Assembly: GCF_000746825.1 (NCBI RefSeq)
Contig: NZ_JQIV01000006.1
Span: forward strand, 1,418,784 to 1,482,783
DNA: 64,000 bases
Reading direction: 5' to 3'
Source: Carnobacterium inhibens subsp. inhibens DSM 13024
GTDB lineage: Bacteria > Bacillota > Bacilli > Lactobacillales > Carnobacteriaceae
The notes beneath the pieces are model-generated. The model was not told the DNA's origin and searched no databases. It was given only the letters and a program-made list of their open reading frames with translations. The position numbers were made by a program, and so were the translations under genes. Below are positions 1 through 64,000 of this stretch, one piece after another (the stretch's first letter is position 1; every line of letters begins with the position of its first letter).

Positions 1-106
1 CAAATAATGATCCTGATAAAGGTAACGTAAAGAACAGTCTCCACACTAAATAAATGACTGAAAATAGAACAGCTGCTAAATAAAGTATCTTTTTATTATC
101 TTTCAT
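1..106 (-). CDS. membrane protein N-terminus, cut by window edge
   Basis: The first 35 codons of a minus-strand gene that leaves the window at base 1. A short lysine-rich start (MKDNKKILYL) is followed by one hydrophobic segment containing YLVWRLFFTLP. That pattern is common at the start of processive family 2 glycosyltransferases of the cellulose-synthase-like type, but too little is visible to be sure. The ATG overlaps the TGA stop of the upstream glycosyltransferase (ATGA) and AAGGTGG sits at good distance, so the two genes are translationally coupled and probably act together in surface polysaccharide synthesis. Confidence 0.55.
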   Translation of the reverse strand, partial: MKDNKKILYLAAVLFSVIYLVWRLFFTLPLSGSLF

Positions 107-1155
107 TTGACCACCTTATGAAAAACCCATTTTTTTTGAACATAAAAACTAATGACAAATAGTAATAAATCTATCACTACCTTTACTAGCGTAGGATTAA
201 AATCCATTAGCACATTATGTACCAATGAAACGAATAAACTTGAGATAAATGTTTGTATAATAACTAGACCATAGTATTTAATAAAGCTATTAGAACTACC
301 ATTCTTAAAGACGATATAATTGTTTACCAGATAATTAAATAATGAAGATATACTGCGCGCAATATACGAAGCTATCGTGATAGCTTGAAAATTACTTTCT
401 CCTATAAAATAAATAATTAAAGAAAAAATACTGATATCAATAAAAAAAGAAAAAACAGATGAAAAAAGATATTTAATAAAAACGGCATAAATAGCAATCG
501 AATCGAACAAAGCATGAAAATGAGACGATTGATTTTCTTCAATGTAAACTGTTTTAATGGGCACTTCTACAATACGTACCTGTTGCTTTTTCGCTTCCAA
601 CAACATGCTCATTTCGTACTCAAATCTGTCACCTGAAGTATTTACTAACTGCTCCATAAAGAAACGGGGAATAACTCTTAATCCCGTTTGAGTATCTGTT
701 AATTTAATTCCTGTTATGACTTTCATTATTCTCCTTGTTAGAAGATTTCCAAATTTACTTTTAAAAGGTACCTTCCCATCAAAACTTCTTACTCCCATAA
801 TTAATGCATCTTTATGAACATTAAAAGCATCAACACAAAAGACCATATCCTTGTATCGATGTTGTCCATCTGAGTCAATCGTGACGATTCCTTTAGCCTT
901 TTCAAAATGCTTCAACACATAGTTCATAGCTGTCTTTAAAGCTCGTCCTTTACCAAAATTCTGTTCATGCGTTAGAACGATACAGTCAAATTTATCTTTT
1001 GCAATTTGAAAATACTTTTCAAATGCAATGCCACTCCCATCATCTACAATCACGATTGGTATTGTAACTGATTGCCTTGATCTAATAGTTTCCAACAAGC
1101 TTAGGAGCTTTTCATCTGGCTCTAAAGATGGTATGACAATTACTATATTTTCCAT
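103..1155 (-). CDS. family 2 glycosyltransferase fused to a GtrA-like membrane domain
   Basis: 350 residues. Residues 1-220 are a DPM1-like GT-A domain: VIVDDGSG at about 35-42 binds the nucleotide sugar and DSDGQH at 94-99 supplies the metal-binding aspartates. Residues about 225-345 carry four hydrophobic segments typical of GtrA/DPMS domains, which move or anchor a polyprenyl-phosphate sugar. The likely reaction is transfer of a hexose from a nucleotide sugar to undecaprenyl phosphate at the membrane for later wall decoration; this is inferred from the family. The start is supported by AAAGGGG upstream. It overlaps the next minus-strand gene by 4 bp. The sugar and acceptor cannot be read from sequence. 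Confidence 0.85.
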   Translation of the reverse strand: MENIVIVIPSLEPDEKLLSLLETIRSRQSVTIPIVIVDDGSGIAFEKYFQIAKDKFDCIVLTHEQNFGKGRALKTAMNYVLKHFEKAKGIVTIDSDGQHRYKDMVFCVDAFNVHKDALIMGVRSFDGKVPFKSKFGNLLTRRIMKVITGIKLTDTQTGLRVIPRFFMEQLVNTSGDRFEYEMSMLLEAKKQQVRIVEVPIKTVYIEENQSSHFHALFDSIAIYAVFIKYLFSSVFSFFIDISIFSLIIYFIGESNFQAITIASYIARSISSLFNYLVNNYIVFKNGSSNSFIKYYGLVIIQTFISSLFVSLVHNVLMDFNPTLVKVVIDLLLFVISFYVQKKWVFHKVVK

Positions 1156-1647
1156 AATATTCCCCTTTAATTAACTAAGGTTTAAATTCTCAGCCTTTAA
1201 CTTTCAAAAAATCATTGGATTCTTCAAAAATTAGATTCTGTTATTTATAGCACAGACTTTTTTTTTATTCCATTAATTTATACCGAAATCAATTTTTCCA
1301 TTGATCTATTATGTCAATTTTGTTCACAATTAGTTATCATCAAATGATTTCTTTTTTTATCTTTACTATTTTCGCTCCTTTTTCATCCATATCAGTTAAT
1401 ACAACCCATTTAATTGTTCAACATTTCCTAAACTCATCTTAACTAACAATACAAAACCACTCATTGTAACAGATGTATTTCCAGATAGAATTCTCTTTAA
1501 AAAGCCTATAAATATAGGAAAAAAACAAACTATTTAGTAGTAAATTTAAATAACGATCTCTTTCATCTTGTTATTCAGTCTTTTATATTCTCTAATATGT
1601 GATATAATTAACAATAAATTCCAACATTTTAGAAATGGAGATTCGCT
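1156..1647. other. AT-rich divergent intergenic region
   Basis: About 490 bp separate the minus-strand glycosyltransferase from the plus-strand DUF1858 gene. It is very AT-rich and should contain both promoters. The only confident element is the extended -10 of the plus-strand operon at 1600-1608. A small palindrome (CCTATAAATATAGG, about 1505-1518) is visible. I see no open reading frame with a ribosome-binding site and no terminator. Confidence 0.5.
1600..1608 (+). promoter_or_regulatory. extended -10 promoter of the DUF1858/DUF438 operon
   Basis: TGATATAAT gives the TG motif, one spacer base and a perfect TATAAT 39 bp before the DUF1858 start codon. No good -35 hexamer lies at 17 bp, which is normal for extended -10 promoters. 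Confidence 0.6.
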
Positions 1648-1872
1648 ATGAAAGAAATCAGTTTAGGCTCTTCTGTTTACGAATTAGTTACCGCACATCC
1701 GGAAATCCAACATGTTTTATTTGACTTAGGTTTAAAAGATATTCAAACACCTGGCATGTTAACGACTGTGGGAAGGTATATGACTATTCCAAAGGGAGCA
1801 AAGATGAAAAAAGTTGATTTACAAGTCATTATTGATCAATTGGAACAATTAGGCTTTACCATTAAGGAGTGA
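1648..1872 (+). CDS. DUF1858 domain protein
   Basis: 74 residues, made up entirely of a DUF1858-like domain (VYELVTAHPEIQHVLFDLGL, then a TVGRYMTIPKGAKMKK core). DUF1858 domains often accompany DUF438/hemerythrin proteins and ScdA/YtfE-type proteins linked to iron-sulphur repair and to anaerobic or nitrosative stress. The gene is followed after 4 bp by the DUF438/hemerythrin gene, whose ribosome-binding site AAGGAG overlaps this stop codon. They are therefore one transcript and probably a two-component protein set. No Cys motif is present, so direct metal binding by this domain is not indicated. Confidence 0.8.
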   Translation: MKEISLGSSVYELVTAHPEIQHVLFDLGLKDIQTPGMLTTVGRYMTIPKGAKMKKVDLQVIIDQLEQLGFTIKE

Positions 1873-1876
1873 ATTT

Positions 1877-3196
1877 ATGGAAAACAATACTGTTCAGCGT
1901 CAGAAAAAAATTGTTGAGATTTTAACGTTGCTTCATGAAGGCGGAGAGTTTGAAGAAGCCAAGCGTCTTTTTGATGAGTCTTTTGATGGGGTGGATGTCA
2001 GCGAAATTACAGCTGCAGAAAGAGAATTAATTGCTAGCGGTTTGGATCCTTCAGAAATCCAACATCTATGTAATGTTCATGCGGCTGTATTTAAAGGTTC
2101 CATTAGAGATATCCATCGTTCGAATTACGAACATGAACATCCGGGGCATCCTATTCACACTTTAAAACTAGAAAACAGAGTAATCCGCTCACTCTTAGAA
2201 GATGAAATCCAAGAAGCTTTTGACCGATTTTCTACCGGCGACTTTTCTCAAAAAAAACGCCTGCAGCACGCTCTATTAGACTTGATGCAAATTGATAAAC
2301 ATTATACTCGAAAAGAAACGTTGATTTTTTCTTATATGGAACGGTACGGCATTACTGCACCCCCAAAAGTCATGTGGGGTGTTGATGACGATATACGCTC
2401 TGCGATCAAAGATGTGAACTTTTATTTAAGTAGCAAAAAATTTGCCATTAATCCTTTAAGAGACAAAATAGAGCACATCATAACAGAAGTTGATGAAATG
2501 ATTTTTAAAGAAGAAGAAATCATGATTCCAATGGTTTTAGATGTGTTTTCCCTAGCAGATTGGCAAAGGATTGCTGAAGACAGCTTAGACATTGGGTTTG
2601 CTTTTATCCCTAAGCCTTTGTCTTGGAAGCCGAGTAAAGATGCTCTAGCACAAGAAAAAAATCAGCAAGAAAATCGATCAGAAGCAGCAAAAAAAGCAGC
2701 AGCTATGACAGCAGCTATTTCTGAGGCTCCTCCTATTACCGAAACGGAACACTATGATTGGCAAGATAATTCATTAAGTAAAGGTTCTATCGTTTTACCA
2801 ACAGGTGTCCTTCAATTAAAAGAATTAACGGCTATTTTTGGCGTTTTACCTGTAGATTTAACTTTCGTGGACAATGAAGATCGCGTCCGTTTCTATTCAG
2901 AAGGAAAGAATCGCGTTTTTCCCCGTACAAATTCTGTTATAGGACGCGAAGTGATCAACTGTCATCCACCTAAAAGTATGCATATGGTTCAGAAAATTCT
3001 TGATGATTTTAGAAGTGGAGAAAGAAATGAAGCCGAATTTTGGATTAATTTACGCGGAAAAATGATTTATATTCGTTATTTTGCTATTCACGATCCTGAA
3101 ACAACTGACTACCTAGGCTGTTTAGAAGTCACACAAGATATTACCGAAATTCAAAAAATCCACGGAGAACATCGGTTGTTGAGTGAAAACAACTAG
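1877..3196 (+). CDS. DUF438-hemerythrin-PAS protein
   Basis: 439 residues in three parts. Residues 1-75 match DUF438. About 85-235 is a hemerythrin HHE-type four-helix region with candidate di-iron ligands in HEHPGHPIH, DKHYTRKE and KEEEIMIPM. About 310-430 is a PAS domain (LPTGVLQLKELTAIFGVLP through YLGCLEVTQDITEI). A linker rich in Ala/Glu/Gln lies near 255-285. The family is common in facultative and strict anaerobes; the expected role is sensing or handling O2 or NO and aiding Fe-S repair, but no member with this exact layout is cited here. No signal peptide, so cytoplasmic. Transcribed with the DUF1858 gene and closed by the terminator at 3242-3296. Confidence 0.82.
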   Translation: MENNTVQRQKKIVEILTLLHEGGEFEEAKRLFDESFDGVDVSEITAAERELIASGLDPSEIQHLCNVHAAVFKGSIRDIHRSNYEHEHPGHPIHTLKLENRVIRSLLEDEIQEAFDRFSTGDFSQKKRLQHALLDLMQIDKHYTRKETLIFSYMERYGITAPPKVMWGVDDDIRSAIKDVNFYLSSKKFAINPLRDKIEHIITEVDEMIFKEEEIMIPMVLDVFSLADWQRIAEDSLDIGFAFIPKPLSWKPSKDALAQEKNQQENRSEAAKKAAAMTAAISEAPPITETEHYDWQDNSLSKGSIVLPTGVLQLKELTAIFGVLPVDLTFVDNEDRVRFYSEGKNRVFPRTNSVIGREVINCHPPKSMHMVQKILDDFRSGERNEAEFWINLRGKMIYIRYFAIHDPETTDYLGCLEVTQDITEIQKIHGEHRLLSENN

Positions 3197-3241
3197 CCTT
3201 ATTCACTAATATTAAAGTCAGGACAACTATTGGAACTAAGT

Positions 3242-3296
3242 CTATCAAACAACCCATCATTCCATATAAGGATGACAGGTTGTTTGATAGTTTTTT
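3242..3296 (+). terminator. Rho-independent terminator
   Basis: A 13-bp perfect stem (CTATCAAACAACC pairing with GGTTGTTTGATAG at 3278-3290) followed by TTTTTT. It ends the DUF1858/DUF438 operon. The minus strand has no T-run after the stem, so it is one-way. Confidence 0.9.
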
Positions 3297-3298
3297 GG

Positions 3299-3892
3299 TT
3301 ATCCTAAGCTAATTGTAAATTCAAAACCAGTTGGATTTTCTACAAAAGGTCTGCCAGCTTCTTTAAAGACAAGTTCAATTCCAGTAAGATCATCTGGCAA
3401 AGCAGGTGAAATAATATAGCTATGGCTCGCATGTCCTGTTGTTCCTCCGCCTCCTTCCGAATGGCAGAAATACGTATCATTAATAAACAAATCAAGCATA
3501 TCAGGATAAAAGTTAGCATCTTCTTTCTCTTCCCAATCCATATGCAAGTATAGTACGCTAGCGTTAGCATATTGCCGAATAAAGGTCACCGTATACATAA
3601 CTCCATCATTTTCATAAATCTTAAGTACTGGCACATATTTTTTGAATTCGACAGGCACAACCATTCGCTTGAGACTATCTTCCATTGCCATTGTTGTAAA
3701 GAGCGATTGTAAATACTCTTCCTGGAGGTCGTACTCGTCGGCCAACCTAGAAATCACCTCATCTGGTGGAAAAATTGTATTTTTCCCCAGAACTTCTTTA
3801 CGTTGGTTTAATAAATCACAAATCTTTTCATCAATCAGGAAAAAACGTTCATCATAATGATTTGTTGATCCTTCATTTGATTCAAATTTCAT
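3299..3892 (-). CDS. hypothetical protein
   Basis: 197 residues from the preferred start. I do not recognise the family. The N-terminal third contains a helix IDEKICDLLNQRKEVLGK; the rest looks like a beta-rich domain with a glycine loop (SEGGGGTTGHASHSYIIS) and no Cys pair, signal peptide or membrane helix. GGAGG lies 8 bp before the ATG at 3892. An ATG 15 bp further upstream has no ribosome-binding site and is rejected. It is a stand-alone gene between a plus-strand terminator and the acyl-CoA dehydrogenase. Composition resembles its neighbours. Confidence 0.65.
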   Translation of the reverse strand: MKFESNEGSTNHYDERFFLIDEKICDLLNQRKEVLGKNTIFPPDEVISRLADEYDLQEEYLQSLFTTMAMEDSLKRMVVPVEFKKYVPVLKIYENDGVMYTVTFIRQYANASVLYLHMDWEEKEDANFYPDMLDLFINDTYFCHSEGGGGTTGHASHSYIISPALPDDLTGIELVFKEAGRPFVENPTGFEFTISLG

Positions 3893-4025
3893 ACTTAATT
3901 CCTCCATTTTTCTATTTAAAGAATTGGTTCGTTGCTTCTATAGTAATAAAGATGACGAAGTTGCTGAAGTTCTATTTTATCTTGATCATTTTTTATTTTC
4001 GTACTACTACTGTTACGAACAGAAA

Positions 4026-5165
4026 TTATTTTTGAATCGGTCCCAGCAATAGTGTTGCCCATGAATCGTGGAGTGATTCTTGGTCAGATGGTTGGAACAA
4101 TCCAGCGTAGACATCGCGTAGTAAACGAGATAATTCGGTATCATTGTAATATGAACGCCCACCACTTGCTCTTACCATTTCCTCGACTGTTTTGATAGAC
4201 GCTTCAACAGAATAGTTTTTAATAGCTGACAAGCGCGGCATCCATAAGTCTCCATGATCACTATCATTTTCGACATCGTCTGCTAGTACATCAATTTGAG
4301 GCTGAATGCTATCTAGAATTAAAGCAGATTCTGCGATACGCCAACGAATATTTTTATCTTGATCGTACGTCGTTCCTTGAGCGATTGATTTGCGTTTTTT
4401 CACACTTTCAATTCCTAATTCCAGCGCACGTTTTCCAATTCCATGGTATGTTGCTGCTAGTAAAATTTCAAAATGAGAAAATATTCCAAAAACAACTGGG
4501 TCAAAACTTGGTCCAGGTTCTACTTTTGTTAATATGCTTTCTTTTGAGGCATAAGCACCAGCTAAATTCACGCTATACGATTGCGTTGCACGCATACCAA
4601 GTGTATCCCAATCTGGTTTGATTTTAATTGTTTCAGCATTGTTTTCTACATACGCAAAAACTGATTGCGGGTCGCCATTATTTTCGTCCATGCCGTAAGT
4701 CACCATACGAGAGCATTCGGCTACCATTGATATAAACACTTTAGGCCCATAAAACCGATAGCCGCCATCTTCTTCCTGTTTTGCTTCACAAATAGACCCA
4801 AATAAAACCCGATCATTGGCCGGTTCAGAGATAGCAAATGACAACAAGTGTCCTTCTACTGCATCTTTTAAGATTTGTTCTCCTTTTTTATTTCCATGAC
4901 GTACCATATATTTTCCTACACCTACAATAATTTGATGCATGTTAATACCTAAGGCAGTAGCAGGAGCTGCTTTTGCTAGACGAGTTTGCTCGTGAGCAAT
5001 TTCTTTCAGACTCAAACCATGTCCCCCATATTCTTTGGGTACAAAAGCTTTATAATATCCCGCTTCTTTTAATGCAACATGATCTTCATGTGGAAAGCTA
5101 TTCTCTTTGTCGTACATTGCAGCACGACTATGTATTCCTTTTAGAAGTTCTTCGTTTAAAAACAC
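4026..5165 (-). CDS. acyl-CoA dehydrogenase family protein
   Basis: 379 residues, the normal length for this FAD flavoprotein family. N-terminal helices (to about 110), a middle beta domain with FAISEPANDR and the FAD-contact segment WDTLGMRATQS, and a C-terminal helical domain ending in VEEMVRASGGRSY are all visible. It resembles the B. subtilis YdbM type more than beta-oxidation enzymes. No other fatty-acid degradation gene is nearby, so the natural substrate is open; a flavin monooxygenase-like role is possible within the superfamily. It appears to be a single gene; the catalytic glutamate cannot be assigned with confidence by eye. Confidence 0.8.
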   Translation of the reverse strand: MFLNEELLKGIHSRAAMYDKENSFPHEDHVALKEAGYYKAFVPKEYGGHGLSLKEIAHEQTRLAKAAPATALGINMHQIIVGVGKYMVRHGNKKGEQILKDAVEGHLLSFAISEPANDRVLFGSICEAKQEEDGGYRFYGPKVFISMVAECSRMVTYGMDENNGDPQSVFAYVENNAETIKIKPDWDTLGMRATQSYSVNLAGAYASKESILTKVEPGPSFDPVVFGIFSHFEILLAATYHGIGKRALELGIESVKKRKSIAQGTTYDQDKNIRWRIAESALILDSIQPQIDVLADDVENDSDHGDLWMPRLSAIKNYSVEASIKTVEEMVRASGGRSYYNDTELSRLLRDVYAGLFQPSDQESLHDSWATLLLGPIQK

Positions 5166-5373
5166 GCAATCTTCCTCTCTTACTCCTATTTAAAACTTTC
5201 TCATTAAACATAATGCAAGTTATAACCAATCTGCAAGCTTCTATCAAAAAAATAAGGCGAGAAATGATAATCCATCCGTTTCTTTTCTTCTTAACTATAA
5301 GATTAGTTTGATAGAACGGCTTTTTCAAAATTACAGGTTATTCTTTAAAATACAATTTTGTCTTTAATAAAAT

Positions 5374-5407
5374 GCAGCACTATTTGTACACAATAGTGCT
5401 GCTTTTT
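5374..5407 (-). terminator. terminator downstream of the ROK kinase gene
   Basis: An 11-bp stem (GCAGCACTATT with AATAGTGCTGC, loop TGTACAC). On the minus strand it is followed by ATTTTATT, and on the plus strand by TTTTT, so it can work in both directions. The only gene running into it is the minus-strand ROK gene, whose stop lies 54 bp before it. Confidence 0.8.
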
Positions 5408-5460
5408 AGACGTATTTAGTTTTTTAAATTCCTATCCGATAGTATAATTAGTTTCTTACT

Positions 5461-6348
5461 TCATCCTATTTTTTTATAATCCACTGTTTGTTCAAAATGA
5501 GCTACAGCACCAATCAGATTGGCATCATTGTTAAACTTACACACTTCAATTACTAGTTTTAAATCTTCTGCCTTCTGACGCTCTAAGTAAAAGGTTGCTC
5601 TTTCATTCAGACGTTGAATAAGGTCTTTGCGTGTGGATAAACCGCCACCGATTACAACCATATCTGGATTAAAGCTGACAGAAAGATTATAAATCCCCAG
5701 TGCCAGCGCATCAATAAGACCATCCACATATTTCATCGCAATTGGCTCACCTCTATCAGCTTCTTGGAAAAGAAATTTTCCATCAACCACTACATCTAAG
5801 CCTAATTCTTTACTATAACGTTCAGCAGTATGTACCGGACTTCCCATTTCACTCAATGTATGCTTACCATCCAAGAGCATGTACCCAAATTCACCGCCAA
5901 ATAAATCTTTGCCTTTAAATAGCTTTCGATCAATGATTACTGAACCACCGATACCTGAACCAATAACAATAAATAAAGCATGTTGGATGTCTTTTGCGGC
6001 TCCAAGCCATAACTCTGCTAACGCTGCACAGTTTGCATCATTTTCCATTGAAACGGGTACACCAAATAAATCTTCCCATTCCTTCTTGATTGGAAAATAA
6101 TGAAGATAGGGAACTGCACTGATGCCACTAATGGTTCCTTCTATCGCATCAACAGCTCCTGGAGCACTAATTGCGACACCATCTATTGAATAATTTTCGC
6201 TAAATGAGTGGTAAACTCCTAACATTTCTTCTTTCATATCGTTCCAACTTTTTGGTGTAGTAAATGAAGCTTTATTGCTTAAATTTTCGTTTTCCCATAA
6301 CCCATATTTCACTGCAGATCCGCCAATATCAAACACTACAATACTCAT
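5461..6348 (-). CDS. ROK family sugar kinase
   Basis: 295 residues. The N-terminus FDIGGSAVKYG is the phosphate-1 loop of the ROK/ASKHA fold, and VIGSGIGGSVI and GGEFGYMLLDG are further ATP/sugar-site motifs. The usual ROK zinc motif (CxCGxxGCxE) is absent; in its place lies SEMGSPVHTAERY. That absence is shared with BglK-type kinases as far as I recall. No helix-turn-helix is present, so it is an enzyme rather than a repressor. The start at 6348 has GGAGAG 7 bp upstream; upstream in-frame ATG codons lack a good site. In this locus it would phosphorylate glucose or mannose released from oligosaccharides that enter unphosphorylated by the ABC system (inference). Confidence 0.82.
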   Translation of the reverse strand: MSIVVFDIGGSAVKYGLWENENLSNKASFTTPKSWNDMKEEMLGVYHSFSENYSIDGVAISAPGAVDAIEGTISGISAVPYLHYFPIKKEWEDLFGVPVSMENDANCAALAELWLGAAKDIQHALFIVIGSGIGGSVIIDRKLFKGKDLFGGEFGYMLLDGKHTLSEMGSPVHTAERYSKELGLDVVVDGKFLFQEADRGEPIAMKYVDGLIDALALGIYNLSVSFNPDMVVIGGGLSTRKDLIQRLNERATFYLERQKAEDLKLVIEVCKFNNDANLIGAVAHFEQTVDYKKIG

Positions 6349-6451
6349 ATATTCACTCTCCATCATTTTAATAATAACGTTTCCATTACCGCGGTATTTC
6401 AGTTTCTCTGTATTCAAAATTTCCTATTAGCTATTCTTTCTTATAAGGAAA

Positions 6452-6485
6452 AAGCCAAGAAAAGAGACGTACTCTAAACTGGCTT
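6452..6485 (-). terminator. terminator after gntR
   Basis: On the minus strand AAGCCAGTTTAGAG pairs, imperfectly, with CTCTTTTCTTGGCTT and is followed by TTTCC. It lies between the GntR stop and the ROK start, so the kinase may be expressed partly by read-through or from its own weak promoter. Confidence 0.6.
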
Positions 6486-6534
6486 GTTACTTAAAGTTAT
6501 TTTTTTACATGATCAATCGTTGACTTGATCTTAC

Positions 6535-7248
6535 TTAATCACGAGTCAACACCATTTCCACTGAGAATTCATCATAGCGGTGAATAGAAGTGGAAAATTC
6601 AAATGTATTTCCTGTATCTAAATAGCCAACCTGTTCCGCTATAGCAACTGGATCTCCTTCTTCAAGCCCAAGTTCTTCTGCTTCACTATCTGTAGCTTTT
6701 CGAACAGAGACTGTTCTGTGTGCACTTTGGATTTTTAGGTGCAATTCATTTTCAATGTATTCATATATCGATCCTTTGATATTTTTCTCTTTGATACCAG
6801 GAATAAGATCAATAGGCATATACATTTTCTCTATTACGACTGGCTTATCATCCACATAACGAACGCGACAAATATCATAAACAAATGTGTCTTCTGAAAG
6901 GTTCAGCTTTTTAGCAGCCTGTTCTGGTACCGACACAATTGAAAAGTTTAAGATTTTACTAAAAACTTTTTTATCAGAATAAAGGGCAGTTGTACCACGA
7001 AATTGATTTGCCATGGCGATACGTTCAATTTCTTCAGGGTTTAAATCTTTTACAAATGTCCCGGAGCCTCTTCTTTTAATGATTAGGCCTTCTGTAACTA
7101 AGATATCCACCGCTTTTTTGATTGTCATTTTACTTGACTCGTATTGTACACACAAATCTTTTTCAAAAGGTAATCGCTGGTTAGCAATGTATTCGCCTTT
7201 TAAGATTTTATTGCGTATATCATTAGAAATAATGACGTACTTTTTCAT
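6535..7248 (-). CDS. GntR/HutC-type regulator of the oligosaccharide locus
   Basis: 237 residues: an N-terminal winged helix-turn-helix (NQRLPFEKDLCVQYESSKMT, TIKKAVDILVTEGLI, RRGSGTFV) and a C-terminal UTRA effector domain with the family pattern RVRYVDDKPVVIEKMYMP. It is expected to sense a sugar or sugar phosphate. The ATG at 7248 is preceded by GAGAGGGG; a TTG 27 bp upstream is an alternative without a good site. It sits between the GH1 gene and the ROK kinase in the same orientation. Its promoter carries an inverted repeat over the -10 (7321-7337), which suggests autoregulation, and related palindromes occur at the transporter and GH113/MATE promoters. Confidence 0.88.
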   Translation of the reverse strand: MKKYVIISNDIRNKILKGEYIANQRLPFEKDLCVQYESSKMTIKKAVDILVTEGLIIKRRGSGTFVKDLNPEEIERIAMANQFRGTTALYSDKKVFSKILNFSIVSVPEQAAKKLNLSEDTFVYDICRVRYVDDKPVVIEKMYMPIDLIPGIKEKNIKGSIYEYIENELHLKIQSAHRTVSVRKATDSEAEELGLEEGDPVAIAEQVGYLDTGNTFEFSTSIHRYDEFSVEMVLTRD

Positions 7249-7320
7249 TCTTTTTATTGCCCCTCTCGCTACCAAGTTTTTTCCTGCACAGGCCTATTAA
7301 TGGACTTGTACAGAAAAAGT

Positions 7321-7359
7321 CTATACCTTTAGTATAGCGAAATCACTATTTCTTGACAA
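7321..7359 (-). promoter_or_regulatory. gntR promoter with inverted-repeat operator
   Basis: On the minus strand TTGTCA (7354-7359), a 17-bp spacer and TATACT (7331-7336) form a near-consensus promoter. CTATAC (7321-7326) and GTATAG (7332-7337) form an inverted repeat with a 5-bp spacer that covers the -10, as expected for an autoregulatory GntR operator. Confidence 0.65.
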
Positions 7360-7411
7360 TCATTCTTATCAAATGGATTCATTCAGCGGTTTGGTTACCA
7401 GTCCCGTTCAC

Positions 7412-8824
7412 TTATATTAAATTCTCTGGCATATCAAATTGGTTTTCCTCAGCGACTTTTTTGAACCAATGACCTGATTTTTTGATTGTTTTAACTTGGG
7501 TATGGATGTTATTTGATATGAAACCATAACGATTGCGGTAAGCATTTTTCCATGACCAGCAATCAATTGGCGTCCATAAGTGATAGCCAAAGCAATTTGA
7601 ACCTTCTTCTATTCCCTTAGCTACCCAATAAAGGTGCTCTTGTATGAATTGGATCCGGTAATCATCTTCGATAACACCCTCTTCATTTAAGTAACGTTCT
7701 TCTCTTGAAACTCCCATCCCATTCTCTGATACGAACCATGGAATATTGTCATAGTTATCACGGATATTCAATGCAATGTCATGGAGTGCTTTAGGATAGA
7801 TTTCCCAACCCTTGTCTACATTCATACGCCGTCCCGGCATCTCATAGTCATCGAAATATTTCGTCGGCATCCAATCTACTGCCAAACTGTTCGAAGAAAT
7901 ACTTGGTTGTTTGACTCTATTAGGATGATAAAAATTGACGCCAAGAACATCTATCGTGTTGGTTTCGATAAGCCTCATTTCGTCATCCGTAGACTCCCAT
8001 AATACACCGTCTTTTTCTAGGATACTCACTAGTTCTTGCGGGAATTGGCCTTTTGTAGAAGCACCTAAAAACATGTCATTCATCCATAAATTAGCAAAAT
8101 GAGCAGCTGCTAGATCTTCTGGCGAATTTGTTGCTGGGTAAGAAGGTGTCAAATTTAAGACAATGCCGATCCTGCCATCAGGATTCGTATTGATCTCGCG
8201 ATAAGCGGCAATAGCTTTAGCTGAAGCTAAAGTGATATTATAAGCAACTTGAACAGCTTTTTTCCCATCTACGATATTTGGGTAATGGAATTGATATAAG
8301 TATGCCCCATCTACAATCACCAACGGTTCATTAAAGGTAAACCAATCCGTAACACGGTCGCCGAATAAGTGGAAACATTGTGAAGCAAACTTCCCAAACA
8401 ATTCAACTACATGTTTTGATTCCCATCCACCGTGTTTCTCTTGCAATTCTACAGGCAAATCAAAATGCAGCAAATTCATAACTGGTCTGATACCTTGCGC
8501 CAGACATTCATCAATGACTGCATTATAGAAACGAACCGCATCTTCATTGACGGTTCCTTCTTCTAAGTCGTCTATCAATCGAGACCATTGAATGGATGTA
8601 CGAAAAGAGTTCAAACCAATCTCTTTCATCATCGCAATATCTTGTTTATAGCTGTTGTAAAAGTTAGAAGCTGTATCTGGTCCTACTTGATCGTAGAACG
8701 CTTCTGGCTCAATTTCATACCAATGATCAAACACATTTGCGTGTTGCTTATTGAAGCGCCCTTCACTTTGTGGTCCAGATGTTGCGGCCCCCCACCAAAA
8801 ATCTTTCGGAAATTCAATTTTCAT
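7412..8824 (-). CDS. glycoside hydrolase family 1 enzyme (beta-glucosidase/beta-mannosidase-like)
   Basis: 470 residues, full length for GH1. The acid/base is E166 in TFNEP and the nucleophile E367 in SENGMG. In the 6-phospho-glycosidase subgroup the phosphate site uses Ser, Lys and Tyr; here the segment is S424-W-K-N-A-Y-R-N431-R-Y433, so Ser and Tyr are kept but the lysine is Asn. Together with the ABC transporter context this suggests an unphosphorylated beta-glycoside substrate such as mannosyl-glucose or gluco-oligosaccharides (inference). No signal peptide. It follows the GH36 gene in the same direction with a 22-bp gap. It is paralogous to the GH1 at 34750-36168. Confidence 0.88.
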   Translation of the reverse strand: MKIEFPKDFWWGAATSGPQSEGRFNKQHANVFDHWYEIEPEAFYDQVGPDTASNFYNSYKQDIAMMKEIGLNSFRTSIQWSRLIDDLEEGTVNEDAVRFYNAVIDECLAQGIRPVMNLLHFDLPVELQEKHGGWESKHVVELFGKFASQCFHLFGDRVTDWFTFNEPLVIVDGAYLYQFHYPNIVDGKKAVQVAYNITLASAKAIAAYREINTNPDGRIGIVLNLTPSYPATNSPEDLAAAHFANLWMNDMFLGASTKGQFPQELVSILEKDGVLWESTDDEMRLIETNTIDVLGVNFYHPNRVKQPSISSNSLAVDWMPTKYFDDYEMPGRRMNVDKGWEIYPKALHDIALNIRDNYDNIPWFVSENGMGVSREERYLNEEGVIEDDYRIQFIQEHLYWVAKGIEEGSNCFGYHLWTPIDCWSWKNAYRNRYGFISNNIHTQVKTIKKSGHWFKKVAEENQFDMPENLI

Positions 8825-8846
8825 TTCTTCTCATCCTAACTATTGT

Positions 8847-11078
8847 CTATTTTTCTTTCAAGTGATAGATACGGCTCGCATAGTCTCCAGGCATCTCACG
8901 ACTCCAATATTCATGAGCACGTCCGATATAGTTTTCTCCCAATATCAATCCAGCTTGCATTAGATCATCACCATAACGTAACACTTCGTCTTCATTGATT
9001 CGATACAACTTGTCTTCTTTTAATCCTTTCAATTGTATGCGTTCATACACAGGATTCGGTTTTGCTAAAACTTGATATACACCAACTAAAGCTTCCGTTT
9101 GGTCAAGAGAAACAACCATCCATGCTGTTACATTTTCTTCAAATGGACTTTTCAAACGGTAAAACGTTCCTTGATGGATCAACTGTTGCCATTCTTTTAC
9201 TTGCTTGATTTGCGCTTTGATGATCTTTTTTTCTGTCTCATTTAATTTTGTGCTATCTAACTCATACCCGAAAGTCCCGAATGCTGCCACATCCCCACGC
9301 ATTTTTAATGACGTTGTGCGAGCAACCTGGTGATTTGGTACTTCTGAGACATGGCTTCCAATGGCAGACAAAGGATAAATAAATGATGTTCCGTATTGGA
9401 TCTTCAATCTCTCAACTGCATCAGTATCGTCACTCGTCCAGGTTTGTGGTGCATAATACAACAGACCAGGATCAAAACGTCCGCCACCTCCTGCACAGGA
9501 TTCAATCAATAAGTCCGGATACTTCGCCAGAATTTTTTCATACAAAGCATATACTCCTAAAATATACCGATGCATCACTTCTCTTTGTTTTTCGGCAGGT
9601 AAGTTTTGTGAGTAGGCTTCGGAAATGTAGCGGTTCATATCCCATTTTATATAGTCGATCTCATTACTGCTGAGAATCGCATCCATCTGATCAAAGATAT
9701 TCTCCACAACTTCTGGGCGCGAAAAGTCTAATACATATTGATTTCGTCCATGAGAAATATTTTTTTCTGGATGCCCGATGACCCATTCTGGGTGAGCATC
9801 ATGAATCGGTGTCCCAACAGATACCATTTCAGGCTCGAACCAAAGACCGAATTTCAAGTCCATTGCGTGTATCTTTTGAGCTAATCCCACAATTCCATTA
9901 GGCAACTTTTCTTTATCCACTGCCCAATTTCCTAACGAACTGGAGTCATCATCACGTTTTCCAAACCAGCCATCATCTAATACGAAAAGATCAATACCTA
10001 AGGACTTCGCATCCCCAGCTATTTCTAATATTTTTGCTTCATCAAAATCAAAGTAAGTAGCTTCCCAGTTGTTGATAAGAATCGGTCTTTCCCGTTTTGC
10101 CCACTTGGGATTAATCAATTGTTCTCTATACAATGTATGGAAGATTTGACTCATTCCATTTAACCCTTTTTCACTGTAAACCATTACGGCTTCTGGTGTG
10201 GTAAAGGTTTCTCCAGCATCTAGCTTCCACTCAAACTGATGAGGGTTGATCCCCATCATCGCTCGTGTCACATTATACGTATCGACCTCTACTTGAGCTA
10301 AGAAATTTCCACTGTAGACAAAGCTGAAACCAAATACCTCTCCTCTATGTTCAGTTGCATCTTTTTTTGCGAGTGCGAAAAAGGGATTATGAGCATGACT
10401 ACTAGCTCCTCGTGTACTGGAAATATTTTGTACACCTGTAATCAGTTCTTTTCTTTCTACTTGTGCTTCTCGGGCCCAAGCACCATGCAAATGAACAAAG
10501 TCATAATCAGCAGTTGGAAAGTCAATGTTTAGACTCATCAAACGTTCAACTCTAACGGAATGTGTTCCTTGATTTTCTAACGTTGCATGCCTTGTTATGA
10601 CACTCAATTCATGAAACACAGTGTAAGAAAGAGTCAATATTACATCAGAATAACGATCCTTCAATTGGATTTCTAATGTAGTCGCTTCATTTGAAGTAGC
10701 AAAGGTTGAAGGCATCCCTATAATTTTTTTCTTTCCTTCTACAACTGAATAGGCTTGATACTCGAAGTGACTGATGTGATCTCCATCTGGGTAACGAAGT
10801 TCAATAGCTGGATAGCGAAAGTCCGTTGTCCCGTATGCCGGCATCTCTTGTTTAATATGCTCCAAGGATGTCGTATAGTTATCGACCTTTAAATTGTTTG
10901 ATGGTCGCACTTCCCGTTCAATCAAATGAGCAAATGAACTACGATGTCGGATAGCTTTCCCAACATATAATTGTTCCAACACGTTTGTCTCTTCCATAAC
11001 CCGAAATATGTAACTTATTTTCCCATTTGTAAGATGAAACTCTTTTGTATCTTCATTGACAAGAACATAGTTAGTCAT
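8847..11078 (-). CDS. alpha-galactosidase, GH36
   Basis: 743 residues, typical of bacterial tetrameric GH36 alpha-galactosidases. Nucleophile D480 lies in YIKWDMNR and acid/base D550 in TSDDTDA; the LDDGWFGKR, GLWFEPEMVS and ESCAGGGGRFD segments line the active site. It removes alpha-1,6-galactose from galacto-oligosaccharides inside the cell (no signal peptide). In this operon it would trim galactosyl side chains from imported galactomannan fragments (inference); raffinose-type sugars are another possible substrate. It lies between the DUF624 gene and GH1. A second GH36 is encoded at 38429-40678. Confidence 0.93.
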   Translation of the reverse strand: MTNYVLVNEDTKEFHLTNGKISYIFRVMEETNVLEQLYVGKAIRHRSSFAHLIEREVRPSNNLKVDNYTTSLEHIKQEMPAYGTTDFRYPAIELRYPDGDHISHFEYQAYSVVEGKKKIIGMPSTFATSNEATTLEIQLKDRYSDVILTLSYTVFHELSVITRHATLENQGTHSVRVERLMSLNIDFPTADYDFVHLHGAWAREAQVERKELITGVQNISSTRGASSHAHNPFFALAKKDATEHRGEVFGFSFVYSGNFLAQVEVDTYNVTRAMMGINPHQFEWKLDAGETFTTPEAVMVYSEKGLNGMSQIFHTLYREQLINPKWAKRERPILINNWEATYFDFDEAKILEIAGDAKSLGIDLFVLDDGWFGKRDDDSSSLGNWAVDKEKLPNGIVGLAQKIHAMDLKFGLWFEPEMVSVGTPIHDAHPEWVIGHPEKNISHGRNQYVLDFSRPEVVENIFDQMDAILSSNEIDYIKWDMNRYISEAYSQNLPAEKQREVMHRYILGVYALYEKILAKYPDLLIESCAGGGGRFDPGLLYYAPQTWTSDDTDAVERLKIQYGTSFIYPLSAIGSHVSEVPNHQVARTTSLKMRGDVAAFGTFGYELDSTKLNETEKKIIKAQIKQVKEWQQLIHQGTFYRLKSPFEENVTAWMVVSLDQTEALVGVYQVLAKPNPVYERIQLKGLKEDKLYRINEDEVLRYGDDLMQAGLILGENYIGRAHEYWSREMPGDYASRIYHLKEK

Positions 11079-11136
11079 AATGTACTCCTTTAATTCATTT
11101 TTATAGGTAAACTTTTGTTAGTGGTGTTTAGTGTTA

Positions 11137-11739
11137 TTATTCTTTCACCTTTACTTGGAGCCCTTTTTGAATCATCATCCAATAAAGACTTGGAACAAGA
11201 AAGAAGAACAGTACTAAATTAAAGTAGGCTACGCCCATTGCACTCCATGTTAGCATTAAAACAAACAAACTTTTAAAAGGATTACGAATCATATAGTCCA
11301 AAGTATAGGCATAAAGCCATTTCCCATTATATGTATCTTGTTTATCCTCATATAAACTGATTGCTAGCACTAAAAAGGTATGATAAAGGGAAAACAGCGT
11401 CAAACTGGTTACTACTAAGAAGCTACTTATAGTATGCAAAAGTCCCATATAGAGACATAAAAGACTGGCTAAACACAGATTTAACAATACAGTCCATACA
11501 AATGATAACCCTTTACCAAAAGGGATACTTTTTCTTGTTCTATCTTGTTCAGCAGGTGCATCAATTGGAGCAAGAACTACCCTTTCTTGTAAAAAAGACA
11601 GTGCACTTCTTGCTGCATCTGCAAAACCATAAATTAGACCGGAACGTATGAGTGCACCCCAATAATGTACTGATCCGACAACAAACAAATGAATCTTTTC
11701 TACAGATCGTGTCAATCTTGGGGCTTTTTTCATCTTCAT
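11137..11739 (-). CDS. DUF624 (YesL-like) membrane protein
   Basis: 200 residues with about four or five membrane segments (around 50-65, 85-105, 110-130, 155-175 and 178-195). It belongs to DUF624/YesL proteins, which are encoded next to carbohydrate ABC permeases in many Firmicutes; their molecular role is not established. GAGG precedes the ATG closely; the next in-frame ATG, 6 bp on, is also possible. It is placed directly after the second permease gene (23-bp gap) and before GH36, so it is likely an accessory part of the uptake system. Confidence 0.8.
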   Translation of the reverse strand: MKMKKAPRLTRSVEKIHLFVVGSVHYWGALIRSGLIYGFADAARSALSFLQERVVLAPIDAPAEQDRTRKSIPFGKGLSFVWTVLLNLCLASLLCLYMGLLHTISSFLVVTSLTLFSLYHTFLVLAISLYEDKQDTYNGKWLYAYTLDYMIRNPFKSLFVLMLTWSAMGVAYFNLVLFFFLVPSLYWMMIQKGLQVKVKE

Positions 11740-11762
11740 TCTTCCTCTCTAAAGTTAATTGC

Positions 11763-12620
11763 TTATTTTACTGAACCGGCTACACCGTTATAGATATATT
11801 TTTGTAATGAAAGGAACACAATTAGAATAGGGATAATAACGATCATGACCCCAGCTAGGATAACTGGCCAATTGGTTCCATAAGGCCCTTTAAATGCAAA
11901 GAGTGCAGTGGAAATAACTTTTAATTCCCGTCCTGGCATATAAAGGAAAGGATTGTAGAAGTCATTGTAGACGCCTACTCCACTAATAATAAGCATTGTC
12001 ACAATCGGGGCTTTTAAGTTCGGCAGAATGATTTTCCAGAAAATTTGGAAATAAGATGCTCCATCTAAAATAGCCGATTCGTCTAATGAAATAGGAATCT
12101 CATCTAAGTATTGCATAAAGATGTAAAGGGCGATAACATCCGTTCCCAGGTTTAAGACGATAACTGACCAAATCGTATTGAACAACCCTAATCCCTCAAC
12201 AATTTGGAACGTTGCTACTTGACTCGTTATTCCCGGAATCAGCATGGCTGTCATAAACAATGTTAGGATTATTTTCTTAAAGCGGAAATCAAAACGATTC
12301 ATCGCATAAGCAAACATTGACCCTAATGTTAATTTCCCAACCATACTAACAACAAAAATGAATAACGTATTCTTGAACCCTGTTAGCATTTCTCCATCGA
12401 CAAATGCCGTCACATAATTGGTAAAGTCTAACGTTTTAGGCAGAGCCAACACACCTGTCGTCAAAAACTCCTCATTAGATTTAAATGAACCAATCAAAAC
12501 GACTAATATTGGCAGTAAGGCCACTATGACTCCTAAAGTGAGGACTGTGTACTTGAATATACTTCCAAAAGATATTTTGATTTTATTTTTCTTTTTATAG
12601 GTTGTCTGCGTCAATTCCAT
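11763..12620 (-). CDS. sugar ABC transporter permease, MalG/UgpE type
   Basis: 285 residues with six membrane helices and the ABC permease EAA-type loop at about 180-200 (ESAILDGASYFQIFWKIILP). It pairs with the permease encoded immediately upstream (3-bp gap) to form the membrane channel of a CUT1-family oligosaccharide importer. No ATPase gene is present in the locus; such systems in lactic acid bacteria often share a MsmK/MalK-type ATPase encoded elsewhere. Confidence 0.93.
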   Translation of the reverse strand: MELTQTTYKKKNKIKISFGSIFKYTVLTLGVIVALLPILVVLIGSFKSNEEFLTTGVLALPKTLDFTNYVTAFVDGEMLTGFKNTLFIFVVSMVGKLTLGSMFAYAMNRFDFRFKKIILTLFMTAMLIPGITSQVATFQIVEGLGLFNTIWSVIVLNLGTDVIALYIFMQYLDEIPISLDESAILDGASYFQIFWKIILPNLKAPIVTMLIISGVGVYNDFYNPFLYMPGRELKVISTALFAFKGPYGTNWPVILAGVMIVIIPILIVFLSLQKYIYNGVAGSVK

Positions 12621-12623
12621 ATT

Positions 12624-13502
12624 CTACCTCTTTTCTCGTATGGCTAAACGTTGGATTACAGTAACCACAATCACGATCATTAAAAGAATGATTCCCATCG
12701 CAGAAGCCAAACCGGTTTTATTGTATTTAAAGGCTGTTGAGATCGTTTGAATGACAAATGTTGTTGTTCCGTTCGAACCGCCTGTCATAATATAAGGAAT
12801 ATCGAATACACTTAGTGAACCGCTGATTCCTAAAATGATATTTAAAAAGATAATATTTTTTATGCTTGGGACAATAATATAGAGGAATTTATCCCATTGG
12901 CTGGCGCCGTCGATTTCAGCTGCTTCATATATCTCAGGGTTAACCGATTGGATAGCTCCTAAAAAGATTAGAAAGTTAAAACCGGTATATCGCCAAACTG
13001 AAGTAAAAGCTAAAGAAATATTATTGATAGAGCGATCTCCCAACCAAAGACGAATTTGGTCATCTAGCCCCATGAATGACAAGACCGTATCCAATGTGCC
13101 TCCGCCTTTATAAAAATATAGAAAAATGAAACCAATCGCTACACCATTCAAAAGATATGGAAAAAACAGAACGCCTTTCCAAAAATTAGCGAACTTAACT
13201 TTGAATGACAATATCGTTGCGAATAATAGCGCAATACCTAATTGGAAAAATGTAGCGATGAAGTAGTACAAGCTCGTTTTAAAAACAGCAAAATAATTTG
13301 GATTTGTCAAAACCGTTCGATAATTGTCTGCCCCAACAAAGTTTGGATCAGGTGTAATTCCATTCCAATCGGTCAAACTGTACTGGAACATTTTAATTAA
13401 CGGATAATAAGAAAATAACAGCAATAAAGCAACTGGAATGATAGTAAATAAGAAAATGAGCACCTTTTTTTCTGTATTTTGATTTAACTTTATTTTATGC
13501 AC
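12624..13502 (-). CDS. sugar ABC transporter permease, MalF/UgpA type
   Basis: 292 residues, six membrane helices and the EAA loop EAAEIDGASQWDKFLYIIVP. I prefer the GTG start at 13502 because GGAGGGG lies 6 bp upstream; longer in-frame starts reach back into the intercistronic hairpin at 13527-13553. The first visible residues are then MHKIKLNQNTEKK, followed by the first membrane helix. It forms the transporter with the MalG-like partner and the lipoprotein binding protein. Confidence 0.92.
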   Translation of the reverse strand: MHKIKLNQNTEKKVLIFLFTIIPVALLLLFSYYPLIKMFQYSLTDWNGITPDPNFVGADNYRTVLTNPNYFAVFKTSLYYFIATFFQLGIALLFATILSFKVKFANFWKGVLFFPYLLNGVAIGFIFLYFYKGGGTLDTVLSFMGLDDQIRLWLGDRSINNISLAFTSVWRYTGFNFLIFLGAIQSVNPEIYEAAEIDGASQWDKFLYIIVPSIKNIIFLNIILGISGSLSVFDIPYIMTGGSNGTTTFVIQTISTAFKYNKTGLASAMGIILLMIVIVVTVIQRLAIREKR

Positions 13503-13526
13503 AGTATACCCCTCCATTAATAAATC

Positions 13527-13553
13527 GAGCGTCCCCACGAAACAGGGACGCTC
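13527..13553 (-). terminator. intercistronic hairpin between binding protein and permease genes
   Basis: A 9-bp perfect stem (GAGCGTCCC with GGGACGCTC) lies between the binding-protein stop and the permease start. Only ATTTATT follows, so it is a weak attenuator or mRNA-stabilising stem that would favour high expression of the binding protein over the permeases. Confidence 0.65.
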
Positions 13554-13564
13554 CTTTAGCTCAA

Positions 13565-14887
13565 TTAATTGTTGCCAACTGTTTCGATTGCATCAGCCCA
13601 ACGTGTATTAAATTCTTTCATAATATCTTCAAATGTTTCATTTGAATTTCCTATACCAGCATCAATAATGCGTTGTTTTTCCAAGTCAGTAGAACCTACG
13701 CCCAATTCAGACATATTGTTCACGTCAGGGAATAATGATTCTTTGCCTTGAGGTGCTGGGTTTTCTTCTAGTAAGATAACACCTGCATCTTGGCTGGATT
13801 GTAAAGCTGCTGGATATTCTCCACCGATTACAGCTGATAATCCACCATTGTCTACTGCATAATCTGATTCATTAACTAACCAATCTAATAAGGTACGTGC
13901 AGCTTCTTTATGTTCACTGTTCACATTAATGGCCAAGTTATAGTCTCCACCAATACCCATATATTGTTCGCCGTCTTCAGCTATAGTTGGGAAGGTTTGG
14001 AATGTGATATTTTCTGCATTTTCAGGAACGATATCTTGGATTTGTGGTACAGCCCAGCTTCCTAAAACCATGACCCCAACTTTTCCATTTGCCAAGTCTA
14101 CTTTTGATTGTTCCCAATCAGATGTTGTTGGATCTGCTTCAATCAATCCTTTATTAGCTACTTGATATAAAGTGTCATAGATCGTATACATTGTGTCGCC
14201 TTTTTCAAATGGAGCAGAATCTTGTGCTAATTTTGTTGTTACATCTGGATCACCAGAAACTCCTGTACGTGTGAAGTCCCAGTTAGATAATGTCCAACCT
14301 GCAGCATAGTTTGTGTATAACGGAGTTACATCAGGAGTTTTTTCTTTAATTGTTTCTAAAGCAGCAATAAAGTCTTCTGGCGTTTTAGGGAACTCGTTGA
14401 TCCCAGCATCTTTAAATACTTGCATGTTTACGACCATGCCTGTTGCATTCATCTGTGATGGGATACCGTATTGAACGCCTTCAAATGAACGATCATTCAG
14501 TCCCATATACGTTTCGCCTAACTCTTCTTTGTCTCCTAAAGGTTCAAAGAATAATTCAAAATCTTGTGGTGCAATATCCGCCGGCAGCATCAATAGATCC
14601 CCGTATTCTTCTGTGTTCATTCGTGTCTTCATTTGACCTGCATAATCGGTAATCGTTTCGATCTCTACTTTAATATCAGGATGTTCTTCATTAAATTCTG
14701 TTATGTATTCATCCCATTTGCCATTCGTTTCCCAGTCTGTTTTATGGTTGATGAATGTAATTGTTTCAACACCATCTGCTGCATCAGTTTCCTTCGTGCT
14801 TTCTCCCCCACATGCTGCTAACCCCAAAACAGAAGCGATTGCCAAACTTGCCAAACCAGCTTTACCAAAAACGGAATTTCTTTTCAT
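13565..14887 (-). CDS. extracellular sugar-binding lipoprotein (SBP family 1)
   Basis: 440 residues. The signal peptide ends in the lipobox LAAC (Cys25), so the mature protein is lipid-anchored on the outer face of the membrane. The rest is a family 1 solute-binding protein with the usual start of the mature fold (ETITFINHKTDWETNGKWDE). It delivers oligosaccharides to the two permeases encoded downstream. GAGGAGG precedes the ATG. A promoter with a palindromic operator at the -35 and a cre site just after the -10 lies directly upstream, so the gene can be expressed separately from GH113. Manno-oligosaccharide specificity is inferred from the locus only. Confidence 0.92.
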   Translation of the reverse strand: MKRNSVFGKAGLASLAIASVLGLAACGGESTKETDAADGVETITFINHKTDWETNGKWDEYITEFNEEHPDIKVEIETITDYAGQMKTRMNTEEYGDLLMLPADIAPQDFELFFEPLGDKEELGETYMGLNDRSFEGVQYGIPSQMNATGMVVNMQVFKDAGINEFPKTPEDFIAALETIKEKTPDVTPLYTNYAAGWTLSNWDFTRTGVSGDPDVTTKLAQDSAPFEKGDTMYTIYDTLYQVANKGLIEADPTTSDWEQSKVDLANGKVGVMVLGSWAVPQIQDIVPENAENITFQTFPTIAEDGEQYMGIGGDYNLAINVNSEHKEAARTLLDWLVNESDYAVDNGGLSAVIGGEYPAALQSSQDAGVILLEENPAPQGKESLFPDVNNMSELGVGSTDLEKQRIIDAGIGNSNETFEDIMKEFNTRWADAIETVGNN

Positions 14888-14920
14888 CTCTATATCCTCC
14901 TCAAAACATTTTTAAGAATC

Positions 14921-14934
14921 AGTAAGCGTTTACA
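14921..14934 (-). promoter_or_regulatory. cre site (CcpA) at the binding-protein promoter
   Basis: Read on the minus strand TGTAAACGCTTACT matches the consensus TGWAANCGNTNWCA at 13 of 14 positions. It lies 6 bp after the -10, around the transcription start, a position where CcpA represses by blocking polymerase. Confidence 0.75.
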
Positions 14935-14940
14935 AAACAT

Positions 14941-14976
14941 ATGTTAGCATGTTTAGTTTTAAATGTATATACTTTT
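14941..14976 (-). promoter_or_regulatory. promoter with GntR-type palindrome for the ABC transporter operon
   Basis: On the minus strand TATACA (14964-14969), a 17-bp spacer and TGC-TAACAT (-10 at 14941-14946) make an extended -10 promoter. The -35 is covered by the palindrome AAATGTATATACTTTT (14961-14976; core GTATATAC with AAA/TTT flanks), which resembles HutC/TreR-type GntR operators. A related site lies at 15953-15966. Confidence 0.6.
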
Positions 14977-14988
14977 GTAAGAATTTTT

Positions 14989-15918
14989 TTATTTTTTTTT
15001 GAAATAAGATTGAATAATTGATTCTGCAGGCTTCCCATACACTGCATAATCCTGGTCTGCGTCTGCTTGGTGAATAGGATATAACTTAGATTTCCAATCC
15101 CAAAGGCCAAATCCCTCTACCCATTCATACTTATCGGTTTGTCGAAACATCTCCTCATACCATTCTTTTTGTCCAGAACTATCCACTGACCCTTCTAACT
15201 CCCAGTTATTTGGCAACCATTTTGAACCTATACGACTGGCGCATCCTGCTTCACAGAAAAAGAAAGGCTTTTGTTCTTTTTCTATTACCTCTTCGATTCG
15301 TTTTAGTTCTTGTTCCCATTTATCAATCGGGTAATAACCAGATGAGGAAAGGACATCGACTGCATCCCACCATGTTAAATGATCCTCTTGATATTTATCG
15401 CAATTGTAGGTAATCAACCCAGTATAGGAATTTCTTACGTTTGAAATAACCTCACGCCATTCTTTTTCTCGGCGATCACTATTCACCAGCTCACATCCTA
15501 CTACAAAGAGTTCACAAGCAGTTTCTTCGGCAATTTTTGCATAGTGAGTAATGAATTCTGTGTAGGCACTAAACCATTCTGACCATTTTGGTTCGCAAGG
15601 TACATCATGATCAAAAAAATTTATATGCGCGCGCCACATGCCATCTGCTATATTCACCATAGGTTTTAAAATAACTTTTAAACCTATTTCTTGTGCAAAT
15701 GCGATCATTTTTCGTACTTCTTGATCACTTAATACAGTCTCTGCTTGCCAATTGATTTTTGTTGCATGTATTGTTGCTTGTTCTGCGACAACCGCAAGAA
15801 TTACGTGCGTTGCTGCACAGCGTTCTTTCAATAATCGCAACGATTCAAACGCTTCTTGTGTCGCCCATTCCCCACGTTGACTCATATAACCAAACGTTAC
15901 TCCTTTAATAAATTCCAT
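14989..15918 (-). CDS. GH113 beta-mannanase-like glycosidase
   Basis: 309 residues, the normal length of single-domain GH113 enzymes. E143 in FVVGCEL matches the family acid/base and E223 in FFFCEAG the nucleophile; the 80-residue gap equals that of the characterised Alicyclobacillus enzyme as I recall it (E151/E231). GVTFGYMSQRGEW at the N-terminus and GFGLWDWKSKLY near the C-terminus also fit. No signal peptide, so it acts on imported oligosaccharides rather than on polymer. It is the first gene of the minus-strand cluster and is divergent from MATE. The assignment to mannan rests on the family. Confidence 0.82.
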   Translation of the reverse strand: MEFIKGVTFGYMSQRGEWATQEAFESLRLLKERCAATHVILAVVAEQATIHATKINWQAETVLSDQEVRKMIAFAQEIGLKVILKPMVNIADGMWRAHINFFDHDVPCEPKWSEWFSAYTEFITHYAKIAEETACELFVVGCELVNSDRREKEWREVISNVRNSYTGLITYNCDKYQEDHLTWWDAVDVLSSSGYYPIDKWEQELKRIEEVIEKEQKPFFFCEAGCASRIGSKWLPNNWELEGSVDSSGQKEWYEEMFRQTDKYEWVEGFGLWDWKSKLYPIHQADADQDYAVYGKPAESIIQSYFKKK

Positions 15919-15937
15919 AATTTCCTCCTTTTATGTA

Positions 15938-15966
15938 TTGACTTTCCTAAACAAAAGTATATATTT
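15938..15966 (+). promoter_or_regulatory. MATE/epimerase/esterase operon promoter with GntR-like site
   Basis: TTGACT (15938-15943), 16 bp and TATATT (15960-15965). The sequence AAAAGTATATATTT (15953-15966) overlaps the -10 and shares the string ACAAAAGTATATA with the operator at the transporter promoter, suggesting one regulator for both divergent arms. Confidence 0.5.
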
Positions 15967-16072
15967 ATTAATGTATGCGGTACCATCATTATTAACCAAT
16001 CTTTTTTGTTTGTAAAGAATAAATCATTTAATCGTTCTAAAATACAATTTTGGTACCCTAAAGGAGACTTTT

Positions 16073-17410
16073 ATGAATGAAGTAAAGCAGCTTTTTTATA
16101 AACAAATGTGGGCATTTGCCTTACCTATTACGATTCAATTAATGATTACCTCTGGTTTAAACATTATAGACTCCGTTATGGTCGGAAGCCTAGGTGTTGA
16201 AGCAATTGCTGCAGTGGGGATCTCAAATAAATTCACTCAGTTTTTAGCCGTTATATTGCAAGGTTTTGCCAGTGGTGCGACCATTTTTTCTTCACAATAT
16301 TGGGGGCAAAAAAATGTTTCAGGTGTCAAACAAATCTTAATTTTAGTGTCAAAAATTGCAACGATTTTTTCATTCATTTTTGCACTTGTAACGTTATTAT
16401 TCACCCCTTTCATTCTTGGAATTTTTTCTGATGATGCCATTGTTATTGCTGAAGCGGTACCTTTCTTGCGTATCATCAGTCTTAGCTACGTATTTACTGC
16501 TTTATCTATGATTTTTAGTGTGACCCTTAAGACGATTGGAGAGGTCAAACGTCCTACCTTTTATAGCGTTATCACATTGTTAACAAACACCCTATTCAAT
16601 TGGCTCCTGATCTTTGGTCCTTTTGGGTTGCCTGCTTTTGGCATTCGTGGAGCAGCTTTTGCTACATTACTAGCTCGTATTGTGCAAACACTCTTGTTGT
16701 TCTCTTTATTTGTAAAAAAAGGCATCCTAAAATCTGAAGTTGATCCATCAGAACCCGCATTACAAATCACTGGTCCTTACTGGAAAGTAACCTTTCCCTC
16801 TATCATCAATCATTTAACTTGGACCATGGGTGAGTTGGTCTTCTTTTGGCTCTACACTCGAACCGGAACAGATCAGACCGCGGCTATTTCTTTGATTGAT
16901 CCACTTGTATTCTTATTTGTTTGTGTCTTTACAGGTTTGAGTGATGCTTCGAGCGTGATGATTGGCAATCAGTTAGGTGGAAAAATGTACAAAAAAGCTT
17001 TGTTTTATGCCAAACAATTCATCCGATTGACCACTATTCTTTCTATTGTTATCAGCGGAATCATTCTTCTATTTTCACCTATGATCCTGCAATTTTACAA
17101 TATCACTAATCACGTAGAAGAACTCGTAAACCAAGTATTGCTGGCTTATATTGTTCTGTTGCCTTTTAAAAATTTAAATTATGTCAATAATGTTGGGATC
17201 CTGCGTGTTGGTGGAGATACGACTTTCGTTATGTGGTTAGATACTCTATCCGTTTGGTTATGGGGAATCCCAATGGCTTTCCTTGCGGTATATCTTGGAT
17301 GGCCGCTTTGGAGCATCTTTTTCGTGGCTAATTCACATGAAATTATTCGTGCTATTATCGGTGTACGGCGCACCTTACGTGAGGACTGGTTAAAAACCCT
17401 TATTGCTTGA
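16073..17410 (+). CDS. MATE family transporter
   Basis: 445 residues with twelve predicted membrane segments and two related halves, as in MATE cation-coupled exporters (QLMITSGLNIIDSVMVGSLG near the start is typical of the first helices). It starts an operon with the 2-epimerase and the acetyl esterase. Most MATE proteins export drugs or metabolites; why one sits in a glycan locus is not clear. It could export a toxic by-product or non-metabolised sugar, but that is a guess. AAGGAG precedes the ATG. Confidence 0.88.
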   Translation: MNEVKQLFYKQMWAFALPITIQLMITSGLNIIDSVMVGSLGVEAIAAVGISNKFTQFLAVILQGFASGATIFSSQYWGQKNVSGVKQILILVSKIATIFSFIFALVTLLFTPFILGIFSDDAIVIAEAVPFLRIISLSYVFTALSMIFSVTLKTIGEVKRPTFYSVITLLTNTLFNWLLIFGPFGLPAFGIRGAAFATLLARIVQTLLLFSLFVKKGILKSEVDPSEPALQITGPYWKVTFPSIINHLTWTMGELVFFWLYTRTGTDQTAAISLIDPLVFLFVCVFTGLSDASSVMIGNQLGGKMYKKALFYAKQFIRLTTILSIVISGIILLFSPMILQFYNITNHVEELVNQVLLAYIVLLPFKNLNYVNNVGILRVGGDTTFVMWLDTLSVWLWGIPMAFLAVYLGWPLWSIFFVANSHEIIRAIIGVRRTLREDWLKTLIA

Positions 17411-17442
17411 TAGAAAAATTGTTTCACATAAGGAGGAAAATA

Positions 17443-18648
17443 ATGCAGACAAAAGAAGTTTTAAAAAATCAACTTTTAGCAAAAGTGTTGCCTTTCTGGT
17501 TATCCCAGCAAGATAATACGAATGGTGGATTTTACGGCAAATTATCCATTGATTTGGAGTCCGACCCGCTTGCTCCTAAAGGTGGGGTCATGATGTCCCG
17601 ATTCTTATGGACGTTTTCTCATTCTTATAATGCATTAAAAGATCAAGAGTACAAACTCGCTGCAGATCATGCTTACCATTTTATAACAGAAGCCTTATGG
17701 GATAATGAATACGGCGGCATTTATTGGCTTGTTGATGCCGAAGGTAAGCCTCTTAACCCTATCAAACATGTCTATGCCCAATCCTTTGCGATCTACGGTC
17801 TGAGCGAGTATGCGAAAATTGATCCAACTTCTGATGCACTAGAATATGCGAAAAAACTATATAACCTTATTGAAGAGAATGCTTACAATTCAAGCACTCT
17901 TGGTTATGAAGAAGAGTTTGATAAAAAATGGAAGCAAAAATCGCTATCACAAGTTGCTTCTCAAAATCCTAAAGTGAAGTATACAACAAATACACATTTG
18001 CATTTACTGGAAGCTTATACAAACCTTTACACAATATGGCCAAATGAAGCATTACTGAAAAAAATCCAACATCTGTTAACGTTGTTCATTACACACATCT
18101 TTCATCCTGCTGGTTACTGCCAACAAGAATTTGATCAAAACTGGACTTCAATCATTTCTGGAGTTTCTTATGGGCATGATATCGAAACTGCTTGGTTATT
18201 GGATGAAACTTTAGACTGCTGTAAAGTGGATGAAGATTTAGATAAAACGGTACGCAAGATGACATCTGAACTTGCTGCTTATTGCTACGAAAAGGGTTTA
18301 GATGAAAATGGTTGGATGGTCAATCATGGTGATGGTCCTCGTCTCGATAAAACGAAAGTTTGGTGGGTAGAAGCAGAAGCTGTTATTGGTTTTTACCATG
18401 CCTTTCAACAATCCGGGAACAGCAACTACCGAAATGCTGCATTAAATTTAGTTCAATTGATCCAGCAAAAATTTGTAGATCACCGTCCTGGAAGTGAATG
18501 GTATTCTCGTTTGGACGAAGACAATCAACTATTGTCGGTACTTCGTAAAAATGGAACTACAGAAGAAAACATATCAGATTCATGGAAAGGACCTTACCAT
18601 ACGGTTCGTTTTTATGTAGAAATGATCAAACGTCTGGAGGAAAAATAG
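17443..18648 (+). CDS. AGE-family cellobiose/mannobiose 2-epimerase
   Basis: 401 residues, an (alpha/alpha)6-barrel of the N-acylglucosamine 2-epimerase superfamily. GGFYG near the start, SRFLWTFSHSYN, the catalytic histidine segment YGHDIETAWLL and WWVEAEA are characteristic of the cellobiose 2-epimerase branch, which converts the reducing-end glucose or mannose of beta-1,4-disaccharides into its C2 epimer. In this locus conversion of mannobiose to mannosyl-glucose is the attractive reaction (inference). The ATG at 17443 has AGGAGG 7 bp upstream; a TTG at 17407 overlapping the MATE stop is rejected. The esterase gene starts 1 bp after this stop. Confidence 0.87.
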   Translation: MQTKEVLKNQLLAKVLPFWLSQQDNTNGGFYGKLSIDLESDPLAPKGGVMMSRFLWTFSHSYNALKDQEYKLAADHAYHFITEALWDNEYGGIYWLVDAEGKPLNPIKHVYAQSFAIYGLSEYAKIDPTSDALEYAKKLYNLIEENAYNSSTLGYEEEFDKKWKQKSLSQVASQNPKVKYTTNTHLHLLEAYTNLYTIWPNEALLKKIQHLLTLFITHIFHPAGYCQQEFDQNWTSIISGVSYGHDIETAWLLDETLDCCKVDEDLDKTVRKMTSELAAYCYEKGLDENGWMVNHGDGPRLDKTKVWWVEAEAVIGFYHAFQQSGNSNYRNAALNLVQLIQQKFVDHRPGSEWYSRLDEDNQLLSVLRKNGTTEENISDSWKGPYHTVRFYVEMIKRLEEK

Positions 18649-18649
18649 A

Positions 18650-19594
18650 ATGAAAATGAAAGAATTGGAAAACTATTCTGGCAGCGGCATCAAACCATCT
18701 GATTTTGATGCTTTTTGGGAAGATGGATTACTTGAAATGGAGTCTCTTCCACTTGATTACATACTAGATCCGGTAGATATCCCTTCGCAAGTTGCCAACT
18801 TTTATCATCTGACATTCAAAGGCGTTGGTGGAGCTACTATTCATTGTCAGCTCATTACGCCAAAAGAAACTGCCGGCAGAAACTTTAAAGGTCTACTTCA
18901 ATTTCATGGATACCACACAGATTCAGGTGATTTCCAAGATAAAATTGGATGGGCAGCTGAAGGTTTTGTTGTCTTAGCAATGGATGCTCGCGGACAAGGC
19001 GGACTGTCTGAAGACCGTACGCAAACAAGCGGAGGTGTTATGAAAGGACTGATCATTCGCGGCATGGAAGAAGGAAAAAATAATCTTTATTTTAGACAAG
19101 TTTTCTTAGATACAGCTCATGTAGCTCGAATCTTAAAATCAATGGATTTTGTAAATGAAAATCGCATCTATGCTCAAGGAGCTTCTCAAGGCGGCGGTCT
19201 GACCATTGCTTGTGCAGGCCTTGTTCCTGACCTTTACCGTGTCTATGTCTCTTATCCTTTTCTTTCTGATTACCGAAAAGCGTATTCTCTTGGTGCTCAA
19301 ACATCTGCTTTTGAAGAAATTCCATATTGGTTCCAATTCCGCGATCCGCTTCATAAACGTGAAAAGGAAATTTTCGATACATTAGAATATATTGATATCC
19401 AGCATTTTGCTCCTCGTATAAAAGCAGAAGTGTGTTGGGCTGTTGGGATGCAAGACACCATCGTCCCACCAATTACTCAAATGGCAACTTACAACAACAT
19501 TCCAACTAAAAAGAACTTAATTATTTTGCCAGAATATGGTCATGAGTATTTGCCAAAAGTCAGCGATGACATGCGCAGTTATTTTATCGATTAA
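18650..19594 (+). CDS. CE7 acetyl esterase (acetyl xylan esterase/cephalosporin C deacetylase family)
   Basis: 314 residues, the usual CE7 length. All three family signatures are present: RGQ at 114-116, GASQG with nucleophile S179, and HE at 298-299; D269 in QDT completes the triad. The family removes acetyl groups from small acetylated sugars inside the cell, and no signal peptide is present here. Next to GH113, GH36 and the 2-epimerase it would deacetylate imported acetylated manno-oligosaccharides (inference); acetylated xylo-oligosaccharides are an alternative, but no xylanase or xylosidase gene is nearby. Confidence 0.93.
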   Translation: MKMKELENYSGSGIKPSDFDAFWEDGLLEMESLPLDYILDPVDIPSQVANFYHLTFKGVGGATIHCQLITPKETAGRNFKGLLQFHGYHTDSGDFQDKIGWAAEGFVVLAMDARGQGGLSEDRTQTSGGVMKGLIIRGMEEGKNNLYFRQVFLDTAHVARILKSMDFVNENRIYAQGASQGGGLTIACAGLVPDLYRVYVSYPFLSDYRKAYSLGAQTSAFEEIPYWFQFRDPLHKREKEIFDTLEYIDIQHFAPRIKAEVCWAVGMQDTIVPPITQMATYNNIPTKKNLIILPEYGHEYLPKVSDDMRSYFID

Positions 19595-19605
19595 ATAGAC
19601 GAGAG

Positions 19606-19820
19606 TGGGACAAAAAGCGTTTAGACCCGAATCACTGGAACGAATAAGCGCAGTATGGTCATCGACCATCGAATAGAAGCACTGTAGGCTAACGCCTAAG
19701 TGTATCATGTCTGTACATAGCTGAAGCTACTACAGCCATGACAAAGTGGACGTCGGGTCTGTTTTTTGGAGCACGTTTTAGAATAAACATTCGTAGGAAG
19801 AGGCTGGGATTTTTGTCCCA
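19606..19820. repeat. MITE-like element with 11-bp inverted ends
   Basis: TGGGACAAAAA (19606-19616) and its exact complement TTTTTGTCCCA (19810-19820) bound a 215-bp non-coding segment. Its interior is an array of perfect hairpins. Length, inverted ends and lack of coding capacity fit a miniature inverted-repeat or structured intergenic repeat. No clear target-site duplication was seen. Confidence 0.5.
19623..19767 (+). ncRNA. candidate structured RNA with multibranch fold
   Basis: A closing stem AGACCCGA (19623-19630) with TCGGGTCT (19753-19760) is followed by G and TTTTTT. Inside are ATGGTC-ATC-GACCAT (19655-19669), CACT/AGTG enclosing AGGC-TAAC-GCCT (19680-19702), and a nested stem of TCATG, CTGTA and TAGCT pairing in order with AGCTA, TACAG and CATGA (19705-19741). 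The fold could be a real RNA or the secondary structure of a mobile repeat. It lies downstream of the esterase gene in the same direction. Confidence 0.45.
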
Positions 19821-19833
19821 GCCTCCTTCCTAC
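19793..19833. terminator. long hairpin between convergent genes
   Basis: GTAGGAAGAGGCTGGGA pairs with TCCCAGCCTCCTTCCTAC (one bulge), loop TTTTTG. It stands between the plus-strand esterase and the minus-strand PAS-GGDEF gene. Neither flank has a strong T-run, so termination is likely but not certain. Confidence 0.55.
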
Positions 19834-19881
19834 TACTTCTTTAACTTTAGTTTGTTTAGAGATATTGTCTGACTAGAAACG

Positions 19882-20874
19882 TTATAAAACAACTTGATTT
19901 CCGCCATTTTTTTGAGCTGCCACTAATTTTTGAGCTGTTCTTTGAATCAATTCACTGATTGTTTCATCTGGATGATAAGTAGAAACTCCTGCACTAACAC
20001 TTACGTGTCTAGACACTTCGAATACAGTTTCTAGAACAGTTTGTTTGATTATTTCAGCCAATATGCCAGCTTCTTCTTTTTCTGTATTTTCTAGTACGAT
20101 TACAAATACAGAATCTCTATATCTTCCAGCCACGTATCTATCTTGAATAGAAGATATGATCACTTGTCCCGTTACTTTCAATACTTCCTCACTCAACATT
20201 ATTCCAAAATCGTCTTCAATTTTAGCATAGTTGTCTACGCTTAAAACAATAATCGACATTGGCTGTTCTTGCTTTTTAGCTCGATTCGAGTGTTTTACCA
20301 ACTCTACTATGATAGCTGATCGTGTATAAAGGGAAGTCAGTGCATCTCTCTTCATTTGAGTTGCTAAAGTCTTATTTTTCACCACTAATTGTTCTCTTTC
20401 AAGTTCCTCTTGTGTTATATCAAATACAATCCCGGTAAGAAATAACGGTCTTCCATTTTCATCTCTTTCCGTTACTTTTCCTCGGTCTTGATAAACTTTC
20501 CAAGAACCATCTTTAGCTTGGATACGGTACTTCACTTCCCACACAGGTATTTCCCCTTTTAAGTGATCCATCATCAATTGCATCACTCCATCTTTATCGT
20601 CAGGATGGACTTTGTCTGTGAAGAATTCATATGGAACTTTCTCAGGCAGATCCTCTTTCATATACCCTATTGCTTCTGCTTTTAAAGGATTGAACGTTAC
20701 TTCGTTTGTAGTAAAATCCCAGAACCACTGCCCTAAGTTTCCTGTCCATCCAAATTCCAGGCGTTCTGATTTTTGAAAAGTCAGTAATAATTCTTTATTC
20801 AATCGATCTAATGATTGCACCTTTAAAAGTAGTTCTTCTTTTGTTAATTCTTCATATTCTTTATGTTCTTTCAT
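19882..20874 (-). CDS. PAS protein with degenerate GGDEF domain
   Basis: 330 residues: a short coiled-coil N-terminus (1-40), a PAS_3-type domain with PAC motif (about 45-165, ending FLTGIVFDITQ), a linker helix and a GGDEF-fold domain (about 180-330). The active-site loop that should read RxGGDEF is RYRDSVF, so the metal and GTP residues are lost and cyclase activity is not expected. SVDNYAKIEDDFG still matches the preceding fold motif. It may act as a sensor or a nucleotide-binding remnant. It has no membrane segment. AAAGGAGGG precedes the ATG. The gene appears monocistronic. Confidence 0.85.
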   Translation of the reverse strand: MKEHKEYEELTKEELLLKVQSLDRLNKELLLTFQKSERLEFGWTGNLGQWFWDFTTNEVTFNPLKAEAIGYMKEDLPEKVPYEFFTDKVHPDDKDGVMQLMMDHLKGEIPVWEVKYRIQAKDGSWKVYQDRGKVTERDENGRPLFLTGIVFDITQEELEREQLVVKNKTLATQMKRDALTSLYTRSAIIVELVKHSNRAKKQEQPMSIIVLSVDNYAKIEDDFGIMLSEEVLKVTGQVIISSIQDRYVAGRYRDSVFVIVLENTEKEEAGILAEIIKQTVLETVFEVSRHVSVSAGVSTYHPDETISELIQRTAQKLVAAQKNGGNQVVL

Positions 20875-21057
20875 GATATCCCTCCTTTTACACTCTTTTT
20901 GAGTTTAAAACTATGTCAAATTAAGTGTACTTTATTTTTGAGAACGGTTCAATGCTTATAAAAATATATGAAAAATTAGAGACCTTGCATTACCTGCATG
21001 ATGTCTAATCGTTGCCGTATCGGAAATTATTCACTTAATTTTTGCGAAAAAAAATAG

Positions 21058-21318
21058 TCACCTACTTTTCATCAATAGATTAATGGCTTGCTGGATACTT
21101 TCTTCTTCAGAAGTACCTTCTTTTATATTTTCTTGGACACATTCGACTAGGTTCTCCGCTACGATTAAACTGATTGCACGATCAAGACTAGAACGAACAG
21201 CTGATAACTGTGTCACGATAGCTGTACAATCTTTTTCTTCTTCGATCATCTTCAATACCCCATGCAGCTGTCCATCTGAGCGTTTTAAACGATTTACGAT
21301 TTTTGCATTGTATTCCAT
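21058..21318 (-). CDS. cstR: CstR-type persulfide-sensing repressor
   Basis: 86 residues of the CsoR/RcnR fold. Cys31 (EEKDC) and Cys60 (ENLVEC) fall at the positions used by S. aureus CstR. The histidine that copper-sensing CsoR uses before the second Cys is replaced by Asn56, so this is a sulfur-species sensor rather than a copper sensor. The ATG at 21318 overlaps the TAA of the rhodanese gene (TAATG); longer in-frame readings run back through the rhodanese gene in another frame and are rejected. Last gene of the operon, so it is expected to repress its own operon through the site at 23647-23668. Confidence 0.9.
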   Translation of the reverse strand: MEYNAKIVNRLKRSDGQLHGVLKMIEEEKDCTAIVTQLSAVRSSLDRAISLIVAENLVECVQENIKEGTSEEESIQQAINLLMKSR

Positions 21319-21614
21319 TATACAGTATCTCCTCTCCACGCAGAAATGCCGCCCATTACGTTTGTTACGTTGTATCCCTCTTTTGCTAATAATTGACAAG
21401 CTCTGGCAGAACGTGCTCCTGAATGACACATAACATAATAGTCTTGTTCTTTATCTAATGTTTTTTTCGCATATTCTAAATCGCTTAAAGGTACATGAAT
21501 AGCACCGTCTACATGTTTTGTTTGCCATTCATCTTGTTCGCGTACATCCACTAAAGAAACTTTCTCTCTTTTCCATTTTTGTTCAAACTCTGGCATTGAT
21601 ATCGAATTATACAT
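21318..21614 (-). CDS. single-domain rhodanese
   Basis: 98 residues. The active-site Cys63 lies in CHSGARS, followed by the typical GGISAW end. It carries sulfane sulfur as a Cys persulfide and passes it to acceptors. Its ends are coupled to both neighbours: the start touches the CoA-disulfide reductase stop at 21614 and its stop overlaps the cstR start. Confidence 0.92.
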   Translation of the reverse strand: MYNSISMPEFEQKWKREKVSLVDVREQDEWQTKHVDGAIHVPLSDLEYAKKTLDKEQDYYVMCHSGARSARACQLLAKEGYNVTNVMGGISAWRGDTV

Positions 21615-23266
21615 TATTTTTCCACCTTTTCTGGTCTGACTGTTGAATAAAGAGCAAATGCTCCATCCAAATTTTTAACCTTATATCCTTTTTGTTTCAA
21701 AATCCGTTCAGCAATGTAGCTGCGTAACCCACTGTGACAACTCACAATGATTGGTTGGTGTTTAGGCACTTCTGACAAACGTTCTCGTAACTGATCAAGA
21801 GGAATATTCATCGCTCCTTTTAAGCGACCATTATTAACTAGTTCATTTTCATTACGCACATCTAATAATAAATAACCTTCTTCTTGCCTTGCTTCTAATT
21901 CATGCCATTGAATCGAATCGCTTACTCCTTCAATAATGTTCAAAGCAGCATATCCAGCCATATTCACAGGATCTTTTGCTGATCCATACGGAGGAGCATA
22001 AGTGAATTCTAATTCTGGTAACTCGTGAACACTCATCCCTGCTTTGATAGCTGTTGCGATAATATCAATGCGTTTATCTACCCCATCTTCTCCAACAGCT
22101 TGTGCACCATAAATTTTCCCGTTTAAAGGATTAAACAGTAGTTTCAGTAAGATCGTACCGGCATTTGGATAATAACCTGCATGACTTTTCCCTTGGATAT
22201 GGACGATTTCATACTTTTCATTTGCCTGTTTTAACTGTCTTTCATTTAATCCAGTTGAGGCTGCTGTTTGATTAAATACGCGAACAATTGCAGTACCGAT
22301 ACTACCTTTATTTTTTCGAGGCAACCCACTAATCACATCAGCAACTTGTCTTCCCTGACGATTAGCTGGAGAAGCTAGAGCGATCATTGTATCTTCTCCA
22401 TTGATTTGTTGTTTTACTACAATAGCATCTCCGACAGCATAGATATCTTTTTGACTTGTTTCATACTGTTCGTTTACTAGTATACCACCACTCAAACCGG
22501 TTTCGATACCCGCAGTTAAGGCCAAGTTCGTTTCAGGTTTTACACCAACAGACATCAATGTGATATCACTTTCTAAGCGTTCGCCATTATCAAGCACAAT
22601 CACTTTTCCTTCTTCTTCAAACGATTCAGCTGCTGCTCCTGTATGCAACTCAATGCCATTTGCATTTAATTCTTTCGTGATATAAACAGCCATTTCTTCA
22701 TCTAAAGGCGGCAAAACTTGTGGTGCTTTCTCAATAATAGTAACATCCAATCCACGATGAACTAAACTTTCCGCCATTTCTAAACCAATAAACCCTGCTC
22801 CAATAATAACGGCTTTTTTAGGGTTCTCTTCTTCAATAAATGCTGTGATGGCATCTACATCTGGAACAGAACGCAACGTGAAAATATTTTTCGCTTCTTC
22901 TAGACCTTTAGCTGATGGAATAAACGGCTTAGCTCCAGGGGAAAGAATCAATTTGTCATAAGATAACTTATATTCTCCTTCTATTGTTCGAACTGCCACT
23001 TCTTTTTGTTTAGTGTCTATCGCTACTGCTTCACTATAAGGACGTATATCTAGTTCGAAACGTGCTTGTAGAGCTTCTGGTGTTTGTACCAACAAATCGT
23101 TTCTTTCTTCAATTTCTCCAGCCACATAATATGGCAGACCGCAGTTAGCAAATGAAACATATGGCCCTTTTTCCAATACAATAATTTCAGCCGACTCATT
23201 TAAGCGCCTTAATCGAGTTGCCGCAGACATTCCACCAGCTACTCCTCCTACAATAACAACTTTCAT
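21614..23266 (-). CDS. cdr: CoA-disulfide/persulfide reductase with C-terminal rhodanese domain
   Basis: 550 residues. Residues 1-440 form a two-dinucleotide-binding flavoprotein (GGVAGGMSAA for FAD, GAGFIGLEMAE for NAD(P)H, AVGDA near 275) with redox Cys42 in SFANCGLPY, the CoADR signature. Residues about 460-545 are a rhodanese domain with Cys510 in CHSGLRS. Such CoADR-RHD enzymes reduce CoA-disulfide, CoA-persulfide or polysulfide with NAD(P)H. The operon context with two free rhodaneses and CstR fits sulfide/persulfide detoxification in the cytoplasm. Start and stop overlap both neighbours by one base. Confidence 0.92.
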   Translation of the reverse strand: MKVVIVGGVAGGMSAATRLRRLNESAEIIVLEKGPYVSFANCGLPYYVAGEIEERNDLLVQTPEALQARFELDIRPYSEAVAIDTKQKEVAVRTIEGEYKLSYDKLILSPGAKPFIPSAKGLEEAKNIFTLRSVPDVDAITAFIEEENPKKAVIIGAGFIGLEMAESLVHRGLDVTIIEKAPQVLPPLDEEMAVYITKELNANGIELHTGAAAESFEEEGKVIVLDNGERLESDITLMSVGVKPETNLALTAGIETGLSGGILVNEQYETSQKDIYAVGDAIVVKQQINGEDTMIALASPANRQGRQVADVISGLPRKNKGSIGTAIVRVFNQTAASTGLNERQLKQANEKYEIVHIQGKSHAGYYPNAGTILLKLLFNPLNGKIYGAQAVGEDGVDKRIDIIATAIKAGMSVHELPELEFTYAPPYGSAKDPVNMAGYAALNIIEGVSDSIQWHELEARQEEGYLLLDVRNENELVNNGRLKGAMNIPLDQLRERLSEVPKHQPIIVSCHSGLRSYIAERILKQKGYKVKNLDGAFALYSTVRPEKVEK

Positions 23267-23571
23267 TATATTCTTCCTCCTTTTCTAGCTCCAGACCAAG
23301 ACATCATTCCTCCGCGAACATTCACCACGTCGTGTCCTTGTTTCTTTAAAAAATTTACGGCTTTCTTACTTCGCATACCAGATTGACAAATGACATAGAC
23401 TTTACCCTTTGGGGTATAATCTGCGATTGTACCTAATGGTATATTTTTAGCTCCAGGTATATGTCCCTTTATAAATTCCTGTGTTTCTCGTACATCAATA
23501 ATTTGTGGTTTTTTCGTTACTTTCTTTTCCAATTCATCGGTTGAAATGGATGGTACTGGTTTAAAAAACAT
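23266..23571 (-). CDS. rhodanese, first gene of the cst-like operon
   Basis: 101 residues; active-site Cys62 in CQSGMRS, GGMMSWSG near the end. The N-terminus (MFFKPVPSISTDEL) has no signal peptide. It is a persulfide carrier, likely partner of the CoADR-rhodanese enzyme encoded directly after it. AGGAGG precedes the ATG and the promoter with the CstR site lies about 75 bp upstream. Confidence 0.9.
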   Translation of the reverse strand: MFFKPVPSISTDELEKKVTKKPQIIDVRETQEFIKGHIPGAKNIPLGTIADYTPKGKVYVICQSGMRSKKAVNFLKKQGHDVVNVRGGMMSWSGARKGGRI

Positions 23572-23646
23572 GTTTTGCCTCCTAATTTAATTTTTTTTAT
23601 AATCCTTTTCACTACACTCTATTGAACCTACCCCTGCGCGTATATA

Positions 23647-23675
23647 AATATACCCCGTGTGGTATATTTTGTAAA
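23647..23675 (-). promoter_or_regulatory. cst operon promoter with CstR operator
   Basis: On the minus strand TTTACA (23670-23675), 17 bp and TATATT (23647-23652). The inverted repeat AATATACC-CCGTGT-GGTATATT (23647-23668) fills the spacer and -10, the classic CsoR/CstR arrangement with GC-rich TACCCC/GGGGTA-like half-sites. A second half-site, TACCCCTGCGCGTATA, begins at 23628. Confidence 0.78.
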
Positions 23676-23749
23676 GAATTTTTAATTTTAACTTTGCATT
23701 TAATTTTATGGTTTTTTTTACTATTTAACTAATTCATCCATTAAAAATT

Positions 23750-23807
23750 AACACAAAATAACATAAAAGTTATTTCGTGTTGTTTTTTAACCAATAAATG
23801 TTACAAT
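23750..23807 (+). promoter_or_regulatory. deoR-family gene promoter with inverted repeat
   Basis: TTGTTT (23780-23785), 16 bp and an extended -10 TGT-TACAAT (23802-23807). Just upstream, AACACAAAATAAC (23750-23762) pairs with GTTATTTCGTGTT (23769-23781) with one mismatch and overlaps the -35, a plausible autoregulatory operator. It could also act as a terminator because GTTTTTT follows, but no plus-strand gene lies upstream. Confidence 0.5.
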
Positions 23808-23853
23808 GAGTTATAAATATAACGTATTTATCCCCATTAAGGAGGTTACATGA

Positions 23854-24642
23854 TTGAATCAAACAAAAAGGCAAGAACTCATTAATGATTTGTTAAAAGT
23901 AAATGGTGAAGTCAGTTCAAAAGAACTCGCTGATGAATTAAGTGTCTCTATGATGACGATTAATCGGGACTTAAAAGAACTGACTAAATGGGAAGATGAC
24001 ATACAGTTAGTTCATGGAGGAGCCATTTACAGAGGTGAAAATTCTTTTGAAAATCCTATCTCTATTAAAGAAGAAGTCAGTGTCCAAGAGAAAAAAATGA
24101 TTGCTAAATTTTGCAGAACATTGGTTAAACCAGGCAGTTCTGTTTTTATTGAGACAGGTACAACTACATTAGCTGTAGCAAGAGAAATTTTTACTATTAA
24201 AAATTGTCAGTTTTATACCAATTCTTTATTGGTTATGAATGCTTTGTCAAAATATGAAGATATTCAGTTACATTGTGTCCCAGGAAAATATCGTGATCTT
24301 TCAAAAGGTTTCTTAGGATTAGAGACTGCTGAATTTGTCCAACATTTTAATTTTGACGTTGCTTTTATTGGAGCTGAAGGCATCAACCTTGAATCAGGCG
24401 TTTCTCTGCCAAATGAAGAAGATGCCTTTACTAAAAAAGCGATTCTAAAACAATCTAAAAAAACGATCCTTGTTGCTGATCATAAAAAATTTGACTTGTC
24501 TTATTTGTATAAAGTTGGGAACATCACTGACTTTGACATGATCGTCACTGATTTGCCAAGTGATGAAGAGACTTTCAAGAAATTAAGTACTGTGACTACT
24601 ATAAAATCTGTTAGAAACGAGGATAAGAATGATGAAAATTAA
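23854..24642 (+). CDS. DeoR family transcriptional regulator
   Basis: 262 residues: N-terminal DeoR helix-turn-helix (KRQELINDLLKVNGEVSSKE, then SVSMMTINRDLKEL) and a DeoRC sensor domain (IETGTTTLAVA, GAEGI, KKTILVADHKKFD) that normally binds a phosphorylated sugar. The start is TTG, 8 bp after GGAGG; an ATG at 23850 in another frame stops after 11 codons. It overlaps the M24-like gene by 14 bp, so the two are coupled. No sugar enzyme is adjacent, so the inducer is unknown. Confidence 0.88.
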   Translation: MNQTKRQELINDLLKVNGEVSSKELADELSVSMMTINRDLKELTKWEDDIQLVHGGAIYRGENSFENPISIKEEVSVQEKKMIAKFCRTLVKPGSSVFIETGTTTLAVAREIFTIKNCQFYTNSLLVMNALSKYEDIQLHCVPGKYRDLSKGFLGLETAEFVQHFNFDVAFIGAEGINLESGVSLPNEEDAFTKKAILKQSKKTILVADHKKFDLSYLYKVGNITDFDMIVTDLPSDEETFKKLSTVTTIKSVRNEDKNDEN

Positions 24643-26017
24643 CTTAACAACTGTAGACTTGCCTACTATTCACCGCAACCCAGAATCTGTTGTATTGACC
24701 GATGAGACAATGGCTGCTAGAAAAGAGCGGTTTTTAGAACAACTGCAGATCCATTCTATCGATACAGCTATTATTTATGCCGACCGCGAACACGGTGCTA
24801 ACTTTGAATATTTCACAGGCTTTATTCCACGATTTGAAGAAGCTTGTTTAGTGATCCACGCGACTGGTGAAAGTCATTTATTATTGGGAAATGAAAATGT
24901 GAAAATGGCTGTGCATTCTAGGATCAAAGCAAATCCAGTTCATGTTCCTTTCTTTTCTCTACCAAATCAACCTATGACCGGTGAAAAAACACTAGACCAT
25001 TACTTTAAAGAAAGCAACATTTCTCCTGATGCAAAAATTGGTGTCATTGGTTGGAAGCTCTTCACTTCAAGTCAATACAACAATAGAGATTTATTCGATC
25101 TCCCATTTTATGTCATTGATAGTTTGCTAAACTATGTTTCCAATAGAGATCAATTACAAAACTTCACATTTTCTTTAATTTCTCCAAAAGTTGGATTACG
25201 TACAACCTATAACGCAAATGAGATTGCTCACTATGAATACGGCGCTTCATTAGCAGGAATTGCAATTTTTAATGGCCTTCAAGAAATTTCAGTTGGAAAA
25301 GGTGAAAAAGAAATTGGTGCTTTGCTGGCACAAGACGGTCAGCCAAACTCGGTTACAACCATCAGTGCTGCAGGACAACGATTTACAAATGCGATTCTTT
25401 ATCCGAGAGATAAAAATATCACTTTAAAAGATAATTACTCTTTAACTGTGGGTTACAAGGGCGGTTTGAGTAGCCGTGCTGGATTTGTCATCTCTTCTGA
25501 GGACCAATTACCAGAGAATCAAAAAGATTATTTAGAAAGAGTTGGAAAACCTTACTTCAACGCTTATTCGACTTGGTTAGAAACTCTTTCTATCGGCATT
25601 TCTGGAGACGAATTTTATGCGAAAATCCAAGAAGCCTTTCCTTCTGAGTTTTATGGCTGGACATTGAATCCAGGTCATTACACTGCAGATGAAGAATGGA
25701 TGTCTTCTCCATTCTATGAAGGTTCAGAAGCCGTCATTCAAAGCGGACAATTGCTGCAAATCGATATGATTCCAAGTGTTCCTGGTTATACCGGTGCAAG
25801 TTGTGAAGAACCAATAGCAATTGCTGACGAAGCTTTAAGAAATGAACTAAGCCAACAATATCCTGAAGTTTGGGAACGCATTGAAGCTAGAAAAAATTAC
25901 ATCAAAGAGGTTATTGGAATCAAACTTTCAAATGATATTTTGCCATTAAGCGACACAGTGGCCTTTTACACTCCGTTTTTCTTAAATAAAACACTGGCTT
26001 ATACAAAAGAAGGCTAA
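24629..26017 (+). CDS. M24 peptidase-like protein (Xaa-Pro aminopeptidase family), metal site eroded
   Basis: 462 residues. The N-terminal creatinase/prolidase domain (about 30-180, with YADREHGANFEYFTGF) and the C-terminal pita-bread domain (about 200-440) are recognisable. In active M24 enzymes two aspartates occur in a DxG...SDxTR pattern; here the segment reads LTVGYKGGLSSRAGF and both appear lost. PGHYTADEEW may keep the histidine and CEEPIAIAD a glutamate. It is therefore probably not a normal dinuclear metallopeptidase. GAGG lies 8 bp before the ATG. It is coupled to the DeoR regulator upstream. Confidence 0.75.
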   Translation: MMKINLTTVDLPTIHRNPESVVLTDETMAARKERFLEQLQIHSIDTAIIYADREHGANFEYFTGFIPRFEEACLVIHATGESHLLLGNENVKMAVHSRIKANPVHVPFFSLPNQPMTGEKTLDHYFKESNISPDAKIGVIGWKLFTSSQYNNRDLFDLPFYVIDSLLNYVSNRDQLQNFTFSLISPKVGLRTTYNANEIAHYEYGASLAGIAIFNGLQEISVGKGEKEIGALLAQDGQPNSVTTISAAGQRFTNAILYPRDKNITLKDNYSLTVGYKGGLSSRAGFVISSEDQLPENQKDYLERVGKPYFNAYSTWLETLSIGISGDEFYAKIQEAFPSEFYGWTLNPGHYTADEEWMSSPFYEGSEAVIQSGQLLQIDMIPSVPGYTGASCEEPIAIADEALRNELSQQYPEVWERIEARKNYIKEVIGIKLSNDILPLSDTVAFYTPFFLNKTLAYTKEG

Positions 26018-26107
26018 TATTCCATTAGAAAGCCGTGTTTTCTTTGAATAATTGGCGTTACTTAGAATCTTTTTGCTATACTAGAATAAAAAGTGAGGTG
26101 TTTTACC

Positions 26108-26539
26108 ATGGAAGCTGTGGAATTTGATTTTGTTGTAAAAGATAGTTTAAAGGCTCTCGCATTGTATGAAGAAATCTTTCCTGTCGTGCGTGTAGAAGTA
26201 ACTGATTTTGATCCTGGCGTAAATGAAGTAGTATTTAGTATTTTTGAAACCCGTTTTCATATGCTGGATGAAAATCCTGAGTATTATCTAGTAGCTCCTA
26301 AAGAAGGTCATCCGCAATCTTTTTGGTTTAATATTGTTGTAAATGATATTGAAAAGACCTATCAATCCGCTATGGAAAATGGCTGTACTGAAATTCAAGG
26401 CATTACCAGAATGGATGACTTTGGTATTTCGAATGCCCAATTTTTAGATCCTTTTGGGTATGTATGGATGTTGCATGAGATTCATAAAGAAGTTAGTTTT
26501 GAAGAAAGAATGGATATCTTAAAAGAAGAGTTTGACTAA
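26108..26539 (+). CDS. VOC/glyoxalase-fold protein, PhnB-like
   Basis: 143 residues with two beta-alpha-beta-beta-beta units (EFDFVVKDSLKALALYEEIF; FWFNIVVNDIEKTYQSAMEN; FLDPFGYVWMLHE). This PhnB-like VOC subgroup often has no demonstrated enzyme activity. GAGGTG lies 7 bp before the ATG; a GTG 15 bp upstream coincides with that ribosome-binding site and is rejected. Stands alone and is followed by a strong terminator. Confidence 0.8.
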   Translation: MEAVEFDFVVKDSLKALALYEEIFPVVRVEVTDFDPGVNEVVFSIFETRFHMLDENPEYYLVAPKEGHPQSFWFNIVVNDIEKTYQSAMENGCTEIQGITRMDDFGISNAQFLDPFGYVWMLHEIHKEVSFEERMDILKEEFD

Positions 26540-26560
26540 ATATTATTATTGGCCAAAAAA

Positions 26561-26592
26561 GGAGAACTGCAAGTGATGCAGTTCTCCTTTTT
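26561..26592 (+). terminator. Rho-independent terminator
   Basis: GGAGAACTGCA pairs perfectly with TGCAGTTCTCC around a 5-nt loop and is followed by TTTTT. Ends the VOC gene; A-rich sequence before the stem also allows minus-strand use. Confidence 0.9.
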
Positions 26593-27041
26593 GCATTCTA
26601 TTATCCTATTATTTTGAAAATAAGAAATGCTACCGCATATATCTTTACTTAATGCGATTCTTGGTTCCTTCATTCATTTTAAAAATACCTAATCTTCCTA
26701 ACGCTAGTATGCTTATAGTTTACCATACTATTTTTTTTCGGTTTCATATTAAACTGTGCTAACGTTAATCTGCATCCAGATTAAGAATTGTATAATTTCT
26801 ACAATTCACCTCCAAAAAAAGATATAATCACTTGTTATTTTGGCAGAATCGCACTCTAATTGTAAAAAATAATTTAAATTATACGAGCTGTTTTTTTGAT
26901 TCCCTTCACTAATAATCTCTTATCCTAGAAGGAAAATTTAATGCATATTTTTTCTATTCAATTAGTACTATTAAATAGTTGTTTTGATAATAGATAACTC
27001 GTACTATAGTGGTGTATTATACTATTTAGGAGGGATATTTT
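26593..27041. other. AT-rich gap upstream of the bile salt hydrolase gene
   Basis: About 450 bp without a convincing gene. Two small adjacent hairpins are visible: TAATCTG-CATC-CAGATTA (26766-26783) and GAATTGTA-TAATTTC-TACAATTC (26785-26807). The promoter of the hydrolase should lie near 26984-27010 (TTGATA and TATAGT, with short spacing). GGAGGG precedes the start codon. Confidence 0.4.
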
Positions 27042-28016
27042 ATGTGCACAGGTTTAGCTTACACGAATGACACATTCTATTTTGGAAGAAATCTCGATTT
27101 GGAATATTCTTTAAATAATAAAGTTGTCGTTACACCTAGAAACTTCCCCTTTAAACTACGCAAAGAAGAAGAGCTCTCTTCACACTATTCGATAATTGGC
27201 ATGGCTATGGTAGTAGATAATTACCCTTTATACTTTGATGCAGTTAATGAAAAAGGCCTTGGAATGGGCGGATTAAACTTTGATGGTTTTGCAGTCTACC
27301 ATGATGAGCAAAAAGGAAAAAAAAACATTACCCCTTTTGAATTTATCCTTTACTTATTAGGCAAATGTGCTACTGTCCAAGAAGCTAAAACGTTATTAAA
27401 AGATATTAATCTAATCAATATTTCTTTTAGCGAAAAATTACAGTTATCGCCATTGCATTGGTTAATATCAGATAAAGATAGCTCAATTGTTGTCGAATCA
27501 ACTTCTGAAGGATTACAAGTATATGACAACCAATTTGGTGTATTAACCAATAATCCCTCTTTTCCATATCATAAATACAATATGAGCAATTACTTGAATC
27601 TTACAGCCAATATCCCAGAAAATCGTTTAAGTTCTAAGGTTGATTTAGCTGTTTACAGTCGAGGAATGGGGGCTATTGGTCTTCCTGGTGATCTTTCTTC
27701 TCCATCAAGATTTGTTCGTGCAGCATATGCTCGTTTAAATTCTGTGGCAGATAAAACAGAACAGGCGAACGTTTCTCAATTTTTCCACATTTTAGATTTT
27801 GTAGCACAACCAAGAGGTGGCGCTATGGCACCAGAAGGAATTTATGAAATCACTCAATATTCTTCTTGTGTAAGCGTTGAAGAACAGACTTATTATTATA
27901 AAACTTATGAAAATAGTCAAATATGTGCTGTATCTATGCAAAATCTTCCTTTAGATAGCACTGACTTATTTGTTTATGAATTAGAAAAAGAACAGGCGAT
28001 CCATTACACTAACTAA
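27042..28016 (+). CDS. bsh: bile salt hydrolase (choloylglycine hydrolase)
   Basis: 324 residues, the normal length. After removal of Met1 the N-terminal Cys2 is the Ntn nucleophile; R16 and D19 in GRNLDLE, the Asn in GGLNFDGFAVY, Asn in LTNNPSFPYH and Arg in SSPSRFVRAAY match the conserved active-site set. It cleaves the amide of glycine- or taurine-conjugated bile acids in the cytoplasm; penicillin V acylases share the fold and cannot be excluded by eye. A single gene with its own terminator, consistent with life in or contact with an animal gut. Confidence 0.9.
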   Translation: MCTGLAYTNDTFYFGRNLDLEYSLNNKVVVTPRNFPFKLRKEEELSSHYSIIGMAMVVDNYPLYFDAVNEKGLGMGGLNFDGFAVYHDEQKGKKNITPFEFILYLLGKCATVQEAKTLLKDINLINISFSEKLQLSPLHWLISDKDSSIVVESTSEGLQVYDNQFGVLTNNPSFPYHKYNMSNYLNLTANIPENRLSSKVDLAVYSRGMGAIGLPGDLSSPSRFVRAAYARLNSVADKTEQANVSQFFHILDFVAQPRGGAMAPEGIYEITQYSSCVSVEEQTYYYKTYENSQICAVSMQNLPLDSTDLFVYELEKEQAIHYTN

Positions 28017-28032
28017 AATTTCACTTAAAATA

Positions 28033-28080
28033 AAAGCATCAAAGGAACTGGAATAATTCACAGTTTCTTTGATGCTTTTT
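28033..28080 (+). terminator. bidirectional terminator
   Basis: AAGCATCAAAGGAACTG pairs with CAGTTTCTTTGATGCTT with one mismatch; TTTTT follows on the plus strand and the minus strand reads TTTTATT. It separates bsh from the convergent ABC transporter genes. Confidence 0.88.
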
Positions 28081-28084
28081 ATTA

Positions 28085-28786
28085 CTAAGCTTCTAATCGC
28101 AACACTTTTTTTGTTAGCATTAAAACTACTAATACACCTATAAAAAAGAGAATACTAGAAATTGCTAAAATCACTTCAACTCCACCTACCATAACTAAAT
28201 TGCTTAGTATGCTACACAGAACTACAGCTGAAACAATGGCTAAAGCCAATGAATTTCTCCACCAGCCAATTGCTAGAGCGATCAGGCTGATGCTAACAAC
28301 TAACATAATAGAAACAATCATGAGTGGCAACTGATTTATAATAATGGTAAAAGATAACGTATCATTTACTAAAGAAAAAACAGATTCTGACACAAAGAAT
28401 AAGCTATTGGTTAATAATACTCCAATAAAAACTCCGACTCCACAAAACAATTCACAGAAAATGATCTTTGCCCAGAAGACTTTCTTTCTAGAAACAGGAT
28501 AACTTAGCGTTAAAGGAATATAATTGTCGTTATAAGATTCCATGATGACTTTTCCTAACATAGCTGTATTCATACATGCAAATCCAGTTACATTTATAAT
28601 GAAAGAAATAACATACAAAAATGCATATGTTCCCATTTCTGGATCAGTTGCTAAAATATTTGGATCAATTTGAGGCACATAGGCTAATAGATCGATCAAA
28701 GCTAAAGCGGCTAAAGGAATTAGGACGCTTGTAAACAGATAAGGGGTTAATGCAATTTTTTTCATTTCCAATCCGATAAGTTTCAT
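28085..28786 (-). CDS. ABC-2 type permease
   Basis: 233 residues with six hydrophobic segments, starting with a short cytoplasmic MKLIGLEMKKIALTPY. Layout is that of BcrB/ABC-2 permeases used for bacteriocin or peptide antibiotic resistance and for lipid or drug export. It follows the ATPase gene by 1 bp and both are probably controlled by the adjacent TetR regulator. Substrate unknown. Confidence 0.85.
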   Translation of the reverse strand: MKLIGLEMKKIALTPYLFTSVLIPLAALALIDLLAYVPQIDPNILATDPEMGTYAFLYVISFIINVTGFACMNTAMLGKVIMESYNDNYIPLTLSYPVSRKKVFWAKIIFCELFCGVGVFIGVLLTNSLFFVSESVFSLVNDTLSFTIIINQLPLMIVSIMLVVSISLIALAIGWWRNSLALAIVSAVVLCSILSNLVMVGGVEVILAISSILFFIGVLVVLMLTKKVLRLEA

Positions 28787-28787
28787 T

Positions 28788-29498
28788 TTAATATTCCCCT
28801 TCCATTTTGCTGATTAAGAAGTCTTCTAATCCATCTTGGTGTGTTGCAACCAAGTCAAGCTTTCGCTCATCTAAAACAAGTTCTCCATCAAAAATCACAC
28901 CAATTCGAGTAGCGACAGATTCCACTTCTGTTAAGATGTGGCTCGACATGATAATCGTTTTGCCTAACAAAGAAAGTTCTTCAATCAGTTCACGAAATTG
29001 TTTGATGCCTCTAGGGTCGAGGCCGTTTAGTGGTTCATCTATGATTATCAACTCAGGATCATGAACGAGACACCTTGCCAAAACAAGTCTTTGGCGCATA
29101 CCTAATGAGTATTCTTTGACAGGTCGATCATTATCTACTGCCAATCCGACAACTTTAAGCCACTCGGGGATGCGTTTTTTAGAAGATCCCATATAGTCAC
29201 AGTGAATTTTTAAATTTTCCATGGCACTTAAATGTTCATAAAAGACCGGCTCATTAATGTTCGATCCTATTTTAATTTTTACTTTTTCTAGATCCTTGTC
29301 TTCATTTAAAATAGTGATAGATCCATTTGATGCTCTTGATAATCCTGTTAAAATTTTAAATAGTGTTGATTTTCCAGCACCATTTCTTCCAAGCAACACA
29401 TAGACTTCTCCTTTTTGAATGGTCAAACTAAAATTCTTCAAAACCTCTTTTTTTCCATAATTCTTTTCCAAATGATGAACAGCAACAATAGTTGTCAT
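28788..29498 (-). CDS. ABC transporter ATP-binding protein
   Basis: 236 residues with Walker A GRNGAGKST, signature YSLGMRQRL, Walker B LIIIDEPLNGLD and the switch histidine in SSHIL. It belongs to the CcmA/BcrA-like class that works with ABC-2 permeases. The ATG at 29498 has AAGGAAG upstream; a TTG 24 bp earlier lacks a site. A TetR-type operator (29544-29556) lies about 50 bp upstream. Confidence 0.92.
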   Translation of the reverse strand: MTTIVAVHHLEKNYGKKEVLKNFSLTIQKGEVYVLLGRNGAGKSTLFKILTGLSRASNGSITILNEDKDLEKVKIKIGSNINEPVFYEHLSAMENLKIHCDYMGSSKKRIPEWLKVVGLAVDNDRPVKEYSLGMRQRLVLARCLVHDPELIIIDEPLNGLDPRGIKQFRELIEELSLLGKTIIMSSHILTEVESVATRIGVIFDGELVLDERKLDLVATHQDGLEDFLISKMEGEY

Positions 29499-29543
29499 TT
29501 TTATCTTCCTTTCGTACTCCAATATAGTATATTCAAAAGATAG

Positions 29544-29556
29544 ATACCACTGGTAT
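29544..29556. promoter_or_regulatory. TetR-type operator of the ABC exporter operon
   Basis: ATACCACTGGTAT has arms ATACC and GGTAT with a 3-bp centre, the same half-sites as the two operators in the tetR promoter (30241-30280). It lies just upstream of the ATPase gene. Confidence 0.75.
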
Positions 29557-29582
29557 GTATCTTTATAAAAAAAATAGCTTTT

Positions 29583-30221
29583 TTAATCGCTATTTTTTTT
29601 TAAAACAGTAAACAATGTAAAAGCATCTTGAACAATTTCATCTGTTAATAAAGGAACACCTAATCCATTAAACATTTGTTGAATGAACAAAATTTTCCGG
29701 CGCAATTCCTCTTCTGACAAAAGACTCAGTTGAATTCCGATCCATAAATTAATCGTTAGCATAAGCAATTCCGTAATCTCTTCTGGATACTCTGTTTGAA
29801 TTGACCCATCCATGACTCCTTCATCAACGATTTTTTTCATTTCTGGAACCAGTTCTTGGAAGACTTGTAAATATTGTTCTCCTAATATTCTAGGACTCCT
29901 CAAAGCAACAGCAACAGCATAACCGATTGATTGTCTTCGATAAGATTTAAAAGAATCCTTTAAAACATTTTGTAATTTTTCTAATCCATTTCTTCCCCTG
30001 AGTTGTTCAAGAATAGGTTGTTCATCAGCTTCATCCATTATCGTTTCTAAAATAGCAAATTTTGATTTAAAGTGGTGATAAATGACCCCTTTTGTCATAT
30101 TTCCTAATCCATCAACGATATCTTGAATAGAAGTTCCATCATAACCCTTTTCTAAAAATAACTTTTCCGCCACATCCAATATTTTCTTTCTTGTTTCTTC
30201 AGGGTATTTATTTCTTGCCAA
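29583..30221 (-). CDS. TetR family repressor of the ABC exporter
   Basis: 212 residues. The N-terminal helix-turn-helix is intact (YDGTSIQDIVDGLGNMTKGV, YHHFKSKFAILE); the C-terminal ligand domain is variable as usual. The start is TTG with GAGGTG 6 bp upstream. It precedes the ABC genes in the same direction with an 84-bp gap that holds an operator identical in half-sites to those in its own promoter, so it most likely represses itself and the exporter until a ligand binds. Confidence 0.9.
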   Translation of the reverse strand: MARNKYPEETRKKILDVAEKLFLEKGYDGTSIQDIVDGLGNMTKGVIYHHFKSKFAILETIMDEADEQPILEQLRGRNGLEKLQNVLKDSFKSYRRQSIGYAVAVALRSPRILGEQYLQVFQELVPEMKKIVDEGVMDGSIQTEYPEEITELLMLTINLWIGIQLSLLSEEELRRKILFIQQMFNGLGVPLLTDEIVQDAFTLFTVLKKNSD

Positions 30222-30237
30222 CTATTTCACCTCACAT

Positions 30238-30290
30238 AAATACCAGCGGTATGTATCTTGTATAATACATACCGCTGGTATTTATGTCAA
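30238..30290 (-). promoter_or_regulatory. tetR promoter with paired operators in a 19-bp inverted repeat
   Basis: AAATACCAGCGGTATGTAT (30238-30256) and its exact complement (30265-30283) flank an 8-bp centre. Each arm itself contains an ATACC-N3-GGTAT operator. On the minus strand TTGACA (30285-30290), 17 bp and TATTAT (30262-30267) form a strong promoter, so one operator sits in the spacer and the other just after the -10. Confidence 0.85.
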
Positions 30291-30448
30291 ATGTTTTAGA
30301 TTGTTAATTTACCATTTCTTACTTTTTAAGATATAAAAAGAATTGCAACAAGAAGAAAACAATGATTTAATCGAAATAACCTTGTAAAAGACCATCAAAC
30401 GCTATAGTATGGACTTTAAGACACGAAATAGAAAGAGGCAACAACATT

Positions 30449-30895
30449 ATGACTATTACCCAAACAGAACCATCTAATATTGAGGAATTAAAAACTAAAG
30501 CAAATACAAAAGACAATTGGAAAATCAGACTCGAAGCCGTTACTGAATTAGCAAACTATGACTGTCAAAAATCAAGATATATCTTAACAAAACTTGCATC
30601 AAATGACCGTGTTTTCGCAGTAAAAGAAGCTGCTTTCAACGCTGCACAAGCGATGGGAATCACAAAAAAAGGCTTGCCTTTAGAATTAAAACGAAAAGAT
30701 ATTAGATACAGCAGCAAAGACTTTGCTAAAGTTTTTAATCGCGTTAAACGTGATACACAAATGGCAGAATTTGATTTGGCTGTTTTCAAAAAACAATTCC
30801 AAATCGTCAGCCCTGAAATGTATGATGTTATGCAATACGAAGAACAAGAAAATTTCGATTTATGGATCACGTCTTCTTATGCAAATTTACGTTAG
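30449..30895 (+). CDS. HEAT-repeat-like small protein
   Basis: 148 residues. Residues about 20-75 form two HEAT-like helix pairs (WKIRLEAVTELANYDCQKSR, VFAVKEAAFNAAQAMG). The C-terminal half is helical and charged with no known motif. No signal peptide or membrane segment. It probably acts in protein contacts, but no partner is suggested by the neighbourhood. Own ribosome-binding site (GAGG) and terminator. Confidence 0.7.
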   Translation: MTITQTEPSNIEELKTKANTKDNWKIRLEAVTELANYDCQKSRYILTKLASNDRVFAVKEAAFNAAQAMGITKKGLPLELKRKDIRYSSKDFAKVFNRVKRDTQMAEFDLAVFKKQFQIVSPEMYDVMQYEEQENFDLWITSSYANLR

Positions 30896-30940
30896 ATCTT
30901 GTTGGTTAATAACAAAAAGATCTAATTGAACTCAGTAAAA

Positions 30941-30978
30941 AGTCATCTGCCTATGTTTAATGGCAGATGACTTTTTTT
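30941..30978 (+). terminator. Rho-independent terminator
   Basis: AGTCATCTGCC pairs perfectly with GGCAGATGACT (30962-30972), followed by a T-run. Ends the HEAT protein gene. Confidence 0.9.
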
Positions 30979-31148
30979 ATTTTCAACATTAACCGATCCA
31001 ACCTGCTATCAAAACCATTACAATGAACCTATTCAAAATACCTTTGATGAGACTGCAAATATAGATAAAAGAACTTATTACGAAAATGGTCTTGAATAGA
31101 ATTTATATTGCATTACCATCTCATTATTTCATAAGAATTTGTAACCAG

Positions 31149-31177
31149 TTGTCATTAGTGAGATAATAAGGTACTAT
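31149..31177 (+). promoter_or_regulatory. promoter of the carboxyethyl-ornithine synthase gene
   Basis: TTGTCA (31149-31154), 17 bp and TACTAT (31172-31177). The upstream in-frame ATG at 31176 overlaps the -10, which supports translation from the ATG at 31230. The rest of the gap between 30979 and 31229 shows nothing recognisable. Confidence 0.65.
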
Positions 31178-31229
31178 GTCCGGCTTTCTCGCACATAATA
31201 ATCATTATAATTATAGGAGGTTAGGAAAT

Positions 31230-32255
31230 ATGATACACGAACCACTTAAAACTATTGGATTTGTCAACAGTCACAAAGTTGGTGAAAAACGAATTGCTTT
31301 ACTTCCTAGAGACATTATAGGGATACAACATCGAGAAGCTTTATTTTTTGAAGAAGGTTATGGAAGCGATTTAAACATTTCTGATACTGAATATGCTGCT
31401 TTAGGTTGTCAGGTTGTTCCTAGAGACGTTGCTTTAGAGCAAGATATCATTTGTGATCCTAAAATTGGAGACTCTACTTTTATCAAAAACCTTCATACAG
31501 GACAAACTTTATTTGGATGGGTTCATGCTGTCCAAAGCAAAGAAACCACTGATACACTGATTGCAAATCAACTTTCTGCTTATGCTTGGGAAGATATGTA
31601 TGAAGACAATCGACATTCTTATTGGCGCAATAATGAATTAGCTGGAGAAGCTGCTGTCATGCATGCTTATCAACTAAACGGAGTTATGCCTTATGATACA
31701 AAAGTTGCTATTTTAGGACGCGGCAACACAGCACGCGGTGCCCAACGTATTTTAATCGGATTAGGTGCAGAAGTTAGAGTCTATAACCGCAATCAAGAGA
31801 AACTATTCCAAAAAGAAATGACTGAATTTGATGTGATCGTCAATGCGATCTTATGGGATACTTCCCGTACCGATCACCTGATCTACCAAACAGATTTAAA
31901 ACGGTTTAAACCCGGTACACTGCTGATTGACGTTAGTTGTGATGAAAATGGTGCCATCGAAACGACTATTCCTACTACTTTAGAAGATCCAACCTATGAA
32001 ATCAACGGCGTTATCCATTACGCAGTCGATCATACACCAACTATTTTTTACCGTTCGACTTCAAGTGCCATTTCTAGAGAAACCGTTAAATATATTGATG
32101 ACTTAGTTGAAAGTCGCCCCAACGCTATTTTAGAAAACGCTTTAATTTTTGAGCACGGACAAGTTATAGATGAACGAATCAATCAATTTCAGCATAGGTC
32201 TACAGATGATTCGTCAATAGAAACTAACGAATCAGATCGGACTTCAATGACTTAA
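31230..32255 (+). CDS. ceo: N5-(carboxyethyl)ornithine synthase
   Basis: 341 residues. The N-terminal half resembles alanine dehydrogenase/transhydrogenase N-domains (GFVNSHKVGEKRIALLP), and the middle has an NADP-binding Rossmann motif (VAILGRGNTARGAQ) followed by the VYNRNQEKL strand. This layout is that of the Lactococcus enzyme that condenses pyruvate with ornithine or lysine using NADPH. The C-terminal 30 residues are a charged, Ser/Asp-rich tail that looks disordered and may be an extension. GGAGG precedes the ATG at 31230. No ornithine gene is adjacent. Confidence 0.8.
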   Translation: MIHEPLKTIGFVNSHKVGEKRIALLPRDIIGIQHREALFFEEGYGSDLNISDTEYAALGCQVVPRDVALEQDIICDPKIGDSTFIKNLHTGQTLFGWVHAVQSKETTDTLIANQLSAYAWEDMYEDNRHSYWRNNELAGEAAVMHAYQLNGVMPYDTKVAILGRGNTARGAQRILIGLGAEVRVYNRNQEKLFQKEMTEFDVIVNAILWDTSRTDHLIYQTDLKRFKPGTLLIDVSCDENGAIETTIPTTLEDPTYEINGVIHYAVDHTPTIFYRSTSSAISRETVKYIDDLVESRPNAILENALIFEHGQVIDERINQFQHRSTDDSSIETNESDRTSMT

Positions 32256-32314
32256 GCAACAAAAAGACTTTCATAAAGATTTTACCTTCTAAAACTTGAA
32301 AATTTTAAGATAAG

Positions 32315-32358
32315 CGATGAGTAAACTGAATTTATTTTCACTTACTCATCGTTTTATT
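32315..32358 (+). terminator. Rho-independent terminator
   Basis: CGATGAGTAA pairs with TTACTCATCG (32342-32351), followed by TTTTATTTC. It ends ceo and separates it from the convergent EIIC gene; the minus-strand T-run is weak. Confidence 0.8.
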
Positions 32359-32383
32359 TCTTTTAGAGATAATTCCCCAAAAT

Positions 32384-33706
32384 CTATTCGTTTGACATAC
32401 TTGCTGTAACTTTTTCATCGACACGCAGGAACGGTAAGTATATAAATACACTTGCTGCAATAATCAATACTTGTAATAGTGCTGCCCGCCAATCCCCACC
32501 AGTTGCTAAGAATCCAGAAATTACTGGTGGTGTAGTCCATGGAATTTGAACAACAACATGATTGATCCATCCGGCTGCTGTAGCAAAATAAGCAATAGTT
32601 AATGAGAAAATAGGAGCTAGTACAAATGGAATAATTAAACTGATATTAAAAACAATTGGAAGTCCAAAGATAATTGGCTCACTAATATTAAAAATTGCAG
32701 GCGCAACAGATAGTTTGGCAAAATCTTTATAGTCTTTACGACGGCTAAATATAAAGATTGCAATTAATAATGCAATAGTATTTCCTGACCCGCCCATAAC
32801 GGCAAAAGTATCTTTGAACGCCATATTGATGATATGTGGAATTTCTTCTTTATTTGCATATGCAGCCATATTTTCTTGCATATTTTGAATCAAGAACGGA
32901 TCAAGAAGAGGACCTGAGATAACTGCTTGATGAATACCAAAGCCAAAGAATAAATTTGCCACAGAAGTGATTAACAGGAACCCTGGTAATCCTGTAGTGA
33001 TTTTACTCAATGGACCCGTGATAATCGTTGTAATTAAAGCATTTACATCCATATTAAATAACTGATTGATTGCAAAAGAAATAATTGCAAATGAGGTAAC
33101 GGTTATAATAATTGGAATTAAAACATTAAACGACTTTAAAACTGCCGGAGGAATATTCCCTGATAGCTTAATTTGTAATTTTTCGTTATTTGATAATTTA
33201 ATAAATAATTCCGTTGCTAATAATCCAACAAAAATTCCAACAAACATCCCTGAAGCTCCTGTATGAGAAACTGGAATAATACCTGTAACTTCGATAGCTT
33301 CACTTGCATTTTCTGGTGTAAACATGGTTGCCATCGGAGTTAATACAACGAATGTTGAAATTGATACAAGTACAGCTGCAATATGATTGCTATAGTCTCT
33401 ACTAACACACATATGATAAGAAACTGCTGCAACGATTAATAACGTAGTAATACTTAATGTCCCATTTGCAATTGATTCACCAATTTGCTGGATAGTAGTC
33501 AGTGTATCTGGATCAACTATTTTACCCATAAATCCTGTAGGTTCTAAAATAACATAATTAATTAATGTCACAAACCCAGCTAACATCATGAATGGCATGA
33601 AAGTTGCGAATGCATCTCGCAAAGTACGTAAATGAATTTGATTACCAAGTTTTGTTGCAATTAATCCAAACTTCTCAAATATAATGTCCCTTCTTGTCTT
33701 ATCCAT
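32384..33706 (-). CDS. PTS EIIC, lactose/cellobiose family
   Basis: 440 residues with about ten membrane segments and the family start (MDKTRRDIIFEKFGLIATKL) and NISEPIIFGLPIVFN, which contains the EPxxFGxP sugar-site motif. It forms the membrane channel that imports and phosphorylates beta-glycosides. No EIIA or EIIB gene is present nearby, so these must come from another locus. GntR and a divergent GH1 gene upstream complete a small glycoside module. GAGGAGG precedes the ATG. Confidence 0.93.
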   Translation of the reverse strand: MDKTRRDIIFEKFGLIATKLGNQIHLRTLRDAFATFMPFMMLAGFVTLINYVILEPTGFMGKIVDPDTLTTIQQIGESIANGTLSITTLLIVAAVSYHMCVSRDYSNHIAAVLVSISTFVVLTPMATMFTPENASEAIEVTGIIPVSHTGASGMFVGIFVGLLATELFIKLSNNEKLQIKLSGNIPPAVLKSFNVLIPIIITVTSFAIISFAINQLFNMDVNALITTIITGPLSKITTGLPGFLLITSVANLFFGFGIHQAVISGPLLDPFLIQNMQENMAAYANKEEIPHIINMAFKDTFAVMGGSGNTIALLIAIFIFSRRKDYKDFAKLSVAPAIFNISEPIIFGLPIVFNISLIIPFVLAPIFSLTIAYFATAAGWINHVVVQIPWTTPPVISGFLATGGDWRAALLQVLIIAASVFIYLPFLRVDEKVTASMSNE

Positions 33707-33728
33707 AAAAACCCTCCTCTTTATTTTT

Positions 33729-33742
33729 TGTAAGCGATAACT
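33729..33742. promoter_or_regulatory. cre site in the EIIC leader
   Basis: TGTAAGCGATAACT matches TGWAANCGNTNWCA at 13 of 14 positions and lies about 23 bp before the EIIC start codon, predicting CcpA repression. Confidence 0.7.
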
Positions 33743-33796
33743 ATTCTTTACGTTTCAATACTACAACATCTTTATTTAAAAGTAAACATCTTTTTT

Positions 33797-33813
33797 AAAA
33801 GTTATATACTTTT
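33797..33813. promoter_or_regulatory. inverted repeat upstream of EIIC
   Basis: AAAAGT-TATAT-ACTTTT within a longer, nearly symmetric AT tract (33792-33819). It is a candidate site for the adjacent GntR regulator, similar in style to the palindromes of the 15 kb locus. Confidence 0.45.
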
Positions 33814-33822
33814 TAAAAAGAC

Positions 33823-33850
33823 AAAAAAAACAACCTTAAAGGGTTGTTTT
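33823..33850 (-). terminator. terminator after the second gntR
   Basis: On the minus strand AAAACAACC pairs with GGTTGTTTT and is followed by TTTT. It separates the regulator from EIIC, which therefore needs its own promoter. Confidence 0.8.
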
Positions 33851-33858
33851 AAATTTTA

Positions 33859-34575
33859 TTAATTTTCAACAAATATTGCTTCAAAGACAAAGTCTTTATA
33901 TATATGTCTGGACAATGAATATTCAAATGGAACACCAGTTGAAAGTGAGACTACTTTATCTACTTCAATCATAAAATCTCCTTTTTCAATGTCTAATATA
34001 CGAATATCAAATTCTGACGCTAAATCACCTTTTATCCATATATGTGAGTCTTTAATTTCTAAATTAAGTTCCTGAGTGATATAAGAATAAACTGATTTTT
34101 TTAAATGCTGGGGCTCAAGACCCGGAATAATGGATAATGGCATAAACGTCTGCTCGATTGAATATGGTTGATGGTCTATAAAACGACTTCTAATAATATT
34201 ATAAACATAATCTTTCAAGCTGATTTTCAGCATATCTGCTACCTTTTCAGAAGGAAGCTCAATTGAAAAATTATGGATCTCAGATTCAACATGTTCTTCT
34301 CCTACCACACTGAACAGCCCTTCATTCGGTCCAAAAACCTTAGAATTATCAATTGGCGTTCTTAAAACTTCAGTTCCGAACCCGCTCCTACTTCTTAAAA
34401 CCCCTTCAGCAACTAGCAAATCAAGGCCTTTCTTAACGGTAAGTTTACTTGTTTTGTATTCTTCTGCAAGTTCTCCTCCTGATGGAAGTTTCTCTCCAAT
34501 AGTATAATAACCATTCATAATTTTTTCTTTCATGTCTAAATATACTTCCATATATTTGGGAATTTTTTTCAACAT
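33859..34575 (-). CDS. GntR/HutC-type regulator of the beta-glycoside PTS module
   Basis: 238 residues: winged helix (GEKLPSGGELAEEYKTSKLT, VKKGLDLLVAEGVLRS) and UTRA domain (RSRFIDHQPYSIEQTFMP). It is a relative of the regulator at 6535-7248. Inverted repeats lie in its own promoter (34596-34617), before the divergent GH1 gene (34680-34705) and before EIIC (33797-33813), so it likely controls all three. The effector is probably a 6-phospho sugar (inference from the PTS). Confidence 0.88.
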   Translation of the reverse strand: MLKKIPKYMEVYLDMKEKIMNGYYTIGEKLPSGGELAEEYKTSKLTVKKGLDLLVAEGVLRSRSGFGTEVLRTPIDNSKVFGPNEGLFSVVGEEHVESEIHNFSIELPSEKVADMLKISLKDYVYNIIRSRFIDHQPYSIEQTFMPLSIIPGLEPQHLKKSVYSYITQELNLEIKDSHIWIKGDLASEFDIRILDIEKGDFMIEVDKVVSLSTGVPFEYSLSRHIYKDFVFEAIFVEN

Positions 34576-34595
34576 GTATCACCTAGCCTCTTAAT

Positions 34596-34617
34596 AAGTA
34601 TAGTACCTTCTATACTT
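34596..34617 (-). promoter_or_regulatory. autoregulatory inverted repeat of the second gntR
   Basis: AAGTATAG-TACCTT-CTATACTT, perfect 8-bp arms with a 6-bp spacer. On the minus strand TATACT could serve as the -10, so binding would block transcription of the regulator. Confidence 0.65.
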
Positions 34618-34679
34618 TATCATAAAACTAGTATTAATTTCCACATAAAAAATATAGCTTTCATTTAAAAATATATATT

Positions 34680-34722
34680 TTTAAAAATAAGTATTTATTT
34701 TTAAATCCAGTAATGTTATTAT
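34680..34722 (+). promoter_or_regulatory. GH1 promoter with inverted repeat
   Basis: TTTAAAAATA (34680-34689) and TATTTTTAAA (34696-34705) flank AGTATT. Directly after it, TGT-TATTAT (34714-34722) is an extended -10. The repeat covers the -35 region, as expected for a repressor site. Confidence 0.6.
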
Positions 34723-34749
34723 GGCTTTGTTATACAAGGAGGAATATGA

Positions 34750-36168
34750 ATGAATAAACAAAAATTATCTTTCCCACAAGACTTTTGGTGGGGTTCTGCA
34801 TGGTCGGCTGAACAAGCTGAGGGAAGAGGAGAAACTGGAAAAGCTGAAACTGTTTGGGAAAGGTGGTACAAAGAACAACCGTATCGCTTTTACCAAAGAA
34901 TAAGTTCAGAAATAACTACTGATCACATTCATCACTATAAAGAAGATGTACAGTTAATGAAACAAACTGGACATAATTCATTTCGTGTTTCAATTTCTTG
35001 GGCAAGAATGTTTCCAAATGATGGTATTGGTGAAGTAAATCCTAACGCAATTGCTTTTTATAAAGATTTATTTAAAGAAATGAATGAAAATGGTATCAAG
35101 GTCTTTGCAAATCTTTATCATTTTGATATGCCAGCTAAATTACAAGATATGGGCGGCTGGGAATCCCGTAAAGTCATTGATGCATACGTAAATTTTGCTG
35201 ATATGTGTTTTAAAGAATTTGGTGACTTAGTTTACCACTGGTTCACCTTTAATGAACCACTTGGGCCTATCTTAGGTTCATATCTAGAAGATTTTCATTA
35301 TCCAAATATTGTTGATTTTAAACGAGGTGCCCAAGCAGCTTTCTTTACAATCTTAGCTCATGCTAAAGCTATTCAAGCCTTCAAAAAATATAATTTATCT
35401 AGCAAAATAGGAGTCATTCTAAACTTAAGTCCAACGTTCCCAAGAAGCCAAAACCCCGCTGACGTCAATGCCGCTGAAATTGCTGACCTATTTTATACAA
35501 GAAGTTTTCTTGATCCAATGGTCAAAGGAACTTTCCCTAATAAATTAGTAAATTTATTAAAAGAATATGATCAAATGCCTGTCGACTTTACTGAATCAGA
35601 TTTAGCATGTATTGCTGAAAATACTTCACAAATACTAGGATTAAATTATTATGAACCTCGTCGAGTAAAAGCTCGTTTAACAGCGATTAACCAAGATGGC
35701 CCATTTTTACCAGAATGGTTCTTTGAAAATCACGTTATGCCTGGGCGTCGGATGAATGAATACAGAGGTTGGGAGATTTATGAAAAAGGTGTTTATGATT
35801 TATGCATGGATATTAAAAATAATTATGGGAATATTGAAGCATTCATTTCTGAAAACGGTATGGGAGTTGCAAATGAAGAACGTTTCATGGATGAAAGTGG
35901 TCAAGTAATTGATTCATACCGTATTGAATTCATTAAGGATCACTTGGCATATTTATGGAAAGCAATTAATAATGGATGTAATATTAAAGGTTATCATTTA
36001 TGGGCCTTTATCGATTGCTGGTCATGGATTAATTCTTACAAAAACCGCTACGGATTAGTCTCTTTAGATTTACCAACTCAAAAACGAACAATTAAGAAAA
36101 GTGGAGAATTTTACAAACAATTAAGTGATGAGAACGGTTTTGAATACGACAAAGATTTATTAGTTTAA
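34750..36168 (+). CDS. glycoside hydrolase family 1 enzyme, PTS-linked
   Basis: 472 residues. Acid/base E169 in TFNEP, nucleophile E368 in SENGMG. The phosphate-site segment is S425-W-I-N-S-Y-K-N432-R-Y434, again with Asn where 6-phospho-beta-glycosidases have Lys. It shares many blocks with the GH1 at 7412-8824 (FHYPNIVD, PGRRMN, ENGMGV), so the two are paralogues. The divergent EIIC would deliver a phosphorylated disaccharide, which is at odds with the missing lysine unless the neighbouring KN pair compensates. AAGGAGG precedes the start. Cytoplasmic. Confidence 0.9.
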   Translation: MNKQKLSFPQDFWWGSAWSAEQAEGRGETGKAETVWERWYKEQPYRFYQRISSEITTDHIHHYKEDVQLMKQTGHNSFRVSISWARMFPNDGIGEVNPNAIAFYKDLFKEMNENGIKVFANLYHFDMPAKLQDMGGWESRKVIDAYVNFADMCFKEFGDLVYHWFTFNEPLGPILGSYLEDFHYPNIVDFKRGAQAAFFTILAHAKAIQAFKKYNLSSKIGVILNLSPTFPRSQNPADVNAAEIADLFYTRSFLDPMVKGTFPNKLVNLLKEYDQMPVDFTESDLACIAENTSQILGLNYYEPRRVKARLTAINQDGPFLPEWFFENHVMPGRRMNEYRGWEIYEKGVYDLCMDIKNNYGNIEAFISENGMGVANEERFMDESGQVIDSYRIEFIKDHLAYLWKAINNGCNIKGYHLWAFIDCWSWINSYKNRYGLVSLDLPTQKRTIKKSGEFYKQLSDENGFEYDKDLLV

Positions 36169-36196
36169 TATATGCTGAAGAATCCATTCAGCAAAA

Positions 36197-36243
36197 AAAG
36201 ATAGGACAAAACTTTTGAATGGTTTTGTTCTATCTTTTATTTT
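36197..36243 (+). terminator. Rho-independent terminator
   Basis: AAAGATAGGACAAAAC pairs with GTTTTGTTCTATCTTT (36222-36237) with one G-T pair, followed by TATTTT. Ends the GH1 gene. Confidence 0.88.
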
Positions 36244-36380
36244 ATAACTATACGCATCATTACTGGACAATGACAGAGGACCAAAGTTTTCCTTTATATC
36301 TAACCATTTATAATGTTCTGATGTAATTTAGGTGTTTCCAGAACCTCATATATAATGTATAAGTTCTCATATTAAAAAAG

Positions 36381-38426
36381 TTACTCTTTAAGAACTCTAA
36401 CCTCATAAGAATTCAATAGTATTTTTCCTTCTATTATTTCAGACGACTCTATATCCACAACTGTTTTGTTTAAGACTACCTCTTGGGTATCTGTCGAAAA
36501 ATTCATCAAAAAGTAATAGCTCACGCCTTCCTTTATCCGTGTTTGCACAGAGACTTCAAACTTGGGTTCATTAATAAGGGAATTAGCTAAATATAATTTT
36601 TCAATAATAGGTTTGTAAAAGTCTTTCAAAAAGTCTCGGTTTGTTCTAGCTGCTAGATAATAAGCTTGACCTGATCCGAATGAATTTTTAACCACTGCTG
36701 GTGTATTTTTGTAGAATTCTGCTTGGTAAGTACCCATAACTTCAGCTTGAGTGACATCAATTATGCCGGAATAATCTTTTATTTGATACTGTTTCCCTTG
36801 AAACTTCAATGAATTAAATTCATCTGGGTATAGAGTATCAAGTTCTTTCAAACTAATACCAAAAATTTCTTGAAGTTCAGATGGCCATCCCCCAATATTC
36901 ACTAAGTCTGTCTCGTTCACTATCCCAGTAAAATAGCTAGATAATAATGTTCCTCCACTACTCACATAGTTGCTTAGTTTACTAATTGTTTTTTCATCCA
37001 TTAAATAGAGCATCGGAGCAATCAATAAATCATACTGATCAAATTCTTGTTCCGACGTAATGATATCAACAGCTATATCATTTTCCCAAAAGACAGAATA
37101 ATGTTCCTGAAGCGTTTGTGGGTATTGTCTTGTTGGTCGGCCAAATCCACCGCCTCTTTTTAAAGCCCAATTGCTGTCCCAGTCAAATATAATTGCGACT
37201 TTTGAGTCTTTAGTTGCTCCTTTTATTTCGGAGATTTTCTCTAGTCTACTTCCGTATTCTGAGACTTCTTTAAATACTCGATTCTCCCGTGAATTGTCAT
37301 GGCCTACAACTGCTCCATGAAATTTCTCTGAATTTCCTCGAGACTGCCTCCACTGAAAATAGAGAGTACTATCTGATCCATGCGCAATTTGCTGCATAGA
37401 GCTTAGCATATGCATGCCTGGACGTTTCGATTTATTAAATTGGTGCCCATTTACTTCACTAGGTGTTGATTCCATTACTAAGAATGGTTTTTGTTTTAAA
37501 GACCAGTATTGGTCATGAACATAAGCAGATTTCATGGCTGTTTCAGCGATCGATTCATAGTTGTTATTCCAATCTGGATAACTGTCCCAACTCACAATAT
37601 CTACATATTTAGCAAATTTTCCATAATCGATACCTTCCAAGGGGATAAAATCATGCTGCTCATGACCTTCTGCCATAAAGTTAGTTGTTACAGGTACATC
37701 TGGAGTGATTTGACGAATCGGTTTGATTTCATTTAAGTAAAAATTAATCGTCATATCTGTGTTAAATCTTTTCCAATCAAGGTCCATTCCATGTACTTTA
37801 TGTTCACCCAAAGGAGATGGCGGAAGGACTTGGCTCCAATCCGTATATTTATTTCCCCAAAAACTCATCAGCCATGCCTTATTTACTTCTTCTAACTCTC
37901 CATATTTTTTCTTTAACCACTGCTGCCAGTTTTCTTTACAATAGTCACAATAGCATTCACCAGAATATTCATTTGAAATATGCCACATCAGCAATGCTGG
38001 ATGATTCCCATATCTTTCAGCCAGTTTTTGATTTATGATACGGACTTTTTCCCGATATATCGGAGAAGAATAACAATGATTGTGTCGAAAACCTTGAGTA
38101 TGCTTTTGCCCAAGTGAATTGGTTCGATTGACCTCTGGATACTTTTGACTCAACCATTGCGGTCTTCCACCACTCGGCGTTGCAAGAATCACATTCCCAC
38201 CAAATTTATGAACATCATCAAAAATGCGATCCAACCATTCAAAAGTAAATTCTCCTTCACTCGGTTCCAACGCCCACCATGAAAAGACTCCCACAGTGAC
38301 AGTGTTGACATTCGCTTCCTGCATCATTTCAATATCTTCATTTAAAATTTCTGGGTAATCTAGCCATTGATCAGGATTATAATCCCCACCATGTAGAAAT
38401 CTTTTTTCTAAATCAAAATGAACCAC
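36381..38426 (-). CDS. beta-galactosidase, GH42
   Basis: 681 residues, the usual GH42 length. Acid/base E153 in SNEYSGEC, nucleophile E319 in VMESTPSEVN. Cys118, Cys158, Cys160 and Cys163 form the zinc site seen in many GH42 enzymes. A trimerisation domain with a glutamine-amidotransferase-like fold follows (about 400-600). No signal peptide. The start is GTG, 2 bp after the GH36 stop, with GGGGG upstream. It would release beta-galactose from imported galactosides, here alongside an alpha-galactosidase. Confidence 0.93.
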   Translation of the reverse strand: MVHFDLEKRFLHGGDYNPDQWLDYPEILNEDIEMMQEANVNTVTVGVFSWWALEPSEGEFTFEWLDRIFDDVHKFGGNVILATPSGGRPQWLSQKYPEVNRTNSLGQKHTQGFRHNHCYSSPIYREKVRIINQKLAERYGNHPALLMWHISNEYSGECYCDYCKENWQQWLKKKYGELEEVNKAWLMSFWGNKYTDWSQVLPPSPLGEHKVHGMDLDWKRFNTDMTINFYLNEIKPIRQITPDVPVTTNFMAEGHEQHDFIPLEGIDYGKFAKYVDIVSWDSYPDWNNNYESIAETAMKSAYVHDQYWSLKQKPFLVMESTPSEVNGHQFNKSKRPGMHMLSSMQQIAHGSDSTLYFQWRQSRGNSEKFHGAVVGHDNSRENRVFKEVSEYGSRLEKISEIKGATKDSKVAIIFDWDSNWALKRGGGFGRPTRQYPQTLQEHYSVFWENDIAVDIITSEQEFDQYDLLIAPMLYLMDEKTISKLSNYVSSGGTLLSSYFTGIVNETDLVNIGGWPSELQEIFGISLKELDTLYPDEFNSLKFQGKQYQIKDYSGIIDVTQAEVMGTYQAEFYKNTPAVVKNSFGSGQAYYLAARTNRDFLKDFYKPIIEKLYLANSLINEPKFEVSVQTRIKEGVSYYFLMNFSTDTQEVVLNKTVVDIESSEIIEGKILLNSYEVRVLKE

Positions 38427-38428
38427 CT

Positions 38429-40678
38429 TTATTTACCCCCGTTCTTGTCACTTTCAACTAAATGATAAATATAAGATTGAAAATCACCTTTTACCTGCGC
38501 TTGATGATGATTTGCACCGTTAAACTGGTAAGGTTTTCTAAGCCCAAAATGACTAAGTACTTTACCGCTGACTTCTTCTGATTTATTGACTGAATAAATT
38601 TTATCATCTGTTAAAAATGGTACCTTTATATAATCTAAAGCTGGAGGATTAGCTACGGCCATTTTCCGATAAAATCCAATAATGAATTCACTTTTATCTT
38701 CATTCGCCACGCCCCATGAAACTTCGTTCGTATCAACAAATGGATCTAACAATTGGAAAAATTCTCCGTGAACCAATAGATTTCTATGTTTTTTATAAAA
38801 AGAAATACACGTTTTAATTTCTTCTTTTTCCTCATCACTGAGTTTTGTAAGATCCAGTTCATAACCAAGAGGGCCAAAAATTGAAACATTCTGACGCGTC
38901 TGCAATGATGTTACCCGTTCTACTTGATGATTTGGACTAGCTGATACATGGTTGCTGAATGTGGACAGCGGATATCCCAATAGCGTGCCTGTTTGAATTG
39001 TTAATCTTTCAATAGCATCACTATCATCACTTGGCCAAATTTGAGGACTATAAAACAATATACCTAGATCATATCTTCCTCCACCACCTGCACAACCTTC
39101 AATTAATATATCCGGAAAATCACTCAGGATTTTTTCATATAGTGCATATACTCCTAAAATATACCTATGGAAAAATTCTGTTTGCGGTACACCATTGGCT
39201 TGCAGATAAGTTGAATAGGCTTCTGTTATGTTTCTGTTCATATCCCATTTTATATATTCCAAGTTCGTTTCCAGAATAACTTCCTTCATTTGCCCATAAA
39301 TTTCATCTACTACTTTGGGATTTGAAAAATCAAGAACATATTGGCCTCGTCCAATTGATACTCTAGAATACGAGTGTCGCACAACCCATTCAGGATGATC
39401 CTTATAAAGTTGGCTTTCCGGCGATACCATCTCAGGTTCAAACCATATTCCAAGTTGAAGTCCCATTTGATGTATACTATCAGCGAATGTACCAATTCCT
39501 TTGGTAAACTTATTCTTATCGTAATACCAGTCTCCTAATGAACTTCTATCGTTATTTCTTTTCCCAAACCAGCCATCGTCTACTACAAAACATTCCATTC
39601 CTAGTTCTTTGCCTAATTTAGCAAGCTCTAATAATTTATCTTGATCAAAGTCAAAGTAAGTAGCTTCCCAATTATTAAAAACAATTGGTCTAGGAGTTTT
39701 TTTCCACTCTCTGTTGATGATGTGCTTCTCTGTAAATCCAGCAAATTGACTTGAAATCCCGTTCAATCCTTCATCGCTATACATTAGAATGGCTTCTGGA
39801 GTTACAAAACTCTTTGATGGTTGTAGCTGCCAAGAAAACTGACTTGGATTAATCCCAATCATAAGTCTTGTTTTATCCCACTCATCAACTTCTGCCTGTG
39901 CCAGGAAATTGCCTGAATAAATGATGTTGGCAGCATATACTTCACCTTTATTAATCTTGGCGTTTTCTTCTACCAAAGCAACAAAAGGGTTATGTTGATG
40001 CCCAGATGCGCCTTTTAATGAGCCTACAGAAACGGTACCTTGTGCTAATTTTCTTTTCTTAGGATGTCTTTCTTTTAGCCATGCACCAGATAAATGTAAA
40101 AAATCATAGTTAGCAGTTGGAAGTTCTAAAACACCACTTAACATTTTTTCTATCATTACGGATTCCGGACCGATATTAATTAATTTTTGGCTCCTTACAA
40201 CAGCTCCAAAATCTTCAAATAGTGTAAATTGCATTTCTAAATTAAGTTTATGCTCTTCATCCTCTAGTTGAATAATGAGCGTTTCAGATTCTCCTTCTAA
40301 AGCATAGGTTGAAGGGACAGCTAAGTTTCTTTCTTTTTTCTTTTCTATCCGGTAATCAATAAATTTAAAGTCTAAATACCAAGGATCGTTATTATGAGAT
40401 ACCTCTATTGCCCCTTCTTTAAAATCTGAAGATCCATAAACGGGGTATTCCTGAAACCTATCTGTTAAAGTAAATAGGTCATCATCAGTGGAGAATTTAA
40501 CCGTACCTGCTGATTTATTATTTCTTTCCGTAAGATATTGAATGTCCGAATCAGACAATTCACCCAGAGTTTTTCCATAATATAAATGTCCTAAATGGTT
40601 ATTTTCCATCACATGAAATACGTAACTTATTTTATTATTTTTTAAATGAAAAAAATTTCCATTTCTAACTTCAATCAT
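38429..40678 (-). CDS. alpha-galactosidase, GH36 (second copy)
   Basis: 749 residues. Nucleophile D479 in YIKWDMNR, acid/base D551 in PSDDSDA; VDDGWFGKR, GIWFEPEMVS and EGCAGGGGRYD match the family. It is clearly a paralogue of the enzyme at 8847-11078 but diverged, and belongs to the LacI/PTS operon rather than the ABC operon. Intracellular. It is followed at 2 bp by GH42. Confidence 0.93.
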   Translation of the reverse strand: MIEVRNGNFFHLKNNKISYVFHVMENNHLGHLYYGKTLGELSDSDIQYLTERNNKSAGTVKFSTDDDLFTLTDRFQEYPVYGSSDFKEGAIEVSHNNDPWYLDFKFIDYRIEKKKERNLAVPSTYALEGESETLIIQLEDEEHKLNLEMQFTLFEDFGAVVRSQKLINIGPESVMIEKMLSGVLELPTANYDFLHLSGAWLKERHPKKRKLAQGTVSVGSLKGASGHQHNPFVALVEENAKINKGEVYAANIIYSGNFLAQAEVDEWDKTRLMIGINPSQFSWQLQPSKSFVTPEAILMYSDEGLNGISSQFAGFTEKHIINREWKKTPRPIVFNNWEATYFDFDQDKLLELAKLGKELGMECFVVDDGWFGKRNNDRSSLGDWYYDKNKFTKGIGTFADSIHQMGLQLGIWFEPEMVSPESQLYKDHPEWVVRHSYSRVSIGRGQYVLDFSNPKVVDEIYGQMKEVILETNLEYIKWDMNRNITEAYSTYLQANGVPQTEFFHRYILGVYALYEKILSDFPDILIEGCAGGGGRYDLGILFYSPQIWPSDDSDAIERLTIQTGTLLGYPLSTFSNHVSASPNHQVERVTSLQTRQNVSIFGPLGYELDLTKLSDEEKEEIKTCISFYKKHRNLLVHGEFFQLLDPFVDTNEVSWGVANEDKSEFIIGFYRKMAVANPPALDYIKVPFLTDDKIYSVNKSEEVSGKVLSHFGLRKPYQFNGANHHQAQVKGDFQSYIYHLVESDKNGGK

Positions 40679-40758
40679 AATCCTTTAATTCCTTTTCAAT
40701 GGCTTTTTTTTGATTTTATAATCTTCATTTGAATCAGTTTCCACTATTTTCTGACTGC

Positions 40759-41211
40759 TTATGAAACATGCATTGATAAGTTATCAATATATCTCATTCT
40801 TTTTGCTATTCCTCTATTGTAAAAAAGCTTATAGAAAAACCCAATCAACATAAAACCATATTGATTCCTTGTTTCCGAAAACGTATTTTTTTCTGAATAA
40901 ATCAGAATATCTTTGCCTTTTTTATCTTTTTTAAATTCGTACATTTGTAAAATCATACCCGATGAATAGCTAGTTTTCGTTTGAAGTGTTTCTTCAGCCT
41001 TTAGTTTTGTAATTTCCATCACACTGGAAACCGGAAGGCTTTGGAGTTTTGTCGTTAAGTTGCATTGAACAGATGTCCCCTCCTCTAAAGAGATAATTTT
41101 GGGATCGTTCTTTTGAAAATACTGCAATTGCTCATCAACTAACACCTTAAAGACAGAAGATTTATCAGATTTCAATACATACTTATAACTCAATGTGTCA
41201 AGACTTATCAT
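40759..41211 (-). CDS. DUF3284 protein linked to the PTS
   Basis: 150 residues resembling DUF3284, a START/SRPBCC-like small domain found beside lactose/cellobiose-type PTS genes in Lactobacillales. Its function is unknown. No catalytic motif is obvious. The ATG overlaps the EIIC stop by 4 bp (ATGA), so translation is coupled to the permease. An accessory role in transport or in handling the sugar phosphate is a guess. Confidence 0.7.
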   Translation of the reverse strand: MISLDTLSYKYVLKSDKSSVFKVLVDEQLQYFQKNDPKIISLEEGTSVQCNLTTKLQSLPVSSVMEITKLKAEETLQTKTSYSSGMILQMYEFKKDKKGKDILIYSEKNTFSETRNQYGFMLIGFFYKLFYNRGIAKRMRYIDNLSMHVS

Positions 41212-42545
41212 AAGTTATCCTCGACAGGATACTCAGTTTTTACTTTTTCTTTGTATACTGGTTTTTCATGATCATCATTTTGTTCTTCTTTCAAATATTC
41301 TTTATCCATAGCCATTAAAAATGGAATCCAAATTGCTGTCATAACAACTACTGTAACGATTTGAAGGATTGCACCCGAAATTGATCCTGTTCCAACCCAA
41401 CCAGAAAATAATATAGGGGTCGTCCATACGACAGTTGCTCCTATCGGTCTTGGAACTAATCCTACTGAGATTGCGAAATAAGAAATGGTTGTTGAGGCTA
41501 AAGGTGCTAATATCCATGGAATAAAGGCTATCGGATTTAAAACAACTGGTAACCCAAAAGTCATGGGTTCCGATACATTGAAAATAGCTGGTGCCATGAT
41601 CGTTTTCATGGTCGTTTTCATTCGAATGGATTTTGCAATAAAGAAAGCCATTGCTATTGAAATCCCTAATTGCATTCCTTGGTTTACGAAAACTCCCATA
41701 AAAGTAGTGTTAATAATATGAGGCAATTCTGCCCCTACTTTATATGCTTCATAGTTTTCAAGTGCAAGTGCACTCATGATAGGATCTATGATTGCATTGA
41801 TCACCAAAGTTCCATGAATACCAAACCACCAGAAAAGTTGTGTAAAGAACACTGCTATCAATACAGCAGGTAAAGTACCACCTAATCCCATCAAAGGTTT
41901 TTGCAACAATTCATATACAAAATCGACTGCATTGCCCCAAGACGTAAAAGTAAATGTATATCTAATAACATTAAAAACAAATAATGGAACAGCTCCTGGA
42001 ATAATCGCAACAAATGATTGTGCAATCATAGGGGGGACTGAGTCCGGCATTTTAATAGTAAAACCTTTTCTTCCAATTCGACAATAAATTTCTGTAGCGA
42101 TAAGGGCTGTAAGAATCCCAACAAACATACCTTCTGCACCTAGTTTTGAGATGGGTATAAATGTGCCCATTGACTCATCTTGTCCAAATGGCAAAAGCAT
42201 AATAAAAGAAGATAATGATATAGCTCCTGCAAATACTTGTGGCTGATCATAATGTCCAGCAAGATGATACCCTATACCATAAACAATAAAGACAGCGGAT
42301 ATGCTCATTGTAGCGTTTCCAACTGGACCAAAAAAATCATTAAAAAAAGTATTAACAACTTCAGGCAAATATTGACTAAATCCAAATGTAGTAGGTAAGT
42401 TTTGGATAATAATCATAATCGATGCAAACATTGTTGCAGGGAAAGCCATCATAAAACCATCACGCAAACTCAATAAATACTTGTTATCGCCTATTAATGT
42501 GGCAATAGGGCCCATTTTTTCAGCAAATTTTTCACCGAATTTCAT
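41208..42545 (-). CDS. PTS EIIC, lactose/cellobiose family (second)
   Basis: 445 residues with about ten membrane segments and FNVSEPMTFGLPVVLNP, including the EPxxFGxP motif, plus a charged C-terminal tail (KEYLKEEQNDDHEKPVYKEK). First gene of the operon EIIC, DUF3284, GH36, GH42. EIIA and EIIB are not encoded here. The combination of alpha- and beta-galactosidase suggests a galactoside as substrate. Its promoter carries a perfect GTAAACGTTTAC palindrome. Confidence 0.93.
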   Translation of the reverse strand: MKFGEKFAEKMGPIATLIGDNKYLLSLRDGFMMAFPATMFASIMIIIQNLPTTFGFSQYLPEVVNTFFNDFFGPVGNATMSISAVFIVYGIGYHLAGHYDQPQVFAGAISLSSFIMLLPFGQDESMGTFIPISKLGAEGMFVGILTALIATEIYCRIGRKGFTIKMPDSVPPMIAQSFVAIIPGAVPLFVFNVIRYTFTFTSWGNAVDFVYELLQKPLMGLGGTLPAVLIAVFFTQLFWWFGIHGTLVINAIIDPIMSALALENYEAYKVGAELPHIINTTFMGVFVNQGMQLGISIAMAFFIAKSIRMKTTMKTIMAPAIFNVSEPMTFGLPVVLNPIAFIPWILAPLASTTISYFAISVGLVPRPIGATVVWTTPILFSGWVGTGSISGAILQIVTVVVMTAIWIPFLMAMDKEYLKEEQNDDHEKPVYKEKVKTEYPVEDNL

Positions 42546-42580
42546 TTTGATATGCTCCTTTTTCGCTTTATTTATTTTTG

Positions 42581-42629
42581 GTAAACGTTTACTTTTTTAA
42601 GTATAAATGTTTAGTTAATGTTTACACAA
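42581..42629 (-). promoter_or_regulatory. galactoside PTS operon promoter with LacI/CcpA-type operator
   Basis: On the minus strand TTGTGT (42624-42629), 18 bp and TATACT (42600-42605). The perfect 12-bp palindrome GTAAACGTTTAC (42581-42592) sits just after the -10, the usual place for a LacI-family roadblock. It also matches the cre consensus at about 12 of 14 positions, so the adjacent LacI protein, CcpA or both may bind. Confidence 0.75.
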
Positions 42630-42640
42630 GTCTTTTCTAT

Positions 42641-42691
42641 AAAAAAAACCAATTAACACCCAAAAGTTGCTTAAATGGGTATTAATTGGTT
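42641..42691 (-). terminator. terminator after the lacI-family gene
   Basis: On the minus strand AACCAATTAATACCC pairs with GGGTGTTAATTGGTT (one G-T pair) and runs into TTTTTT. It insulates the regulator from the EIIC operon. Confidence 0.9.
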
Positions 42692-42696
42692 CATTA

Positions 42697-43731
42697 TTAA
42701 CTTTTTATTTTTCCTATCGATTCTCTAATTTTAAGTTCGCTAGAACAAATCGTCCTAATGGGCATAGTTCGATCTCCCAACATTCGTTCCTTTGCCATTC
42801 TAACAGCTAGGTGTCCCATTTCTTTTGCGTTCATTTGAATACTGGATAAAGCTGGGGTCATAAATTTGGCCATTTCTATATCATCAAAGCTAACTACGGA
42901 AATATCTTCAGGTATTCTCAAATGAGCCTCATTGATAGCTTTGTACACCCCTACTGCCATAGGATCACTTGCAACTAAAACTGCTGTTGGACGAGGCTCT
43001 GCTTCTAACATCTCTCTGCCTAGATTCAAACCTGACTCAGCCCGCCAAGTTCCTTGATATATTTTTGAAAAATGATCAAGATTATTCAACTTCATCCATT
43101 CCATGTAGTTTACAGCCCGAACTTCTTCTTTATATTGGGTTGATAGGCCTTCAATCGTTACTTTACTTCCTAATCCCCCAATGAATGCAATGTTCCTATG
43201 CCCATTTTGATAAAGGCGATCCAAAACTTCATGAGTTTTCGAAGCAAAATCAGTCTGGATGCAATCGTAATTAGGATATTTTGAGTAACTGTCGACTAAA
43301 ATTAATTTATGATTGAAATCATAAGCCTTTTTTGTAGCCTCCTCTGTCATCTCTCCAATCATAATCACAGCCCCATACTTAGATAATTGTTCCCAGTCTT
43401 TTTCTGTGTCTCGCATTCGAAAAGCCTGAACTACTCGCATTCGCCACTTAGAAGCTTCACTTTCTATTCCTCTGCGAATATCCAGAAAATAAGGATCCTC
43501 TCTTTCAGAACCTTCTTCATGCCTCACAATTAAAGCAATCGTTAAATTATCACTGTTGCTTTTTACGCCTCTTTTGTTCTTATCTTTGGAATAATTCAAC
43601 TTATTCGCTATTTCAATGACTCTTCGACGAGTGTTCTCATTAATACTGAAAGAATCATCATTATTTAAAATACGTGACACACTTGCTGCGGATACTCCTG
43701 CCATTTTTGCTATGTCTCTTATACTTGTCAT
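42697..43731 (-). CDS. LacI/GalR family repressor of the galactoside operon
   Basis: 344 residues: helix-turn-helix TSIRDIAKMAGVSAASVSRI with hinge region, then a periplasmic-binding-like effector domain (TAVLVASDPMAVGVYKAINE, ISVVSFDDIEMAKFMTPALS). It should repress the downstream EIIC operon through GTAAACGTTTAC and possibly itself through the repeat at 43750-43763. The inducer is not known; galactose-containing sugars are the obvious candidates. Confidence 0.92.
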   Translation of the reverse strand: MTSIRDIAKMAGVSAASVSRILNNDDSFSINENTRRRVIEIANKLNYSKDKNKRGVKSNSDNLTIALIVRHEEGSEREDPYFLDIRRGIESEASKWRMRVVQAFRMRDTEKDWEQLSKYGAVIMIGEMTEEATKKAYDFNHKLILVDSYSKYPNYDCIQTDFASKTHEVLDRLYQNGHRNIAFIGGLGSKVTIEGLSTQYKEEVRAVNYMEWMKLNNLDHFSKIYQGTWRAESGLNLGREMLEAEPRPTAVLVASDPMAVGVYKAINEAHLRIPEDISVVSFDDIEMAKFMTPALSSIQMNAKEMGHLAVRMAKERMLGDRTMPIRTICSSELKIRESIGKIKS

Positions 43732-43749
43732 ATTTTCTCTCCAACTTGT

Positions 43750-43763
43750 TTAGTGTTTACTAA
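43750..43763. promoter_or_regulatory. candidate autoregulatory site of the LacI-family gene
   Basis: TTAGT-GTTT-ACTAA lies 18 bp before the start codon. It contains GTTTAC, a half-site shared with the operator at 42581-42592. Confidence 0.45.
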
Positions 43764-43865
43764 CATATATTAACAAACAATTGAAGGTGTTGTCTACAGA
43801 AATAATTTATTGTTTGAAAGATTGTTTAATCTATTTTTTAAACACGTTTTTATTATTCTTATATC

Positions 43866-43901
43866 AAAAAAAGCCTCTCAACTTTTGTTAGAGACCTTTT
43901 T
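43866..43901 (-). terminator. terminator after the phosphoesterase gene
   Basis: On the minus strand an imperfect stem of AAAAAGGTCTCTAAC with GTTGAGAGGCTTTTT ends in a run of T. It lies 17 bp after the phosphoesterase stop. Confidence 0.7.
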
Positions 43902-43917
43902 GATAAATAATTTATTT

Positions 43918-45711
43918 TTATTCTTTAACAATTCCAAATTCGTGTACTTTTTCAACTGCGCGTTCTTCTCCTTCTACCAATTCCCCAAAAATTTGATAAA
44001 TTTCTACGATAAGTTCATTTCCATTCACATTGTATACGGCAAAGTTTTGTACAGTGGAATCACGATTGTTGGAATGTGAATTTGCAAATACACCATCTTT
44101 TTGTGGCTGCCCTCCGAAAGCAAAAAGATTGTTGTAGTAATCTAAATCCTCTTGCGTCATCCAGCTCAGATCAGGTCTTACTTCATGTACATGTTCCAAT
44201 GACTTGCCATAAAGATCATCATAGGCTTTTGTCCCACCTGTATTCGGCAACACGAACACTGTTCCTGAAGGGTTTTTATAATATTCGACATTGTCTTCGC
44301 CAAGAACTACTTCCGCTTGGTCAATAGTTGCATTGGAGAAGTTTTCTTCCGTTGGCGTAAAGTTTAACGATTTTGTTCTAGAGATAACATGGTCATGACC
44401 TTGCAAAGCAAGATCTACATCCAGCTCGTCAATCATCTGCATAAATTCTTCTCTCACTTTTTGAACATCTTCATCTTGAAGAGAGTGATAAGATTTCGAA
44501 TACAAAGGTTTATGATAGGTTAAAACGACCCATTGAGCGCCATTTTCACGAGCTTGTTTGATATCCTCTTCAATCCAAGCTAATTGTTCTGTCCCAATTG
44601 CTTTTCCTTCAGGATTGTCTTCAGATTCTTTATTATCATTTGTGTTCGCGACGACCACATGTACTCCGTTGTAATCAAGTGAGTAGTACGATCCACCATC
44701 GACTTTCTCATCCGTCACTGGAACATTGATGTGTTCATTGAACTTCTCAGTTAATTGCGAATCACCATAATTCAAAGCATATTCATCGTGATTTCCAGGC
44801 GCGACCACTAAAGGTTGTTGCAGCCATGATTCTTCTGATTGAGAAAAGATATCGACCCATTCATCTTCCACTTCAGCTGTTTCAACTACGTCACCAGTGT
44901 GTAGCACGAAATCAGCATCTGCGACTTCCAAAGCTTGTTTGATTGTATCTGCACCATATGCTGCTTCATTGAATACATGTTCATTCCAATACGCATTTTG
45001 AGTATCCGTGTATTGGACGAACGTAAACTCATCTCCAACTTCACCCGATGTGTTGAAGGTTCCAATCTCACTCTTTTCACCAGAATCACTGCCCACTTGG
45101 TAGTAATATGTAGTGTTGGGTTCTAAATCGGTGGCTAATGCTTTGTAGGAATATTCTGTTACATCAACTAAATCCAATGATCCAACTGCATCTCCGCTGG
45201 TCCATTCTGGTCCACTGACGTTTTCGTCCGTGTAGTAACCATTGATAATCGGTTCGCCATCTTCCCCTTCCACTGGATCACCTTCATCATCTTTTTCTAA
45301 ATCTGCATAGATGTAATATCCATCTTCTGTTCTTTCCGCATACTGATTCGTAACTTCAGCTACTTCAGGATCAAAGATTAATGGATCGCTTAAATCTTCT
45401 GAAATACTTACCCATACTTTTGCATCGTCAAACTTATCAGTCGTATACCAATTGAATCCCATTTGTGTTTGGGTATCCCCATTCAATGTGGTGATGATTC
45501 GATTAGGTGCATTATTTGCTTCAACTTCAGCTACCTCTGGCTTACTTTCGACTAACTCTACCTCGTTGCTTGAAGAACTAACCATTGAAGAAGAATCAAT
45601 CGTACTGGATGCGGCATTGGATTGGCAACCAGCTAATACAAACGGTGCTAATAATGCTACAGCAGCAATACTTGGAACAGAAAACCTTTTCATCTTTCTT
45701 TTTAAATACAA
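43918..45711 (-). CDS. lipoprotein metallophosphoesterase with purple-acid-phosphatase N-domain
   Basis: 597 residues from the preferred TTG start, which has GGGAGG 7 bp upstream; an ATG at 45693 is the alternative. A signal peptide ends in the lipobox LAGC, then comes a Ser/Glu-rich linker. About residues 75-220 form a fibronectin-like purple acid phosphatase N-domain with an Asp/Glu-rich insert. About 230-520 is the metallophosphoesterase: VQYTDTQ, HTGDVVE, PGNHDEY, TYHKP and QGHDH supply the two-metal site. Expected to cleave phosphate esters outside the cell. No Pho-box was identified. Confidence 0.85.
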   Translation of the reverse strand: MYLKRKMKRFSVPSIAAVALLAPFVLAGCQSNAASSTIDSSSMVSSSSNEVELVESKPEVAEVEANNAPNRIITTLNGDTQTQMGFNWYTTDKFDDAKVWVSISEDLSDPLIFDPEVAEVTNQYAERTEDGYYIYADLEKDDEGDPVEGEDGEPIINGYYTDENVSGPEWTSGDAVGSLDLVDVTEYSYKALATDLEPNTTYYYQVGSDSGEKSEIGTFNTSGEVGDEFTFVQYTDTQNAYWNEHVFNEAAYGADTIKQALEVADADFVLHTGDVVETAEVEDEWVDIFSQSEESWLQQPLVVAPGNHDEYALNYGDSQLTEKFNEHINVPVTDEKVDGGSYYSLDYNGVHVVVANTNDNKESEDNPEGKAIGTEQLAWIEEDIKQARENGAQWVVLTYHKPLYSKSYHSLQDEDVQKVREEFMQMIDELDVDLALQGHDHVISRTKSLNFTPTEENFSNATIDQAEVVLGEDNVEYYKNPSGTVFVLPNTGGTKAYDDLYGKSLEHVHEVRPDLSWMTQEDLDYYNNLFAFGGQPQKDGVFANSHSNNRDSTVQNFAVYNVNGNELIVEIYQIFGELVEGEERAVEKVHEFGIVKE

Positions 45712-45817
45712 ATCTTTTCCTCCCAAATAAAATAGATTTATAGGCTTCCATCAGTTAAAACCTATACTCCTACTCTATAGGATGAATATTTATTGTTGGT
45801 CAATATTAAGTAAAATT

Positions 45818-45949
45818 CTAGTAAAAAAAGTAAATTAAGAGTCTTATTATTTCTTTAATTTTTACTTCCATTCCTTTTAATTGATCTTTTAATGTTTTAC
45901 CTTGAGCTAACTTCTCATCATCTGTAGTTTTAGTGATTTCATCATTAAT
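45818..45949 (-). pseudogene. short coding remnant directly after the histidine phosphatase gene
   Basis: After the TAG stop of the phosphatase the same frame stays open for 43 codons (INDEITKTTDDEKLAQGKTL, then DQLKGMEVKIKEI) before the next stop. The charged, coiled-coil-like composition looks coding, but there is no start codon with a ribosome-binding site. It may be the 3' end of a deleted gene or chance read-through sequence. Confidence 0.3.
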
Positions 45950-46528
45950 CTATAATCCTGAAAAATCATGATTGATGATCTCAAGTAATTTAAAAGCTTC
46001 GTCCTTAAACTCAAATTTTAGAATGCAACAATTTCCTAAACGATCTTTTTGGTCCACTTCACTAGTATGTGCCCAATACCTCATAAACTGTCTGCAAGCT
46101 GCCCCATGAGATACAACTAATACTGTTTGTTTTTCTTCTTCTTCTATTATTTTGTACAGCGTCTTAGCAACTCTTTCTCTAAATTGCAACTCTCCTTCTC
46201 CACCATAAGGTACAAAAAAATCTCCATAAGGCAAAGGCGGATTTAAGTATTCATGTTCTGCTTCAAACACTCCAAAATTCCATTCCTTTAGCCCCTTAAT
46301 TCTTTTATAATCCTTATTCGTTACAAGCTCCAATGTGTCACAAGCACGTTCAGAAGTTGAGGAATAGGCACTTTCAATGCTTATATTATTTTCAGTGAAG
46401 TATTGGCCTGCTATGATGGCTTGATTTTTCCCCTTATCTGTCAGCGGTGAATCGCACCAGCCTTGTATTTTCTTTTGTTGATTAAAAAAAGTTTCGCCAT
46501 GTCTCATTAAATACACTGTTTTTGTCAT
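45950..46528 (-). CDS. histidine phosphatase (phosphoglycerate mutase-like)
   Basis: 192 residues. LMRHGETFFN is the catalytic RHG motif with the phosphate-accepting histidine, and VVSHGAACRQF supplies the second histidine. GGAGGG lies 6 bp before the ATG at 46528; an ATG 21 bp upstream is less likely. The family covers small-molecule phosphatases such as PhoE/CobC and cofactor-dependent mutases; the length favours a broad phosphatase. Cytoplasmic, single gene. Confidence 0.85.
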   Translation of the reverse strand: MTKTVYLMRHGETFFNQQKKIQGWCDSPLTDKGKNQAIIAGQYFTENNISIESAYSSTSERACDTLELVTNKDYKRIKGLKEWNFGVFEAEHEYLNPPLPYGDFFVPYGGEGELQFRERVAKTLYKIIEEEEKQTVLVVSHGAACRQFMRYWAHTSEVDQKDRLGNCCILKFEFKDEAFKLLEIINHDFSGL

Positions 46529-46868
46529 CCTATTCCCTCCATTTTTCATGATTTATTTCAACTGATTTTAGACTACCACATTCACTAGAAGTATTGATTG
46601 ATCTCTTATAAAATATCAGTGTTATTGCCCTCTATTCTGGCAATAACACCGATATCAAAAATAATAGCTTTTATTTTTGTTGCCTATCCAATAAAAAAGG
46701 AATTGCTCTTATAAAGGGCAATCCTTTTTTAGTATTAGGTTATTTTCTTAAGCCTTTAGTGTTTAAAGGAACTAAATATTGCGCAACTTTTCCCATTTTA
46801 CCTACTAGGACTAGATTCTGAATTGAACATCTTTCTTAGTTGGTAATTAGCAAAAAAATCACAATTGG
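46529..46868. other. intergenic region with two hairpins
   Basis: A long stem ATATC-(A)-GTGTTATTGCC with GGCAATAACAC-(C)-GATAT spans 46613-46655, followed on the minus strand by TTTTAT. A second stem at about 46692-46730 (AAAAAAGGAATTGCTCT with AGGGCAATCCTTTTTT) has T-runs on both sides and is the likely terminator of the minus-strand aldo/keto reductase gene. No gene is seen. Confidence 0.6.
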
Positions 46869-47858
46869 CTAACGATTCAAAACCTTTTCAATTTCGGCTA
46901 ATTCTGAAGGAGAAAAATCAAGGTTATCTAATGCTTTGACATTATCTTCGATTTGGCTTACCTTGCTGGCTCCAATCAATACACTTGTGACTTTTCCATC
47001 CCTTAAAATCCACGAAACAGCCATTTCAGCTAACGTTTGGCCTCGGCGTTTTGCGATTTCATTTAGTGCTCTTGATCGCTCTATGGTAGCATTTACTTTT
47101 TCTTCATTCAAGAATTGACTTGTTGTCCGACCAGCTCTCGAATCTTTTGGAATACCATTCAGGTAACGGTCTGTCAACATACCTTGCGCTAAGGGACTAA
47201 ACGCAATAGTTCCTAATTGGTTTTCTTGTAAAACATCTTGTAGTCCATCTTCTATCCAACGGTTATACATACTGTAAGAAGGTTGATGAATAATGAAAGG
47301 CGTTTTTAATTCTTTAAATATTTTTGAAATTTCAGCTGTTTGTTCGGCAGAGTAATTAGAGATTCCAATATACAAAGCTTTACCTTGGCGAACCATTAAG
47401 TCCAATGCATGTGCTGTTTCTTCAAAAGGTGTATCCGGATCTGGACGATGAGAGTAAAAGATATCAACATAATCTAATCCAAGACGCTTCAAACTTTGGT
47501 CAATACTAGCAGTCAAATATTTTTTAGAACCAAATTCACCATATGGGCCTGGCCACATATCATATCCGGCCTTGCTTGAAATAATCAATTCATCACGGTA
47601 AGGAAGCAAATCTTTCTTTAAAATACGTCCAAAGTTTTCTTCGGCACTTCCCGCTGGAGGGCCGTAGTTATTGGCTAAGTCAAAATGGGTAATTCCTAAA
47701 TCGAATGCACGATGAACCATTTTACGGCTGTTTTCAAATAGATCTACATCACCGAAATTATGCCACATTCCTAAAGACAATGCTGGCAATTTTAATCCAC
47801 TGTTCCCCACACGATTGTAAATCATATTGTTGTAACGATCCTCTGCTGCTTGATACAT
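46869..47858 (-). CDS. aldo/keto reductase, YghZ/Gpr type
   Basis: 329 residues, close in sequence to E. coli YghZ (shared blocks FDLGITHFDLANNYGPP, GSAEENFGR and KAGYDMWPGPYG). The catalytic Tyr lies in NNYGPP and the His in FYSHRPD; the C-terminus has the NADP site GASKVSQIEDN. The E. coli enzyme reduces L-glyceraldehyde 3-phosphate and methylglyoxal with NADPH, so aldehyde detoxification is the likely role. Single gene. Confidence 0.9.
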   Translation of the reverse strand: MYQAAEDRYNNMIYNRVGNSGLKLPALSLGMWHNFGDVDLFENSRKMVHRAFDLGITHFDLANNYGPPAGSAEENFGRILKKDLLPYRDELIISSKAGYDMWPGPYGEFGSKKYLTASIDQSLKRLGLDYVDIFYSHRPDPDTPFEETAHALDLMVRQGKALYIGISNYSAEQTAEISKIFKELKTPFIIHQPSYSMYNRWIEDGLQDVLQENQLGTIAFSPLAQGMLTDRYLNGIPKDSRAGRTTSQFLNEEKVNATIERSRALNEIAKRRGQTLAEMAVSWILRDGKVTSVLIGASKVSQIEDNVKALDNLDFSPSELAEIEKVLNR

Positions 47859-48036
47859 TCAACCACTCCAGTTCTTTGGTATATTTCTTCCACTTCCCAT
47901 TATAACGCTTTCAAACAAAGGAAACAATCTATTGTAAGAGTTTCCAATATAATTTGATTCAGGACCTTTATTTTTAAATTTCCACTTCTGTCAAGCTCTA
48001 CATCGACATTAGATCAACTACAATATAGGAATCTAC

Positions 48037-48083
48037 AAATCCTATCACTTTTTTTTAAGAGGGTGATAGGGTTTATCTTTTTT
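48037..48083 (+). terminator. orphan terminator-like hairpin upstream of nrdI
   Basis: AAATCCTATCAC pairs with GTGATAGGGTTT (48063-48074), followed by ATCTTTTTTT. No plus-strand gene precedes it, since the aldo/keto reductase is divergent. It may end a short untranslated RNA or simply shield the nrd promoter. Confidence 0.6.
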
Positions 48084-48103
48084 TCATAAAAAAACTTCCT
48101 TAA

Positions 48104-48151
48104 TCACTACATATTGTGTTATCATATTTTCGTAAGCACAACATGTAGATT
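48104..48151. promoter_or_regulatory. two NrdR boxes
   Basis: TCACTACATATTGTGT (48104-48119) and GCACAACATGTAGATT (48136-48151) resemble the NrdR consensus ACACwATATATwGTGT. Their starts are 32 bp apart, about three helical turns, the arrangement expected for NrdR. They lie about 50-100 bp before nrdI. Confidence 0.72.
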
Positions 48152-48202
48152 TCATGTATGTGAAATACAGAACAAAATTTAATAACCAGAAGGAGACTTT
48201 TA

Positions 48203-48667
48203 ATGGCAAATAAAATAAACATTATTTACATCAGTTTAAACGGCAATACGAAATACTTTGTTGAGTGTTTAAGCGAATACATAGAAGCAACTAAGGACAT
48301 AGTTGTAAAATCGCTGAATATTAAAGATCTAAAAGGAGAAACTTTTCCAGTGGATGAACCCTTTGTCAGTTTCTTGCCGACTTATTTAAATGGTGGAAAT
48401 GGAATCCATACAGGAGATAAGGAAGTATTAACCACTAGACTAGGAGATTTTATAGCATCTAACGATAACTTTAAACTCTGTTACGGAATTATTGGAAGTG
48501 GGAATCGGAATTTCAATAATCAATTCTGCCTAAGTGCTAAACAATATACAGAAAGATTTGGGTTTCCATTAATCGATGTCTTTGAATTACGTGGGACGCA
48601 GTCAGATGTAAAACGAATTGCCAACTTAATCATTAATCACCAAGAAGAGTTTCTTAACGAACTTTAG
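48203..48667 (+). CDS. nrdI: NrdI flavodoxin-like protein
   Basis: 154 residues with a flavodoxin fold (IIYISLNGNTKYFVECLSEY for the FMN phosphate; YGIIGSGNRNFNNQF near the flavin ring). NrdI supplies the oxidant for assembly of the manganese-tyrosyl radical in class Ib NrdF. AGAAGGAG precedes the ATG. First gene of the operon; no nrdH glutaredoxin gene is adjacent. Confidence 0.93.
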   Translation: MANKINIIYISLNGNTKYFVECLSEYIEATKDIVVKSLNIKDLKGETFPVDEPFVSFLPTYLNGGNGIHTGDKEVLTTRLGDFIASNDNFKLCYGIIGSGNRNFNNQFCLSAKQYTERFGFPLIDVFELRGTQSDVKRIANLIINHQEEFLNEL

Positions 48668-48689
48668 AAAAACTTAGGAGTGAATAACT

Positions 48690-50888
48690 TTGCCAAATCA
48701 AACAACTACTATCAAAAGTGCTAAAACTTACTTTTACCTTAATAACTTGGTTAATATTCCAGTCAATGGTGAAATTCCTTTACAAAAGGATCAGGAAGCA
48801 TTAAAAGCTTACTTTAAAGAAGAAATCATTCCCAATACCTTAACATTTCCTTCATTAGAAGAAAAATTGGCATTCTTGGTGGATAACAATTACATTGACT
48901 TAGACGTCTTAAACCTTTATAAGCAGGGTGAAAGTAATGACTATGATTTTGCATTTATTAAAAAAATATTCAAACAAATTTATGCTGCTAACTTTAAGTT
49001 CAAAAGTTTTATGGGTGCTTATAAATTCTACTCACAGTATGCATTAAAAACAAATGATCATTCGAAATACTTAGAACAATTTGAAGATCGTATTGCTTTT
49101 AATGCTTTATACCTAGGCAATGGGGACAGAACATTAGCTGTCCAACTTGCTGAGGAACTTATCTCTCAACGCTATCAACCAGCTACTCCTACTTTTCTAA
49201 ATGCCGGGAAAAAGAAACGCGGGGAAATGATTTCTTGTTTCTTAATTGATGTTGCTGATTCAATGCTTTCTATTGGCCGAGGAGTAAACTCTGCTTTGCA
49301 ACTTTCTCGAATTGGTGGTGGAGTTGGAGTTAACCTATCAAATATCCGATCAGCTGGCGATCCAATTAAAGATATCGCCAATGCTTCTTCTGGTGTCCTT
49401 CCAGTAATGAAGCTGCTAGAAGATGCATTTAGTTATAGTAACCAACTTGGGCAACGTAATGGCGCAGGCGTAGTCTATTTGAATGTTTTCCATCCAGATA
49501 TCTTAGGCTTTTTGTCAACTAAGAAAGAAAATGCAGATGAGAAAATACGAGTTAAAACACTCTCTTTAGGGTTAGTCGTTCCTGATAAGTATTATGAATT
49601 AATAAAAACAAATAAACCGATGTATCTATTTAGCCCCTACAGTGTAGAAAAAGAATATGGTATTCCGTTCTCATACATAGACTTGTCTGCTGAATATGAC
49701 AATATGGTTGCGAAATTGAACATCAAAAAAACTCAAATCAATGCTCGTGAATTGGAGCAAGAGATTTCGCGTTTGCAACAAGAATCCGGCTATCCGTATA
49801 TTTTAAATATTGATACAGCCAATAACACAAATCCTGTTGACGGAAAAATTATTATGAGTAACTTATGTTCAGAGATTCTCCAACCGCAAGAACCTTCTAC
49901 ACTCAATGCTGACTTATCTTATGAACAAACAGGCACAGATATTAGTTGTAACTTGGGTTCGAGCAATATGATGAATATGCTGCAATCTCCTAATTTTGCT
50001 AAATCCGTTCATTTGGCAGTTCGTGCGTTAACAACTGTCACAGATTCAAGCAATGTGCTAGAGGTACCTACTGTTAGCAAAGGCAACTCTATGTACCACA
50101 CAATTGGTTTAGGTGCTATGGGATTGCATACCGCTTTAGCCTTGCAACAGATTGAATATGGTTCAGAAGAATCGATTGAATTCACTGAAGCTTATTTCTT
50201 AGCTTTAAATTATCATTCTTTGGCAGCAAGTAACGAAATAGCTCAAGAACGAGGAGAAACTTTTTTCGGATTTGAGAAATCCAAATATGCTGATGGCACA
50301 TACTTCAAACCCTACCTAGAAAGTGAATTCACAATAGCAAATGAAAAAGTAAAGGACATCTTTACTAACGTCCAATTGCCAACAGTTGCAGATTGGAAAG
50401 ACCTAAAAGAAAAAATTTCTAAGCACGGTTTGTATCACCGTAACCGTTTAGCCGTTGCGCCCAATGGTTCTATTTCATATGTAAATGAAACGAGCGCCTC
50501 CCTACATCCGATTACTCAACTTATTGAGAATCGCCAAGAGAAAAAAGTAGGCTCGATTTTTTATCCAGCACCTTTCCTTTCAAATGAAACTCTTCCATAT
50601 TACAAATCAGCTTATGACTATGATCAGCGTAAAATTATTGATATTTATGCCGCTGCTCAAAAACATATTGATCAAGGTATGAGCTTAACTTTATTTATGC
50701 GCTCAACTCTTCCTGAAAGTTTATACGAATGGAAAACAGACGCTTCCTCAAAACTGACAACTAGAGACTTGAACCGTCTGAGAAACTACGCTTGGACGAA
50801 AGGAATAAAATCACTTTACTATATCAGAACTTATACCGAAGATGACGAATTTACAATGGCAAATACTTGTGAATCCTGCATGATTTAA
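48690..50888 (+). CDS. nrdE: class Ib ribonucleotide reductase large subunit
   Basis: 732 residues. The redox pair is C183 and C420, the thiyl radical triad N391, C393, E395 (NLCSE), the radical-transfer tyrosines Y710 and Y711, and the C-terminal shuttle pair C727/C730. The protein is therefore complete and probably active. Residues 1-90 lack the ATP-cone of class Ia enzymes. The start is TTG, 9 bp after AGGAG. It reduces ribonucleoside diphosphates together with NrdF. Confidence 0.95.
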   Translation: MPNQTTTIKSAKTYFYLNNLVNIPVNGEIPLQKDQEALKAYFKEEIIPNTLTFPSLEEKLAFLVDNNYIDLDVLNLYKQGESNDYDFAFIKKIFKQIYAANFKFKSFMGAYKFYSQYALKTNDHSKYLEQFEDRIAFNALYLGNGDRTLAVQLAEELISQRYQPATPTFLNAGKKKRGEMISCFLIDVADSMLSIGRGVNSALQLSRIGGGVGVNLSNIRSAGDPIKDIANASSGVLPVMKLLEDAFSYSNQLGQRNGAGVVYLNVFHPDILGFLSTKKENADEKIRVKTLSLGLVVPDKYYELIKTNKPMYLFSPYSVEKEYGIPFSYIDLSAEYDNMVAKLNIKKTQINARELEQEISRLQQESGYPYILNIDTANNTNPVDGKIIMSNLCSEILQPQEPSTLNADLSYEQTGTDISCNLGSSNMMNMLQSPNFAKSVHLAVRALTTVTDSSNVLEVPTVSKGNSMYHTIGLGAMGLHTALALQQIEYGSEESIEFTEAYFLALNYHSLAASNEIAQERGETFFGFEKSKYADGTYFKPYLESEFTIANEKVKDIFTNVQLPTVADWKDLKEKISKHGLYHRNRLAVAPNGSISYVNETSASLHPITQLIENRQEKKVGSIFYPAPFLSNETLPYYKSAYDYDQRKIIDIYAAAQKHIDQGMSLTLFMRSTLPESLYEWKTDASSKLTTRDLNRLRNYAWTKGIKSLYYIRTYTEDDEFTMANTCESCMI

Positions 50889-50901
50889 TAGGAGGGAAAT
50901 T

Positions 50902-51861
50902 ATGTCTTACTTACATTACAAAGCAATCAACTGGAATGAAATCGAAGATCATTTAGATCATTCAACTTGGGAGAAATTAACGTCATTATTTTGGTTAGAT
51001 ACTCGAATCCCTGTTACAAATGAAAAATCACAGTGGGAAGATCTTCCAGAAAATGAAAGAGAAGCATTCATGAAATCGTTGGCTGGGCTAGCTTCAGCAG
51101 CTACGTTCCAATCAGAGAAAGGTTACCTAGTAATTAATGAAGGAAAACACACTCAGCAGGAAGCCGCTATCTACAATAATATTCAATTTATTGAATCAGT
51201 TCATGCTAAAGCCTATAACACAATTCTTATAGGATTTAATGAATCAACAGAAGTTGATGGTGTCTTAACTTGGGCTGATAACAATGCAGAACTTCAATAC
51301 AGATTAGATCGTATTCTTGAAGTTTATAAAACAGGAAGTATACTTCAAAAACGAGCAGCAAACTTAATCTTGGAAGGAGTCCTAACCTATAGTGGTCTCT
51401 TTACTCCATTGCTTTACTGGACACAGAAGAAATTCACTAACGTTGCTGAAATTATTAAGTTGGTCCTCACGAATGAATCTTTACATTGCTTCTATATTAG
51501 TCACAAATTTCAACTAGGTTTTTCTGAATTATCACAGGAAGAACAAGCAGAATTGAGAGATTGGACTTTTGATTTGTTTGTTGATCTAGTAAAAAATGAA
51601 TTAACTTATATAGAACACATTTACTATGGAACTGATTGGCTTGAGGAAGTTAAAGTCTTTGTTCATCAACAGGCTAATAAAGCACTTATAAGTTTGGGAT
51701 TCGACCCTTTGTACCCTGAAACAGGTGCAAGTAATTCCCATATTGATTCCATCAACGTTATTTTAACTAAAGTAACTCATCATGAAGTCGGTAGACAATC
51801 AGGTATCAGCTTCCAATTTGATAAAGAAGATACCATGAATGAAGAAGACTATAACTTTTAA
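50902..51861 (+). CDS. NrdF-like small subunit with one metal ligand changed
   Basis: 319 residues. It has E98, H101 and radical Tyr105 (FIESVHAKAY), the Glu of LEGVLTYSG and the Glu/His pair of NESLHCFYISHKFQ. The first ligand, normally Asp in GLxLLDTxQ, is Ala67 here (GLASAATFQ). NrdF2, encoded next, has Asp66 at this site. Loss of one carboxylate should weaken or prevent metal-centre assembly, so this subunit may act as a partner or scaffold rather than a radical carrier. GGAGGG precedes the ATG; the gene follows nrdE by 13 bp. C-terminus ends NEEDYNF, typical of NrdF tails that bind NrdE. Confidence 0.88.
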   Translation: MSYLHYKAINWNEIEDHLDHSTWEKLTSLFWLDTRIPVTNEKSQWEDLPENEREAFMKSLAGLASAATFQSEKGYLVINEGKHTQQEAAIYNNIQFIESVHAKAYNTILIGFNESTEVDGVLTWADNNAELQYRLDRILEVYKTGSILQKRAANLILEGVLTYSGLFTPLLYWTQKKFTNVAEIIKLVLTNESLHCFYISHKFQLGFSELSQEEQAELRDWTFDLFVDLVKNELTYIEHIYYGTDWLEEVKVFVHQQANKALISLGFDPLYPETGASNSHIDSINVILTKVTHHEVGRQSGISFQFDKEDTMNEEDYNF

Positions 51862-51900
51862 CAAATAAATCCGGAATTTCATTTTAAGGAGGAAAAAATT

Positions 51901-52857
51901 ATGACTTCAAAACATAAAGTAATCAATTGGAATAAAATTGAAGATGAGTTAGACGATTATGTTTGGGATAAGGCAACCTCACAATTCTGGCTAGATACTC
52001 GTGTTCCTATTTCAAACGACTTAGCAGACTGGCGAGAACTTTCATCTATTGAACAAGAAGTTATTAAAAAGGTCGTTGGAGGTCTAGCATTGCTAGATAC
52101 ATTACAATCTGAAAAAGGTGTTAACGCTATGCGGGAGGACGTTCGTACTCATAAAGAAGCTGCTATTCTGAATAATTTTTTGTTTATGGAAACCATCCAT
52201 GCGAAGAGTTATGGAACGATTCTAACTTCTTTGAACAGTATCAAAAGCATCAATGAGATTTATGATTGGATGAATAATGATGAACGAATGCAATACAAAG
52301 CAAAACGGATTAATGACATCTATCAAACTGGTAATGGTTTGCAAAAGAAGATTGCAAGTATCTTTTTAGAAGGTATTTTATACTACAGTAACTTCTTCGC
52401 CCCCTTATGGTACCGTGGCAGTAATAAACTGGCTAATCTAGCTGAGCTTATTAAATTGATTATCCGTGATGAATCAGTACATGGTACTTACTTAGGGTAT
52501 AAATTCCAATTAACTTACAATGAGTTACCTGAAGAAGAGCAAAAGAAATTGCTGGATTGGATGTACCCTTTGTTGGAAGATCTGATGGAAAATGAGTTGG
52601 CCTACACTGAAGAAATCTATAGTCCCATAGGTATAGCTGAAGATGTTAAAACTTTTGTTCGTTACAATGCTAATAAATCATTGCAAAATATGGGGTTCCA
52701 AGCTTATTATAAAAATGCTGATTTAGGCGATGTTAACCCTATTGTGATGAATGGTATTTCAATTGAAACATCGAACCATGACTTCTTCTCACAAGTTGGA
52801 GCTGGATATCTTATGGGCGATGCTGAATCAATGGTAGATGAAGACTACGATTTTTAA
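51901..52857 (+). CDS. nrdF: class Ib ribonucleotide reductase small subunit
   Basis: 318 residues with the complete ligand set: D66 (GGLALLDTLQ), E97, H100 and radical Tyr104 (FMETIHAKSY), Glu in LEGILYYSN, and Glu/His in RDESVHGTY. It should carry the Mn or Fe tyrosyl radical. The C-terminus VDEDYDF fits binding to NrdE. AAGGAGG precedes the ATG, 39 bp after the paralogous gene. Last gene of the operon. Confidence 0.94.
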   Translation: MTSKHKVINWNKIEDELDDYVWDKATSQFWLDTRVPISNDLADWRELSSIEQEVIKKVVGGLALLDTLQSEKGVNAMREDVRTHKEAAILNNFLFMETIHAKSYGTILTSLNSIKSINEIYDWMNNDERMQYKAKRINDIYQTGNGLQKKIASIFLEGILYYSNFFAPLWYRGSNKLANLAELIKLIIRDESVHGTYLGYKFQLTYNELPEEEQKKLLDWMYPLLEDLMENELAYTEEIYSPIGIAEDVKTFVRYNANKSLQNMGFQAYYKNADLGDVNPIVMNGISIETSNHDFFSQVGAGYLMGDAESMVDEDYDF

Positions 52858-52862
52858 TACAA

Positions 52863-52905
52863 AAAGAAGAACCGTGCTTGTAATAGACGGTTCTTCTTTA
52901 TTTTT
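52863..52905. terminator. bidirectional terminator
   Basis: AAAGAAGAACCGT pairs perfectly with ACGGTTCTTCTTT (52887-52899); TTTTT follows on both strands. Ends the nrd operon and the convergent acetyltransferase gene. Confidence 0.92.
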
Positions 52906-52927
52906 GCTCTAACTAGTTGCATCCATA

Positions 52928-53437
52928 TTAAATTGTCTTGGTCATGATCAAATCAGTTTGCTCATCATCACCCATGAAGAACGAATGTGAACTAATATGA
53001 ATAAACCCCTTCTTTTTATAAAAGGAAAGAGCACTTAGATTTTCTTCCCAAACGCCTAACCAAATCACTTCTTTATTCTTTTCTTTTGCAAATTGTTCAG
53101 CTTTTTCTATCAAAACCGTTCCATACCCTTTTCTTTTACGGTTACTTCGAATGTAGATTCTTTCGATTTCTACAGCATTTTCAGCGATGTCTTCTGTTTG
53201 TGCATCACCTATGTTTAATTTTAAGTAACCGGCTATTTCTTCGTTATCTAGTAGAAAGAAAAAAGCAGAATTTTTGTTTGTGAGTTCTTTTTTGAGTTGT
53301 GTACTGTTATAGGCTTTTTCCAAATAATTTTTTAAGTCTTCCTCAGTGTTTTGATCCTTAAAGGTATCCGTAAACAGTTCTATGCTGATTTTTTGAAGTA
53401 ATTCTAAATCTTCTAAGGTGCATTTTTTCAATTCCAT
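52928..53437 (-). CDS. paiA: PaiA-like polyamine N-acetyltransferase
   Basis: 169 residues, a GNAT fold with acetyl-CoA loop RKRKGYGTVL. It matches B. subtilis PaiA along its length (ISIELFTDTFKDQN, EIERIYI, IWLGVWEENLSALSFYKK, MGDDEQTDLIMTKT), which acetylates spermidine and spermine. Cytoplasmic, single gene. Confidence in the specific substrate is moderate. Confidence 0.85.
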   Translation of the reverse strand: MELKKCTLEDLELLQKISIELFTDTFKDQNTEEDLKNYLEKAYNSTQLKKELTNKNSAFFFLLDNEEIAGYLKLNIGDAQTEDIAENAVEIERIYIRSNRKRKGYGTVLIEKAEQFAKEKNKEVIWLGVWEENLSALSFYKKKGFIHISSHSFFMGDDEQTDLIMTKTI

Positions 53438-53715
53438 AGTAATGATCTCCTTTAGTAATTTCGTCTATTCTCATTCGCTTCCTTTTAACGTTCTTAACAA
53501 CTCTTATTATATGTTATTTTATTGCATTTAAGATAAAACGTCACTTTAACTGACCAATTGTTTTGCTATCCAATATGACGATTCATCAGAATTGTAAAAA
53601 ATTATTGTTAAAAAGAAATCAAACTCTACTCTCTATAGGCAGATTATTTCATAAAAATACAAATAAGTGGTATGGTGCTTCTTGGAACAAATACTTATTA
53701 TTGGGGGCCATTTTT

Positions 53716-55062
53716 TTGAAAATTATTGTCGTAGGAACATCACATGCTGGCTATGAAGCCATTCAAACATTATTGAAGGAACAGCCAGATGCTGAATTGC
53801 ATTTGTATGAACGCGGAGATACCGCATCATTCTTATCTTGTGGAATTCAAAGTTACTTAGAAGGCATTGCCGAATCTTTAGATAGTTTACATTATGCAAC
53901 AGAGGGTTCGTATATCGAACAAAATGTAAATGTTCATATGAATAGTGACGTTGTTGGGATTAACCCCAAAGCTAAAACCATTACTGTTAAAACAACTGAC
54001 GGAGAAACTGAAGAAAGCTATGATAAATTGATTCTTTCTCCTGGTGCAGCGCCTGTAAAAATTCCAATTCCTGGTGCTGACTTAGATAATATCTTCTATG
54101 TACGTGGCCGTAATTGGGCTGAAAAAGTTAAAACACGTATGGGTCAATCGAAAAAAGCGGTTGTTGTCGGTGGAGGTTACATCGGTATTGAAGTAGCTGA
54201 AGCATTTGCTAAAGTAGGTATTAAGACAACGGTTATTGATTCTTTAGACCGCGTATTGAATACGTACCTAGATAAAGAATTTGTTGATGTATTGAACGAA
54301 AATATGGATCAAAATGGATTGACTGTTCGCACAAGCGAAATGGTTAAAGAAGTTGTTGGCGAAAACGGAACCGTTAAAAAAGTTGTAACAGATAAAGGTG
54401 AATACGAAGCAGACACTGTAATTATGGCTGTTGGTGTTCGTCCAAATACGAAATGGCTTCAAGGGATCGTTGAATTAAACCCAGACGGTACAGTCGTTAT
54501 TGACGACTACCTAGAAACCTCTGAAAAAGATATTTTTGCAATGGGAGATGCTACAAAAATTCCCTTTGCGCCAAATCATGGTTCAAAACTAATTGCTTTA
54601 GCATCTAATGCTCGTCGTCAAGGAGTGATTGCGGCTAAAAACATTTTAGAGAAAAAAGTAAAGATGCCTGAAGTATCTGGGACATCTGGTTTAACATTAT
54701 TCGACTACAAATTAGCTTCTACAGGTGTGAAAGATATCGATCAAGACTCCATTGATGCTGAAGTAGCTAGCACATTCGTAGTAGAAAATATTCGTCCTAC
54801 TTTTATTGATGACGAAAAAGTCATGATGAAAATTCACTTTGAAAAAGACAGTCATCGTATTGTTGGTGCTCAATTGATGTCAACCTATGACGTTACAGCT
54901 TCTATCAATGTACTATCGGTAGCTATCTCTTCAGGTTGGACGTTAGAAAAATTAGCCTTTGCTGATTTCTTCTTCCAACCAGGATTCAACCGTCCATGGA
55001 ACTACCTAAATGTTCTTGCTCAAAAAGCTTTAGATGATAACTTTGATAGTGAAAAATTATAG
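53716..55062 (+). CDS. npr: NADH peroxidase/oxidase (Npr/Nox family)
   Basis: 448 residues from a TTG start that places H10 and Cys42 exactly where NADH peroxidase has its catalytic pair (GTSHAGYEA, SFLSCG); Cys42 cycles through a sulfenic acid. GGGYIGIEVAE is the NADH site, AMGDATKI the second FAD site, and ADFFFQPGFNRPWN the dimer C-terminus. GGGGG lies about 9 bp upstream. The frame stays open further upstream but that part has no matching fold. It removes H2O2 or O2 using NADH; the two activities cannot be told apart by eye, though overall likeness to enterococcal Npr is strong. Confidence 0.88.
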   Translation: MKIIVVGTSHAGYEAIQTLLKEQPDAELHLYERGDTASFLSCGIQSYLEGIAESLDSLHYATEGSYIEQNVNVHMNSDVVGINPKAKTITVKTTDGETEESYDKLILSPGAAPVKIPIPGADLDNIFYVRGRNWAEKVKTRMGQSKKAVVVGGGYIGIEVAEAFAKVGIKTTVIDSLDRVLNTYLDKEFVDVLNENMDQNGLTVRTSEMVKEVVGENGTVKKVVTDKGEYEADTVIMAVGVRPNTKWLQGIVELNPDGTVVIDDYLETSEKDIFAMGDATKIPFAPNHGSKLIALASNARRQGVIAAKNILEKKVKMPEVSGTSGLTLFDYKLASTGVKDIDQDSIDAEVASTFVVENIRPTFIDDEKVMMKIHFEKDSHRIVGAQLMSTYDVTASINVLSVAISSGWTLEKLAFADFFFQPGFNRPWNYLNVLAQKALDDNFDSEKL

Positions 55063-55120
55063 TACTTTTTCATACAAACGATAAATAAAAAAGTTGCTAA
55101 ATTTAAAAAACTAATACAAT

Positions 55121-55167
55121 AAAAACAGCTTCACAGTAGGGAAAATTCCTATTGTGAAGCTGTTTTT
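55121..55167. terminator. bidirectional terminator
   Basis: AAAAACAGCTTCACA pairs perfectly with TGTGAAGCTGTTTTT, with a further inner stem TAGG/CCTA. Lies between convergent npr and the FMN reductase gene. Confidence 0.92.
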
Positions 55168-55249
55168 ATGCTTCTAAAGCTGAAGTTTTATACACGCTTT
55201 TCAGCTAGATGATGTCTCAGCTTCTTCGTACAGTTTTAAATTTTATCTA

Positions 55250-55795
55250 TTATTTAGAGTTTTTGTCGATGAATGCTACGAATGCATCTGCAACAGTTTG
55301 TAAGAATTCAATTGATCCTGGAACTACTTGTCCGTCTTCACCAATTGTTTTAGATGCATCAATATAAAGTTCTGGTTGAGCCATAACTGGGCTGTCACCG
55401 AATACTAGTGATTGACGAATTTGGTGGTTAGCTAATACACCAGAAATACCTGCTGGAGATACTGAACCAACGAGAACTGGTTTTCCTGGCCATACACTTT
55501 CGCCCCATGGACGAGAACCAACATCAATAGCATTTTTCAATGAAGCTGGCATACCACGGTTGTATTCTGGAGTTATGAATACATATGCGTCTTGTTCTTT
55601 CATTTCTTTACGGAAACGAGTGTAACTTTCTGGAGCATTTTCTTCTAAATCTTCATTGTAAACTGGTAAGTCGCCAATTTCAATAAATGTTACAGTAGCA
55701 TCAGCTGGGAATAACTCAGCTAATTTTTTTGCTACAATTTTATTTAAAGAATCTTTACGTAAACTTCCTACTAAAATCCCAATATTTTTTGACAT
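55250..55795 (-). CDS. NADPH-dependent FMN reductase family protein
   Basis: 181 residues, flavodoxin-like: GSLRKDSLNK binds the FMN phosphate and ITPEYNRGMPASLKNAID is the family signature near the flavin. Reduces FMN, azo dyes, quinones or chromate in characterised relatives. GAGGTAAT precedes the ATG. It runs in the same direction as the DUF1398 and HxlR genes and may share their stress response. Confidence 0.88.
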   Translation of the reverse strand: MSKNIGILVGSLRKDSLNKIVAKKLAELFPADATVTFIEIGDLPVYNEDLEENAPESYTRFRKEMKEQDAYVFITPEYNRGMPASLKNAIDVGSRPWGESVWPGKPVLVGSVSPAGISGVLANHQIRQSLVFGDSPVMAQPELYIDASKTIGEDGQVVPGSIEFLQTVADAFVAFIDKNSK

Positions 55796-55920
55796 GAATA
55801 ATTACCTCCAAATGATTTATTTTATTTTTCCTTATAAATACATCCTACACCCTACACTTACTTTTTACAAGTAAAAAACTAAAATACTTTTACTTCTATA
55901 TGAATTTCACATTTTTTACC

Positions 55921-56313
55921 TTATAGTCCCGGAATCGGCTCTACTAATAATGCCTGATGATAAGCATCGTAATAAGTGACTTGCTTCGTTACTAAATCAC
56001 TTGTCCAAACTGGCACGCCAGCTGCTCCAGCTAGTTCACAAAATTTTTCAAAATCAAACTCTCCTGATTGTGCTCTTTTAACAGCCGATTTGATAGCTTT
56101 AGAGTCACTTTGATCAGAAACTACTTTTGGGACCCCATTCAATTTTAAGTCGACAGAATTATCCTCATCAAAATATCGATACGTCCCTTCAGCAACCAAA
56201 TAATCGTATCGCTTCACACCTAATTTCTGTAGTTCGTGCATTAACTGAGCGAATTCGCCAGCATTCTTTTCTGCATTTATTACTTTTTCAATCTCTTGGT
56301 AATTTAGACTCAT
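55921..56313 (-). CDS. DUF1398 (YbcV-like) protein
   Basis: 130 residues of the DUF1398 family (YDYLVAEGTYRYF, FEKFCELAGAAGVPVWTSDL, VTYYDA). The function is unknown. It is small, soluble and lies downstream of the HxlR regulator with a 33-bp gap, so both are probably one transcript. AGGAGCTG precedes the ATG. Confidence 0.8.
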   Translation of the reverse strand: MSLNYQEIEKVINAEKNAGEFAQLMHELQKLGVKRYDYLVAEGTYRYFDEDNSVDLKLNGVPKVVSDQSDSKAIKSAVKRAQSGEFDFEKFCELAGAAGVPVWTSDLVTKQVTYYDAYHQALLVEPIPGL

Positions 56314-56346
56314 TTAAATCAGCTCCTTTTTATATTCGTTAGTATG

Positions 56347-56694
56347 TTAATCTTCATTTGTTTCTTTCAACTTAAGTTTAACCTTTGCTTGATAATCTGT
56401 GCCCCAGTCTTTCATTGCATCTAAAATGGGCTTTAAACTATCTCCTAATTCTGTCAATGTATATTCAACGCGTGGCGGAACTTCTGCAAAAATTTCGCGG
56501 TCAACTAACCCATCTTCTTCCATAGAACGCAAATGTGACGTCAATACTTTTGGTGAAACAGTACCAATCGATTTTCTTAATTCTCCAAACCGTTTAGTCC
56601 CATCTAGTAGTTCTCTTAATATCAACACTTTCCAACGATCGTTTATCACCAAAAGTGTCGTCTCTACTGGGCAAGCCGATAATTTATCTCGCAT
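56347..56694 (-). CDS. HxlR family regulator
   Basis: 115 residues: a winged helix with the family features (CPVETTLLVINDRWKVLILR; TKRFGELRKSIGTVSPKVLT; VEYTLTELGDSL). The N-terminal Cys (CPVE) is conserved in redox-sensing members such as HypR/YodB, which sense quinones and disulfide stress. It is divergent from the NmrA-like quinone-reductase-type gene, and palindromic sites fill the shared promoter. Confidence 0.9.
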   Translation of the reverse strand: MRDKLSACPVETTLLVINDRWKVLILRELLDGTKRFGELRKSIGTVSPKVLTSHLRSMEEDGLVDREIFAEVPPRVEYTLTELGDSLKPILDAMKDWGTDYQAKVKLKLKETNED

Positions 56695-56729
56695 TAAAAA
56701 CCTCGTCCTCTCGCAATAGTTACTTTTTT

Positions 56730-56774
56730 GTTACTAAGTAACTTAAAAGTACTTACTTTACATTAGTTACTTAG
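56730..56774. promoter_or_regulatory. HxlR operator cluster
   Basis: GTTACTAAGTAAC (56730-56742) is a perfect 13-bp palindrome; AAGTACTT (56747-56754) and TTAGTTACTTAG (about 56763-56774) follow. GTTACT/AGTAAC units recur in both orientations across the divergent promoter, as in characterised YodB/HypR sites. Confidence 0.7.
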
Positions 56775-56852
56775 ACTCCTATCATAGTGTTAGAACTTGA
56801 AAAAAACAAGCTTTTATAAACTAAATCTCACGAATAGAAAGGTTGATACAAG

Positions 56853-57713
56853 ATGAACTATTTGTTAACAGGAGCAACTGGAGAATTAGGAACTTATGCC
56901 TTACATTACTTGAAAGAACAAGTTGATTTAACTGATATTGTGGCTCTGGCAAGAACTGAAGAAAAAGCTGCTAAACTTCGTGAACAAGGGATTGAAGTAC
57001 GGATTGCTGACTTTAGTGACTATACTAGTTTAGTTAAAGCTTTCAACGGTGTCGATCGCATGCTCTTTGTTTCCTCACAACCAGGTGGAGTGGTTTCACG
57101 CGATGAACAACACAAAAATGTCGTCAATGCTGCTATAGAAACCGGTGTCTCATTTATCGCTTATACCAGTTTTCCTAAAGGCGCTACCTCAAACAGCCCA
57201 TTAGCCCAAGATCATATCCTCACTGAAAAATTAATTTCTGAATCTCACATTTCTCACACTTTTTTACGCAACAATTGGTATTTGGAAAATGAAGCAGACA
57301 CGCTCAATGCAGCAGTAGCAGGCCATGCATTTACGTACTCTGCTGAAAACGGAAAAACGGGTTGGGCATTAAAACGTGAATTTGCTGAGGCTGCTATCAA
57401 TGTGTTAACGGAAAAATCAGCTGCACCAGAAATACTTGAATTATCAGGTACTCCAATTACTTATGCAGAACTAGCTGAAGCTCTTAAAACTGCTAGTGGT
57501 AAAGAATTTGAAGTTGTTGCAATGAATGATGAAGATTATCAAGCTGCATTAATCAGCAACGGTGTTCCTGAGGCAGCAGTGAGTTTCATTTTAATGATTC
57601 AAAATGATATTCGTAACGGTGAATTAAATGTAACATCGGAGGATTTTGAAAAAGCATTAGGCAAATCCTTAACTCCACTTGTTGATGCTTTAAAAGAATT
57701 TTTGAAAAAATAA
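56853..57713 (+). CDS. NmrA-like NAD(P)H:quinone oxidoreductase (QorB/YtfG type)
   Basis: 286 residues, an atypical short-chain reductase: NYLLTGATGELGTYALHYL binds NADP(H) and FVSSQPGGVVSRDEQHKNVV, YTSFPKG and FLRNNWYLENE match the QorB/YtfG group. Reduces quinones or acts as a redox sensor. Divergent from the HxlR gene, whose operators lie in its promoter, consistent with induction by electrophiles. Confidence 0.87.
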   Translation: MNYLLTGATGELGTYALHYLKEQVDLTDIVALARTEEKAAKLREQGIEVRIADFSDYTSLVKAFNGVDRMLFVSSQPGGVVSRDEQHKNVVNAAIETGVSFIAYTSFPKGATSNSPLAQDHILTEKLISESHISHTFLRNNWYLENEADTLNAAVAGHAFTYSAENGKTGWALKREFAEAAINVLTEKSAAPEILELSGTPITYAELAEALKTASGKEFEVVAMNDEDYQAALISNGVPEAAVSFILMIQNDIRNGELNVTSEDFEKALGKSLTPLVDALKEFLKK

Positions 57714-57745
57714 CTATAAGTAGAATTTAATCGTTTGTTATAAAG

Positions 57746-57795
57746 AAATATGCCCTAAAAGTTAGATTTAGTACTCTAACTTTTAGGGCATATTT
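57746..57795. terminator. bidirectional terminator with 21-bp perfect stem
   Basis: AAATATGCCCTAAAAGTTAGA (57746-57766) pairs base for base with 57775-57795 around an 8-nt loop. It separates the NmrA-like gene from convergent tyrA. Confidence 0.9.
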
Positions 57796-57866
57796 CATTT
57801 TAGGGCAACTTTTTCTTTTACTATTTATTTCTTAAGCTAACTATATATCTTCTGCAACGGATTCAC

Positions 57867-58703
57867 TCAATACCATTCTCTTCGTTTATTGGCGGCTCGA
57901 CTAAAGATTGTTTTCAGCTCTTTATCATCATTCTCTTCTAGCGTGTATTTCAAAGCATCCAATTCAATTTCGAAGTGTTCAATCGATTTCAACAAGGCTG
58001 TTCGGTTATTTAAAAATAATTCACTCCATAAATCAGCATTTATATCAGCGATCCTTGTGAGCTCTTGAAAACTATTTCCAGCAAACATCAGTGTTTCTTC
58101 TGAAGCTTGCGTACTATTTACGACCGCTACAGACAAAACATGCATCAATTGACTGACATAAGCGATTTGTTCATCATGTTTTTCAGGAGAAACTCGCGTT
58201 ACTTGATTAAATCCAATCTCTTTATAAAGCTTTTCAATAAGTTTTAAAGAAGATTCTTTATTTCTAGAGATAGGAGTGAGCAAAGCATTGGCTCCTATAA
58301 ATCGCGTATGATCGGCTCCAATGATTCCTTTTTTTTCACTGCCGCGCATGGGATGTGCAAATACAAAGTCGACTGTTGAAGGAAGAACTTTAGACATTTG
58401 TTTTATAATCGCTGTTTTAACGCCTGTTACATCTGTTAGAATGGCACCTTCTTTTAGGACACTTTTGTGCTGCTCGACAAATGGCGCAATTTGATTTGGA
58501 TAAAGAGAAATTATAATGATATCCATCTCCGGTAAAATATCGCCGGCTTCCACAAACCCCTTTTGAATCATTCCCTGTTCTACAGCAATTCTTACTGTTG
58601 ATTCGTTGATATCTATCCCATAAATATTTTTGTATCCAGCTGCTTGAAGGCCCATGGCAAAAGAGCCTCCAATGGCTCCTAACCCAACAATTGCAATATT
58701 CAT
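57867..58703 (-). CDS. tyrA: prephenate dehydrogenase
   Basis: 278 residues: NAD-binding GLGAIGGSFAMGL, FAHPMRGSEKKG with the catalytic His, and a helical dimer domain. No C-terminal ACT domain, so feedback control must act elsewhere. Converts prephenate to 4-hydroxyphenylpyruvate for tyrosine. The ATG overlaps the stop of the upstream fused gene by 4 bp (ATGA). Third gene of the minus-strand operon. Confidence 0.92.
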   Translation of the reverse strand: MNIAIVGLGAIGGSFAMGLQAAGYKNIYGIDINESTVRIAVEQGMIQKGFVEAGDILPEMDIIIISLYPNQIAPFVEQHKSVLKEGAILTDVTGVKTAIIKQMSKVLPSTVDFVFAHPMRGSEKKGIIGADHTRFIGANALLTPISRNKESSLKLIEKLYKEIGFNQVTRVSPEKHDEQIAYVSQLMHVLSVAVVNSTQASEETLMFAGNSFQELTRIADINADLWSELFLNNRTALLKSIEHFEIELDALKYTLEENDDKELKTIFSRAANKRREWY

Positions 58704-59671
58704 CGTTCCCCACCTTTATTCCTGACTTCTTTTAATGCTTGGATTGCCAATAAGTAACCTGTTGCTCCAAAACCTGAAATTTGTCCAATACAAGCTGGTG
58801 CTATAACAGACTCTTTACGAAAAGATTCACGGGCATGAATCGCACTTAAATGCACTTCAACAGTTGGTATCATTATTGACTTCACTGCATCGTGAATGGC
58901 ATAACTGTAATGGGTATACGCTGCCGGATTGAGGACGATCCCATCTGCCTTATCCATATGGGCTTGTTGAATCCGGTCGATCAATTCCCCTTCAGAATTG
59001 CTTTGAAAAAAAGAACAGTCTACTTCTTGTGTTTCAGCATATTTTTGAATCTTACTTTCAATCTCTTCCAACGTTTGTGTTCCATAAATTTCGGGTTCAC
59101 GAGTCCCTAAGAAATTTAAATTTGGGCCATTAATAATAACGATTTTCATATTATCTTCTCCTTTATGCGCAATGATTTCTGGTAAATGATGCTTAATCTC
59201 ATTCAATACATCTTCCAAATCGGATCGATTCTCCACTCGAAAATCAGCTGCTTTTTGATACAAACTAAACCGCTCTTCATGTAATTGGTATAGCTTGTTA
59301 TTACCTTCTTTTAATAAAGGCCGATGTGCAATTTCGATATCTTTGATAATGTGTTCAACAGGCCGATCGATAAAAATAACCCAGCCTGTTTTTCTTAATG
59401 CCTCAATGTTTTCTGGATTGAGAACGACTCCGCCACCACACGAAATAACAGCATACGTTTCTTTTGCAGCTAGCTCTGCACAAGCCTCGGTCTCTATTGC
59501 TCGAAAATACGCTTCACTCACTTCAAACAATTCTGGAATAGACTGATTCGTTAGTTGTTCAATAAAAAGATCCATATCTCTAAATGGCAAGTCTAATTGT
59601 TGACTTAGTAGTTTTCCAACACTACTTTTCCCGCTTCCTGTCATCCCAATCAATACAATATTTGTTTTCAT
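58700..59671 (-). CDS. fused shikimate kinase and type II 3-dehydroquinate dehydratase
   Basis: 323 residues. Residues 1-165 are AroK: P-loop GMTGSGKSS (9-17), D32/D34, GGG at 79-81 and R117 in the HRPLL lid. After a linker (HHLPEIIAHKGED), residues 175-323 are AroQ: NGPNLNFLGTREP, Y196, NPAAYTH (248-254) and EVHLS (272-276). The two enzymes act one step apart in the shikimate pathway, with AroE between them. Inside the fusion AAGGAG lies 8 bp before an in-frame ATG at 59149, so separate AroQ may also be made. Overlaps aroE and tyrA by 4 bp each. Confidence 0.9.
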   Translation of the reverse strand: MKTNIVLIGMTGSGKSSVGKLLSQQLDLPFRDMDLFIEQLTNQSIPELFEVSEAYFRAIETEACAELAAKETYAVISCGGGVVLNPENIEALRKTGWVIFIDRPVEHIIKDIEIAHRPLLKEGNNKLYQLHEERFSLYQKAADFRVENRSDLEDVLNEIKHHLPEIIAHKGEDNMKIVIINGPNLNFLGTREPEIYGTQTLEEIESKIQKYAETQEVDCSFFQSNSEGELIDRIQQAHMDKADGIVLNPAAYTHYSYAIHDAVKSIMIPTVEVHLSAIHARESFRKESVIAPACIGQISGFGATGYLLAIQALKEVRNKGGER

Positions 59672-60483
59672 AAGCTTTCACCGTGTCGTTTCTTCCATTC
59701 AGAGATCAACTCTTTTGTAACTTGCTCGTCAATCGAACACTTTTCCCAAATTTCAACTGCTCGAACGGCTTGTCCTACTAACATATCTAATCCATTAGCC
59801 GTTTGCTTGTTGTTTTCACGTCCCAATTTTAAAAAAGTGGTTTCACTAGGGTTATAGATTAGGTCGATCAAATAATCAAATCGCTGAATAGAGGTCTCAC
59901 TTAATGGAGTTTCATTGACATTAGGGTACATCCCGACTGGTGAAGTATTAATCAGAAAATCTCCCTTTAAATATTGTACATCTTCATAATTGGTATACTG
60001 CTTATTTTTTGTATCTTTAAATCGCTCAGGATTCCGAGACACAATATAAATCATTTGAATACCGTGATCCATTAAATACGCTTCAACTGTTTTGGATGCT
60101 CCTCCTGATCCTAAAATAACGGCTATCTTTCCGTTTACATCCCAGTTTCTACGGCTCAAAACCAAACCAAAACCACTATAATCCGTGTTATGACCGATTA
60201 ACTTCCCATTTACATTTTCAATTGTGTTTACTGCTCCCAATTTTTTTGCAAATGGACCGATTTCGTCTAAATAAGGTATAACGGCTTCTTTATAAGGAAT
60301 CGTAACGTTTACCCCTTTGATAGATAACGTCCGAACGCCATCCATAGCTTGTTTCAACTGTGTTGGCGGAAATGCAAAGAGCTTATAGGCAGCGTCTAAT
60401 CCTATTTTTTGATAAATCAACTTATGGAGGCTTGGAGAATGACTATGTACAAGCGATTCTCCGAATAATCCGTAAAAGTTCAT
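59668..60483 (-). CDS. aroE: shikimate dehydrogenase
   Basis: 271 residues: shikimate site SHSPSLHK and NVTIPYKE with the catalytic lysine, the Asp of GHNTDYSG, and NADP motif ILGSGGASKTVEAY. Reduces 3-dehydroshikimate. First gene of the minus-strand aromatic operon; GAAGAGGTG precedes the ATG and the next gene overlaps by 4 bp. Confidence 0.94.
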   Translation of the reverse strand: MNFYGLFGESLVHSHSPSLHKLIYQKIGLDAAYKLFAFPPTQLKQAMDGVRTLSIKGVNVTIPYKEAVIPYLDEIGPFAKKLGAVNTIENVNGKLIGHNTDYSGFGLVLSRRNWDVNGKIAVILGSGGASKTVEAYLMDHGIQMIYIVSRNPERFKDTKNKQYTNYEDVQYLKGDFLINTSPVGMYPNVNETPLSETSIQRFDYLIDLIYNPSETTFLKLGRENNKQTANGLDMLVGQAVRAVEIWEKCSIDEQVTKELISEWKKRHGESL

Positions 60484-60518
60484 GTGGCACCTCTTCCAAT
60501 CCTTTGATAATGTTTTGA

Positions 60519-60547
60519 AGTATAGACAAAAGAAACTTAAAGTTCAA
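60519..60547 (-). promoter_or_regulatory. aroE operon promoter
   Basis: On the minus strand TTGAAC (60542-60547), 17 bp and TATACT (60519-60524). The transcribed leader is only about 30 nt, with no room for an attenuator, unlike the divergent arm. Confidence 0.72.
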
Positions 60548-60652
60548 TAAAAAAATTAACGAACAATTATTTCAATTGGCTCTAATTCGTTTGGCACCAG
60601 TTGTTCAGACTACTTTTATTATTATTTTCAGAAATTAGTTTTTAGTTTTTTG

Positions 60653-60681
60653 TTGACAATGAATTTTTTAATTGCTAGTAT
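60653..60681 (+). promoter_or_regulatory. aroF operon promoter
   Basis: TTGACA (60653-60658), 17 bp, and TAGTAT (60676-60681) preceded by TGC as an extended -10. It drives the leader peptide, attenuator and aromatic genes. Confidence 0.8.
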
Positions 60682-60733
60682 TGGACTCACAGTTGGGAAA
60701 CAGCTGATAATGATCAATTGAGGAGAGACCACC

Positions 60734-60835
60734 ATGAACTTACAATCACAACTTCAAACTGCAATGGACTCACAATTGAATAATTATTACTTTAGCTTCT
60801 TTATGAGAAAATCTATAGAGGCTAAAGACTTTTAA
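60734..60835 (+). CDS. leader peptide with clustered Tyr and Phe codons
   Basis: A 33-codon frame with its own GAGGAGAG ribosome-binding site at ideal spacing. It reads MNLQSQLQTAMDSQLNN, then YYFSFFM, then RKSIEAKDF. The five aromatic codons within six positions (60785-60802) would make translation sensitive to charged tRNA-Tyr and tRNA-Phe. It lies between a consensus promoter and a terminator in front of aromatic biosynthesis genes, which is the layout of ribosome-mediated attenuation. Function inferred; too short for any fold. Confidence 0.72.
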   Translation: MNLQSQLQTAMDSQLNNYYFSFFMRKSIEAKDF

Positions 60836-60973
60836 GCTGCTAACAACAGTTGCCCTATAGATTTTGAAAGAAATCGAAGGGGCAACGAACTAATCCGATA
60901 TCATATTATTAGTGAACTTACCTAACGCTACATTCGATAATCTTTCAATAGACTATCGGGTGTGGCGTTTTTT
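60808..60973 (+). promoter_or_regulatory. attenuator with competing stems and terminator
   Basis: AAAATCTATAG (60808-60818, inside the leader frame) pairs perfectly with CTATAGATTTT (60855-60865). The terminator is ACGCTACATTCGATA (60925-60939) with TATCGGGTGTGGCGT (60954-60968) and a T-run. If a ribosome stalls on the Tyr/Phe codons it covers 60808-60818; then ATAG and TTGAAAG (60857-60870) can pair with CTTTCAA (60942-60948) and CTAT (60953-60956) and break the terminator. A further stem GTTGCCC/GGGCAAC (60849-60855 with 60880-60886) also competes. Confidence 0.68.
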
Positions 60974-61005
60974 CGTTTTTCAATAACTTTAGTGGAGGAA
61001 AATAG

Positions 61006-61542
61006 ATGATCATTCATACGTTAGGACCAAGCAGCACGGATAGTTACACAGTCGCAGAATCTTTATTACAATCAGAAGACGATGGTATTGTAGGCTATCC
61101 ATCTTTTGACAGCTTATTACACAATATTCATCAGTTAACCGAACAATACGTATTGTTTCCTGTAGCTTTTAAAAGTGCCCGAAAAGATTATGGGTGGAAA
61201 GAATTTAATTATGATTACTGGGATAAAGTTGAACTGGTAGACGTCTTCCAGCGAAAAACCAAGCCTATGGTTCTCATTAAAAATAGCATTTATGCAGAAA
61301 ACCGAGCGATGATTCATCCAGCCACCACTATTTTTTTGAAAAAATATTTAATCAAAAAAAACGAAGATACAGTAATTGAATTTTCAGACAGTAAATTTAA
61401 AGCTTGGTCAGCCTTTTGTAAAAAAAATCTGAAGTATACGATTATTAGCGAGGATGTGTTTGAAAAAGAAAAGATGCCGGGTTACACAATTGAAGAACGT
61501 TATGAACCAGTAATGGTGTGGTGTTTGTACAAAATAAATTAA
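61006..61542 (+). CDS. prephenate-dehydratase-like (BacA-like) single-domain protein
   Basis: 178 residues. HTLGPSSTDSYTVAESLL and GIVGYPSFDSLLHNI follow the pattern of the prephenate dehydratase fold (TLGPxGT..., GYxSF), which is a periplasmic-binding-like domain also used by the prephenate decarboxylase BacA. True PheA proteins have about 280 residues with an ACT domain; here the ACT part is missing and the catalytic Thr-Arg-Phe motif is not evident. Its role could be a side reaction of prephenate or regulation. First structural gene of the operon; GGAGG precedes the ATG. Confidence 0.6.
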   Translation: MIIHTLGPSSTDSYTVAESLLQSEDDGIVGYPSFDSLLHNIHQLTEQYVLFPVAFKSARKDYGWKEFNYDYWDKVELVDVFQRKTKPMVLIKNSIYAENRAMIHPATTIFLKKYLIKKNEDTVIEFSDSKFKAWSAFCKKNLKYTIISEDVFEKEKMPGYTIEERYEPVMVWCLYKIN

Positions 61543-61563
61543 ACAATATAGAGGAGAATGACT

Positions 61564-62604
61564 ATGATAATCGTCTTAAAGCAAGGAATTAAAGCAAATG
61601 AGGTTAAAGAATTAGCTACTAAATTAGAATCTCAAGGAGTTGCCGTGAGTCATTTCACCGATATCAAGCGCGATTTTCTAGGTCTGATTGGCGATACTAG
61701 TGGAATCGATGAACGCCAAATGCAAGCAATTCCGGAAGTAGAGCAAGTTATTCGAGTAGAAGATCCTTACAAAAGAGCGAATAGAAAATTTCATCCTGAT
61801 AATTCTATCATCAGAATTGGTGACGAAACAATCGGTGGCACTAAATTAGGGATCATCGCGGGACCTTGTTCTGTTGAAAGTGAAGAACAAATTGTGACTA
61901 TTGCAAAACAACTTAAACAAGCTGGCGCGAACTTCTTACGCGGAGGTGCATTCAAGCCAAGAACTTCTCCATACAGTTTTCAAGGACTTGAATTAGAAGG
62001 ATTGAAAATGCTTCAAGTTGCTAAAGCTGAAACAGGTATGCCCATCGTGACTGAATTGATGTCGACAAAATGGGTCGATCAATTTGTTGATTCGGTAGAC
62101 ATCATTCAAATTGGTGCACGCAACATGCAAAACTTTGATTTACTCAAAGAAGTTGGACGAACGAATACACCCGTTCTTTTAAAACGTGGTTTATCTGCAA
62201 CCTACAAAGAATGGTTGATGTCAGCTGAGTACATCATGGCTGGAGGAAATGAAAATGTTATTTTATGCGAACGTGGCATTCGGACATTTGAAACAGAAAC
62301 CCGCAATACACTAGATATCCAAGCCGTTCCTGTCATTAAAGAGCTTTCTCACTTGCCAATCATCATCGATCCGAGCCATGCTGGAGGAATGTCTTACTTG
62401 GTTGAAGCAGGTGCTAAATCAGGTATCGTTGCCGGAGCAGATGGCTTAATGATTGAGGTTCACAATGATCCAGCTAACGCTTGGAGCGATGGCGAACAAT
62501 GTTTGACACCAGATGAATTCGCTAGATTGATGGAAAAAGCTCGAAAGCTAGCGGATTTCGAAGGTCGTTCAATTAATGAAGCAGCTACTATTTTAACAAA
62601 ATAA
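61564..62604 (+). CDS. aroF: 3-deoxy-7-phosphoheptulonate synthase, type I-beta
   Basis: 346 residues. Residues 1-70 are a ferredoxin-like regulatory domain (IVLKQGIKANEVKELATKL) as in Thermotoga-type enzymes that are inhibited by Tyr/Phe. The barrel follows: IAGPCSVES, RGGAFKPRTSPYSFQG, IIDPSHAGG. First step of aromatic biosynthesis. The ATG at 61564 lies 7 bp after GAGGAG; an ATG at 61558 is only 1 bp from the ribosome-binding site and less likely. Confidence 0.94.
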   Translation: MIIVLKQGIKANEVKELATKLESQGVAVSHFTDIKRDFLGLIGDTSGIDERQMQAIPEVEQVIRVEDPYKRANRKFHPDNSIIRIGDETIGGTKLGIIAGPCSVESEEQIVTIAKQLKQAGANFLRGGAFKPRTSPYSFQGLELEGLKMLQVAKAETGMPIVTELMSTKWVDQFVDSVDIIQIGARNMQNFDLLKEVGRTNTPVLLKRGLSATYKEWLMSAEYIMAGGNENVILCERGIRTFETETRNTLDIQAVPVIKELSHLPIIIDPSHAGGMSYLVEAGAKSGIVAGADGLMIEVHNDPANAWSDGEQCLTPDEFARLMEKARKLADFEGRSINEAATILTK

Positions 62605-62624
62605 ACTGAAGGAGGATAAAATCG

Positions 62625-63710
62625 ATGTCTGTCTTAACCGTTAAACTTCCATCACATGAAGTGAGTTATGAATTAAAAATTGAAAAAGGGTTGCTCAACC
62701 GCGTCAGTAATGAAGTCTCAAAAGTCTTTACTGGAGCCAAAATTGCCATTGTCACCGATGAAACCGTCTATGACCTTTACGCTAAGTCTATTATAAAAGA
62801 TTTGGAAGCAGCGGATTATGAAGTGCAGTGCATTGTTTTGCCTCCTGGAGAACAGACTAAAACATTTGACACGCTACCTAATCTCTACAGTGCATTCGCT
62901 GAGTTCGGCTTAACACGTAGCGACTTAATCATTGCTCTAGGTGGTGGTGTGATAGGTGACATCTCTGGTTTTTCCGCTTCGTCTTACTTGAGGGGTATCT
63001 CTTATATCCAAATTCCCACAACACTGCTAGCCCAAGTGGATAGTAGCGTTGGAGGAAAAGTTGGCGTCGATTTACCTGAGGGCAAAAACTTAGTAGGTGC
63101 TTTTTATCACCCCCTACTCGTCTTGATCGATCCATTGGTTCTAGAGACGTTAACGGATTCTGCCTTTGCTGATGGAATGGCGGAAGTAATCAAATATAGC
63201 TGTATAAAAGATCTTAATTTATTTCATCGTCTGATGGAACTATCTTCTCGAAAAGAAGTCATGCAGCACATCGATTGGATCATCGAAACCTGTTGCACGA
63301 TCAAACAAGTGATTGTGCAGGCAGATGAAAAAGATTTAGGTGAACGAATGGTGTTGAACTTTGGGCATACGTTAGGCCACGCTATTGAAGCGTATTACCA
63401 GTATGAAAAATATACCCATGGTCAAGGTGTGGCCATTGGCATGGTTGCTATCTCAAGAATTGCAGAATCCAAACAGCTGACAACAGTTGGAACCACTGAT
63501 CGATTGATTACTGTTTTAAAACAGCATCGTTTGCCTATTGAACTAGAGGATTTTGAAGATTACCCTAAACTATTGCCTTATATCAAAAAAGATAAAAAAA
63601 ATATTGCAGGCAGTTTATCCGTGATTGTTTTAACTGACATCGGACGCGCTACCGTACATCAAACATCTCTATCCTTTTTCGATTCTTTAGACACTGGAGG
63701 AACAGCATGA
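62625..63710 (+). CDS. aroB: 3-dehydroquinate synthase
   Basis: 361 residues: NAD site ALGGGVIGDISGF, IPTTLLAQVDSSVGGKVGV, and zinc ligands in DGMAEVIKY and LNFGHTLGHAIE. Full length. AAGGAGG precedes the ATG. aroA starts within its stop codon (ATGA overlap). Confidence 0.96.
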   Translation: MSVLTVKLPSHEVSYELKIEKGLLNRVSNEVSKVFTGAKIAIVTDETVYDLYAKSIIKDLEAADYEVQCIVLPPGEQTKTFDTLPNLYSAFAEFGLTRSDLIIALGGGVIGDISGFSASSYLRGISYIQIPTTLLAQVDSSVGGKVGVDLPEGKNLVGAFYHPLLVLIDPLVLETLTDSAFADGMAEVIKYSCIKDLNLFHRLMELSSRKEVMQHIDWIIETCCTIKQVIVQADEKDLGERMVLNFGHTLGHAIEAYYQYEKYTHGQGVAIGMVAISRIAESKQLTTVGTTDRLITVLKQHRLPIELEDFEDYPKLLPYIKKDKKNIAGSLSVIVLTDIGRATVHQTSLSFFDSLDTGGTA

Positions 63711-64000
63711 CTAATCTAACCCTTACTCCTAATGCGTTAAATGGAACTGTTATTGTCCCGCCATCTAAAAGTATGGCGCATCGTGCAGTGATTTGCGCCA
63801 GTTTAGCAGCAGGTCGTAGTACGATCAAGAATATTCAACTATCTGATGATATCCTTGCAACTATCGAAGGTATGCGTTCGTTTGGAGCGATTATTTCTTA
63901 CGATGATCAGACATTGACAATCGATGGCATCCGTAATGGAGCTGCTAAGGAAAGCCGCACAATCAATTGCAATGAGTCCGGCTCTACCTTGCGTTTTCTG
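63707..64000 (+). CDS. aroA: EPSP synthase, N-terminal part, cut by window edge
   Basis: The first 98 codons are visible. PPSKSMAHRAVICASLAAG binds phosphoenolpyruvate/shikimate 3-phosphate and NESGSTLRFL is the second family signature. It overlaps aroB by 4 bp and continues past base 64000. Confidence 0.95.
   Translation, partial: MTNLTLTPNALNGTVIVPPSKSMAHRAVICASLAAGRSTIKNIQLSDDILATIEGMRSFGAIISYDDQTLTIDGIRNGAAKESRTINCNESGSTLRFL

Follow-up and report, generated by a model that had tools for sequence, protein, structure and literature searches.

A conserved pair of NrdF paralogues in Lactobacillales, one of them with a disabled cofactor site, proposed as the two halves of a class Ib ribonucleotide reductase small subunit

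Why should a class Ib ribonucleotide reductase operon carry two adjacent genes for its small subunit, the first of which lacks a metal ligand? The question is raised by the window analysed here, a stretch of 64,000 nucleotides from Carnobacterium inhibens, in which the original prediction had placed two tandem NrdF genes after nrdI and nrdE. The coordinates bear this out: nrdI, nrdE and the two NrdF genes, hereafter Fa and Fb, follow one another in this order on the forward strand. A putative pair of NrdR-box-like elements (CTACATATTGTG at 48107 and CACAACATGTAG at 48137; 48107-48148, +) was located 5' of nrdI, using what we take to be the NrdR-box consensus, and similar pairs were seen by eye 5' of nrdI in nine of ten other inspected loci that hold the gene pair (weak in L158, none in L147). 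Downstream of Fb, a 12-bp hairpin with an 11-base loop followed by a T-rich stretch (52864-52905, +) is likely the operon terminator; it was recognised by eye, its loop exceeding the limit of the terminator scan, and is absent from the scan list. The first gene, nrdI (48203-48667, +), encodes the class Ib assembly flavoprotein (NCBIfam NF002714, 212.7 bits, cut-off 190) and nrdE (48690-50888, +; TTG start as listed, exact start unsure) the class Ib catalytic subunit (TIGR04170, 1071 bits, cut-off 750). Fa (50902-51861, +; 319 aa) belongs to Pfam PF00268 and reaches 291 bits with TIGR04171, short of the class Ib cut-off of 355 bits, as does a plasmid Fa with 194 bits, whereas Fb (51901-52857, +; 318 aa) passes it with 434 bits. 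The low score of Fa fits its looser product name in public records, where both genes are named ribonucleotide reductase beta subunits, a shared name under which the difference between them is easily overlooked. No NrdH-like frame of at least 40 aa was found directly 5' of nrdI in the window. A third, ordinary NrdF lies elsewhere in the same genome (six contigs, 2.75 Mb), beside its own nrdE and nrdI, and this locus is preceded by nrdH, as judged by eye.

Alignment to solved NrdF proteins showed that Fb of the window, with the motif GLALLDTLQS, possesses all six metal ligands and the radical tyrosine, as predicted. In Fa the corresponding motif is GLASAATFQS, where Ala67 (codon at 51100-51102, +) stands in place of the ligand aspartate, while E98, H101, Y105, E158, E192 and H195 are present. 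The original prediction was correct on Ala67, the five remaining ligands and the tyrosine, but its list of lesions was incomplete. It had overlooked Asn191 (51472-51474, +), a position that the residue survey described below found occupied by Asp in all Fb and ordinary NrdF and which we take to correspond to E. coli D237, a residue of the radical path, and Phe304 (51811-51813, +), which alignment and a survey of the tails place where Fb has a tyrosine. A sequencing or frameshift artefact was ruled out for Ala67, the same alanine being found in six genomes. It is fixed in all six orthologues of the window's family and, since none of the 37 distinct Fa sequences that we collected has Asp67, it is no lone mutation; the survey of relatives for the gene pair and its substitution, which had been suggested as a check, bears out the observation.

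In order to follow these losses across the family, NrdF frames of at least 285 aa were sorted from the fetched loci up to L167, shorter ones being dropped, and residues were numbered as in Fa of the window. A frame was called Fa when it scored higher with an Fa profile than with an ordinary-NrdF profile, and the residues to be counted were not used for the call; Fb denotes NrdF of the other kind encoded 3' of an Fa gene. A mild circularity attaches to the following counts, since the strings TLQS and HAKSY guided the choice of seeds for the ordinary profile, made among eight loci, and losses had already been seen in members of the Fa profile when it was built. The 239 frames yielded 151 distinct sequences: 37 Fa, 36 Fb and 78 ordinary NrdF. 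Asp67 was absent from all 37 Fa (Ala in 26, Ser in 6, Thr and Tyr in 2 each, Asn in 1), none of which therefore holds the complete six-ligand set of a class Ib NrdF; Asp191 was likewise absent from all of them (Gly in 28, Asn in 9), and so was Tyr304, while each of these three residues was invariant in the 36 Fb and the 78 ordinary NrdF. The other ligands are kept to very different extents in the 37 Fa: E98 in 16, H101 in 34, E158 in 34, E192 in 9 and H195 in 9. Asp67 is the sole ligand lost in the window lineage (6 sequences), Asp67 and H101 are lost in the Enterococcus faecium and Lactococcus type (3), and in the remaining 28 E192 and H195 are gone too. The radical tyrosine Y105 is kept in 17 Fa and lost in 20. 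Position 162 is Ser or Thr in 30 Fa, and Phe166, termed strictly conserved in R2 proteins in a structural paper on Bacillus anthracis NrdF (PMC6754363), is retained in only one. Fb, in turn, presents everything expected of a class Ib NrdF, namely the six ligands, the radical tyrosine, the tail tyrosine and an operon with nrdI and nrdE. Compared with ordinary class Ib NrdF (solved structures 4n83, 3n37, 1r2f), Fb shares all its ligands, its radical tyrosine and its tail tyrosine, whereas Fa lacks three functional residues.

The C-terminal tail deserves separate attention. In Fb and in the aligned solved NrdF proteins the tail tyrosine lies sixteen residues from the end, and at this aligned position (-16) none of the 37 Fa has a tyrosine. 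From the tail alignment we read Tyr304 as the equivalent of E. coli NrdB Y356, a residue described as kept in all characterised class I enzymes and essential for radical transfer (PMC8463856). Seven Fa carry a tyrosine elsewhere within 34 residues of the C-terminus: the Fa of an Enterococcus faecalis plasmid (L158) has it at -12 and again at -34, and the others have it between -22 and -34. A tyrosine four places downstream of the usual tail position is described in Plasmodium R2_e2 (PMC3824934). On the other hand, W31, Y317 and F319 are kept in all 37 Fa and the C-terminal DYxF motif is intact, so that the end of Fa should dock on NrdE.

These residue patterns bear on whether Fa could itself be catalytic through an altered site, either metal-free like that of class Ie or with a single metal ion. 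Y105 and five ligands are indeed present in Fa of the window, and partial metal binding is possible in this lineage because these residues are kept. Class Ie R2 proteins (VPK and QSK types) also resemble Fa in being NrdF-like with altered ligands, in having NrdI in most operons and, for the VPK type, in occurring partly in Lactobacillales (PMC11846895). However, in class Ie three glutamates are substituted and activity proceeds through a DOPA (PMC11846895), whereas Fa of the window has all three glutamates and has lost an aspartate instead. The original prediction had likewise set Fa apart from this class, on the ground that several carboxylates are replaced there. Membership of class Ie was rejected on the ligands, the corresponding positions in Fa being obtained by moving D112, DOPA150 and K237, as numbered in PMC11846895, by 45 residues: the window has E98, E158 and E192, and most Lactobacillus-type Fa have K98, E158 and S192, rather than the V/Q, P/S and K of class Ie. 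Fa further differs from class Ie in always lacking Asp67, Asp191 and the tail tyrosine and in being paired with an intact NrdF. With the essential tail tyrosine missing from its place in 37/37 Fa and Y105 lost in 20/37, a catalytic Fa appears highly improbable.

We then asked how widely the pair occurs. Relatives of Fa were found in at least four Lactobacillales groups, both on chromosomes and on plasmids. In the window's family, Carnobacteriaceae (18 genomes), Fa adjoins Fb in six genomes from three genera, each of the other twelve having a single NrdF match, and no further close orthologue of Fa of the window appeared among the matches listed for 395 genomes of the order. Lactobacillus plasmids show the same architecture with a first gene more degenerate than Fa of the window, and a search of the order with such a plasmid Fa yielded three close copies (92-97%) as well as one distant copy each in G358, G236, G059 and G310. 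Genomes were also scanned with an Fa profile made from eleven Fa sequences. In the family of G325, scores of at least 390 bits (next 338) were reached by 24 of 397 genomes; in that of G358, 4 of 105 genomes reached at least 437 bits (next 333). We take these two families as Lactobacillaceae and Enterococcaceae, respectively, from likeness to named plasmid genes. G492, recognised from its DNA as the 25th Fa genome of the 397, scored 322 bits; distant Fa may thus score low and all these genome counts are lower bounds. In a class sample scanned for Fa outside the order, only the window's own genome reached the Fa score range (1/398, again a lower bound). One genome of the G325 family, G674, has two Fa copies on different contigs.

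Plasmids are frequent carriers: among 441 records matching a Lactobacillus plasmid Fa, 165 had their best place at 60% identity or more. Close Lactobacillus-type pairs were found on plasmids of Pediococcus, Levilactobacillus and Lacticaseibacillus, and divergent pairs on plasmids of E. faecalis, E. faecium and Lactococcus lactis. The published gene table of a Lactobacillus pentosus plasmid lists two nrdF genes side by side and leaves their difference uncommented (PMC6662855), and NrdE, NrdF and NrdI are named in Table 2 of the description of Lactococcus plasmid pGdh442 (PMC3019208). On some E. faecium and Lactococcus plasmids the nrd genes are preceded by a divergently oriented gene for a Crp/Fnr family regulator (L159 539-1210, L160 1-494, L161 845-1516, L162 3182-3847). 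One of these plasmids, pEFA-99d7 of E. faecium (L162), carries an apparently damaged nrd operon at 3994-5871, with nrdI, a short match to the start of NrdF and an IS30 transposase. Desemzia incerta was the only record obtained from a contig scan with two short peptide patterns, a scan that gives no measure of absence. A phage origin of Fa was rejected by identity only, the best place reaching 60% identity in 0/722 (query P0001) and 0/599 (query P0003) matching phage records. Of three viral-contig scans, two gave one and the same contig with the pair and the third gave five ordinary-looking NrdF, three of which were read. The IMG/VR contig L168 (82 kb, classed as viral) bears a plasmid-type pair at its end.

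In all 73 Fa loci analysed (many overlapping or near-identical, representing 40 distinct pairs), Fb followed Fa on the same strand, and the gap between them did not exceed 65 bases except in L159 (211) and L160 (927). In L160, an E. faecium plasmid, a thiol peroxidase gene (tpx, 4935-5426) sits between Fa and Fb, so that the two genes are much further apart than in any other of the 40 distinct pairs. The association also holds when starting from Fb: of 276 genomes in the order that were scanned with an Fb profile, nine reached at least 629 bits (next 530), all of them known Fa holders, and in a plasmid search with Fb, sampled as 60 rows spread over 516, all 25 records with an Fb identity of at least 68% held two places. 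The best 60 of the 441 records from the plasmid Fa search held two or three places each.

Could Fa nevertheless be a duplicate on its way to decay? Its rate of change is about 3.5 times that of Fb, and damage is seen in a few plasmid operons: Fa is split into two pieces in H189, nrdE is spread over two frames in L058, and L162 was mentioned above. We estimated dN/dS with the NG86 method, dropping pairs with dS outside 0.05-2.5. In the window's family the median was 0.135 for Fa (15/15 pairs, largest 0.235) and 0.031 for Fb (14/15 pairs); in the Lactobacillus type it was 0.104 for Fa (166/253 pairs usable) and 0.034 for Fb (135/276). Fa values of 0.126 (1/10 pairs usable) and 0.070 (one pair) were obtained for the G358 family with E. 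faecalis and for G059/G488, respectively, while none of the pairs in the E. faecium/Lactococcus set was usable. These values show purifying selection on Fa. With a dN/dS near 0.1, reading frames that are open across at least four groups, a retained tail and no internal stops in the Fa genome matches, decay is barely credible as an explanation, and that of a recent duplicate was ruled out by dN/dS and distribution. The same wide distribution, open frames and low dN/dS exclude a decaying paralogue unique to this strain, the outcome that had been named as telling against the original prediction.

A careful maximum-likelihood tree of 59 thinned rows placed Fa in one group (support 96/90), Fb in another (100/100) and the ordinary NrdF in a third (68/82), with a program warning that long Fa branches meet; a quick tree of 66 rows agrees with it. 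Distances among Fa and among Fb are strongly correlated over the 40 pairs (r = 0.98, reached in 0/2000 permutations). Descent within one operon would yield the same correlation, which thus shows that Fa and Fb are inherited together and not that they are in contact.

Gene order, residue losses, co-occurrence, purifying selection and matching trees together point to a dedicated β-β′ small subunit, in which Fb (β) would perform the radical chemistry and Fa (β′) would serve as its structural partner, a reading to which we assign a probability of roughly two in three. The window operon would then encode an accessory, NrdI-dependent class Ib ribonucleotide reductase with a paired small subunit. Fb, with its metal pair, radical tyrosine and tail tyrosine, would generate and deliver the radical, while Fa, lacking Asp67, Asp191 and the tail tyrosine, is expected to be unable either to assemble a normal dimetal site or to hand a radical on to NrdE. 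Fa·Fb heterodimers would bind the NrdE dimer, Fb offering the single working radical path and Fa a second foot on NrdE. We infer that Fa has no chemistry of its own, that it pairs physically with Fb, that the enzyme works with the heterodimer and that Fa is needed for activity. Several observations count against this pairing: the six window-lineage Fa of the 37 keep five of six ligands and Y105, the seven Fa with a tyrosine elsewhere in the tail have it as near as -12, and the window genome possesses a separate ordinary NrdF with nrdI and nrdE.

The five AlphaFold2 models of Fa, built from nine alignment rows, had pLDDT values from 57.0 to 78.3; the best one (pLDDT 78.3, pTM 0.80, residues 1-11 and 294-319 below 50) predicts the ferritin-like R2 fold of NrdF and is matched best by ordinary NrdF folds, first of all by 4n83, Streptococcus sanguinis NrdF (TM 0.81/0.91). 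Since the alignment included ordinary NrdF, the model shows only that Fa is compatible with this fold. A model of a fused Fa-Fb chain was of very low confidence (pLDDT 35.5, pTM 0.23).

The closest precedents are eukaryotic. In yeast, R4 is described as lacking iron-ligating side chains, inactive alone and required for R2 folding (PMC3267527), and the enzyme as α2-β-β′ (PMC3824934). The likeness to Rnr2/Rnr4 drawn in the original prediction holds at the level of sequence: an intact and a degenerate R2 paralogue are co-inherited under purifying selection, and the degenerate one, a dead partner retained, has lost ligands and the tail tyrosine and has kept the NrdE-docking tail. In contrast to the yeast pair, which is of class Ia, Fa and Fb are bacterial and of class Ib with NrdI, they are encoded by adjacent genes of one operon, and the pair is known here from sequence. 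A second parallel is offered by apicomplexan R2_e1/R2_e2 (e.g. PfR2/PfR4): R2_e2 also lacks the tail tyrosine at its usual place, keeps the C-terminal residues, has lost the radical tyrosine in some members and shows longer branches, and in P. falciparum takes part in an α2-β-β′ complex through its interaction with R2 and R1; unlike Fa, however, it largely keeps its metal ligands and belongs to a eukaryotic class Ia enzyme (PMC3824934). Among bacteria, the authors of a report on Candidatus Liberibacter asiaticus speculated on a heterodimer with a non-functional β encoded by a truncated nrdB; that copy is short and matches the 3' end of full-length nrdB at more than 99% identity, whereas Fa is a conserved full-length paralogue. 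Our searches of the open-access PMC literature turned up no report of a heterodimeric bacterial NrdF.

Two other roles are conceivable for Fa. As a regulator, it would dock on NrdE by its intact tail and block or tune the access of Fb, or else sequester Fb. A protein with the fold and the docking tail and without the chemistry is just what a dead competitor for NrdE would look like, and a regulator would equally give adjacency and matching trees, which we count against the pair reading. However, in all pair loci inspected for gene order the Fa gene is flanked by nrdE and Fb, an arrangement that fits a stoichiometric subunit better than an inhibitor. Inert β′ partners have precedents in yeast and apicomplexans, whereas an inert R2 paralogue with an inhibitory function is not known to us, and we consider a regulatory role rather unlikely. 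As a maturation factor, Fa would associate transiently with Fb for metal loading or for the action of NrdI and then leave. Such a role would suit the presence of nrdI in the same operon, and a chaperone role is mentioned for yeast Rnr4 (PMC3824934), but the NrdE-docking tail, present in 37/37 Fa, would be needless in a protein that leaves before docking; we consider a maturation factor unlikely.

Fb is not simply an ordinary NrdF with a companion. Position 162 in Fa numbering (Fb codon 161, 52381-52383, +), where a phenylalanine caps the metal site of ordinary NrdF (78/78), is a tyrosine in 36/36 Fb. Equally clean differences are S106G, F109L, G165N, L173R, T64A and I94F (ordinary to Fb), so that Gly106, Leu109, Asn165 and Arg173 accompany Tyr162 in all 36 Fb where the 78 ordinary NrdF have Ser, Phe, Gly, Leu and Phe, respectively. 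We take position 208 of E. coli NrdB to match Fb position 162; a Phe-to-Tyr change at 208 of the E. coli protein yields a DOPA. With a tyrosine in place of the capping phenylalanine, the oxidant stored by Fb may be a different or modified tyrosine. In the B. anthracis NrdF paper, the residue at position 162 is given as Phe or Leu in R2 proteins and its role in electron transfer between the tyrosine and the metal site is held plausible (PMC6754363). One might go further and see in these operons a separate bacterial class I ribonucleotide reductase subclass, with an obligate β-β′ NrdF pair, Fa as scaffold only and Fb with a rebuilt radical pocket, but this extension is tentative and we regard it as doubtful.

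If Fa and Fb do form a heterodimer, they would be a bacterial case, in another ribonucleotide reductase subclass, of the division of labour described in yeast and apicomplexan parasites, and plasmids would have disseminated a paired NrdF in lactic-acid bacteria. For class Ia, the α-β interface is reported to be engaged in one half only, with support in classes Ib and Ic (PMC8463856). Given a small subunit that naturally offers one radical path, the half-of-sites reactivity of class I enzymes could be tested directly by asking whether one working β serves both catalytic subunits. A whole conserved family that does without the tail tyrosine also joins apicomplexan R2_e2 as a departure from the rule that characterised class I enzymes all retain this residue.

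Elsewhere in the window, a 323-aa frame at 58700-59671 (-) within an aro cluster appears by eye to be a fusion of shikimate kinase with a type II 3-dehydroquinate dehydratase that follows it. Two further clusters, at 7412-14887 and 34750-42545, contain by eye glycosidases and sugar transporters, and similar α-galactosidase-like proteins are encoded in them at 8847 and 38429.
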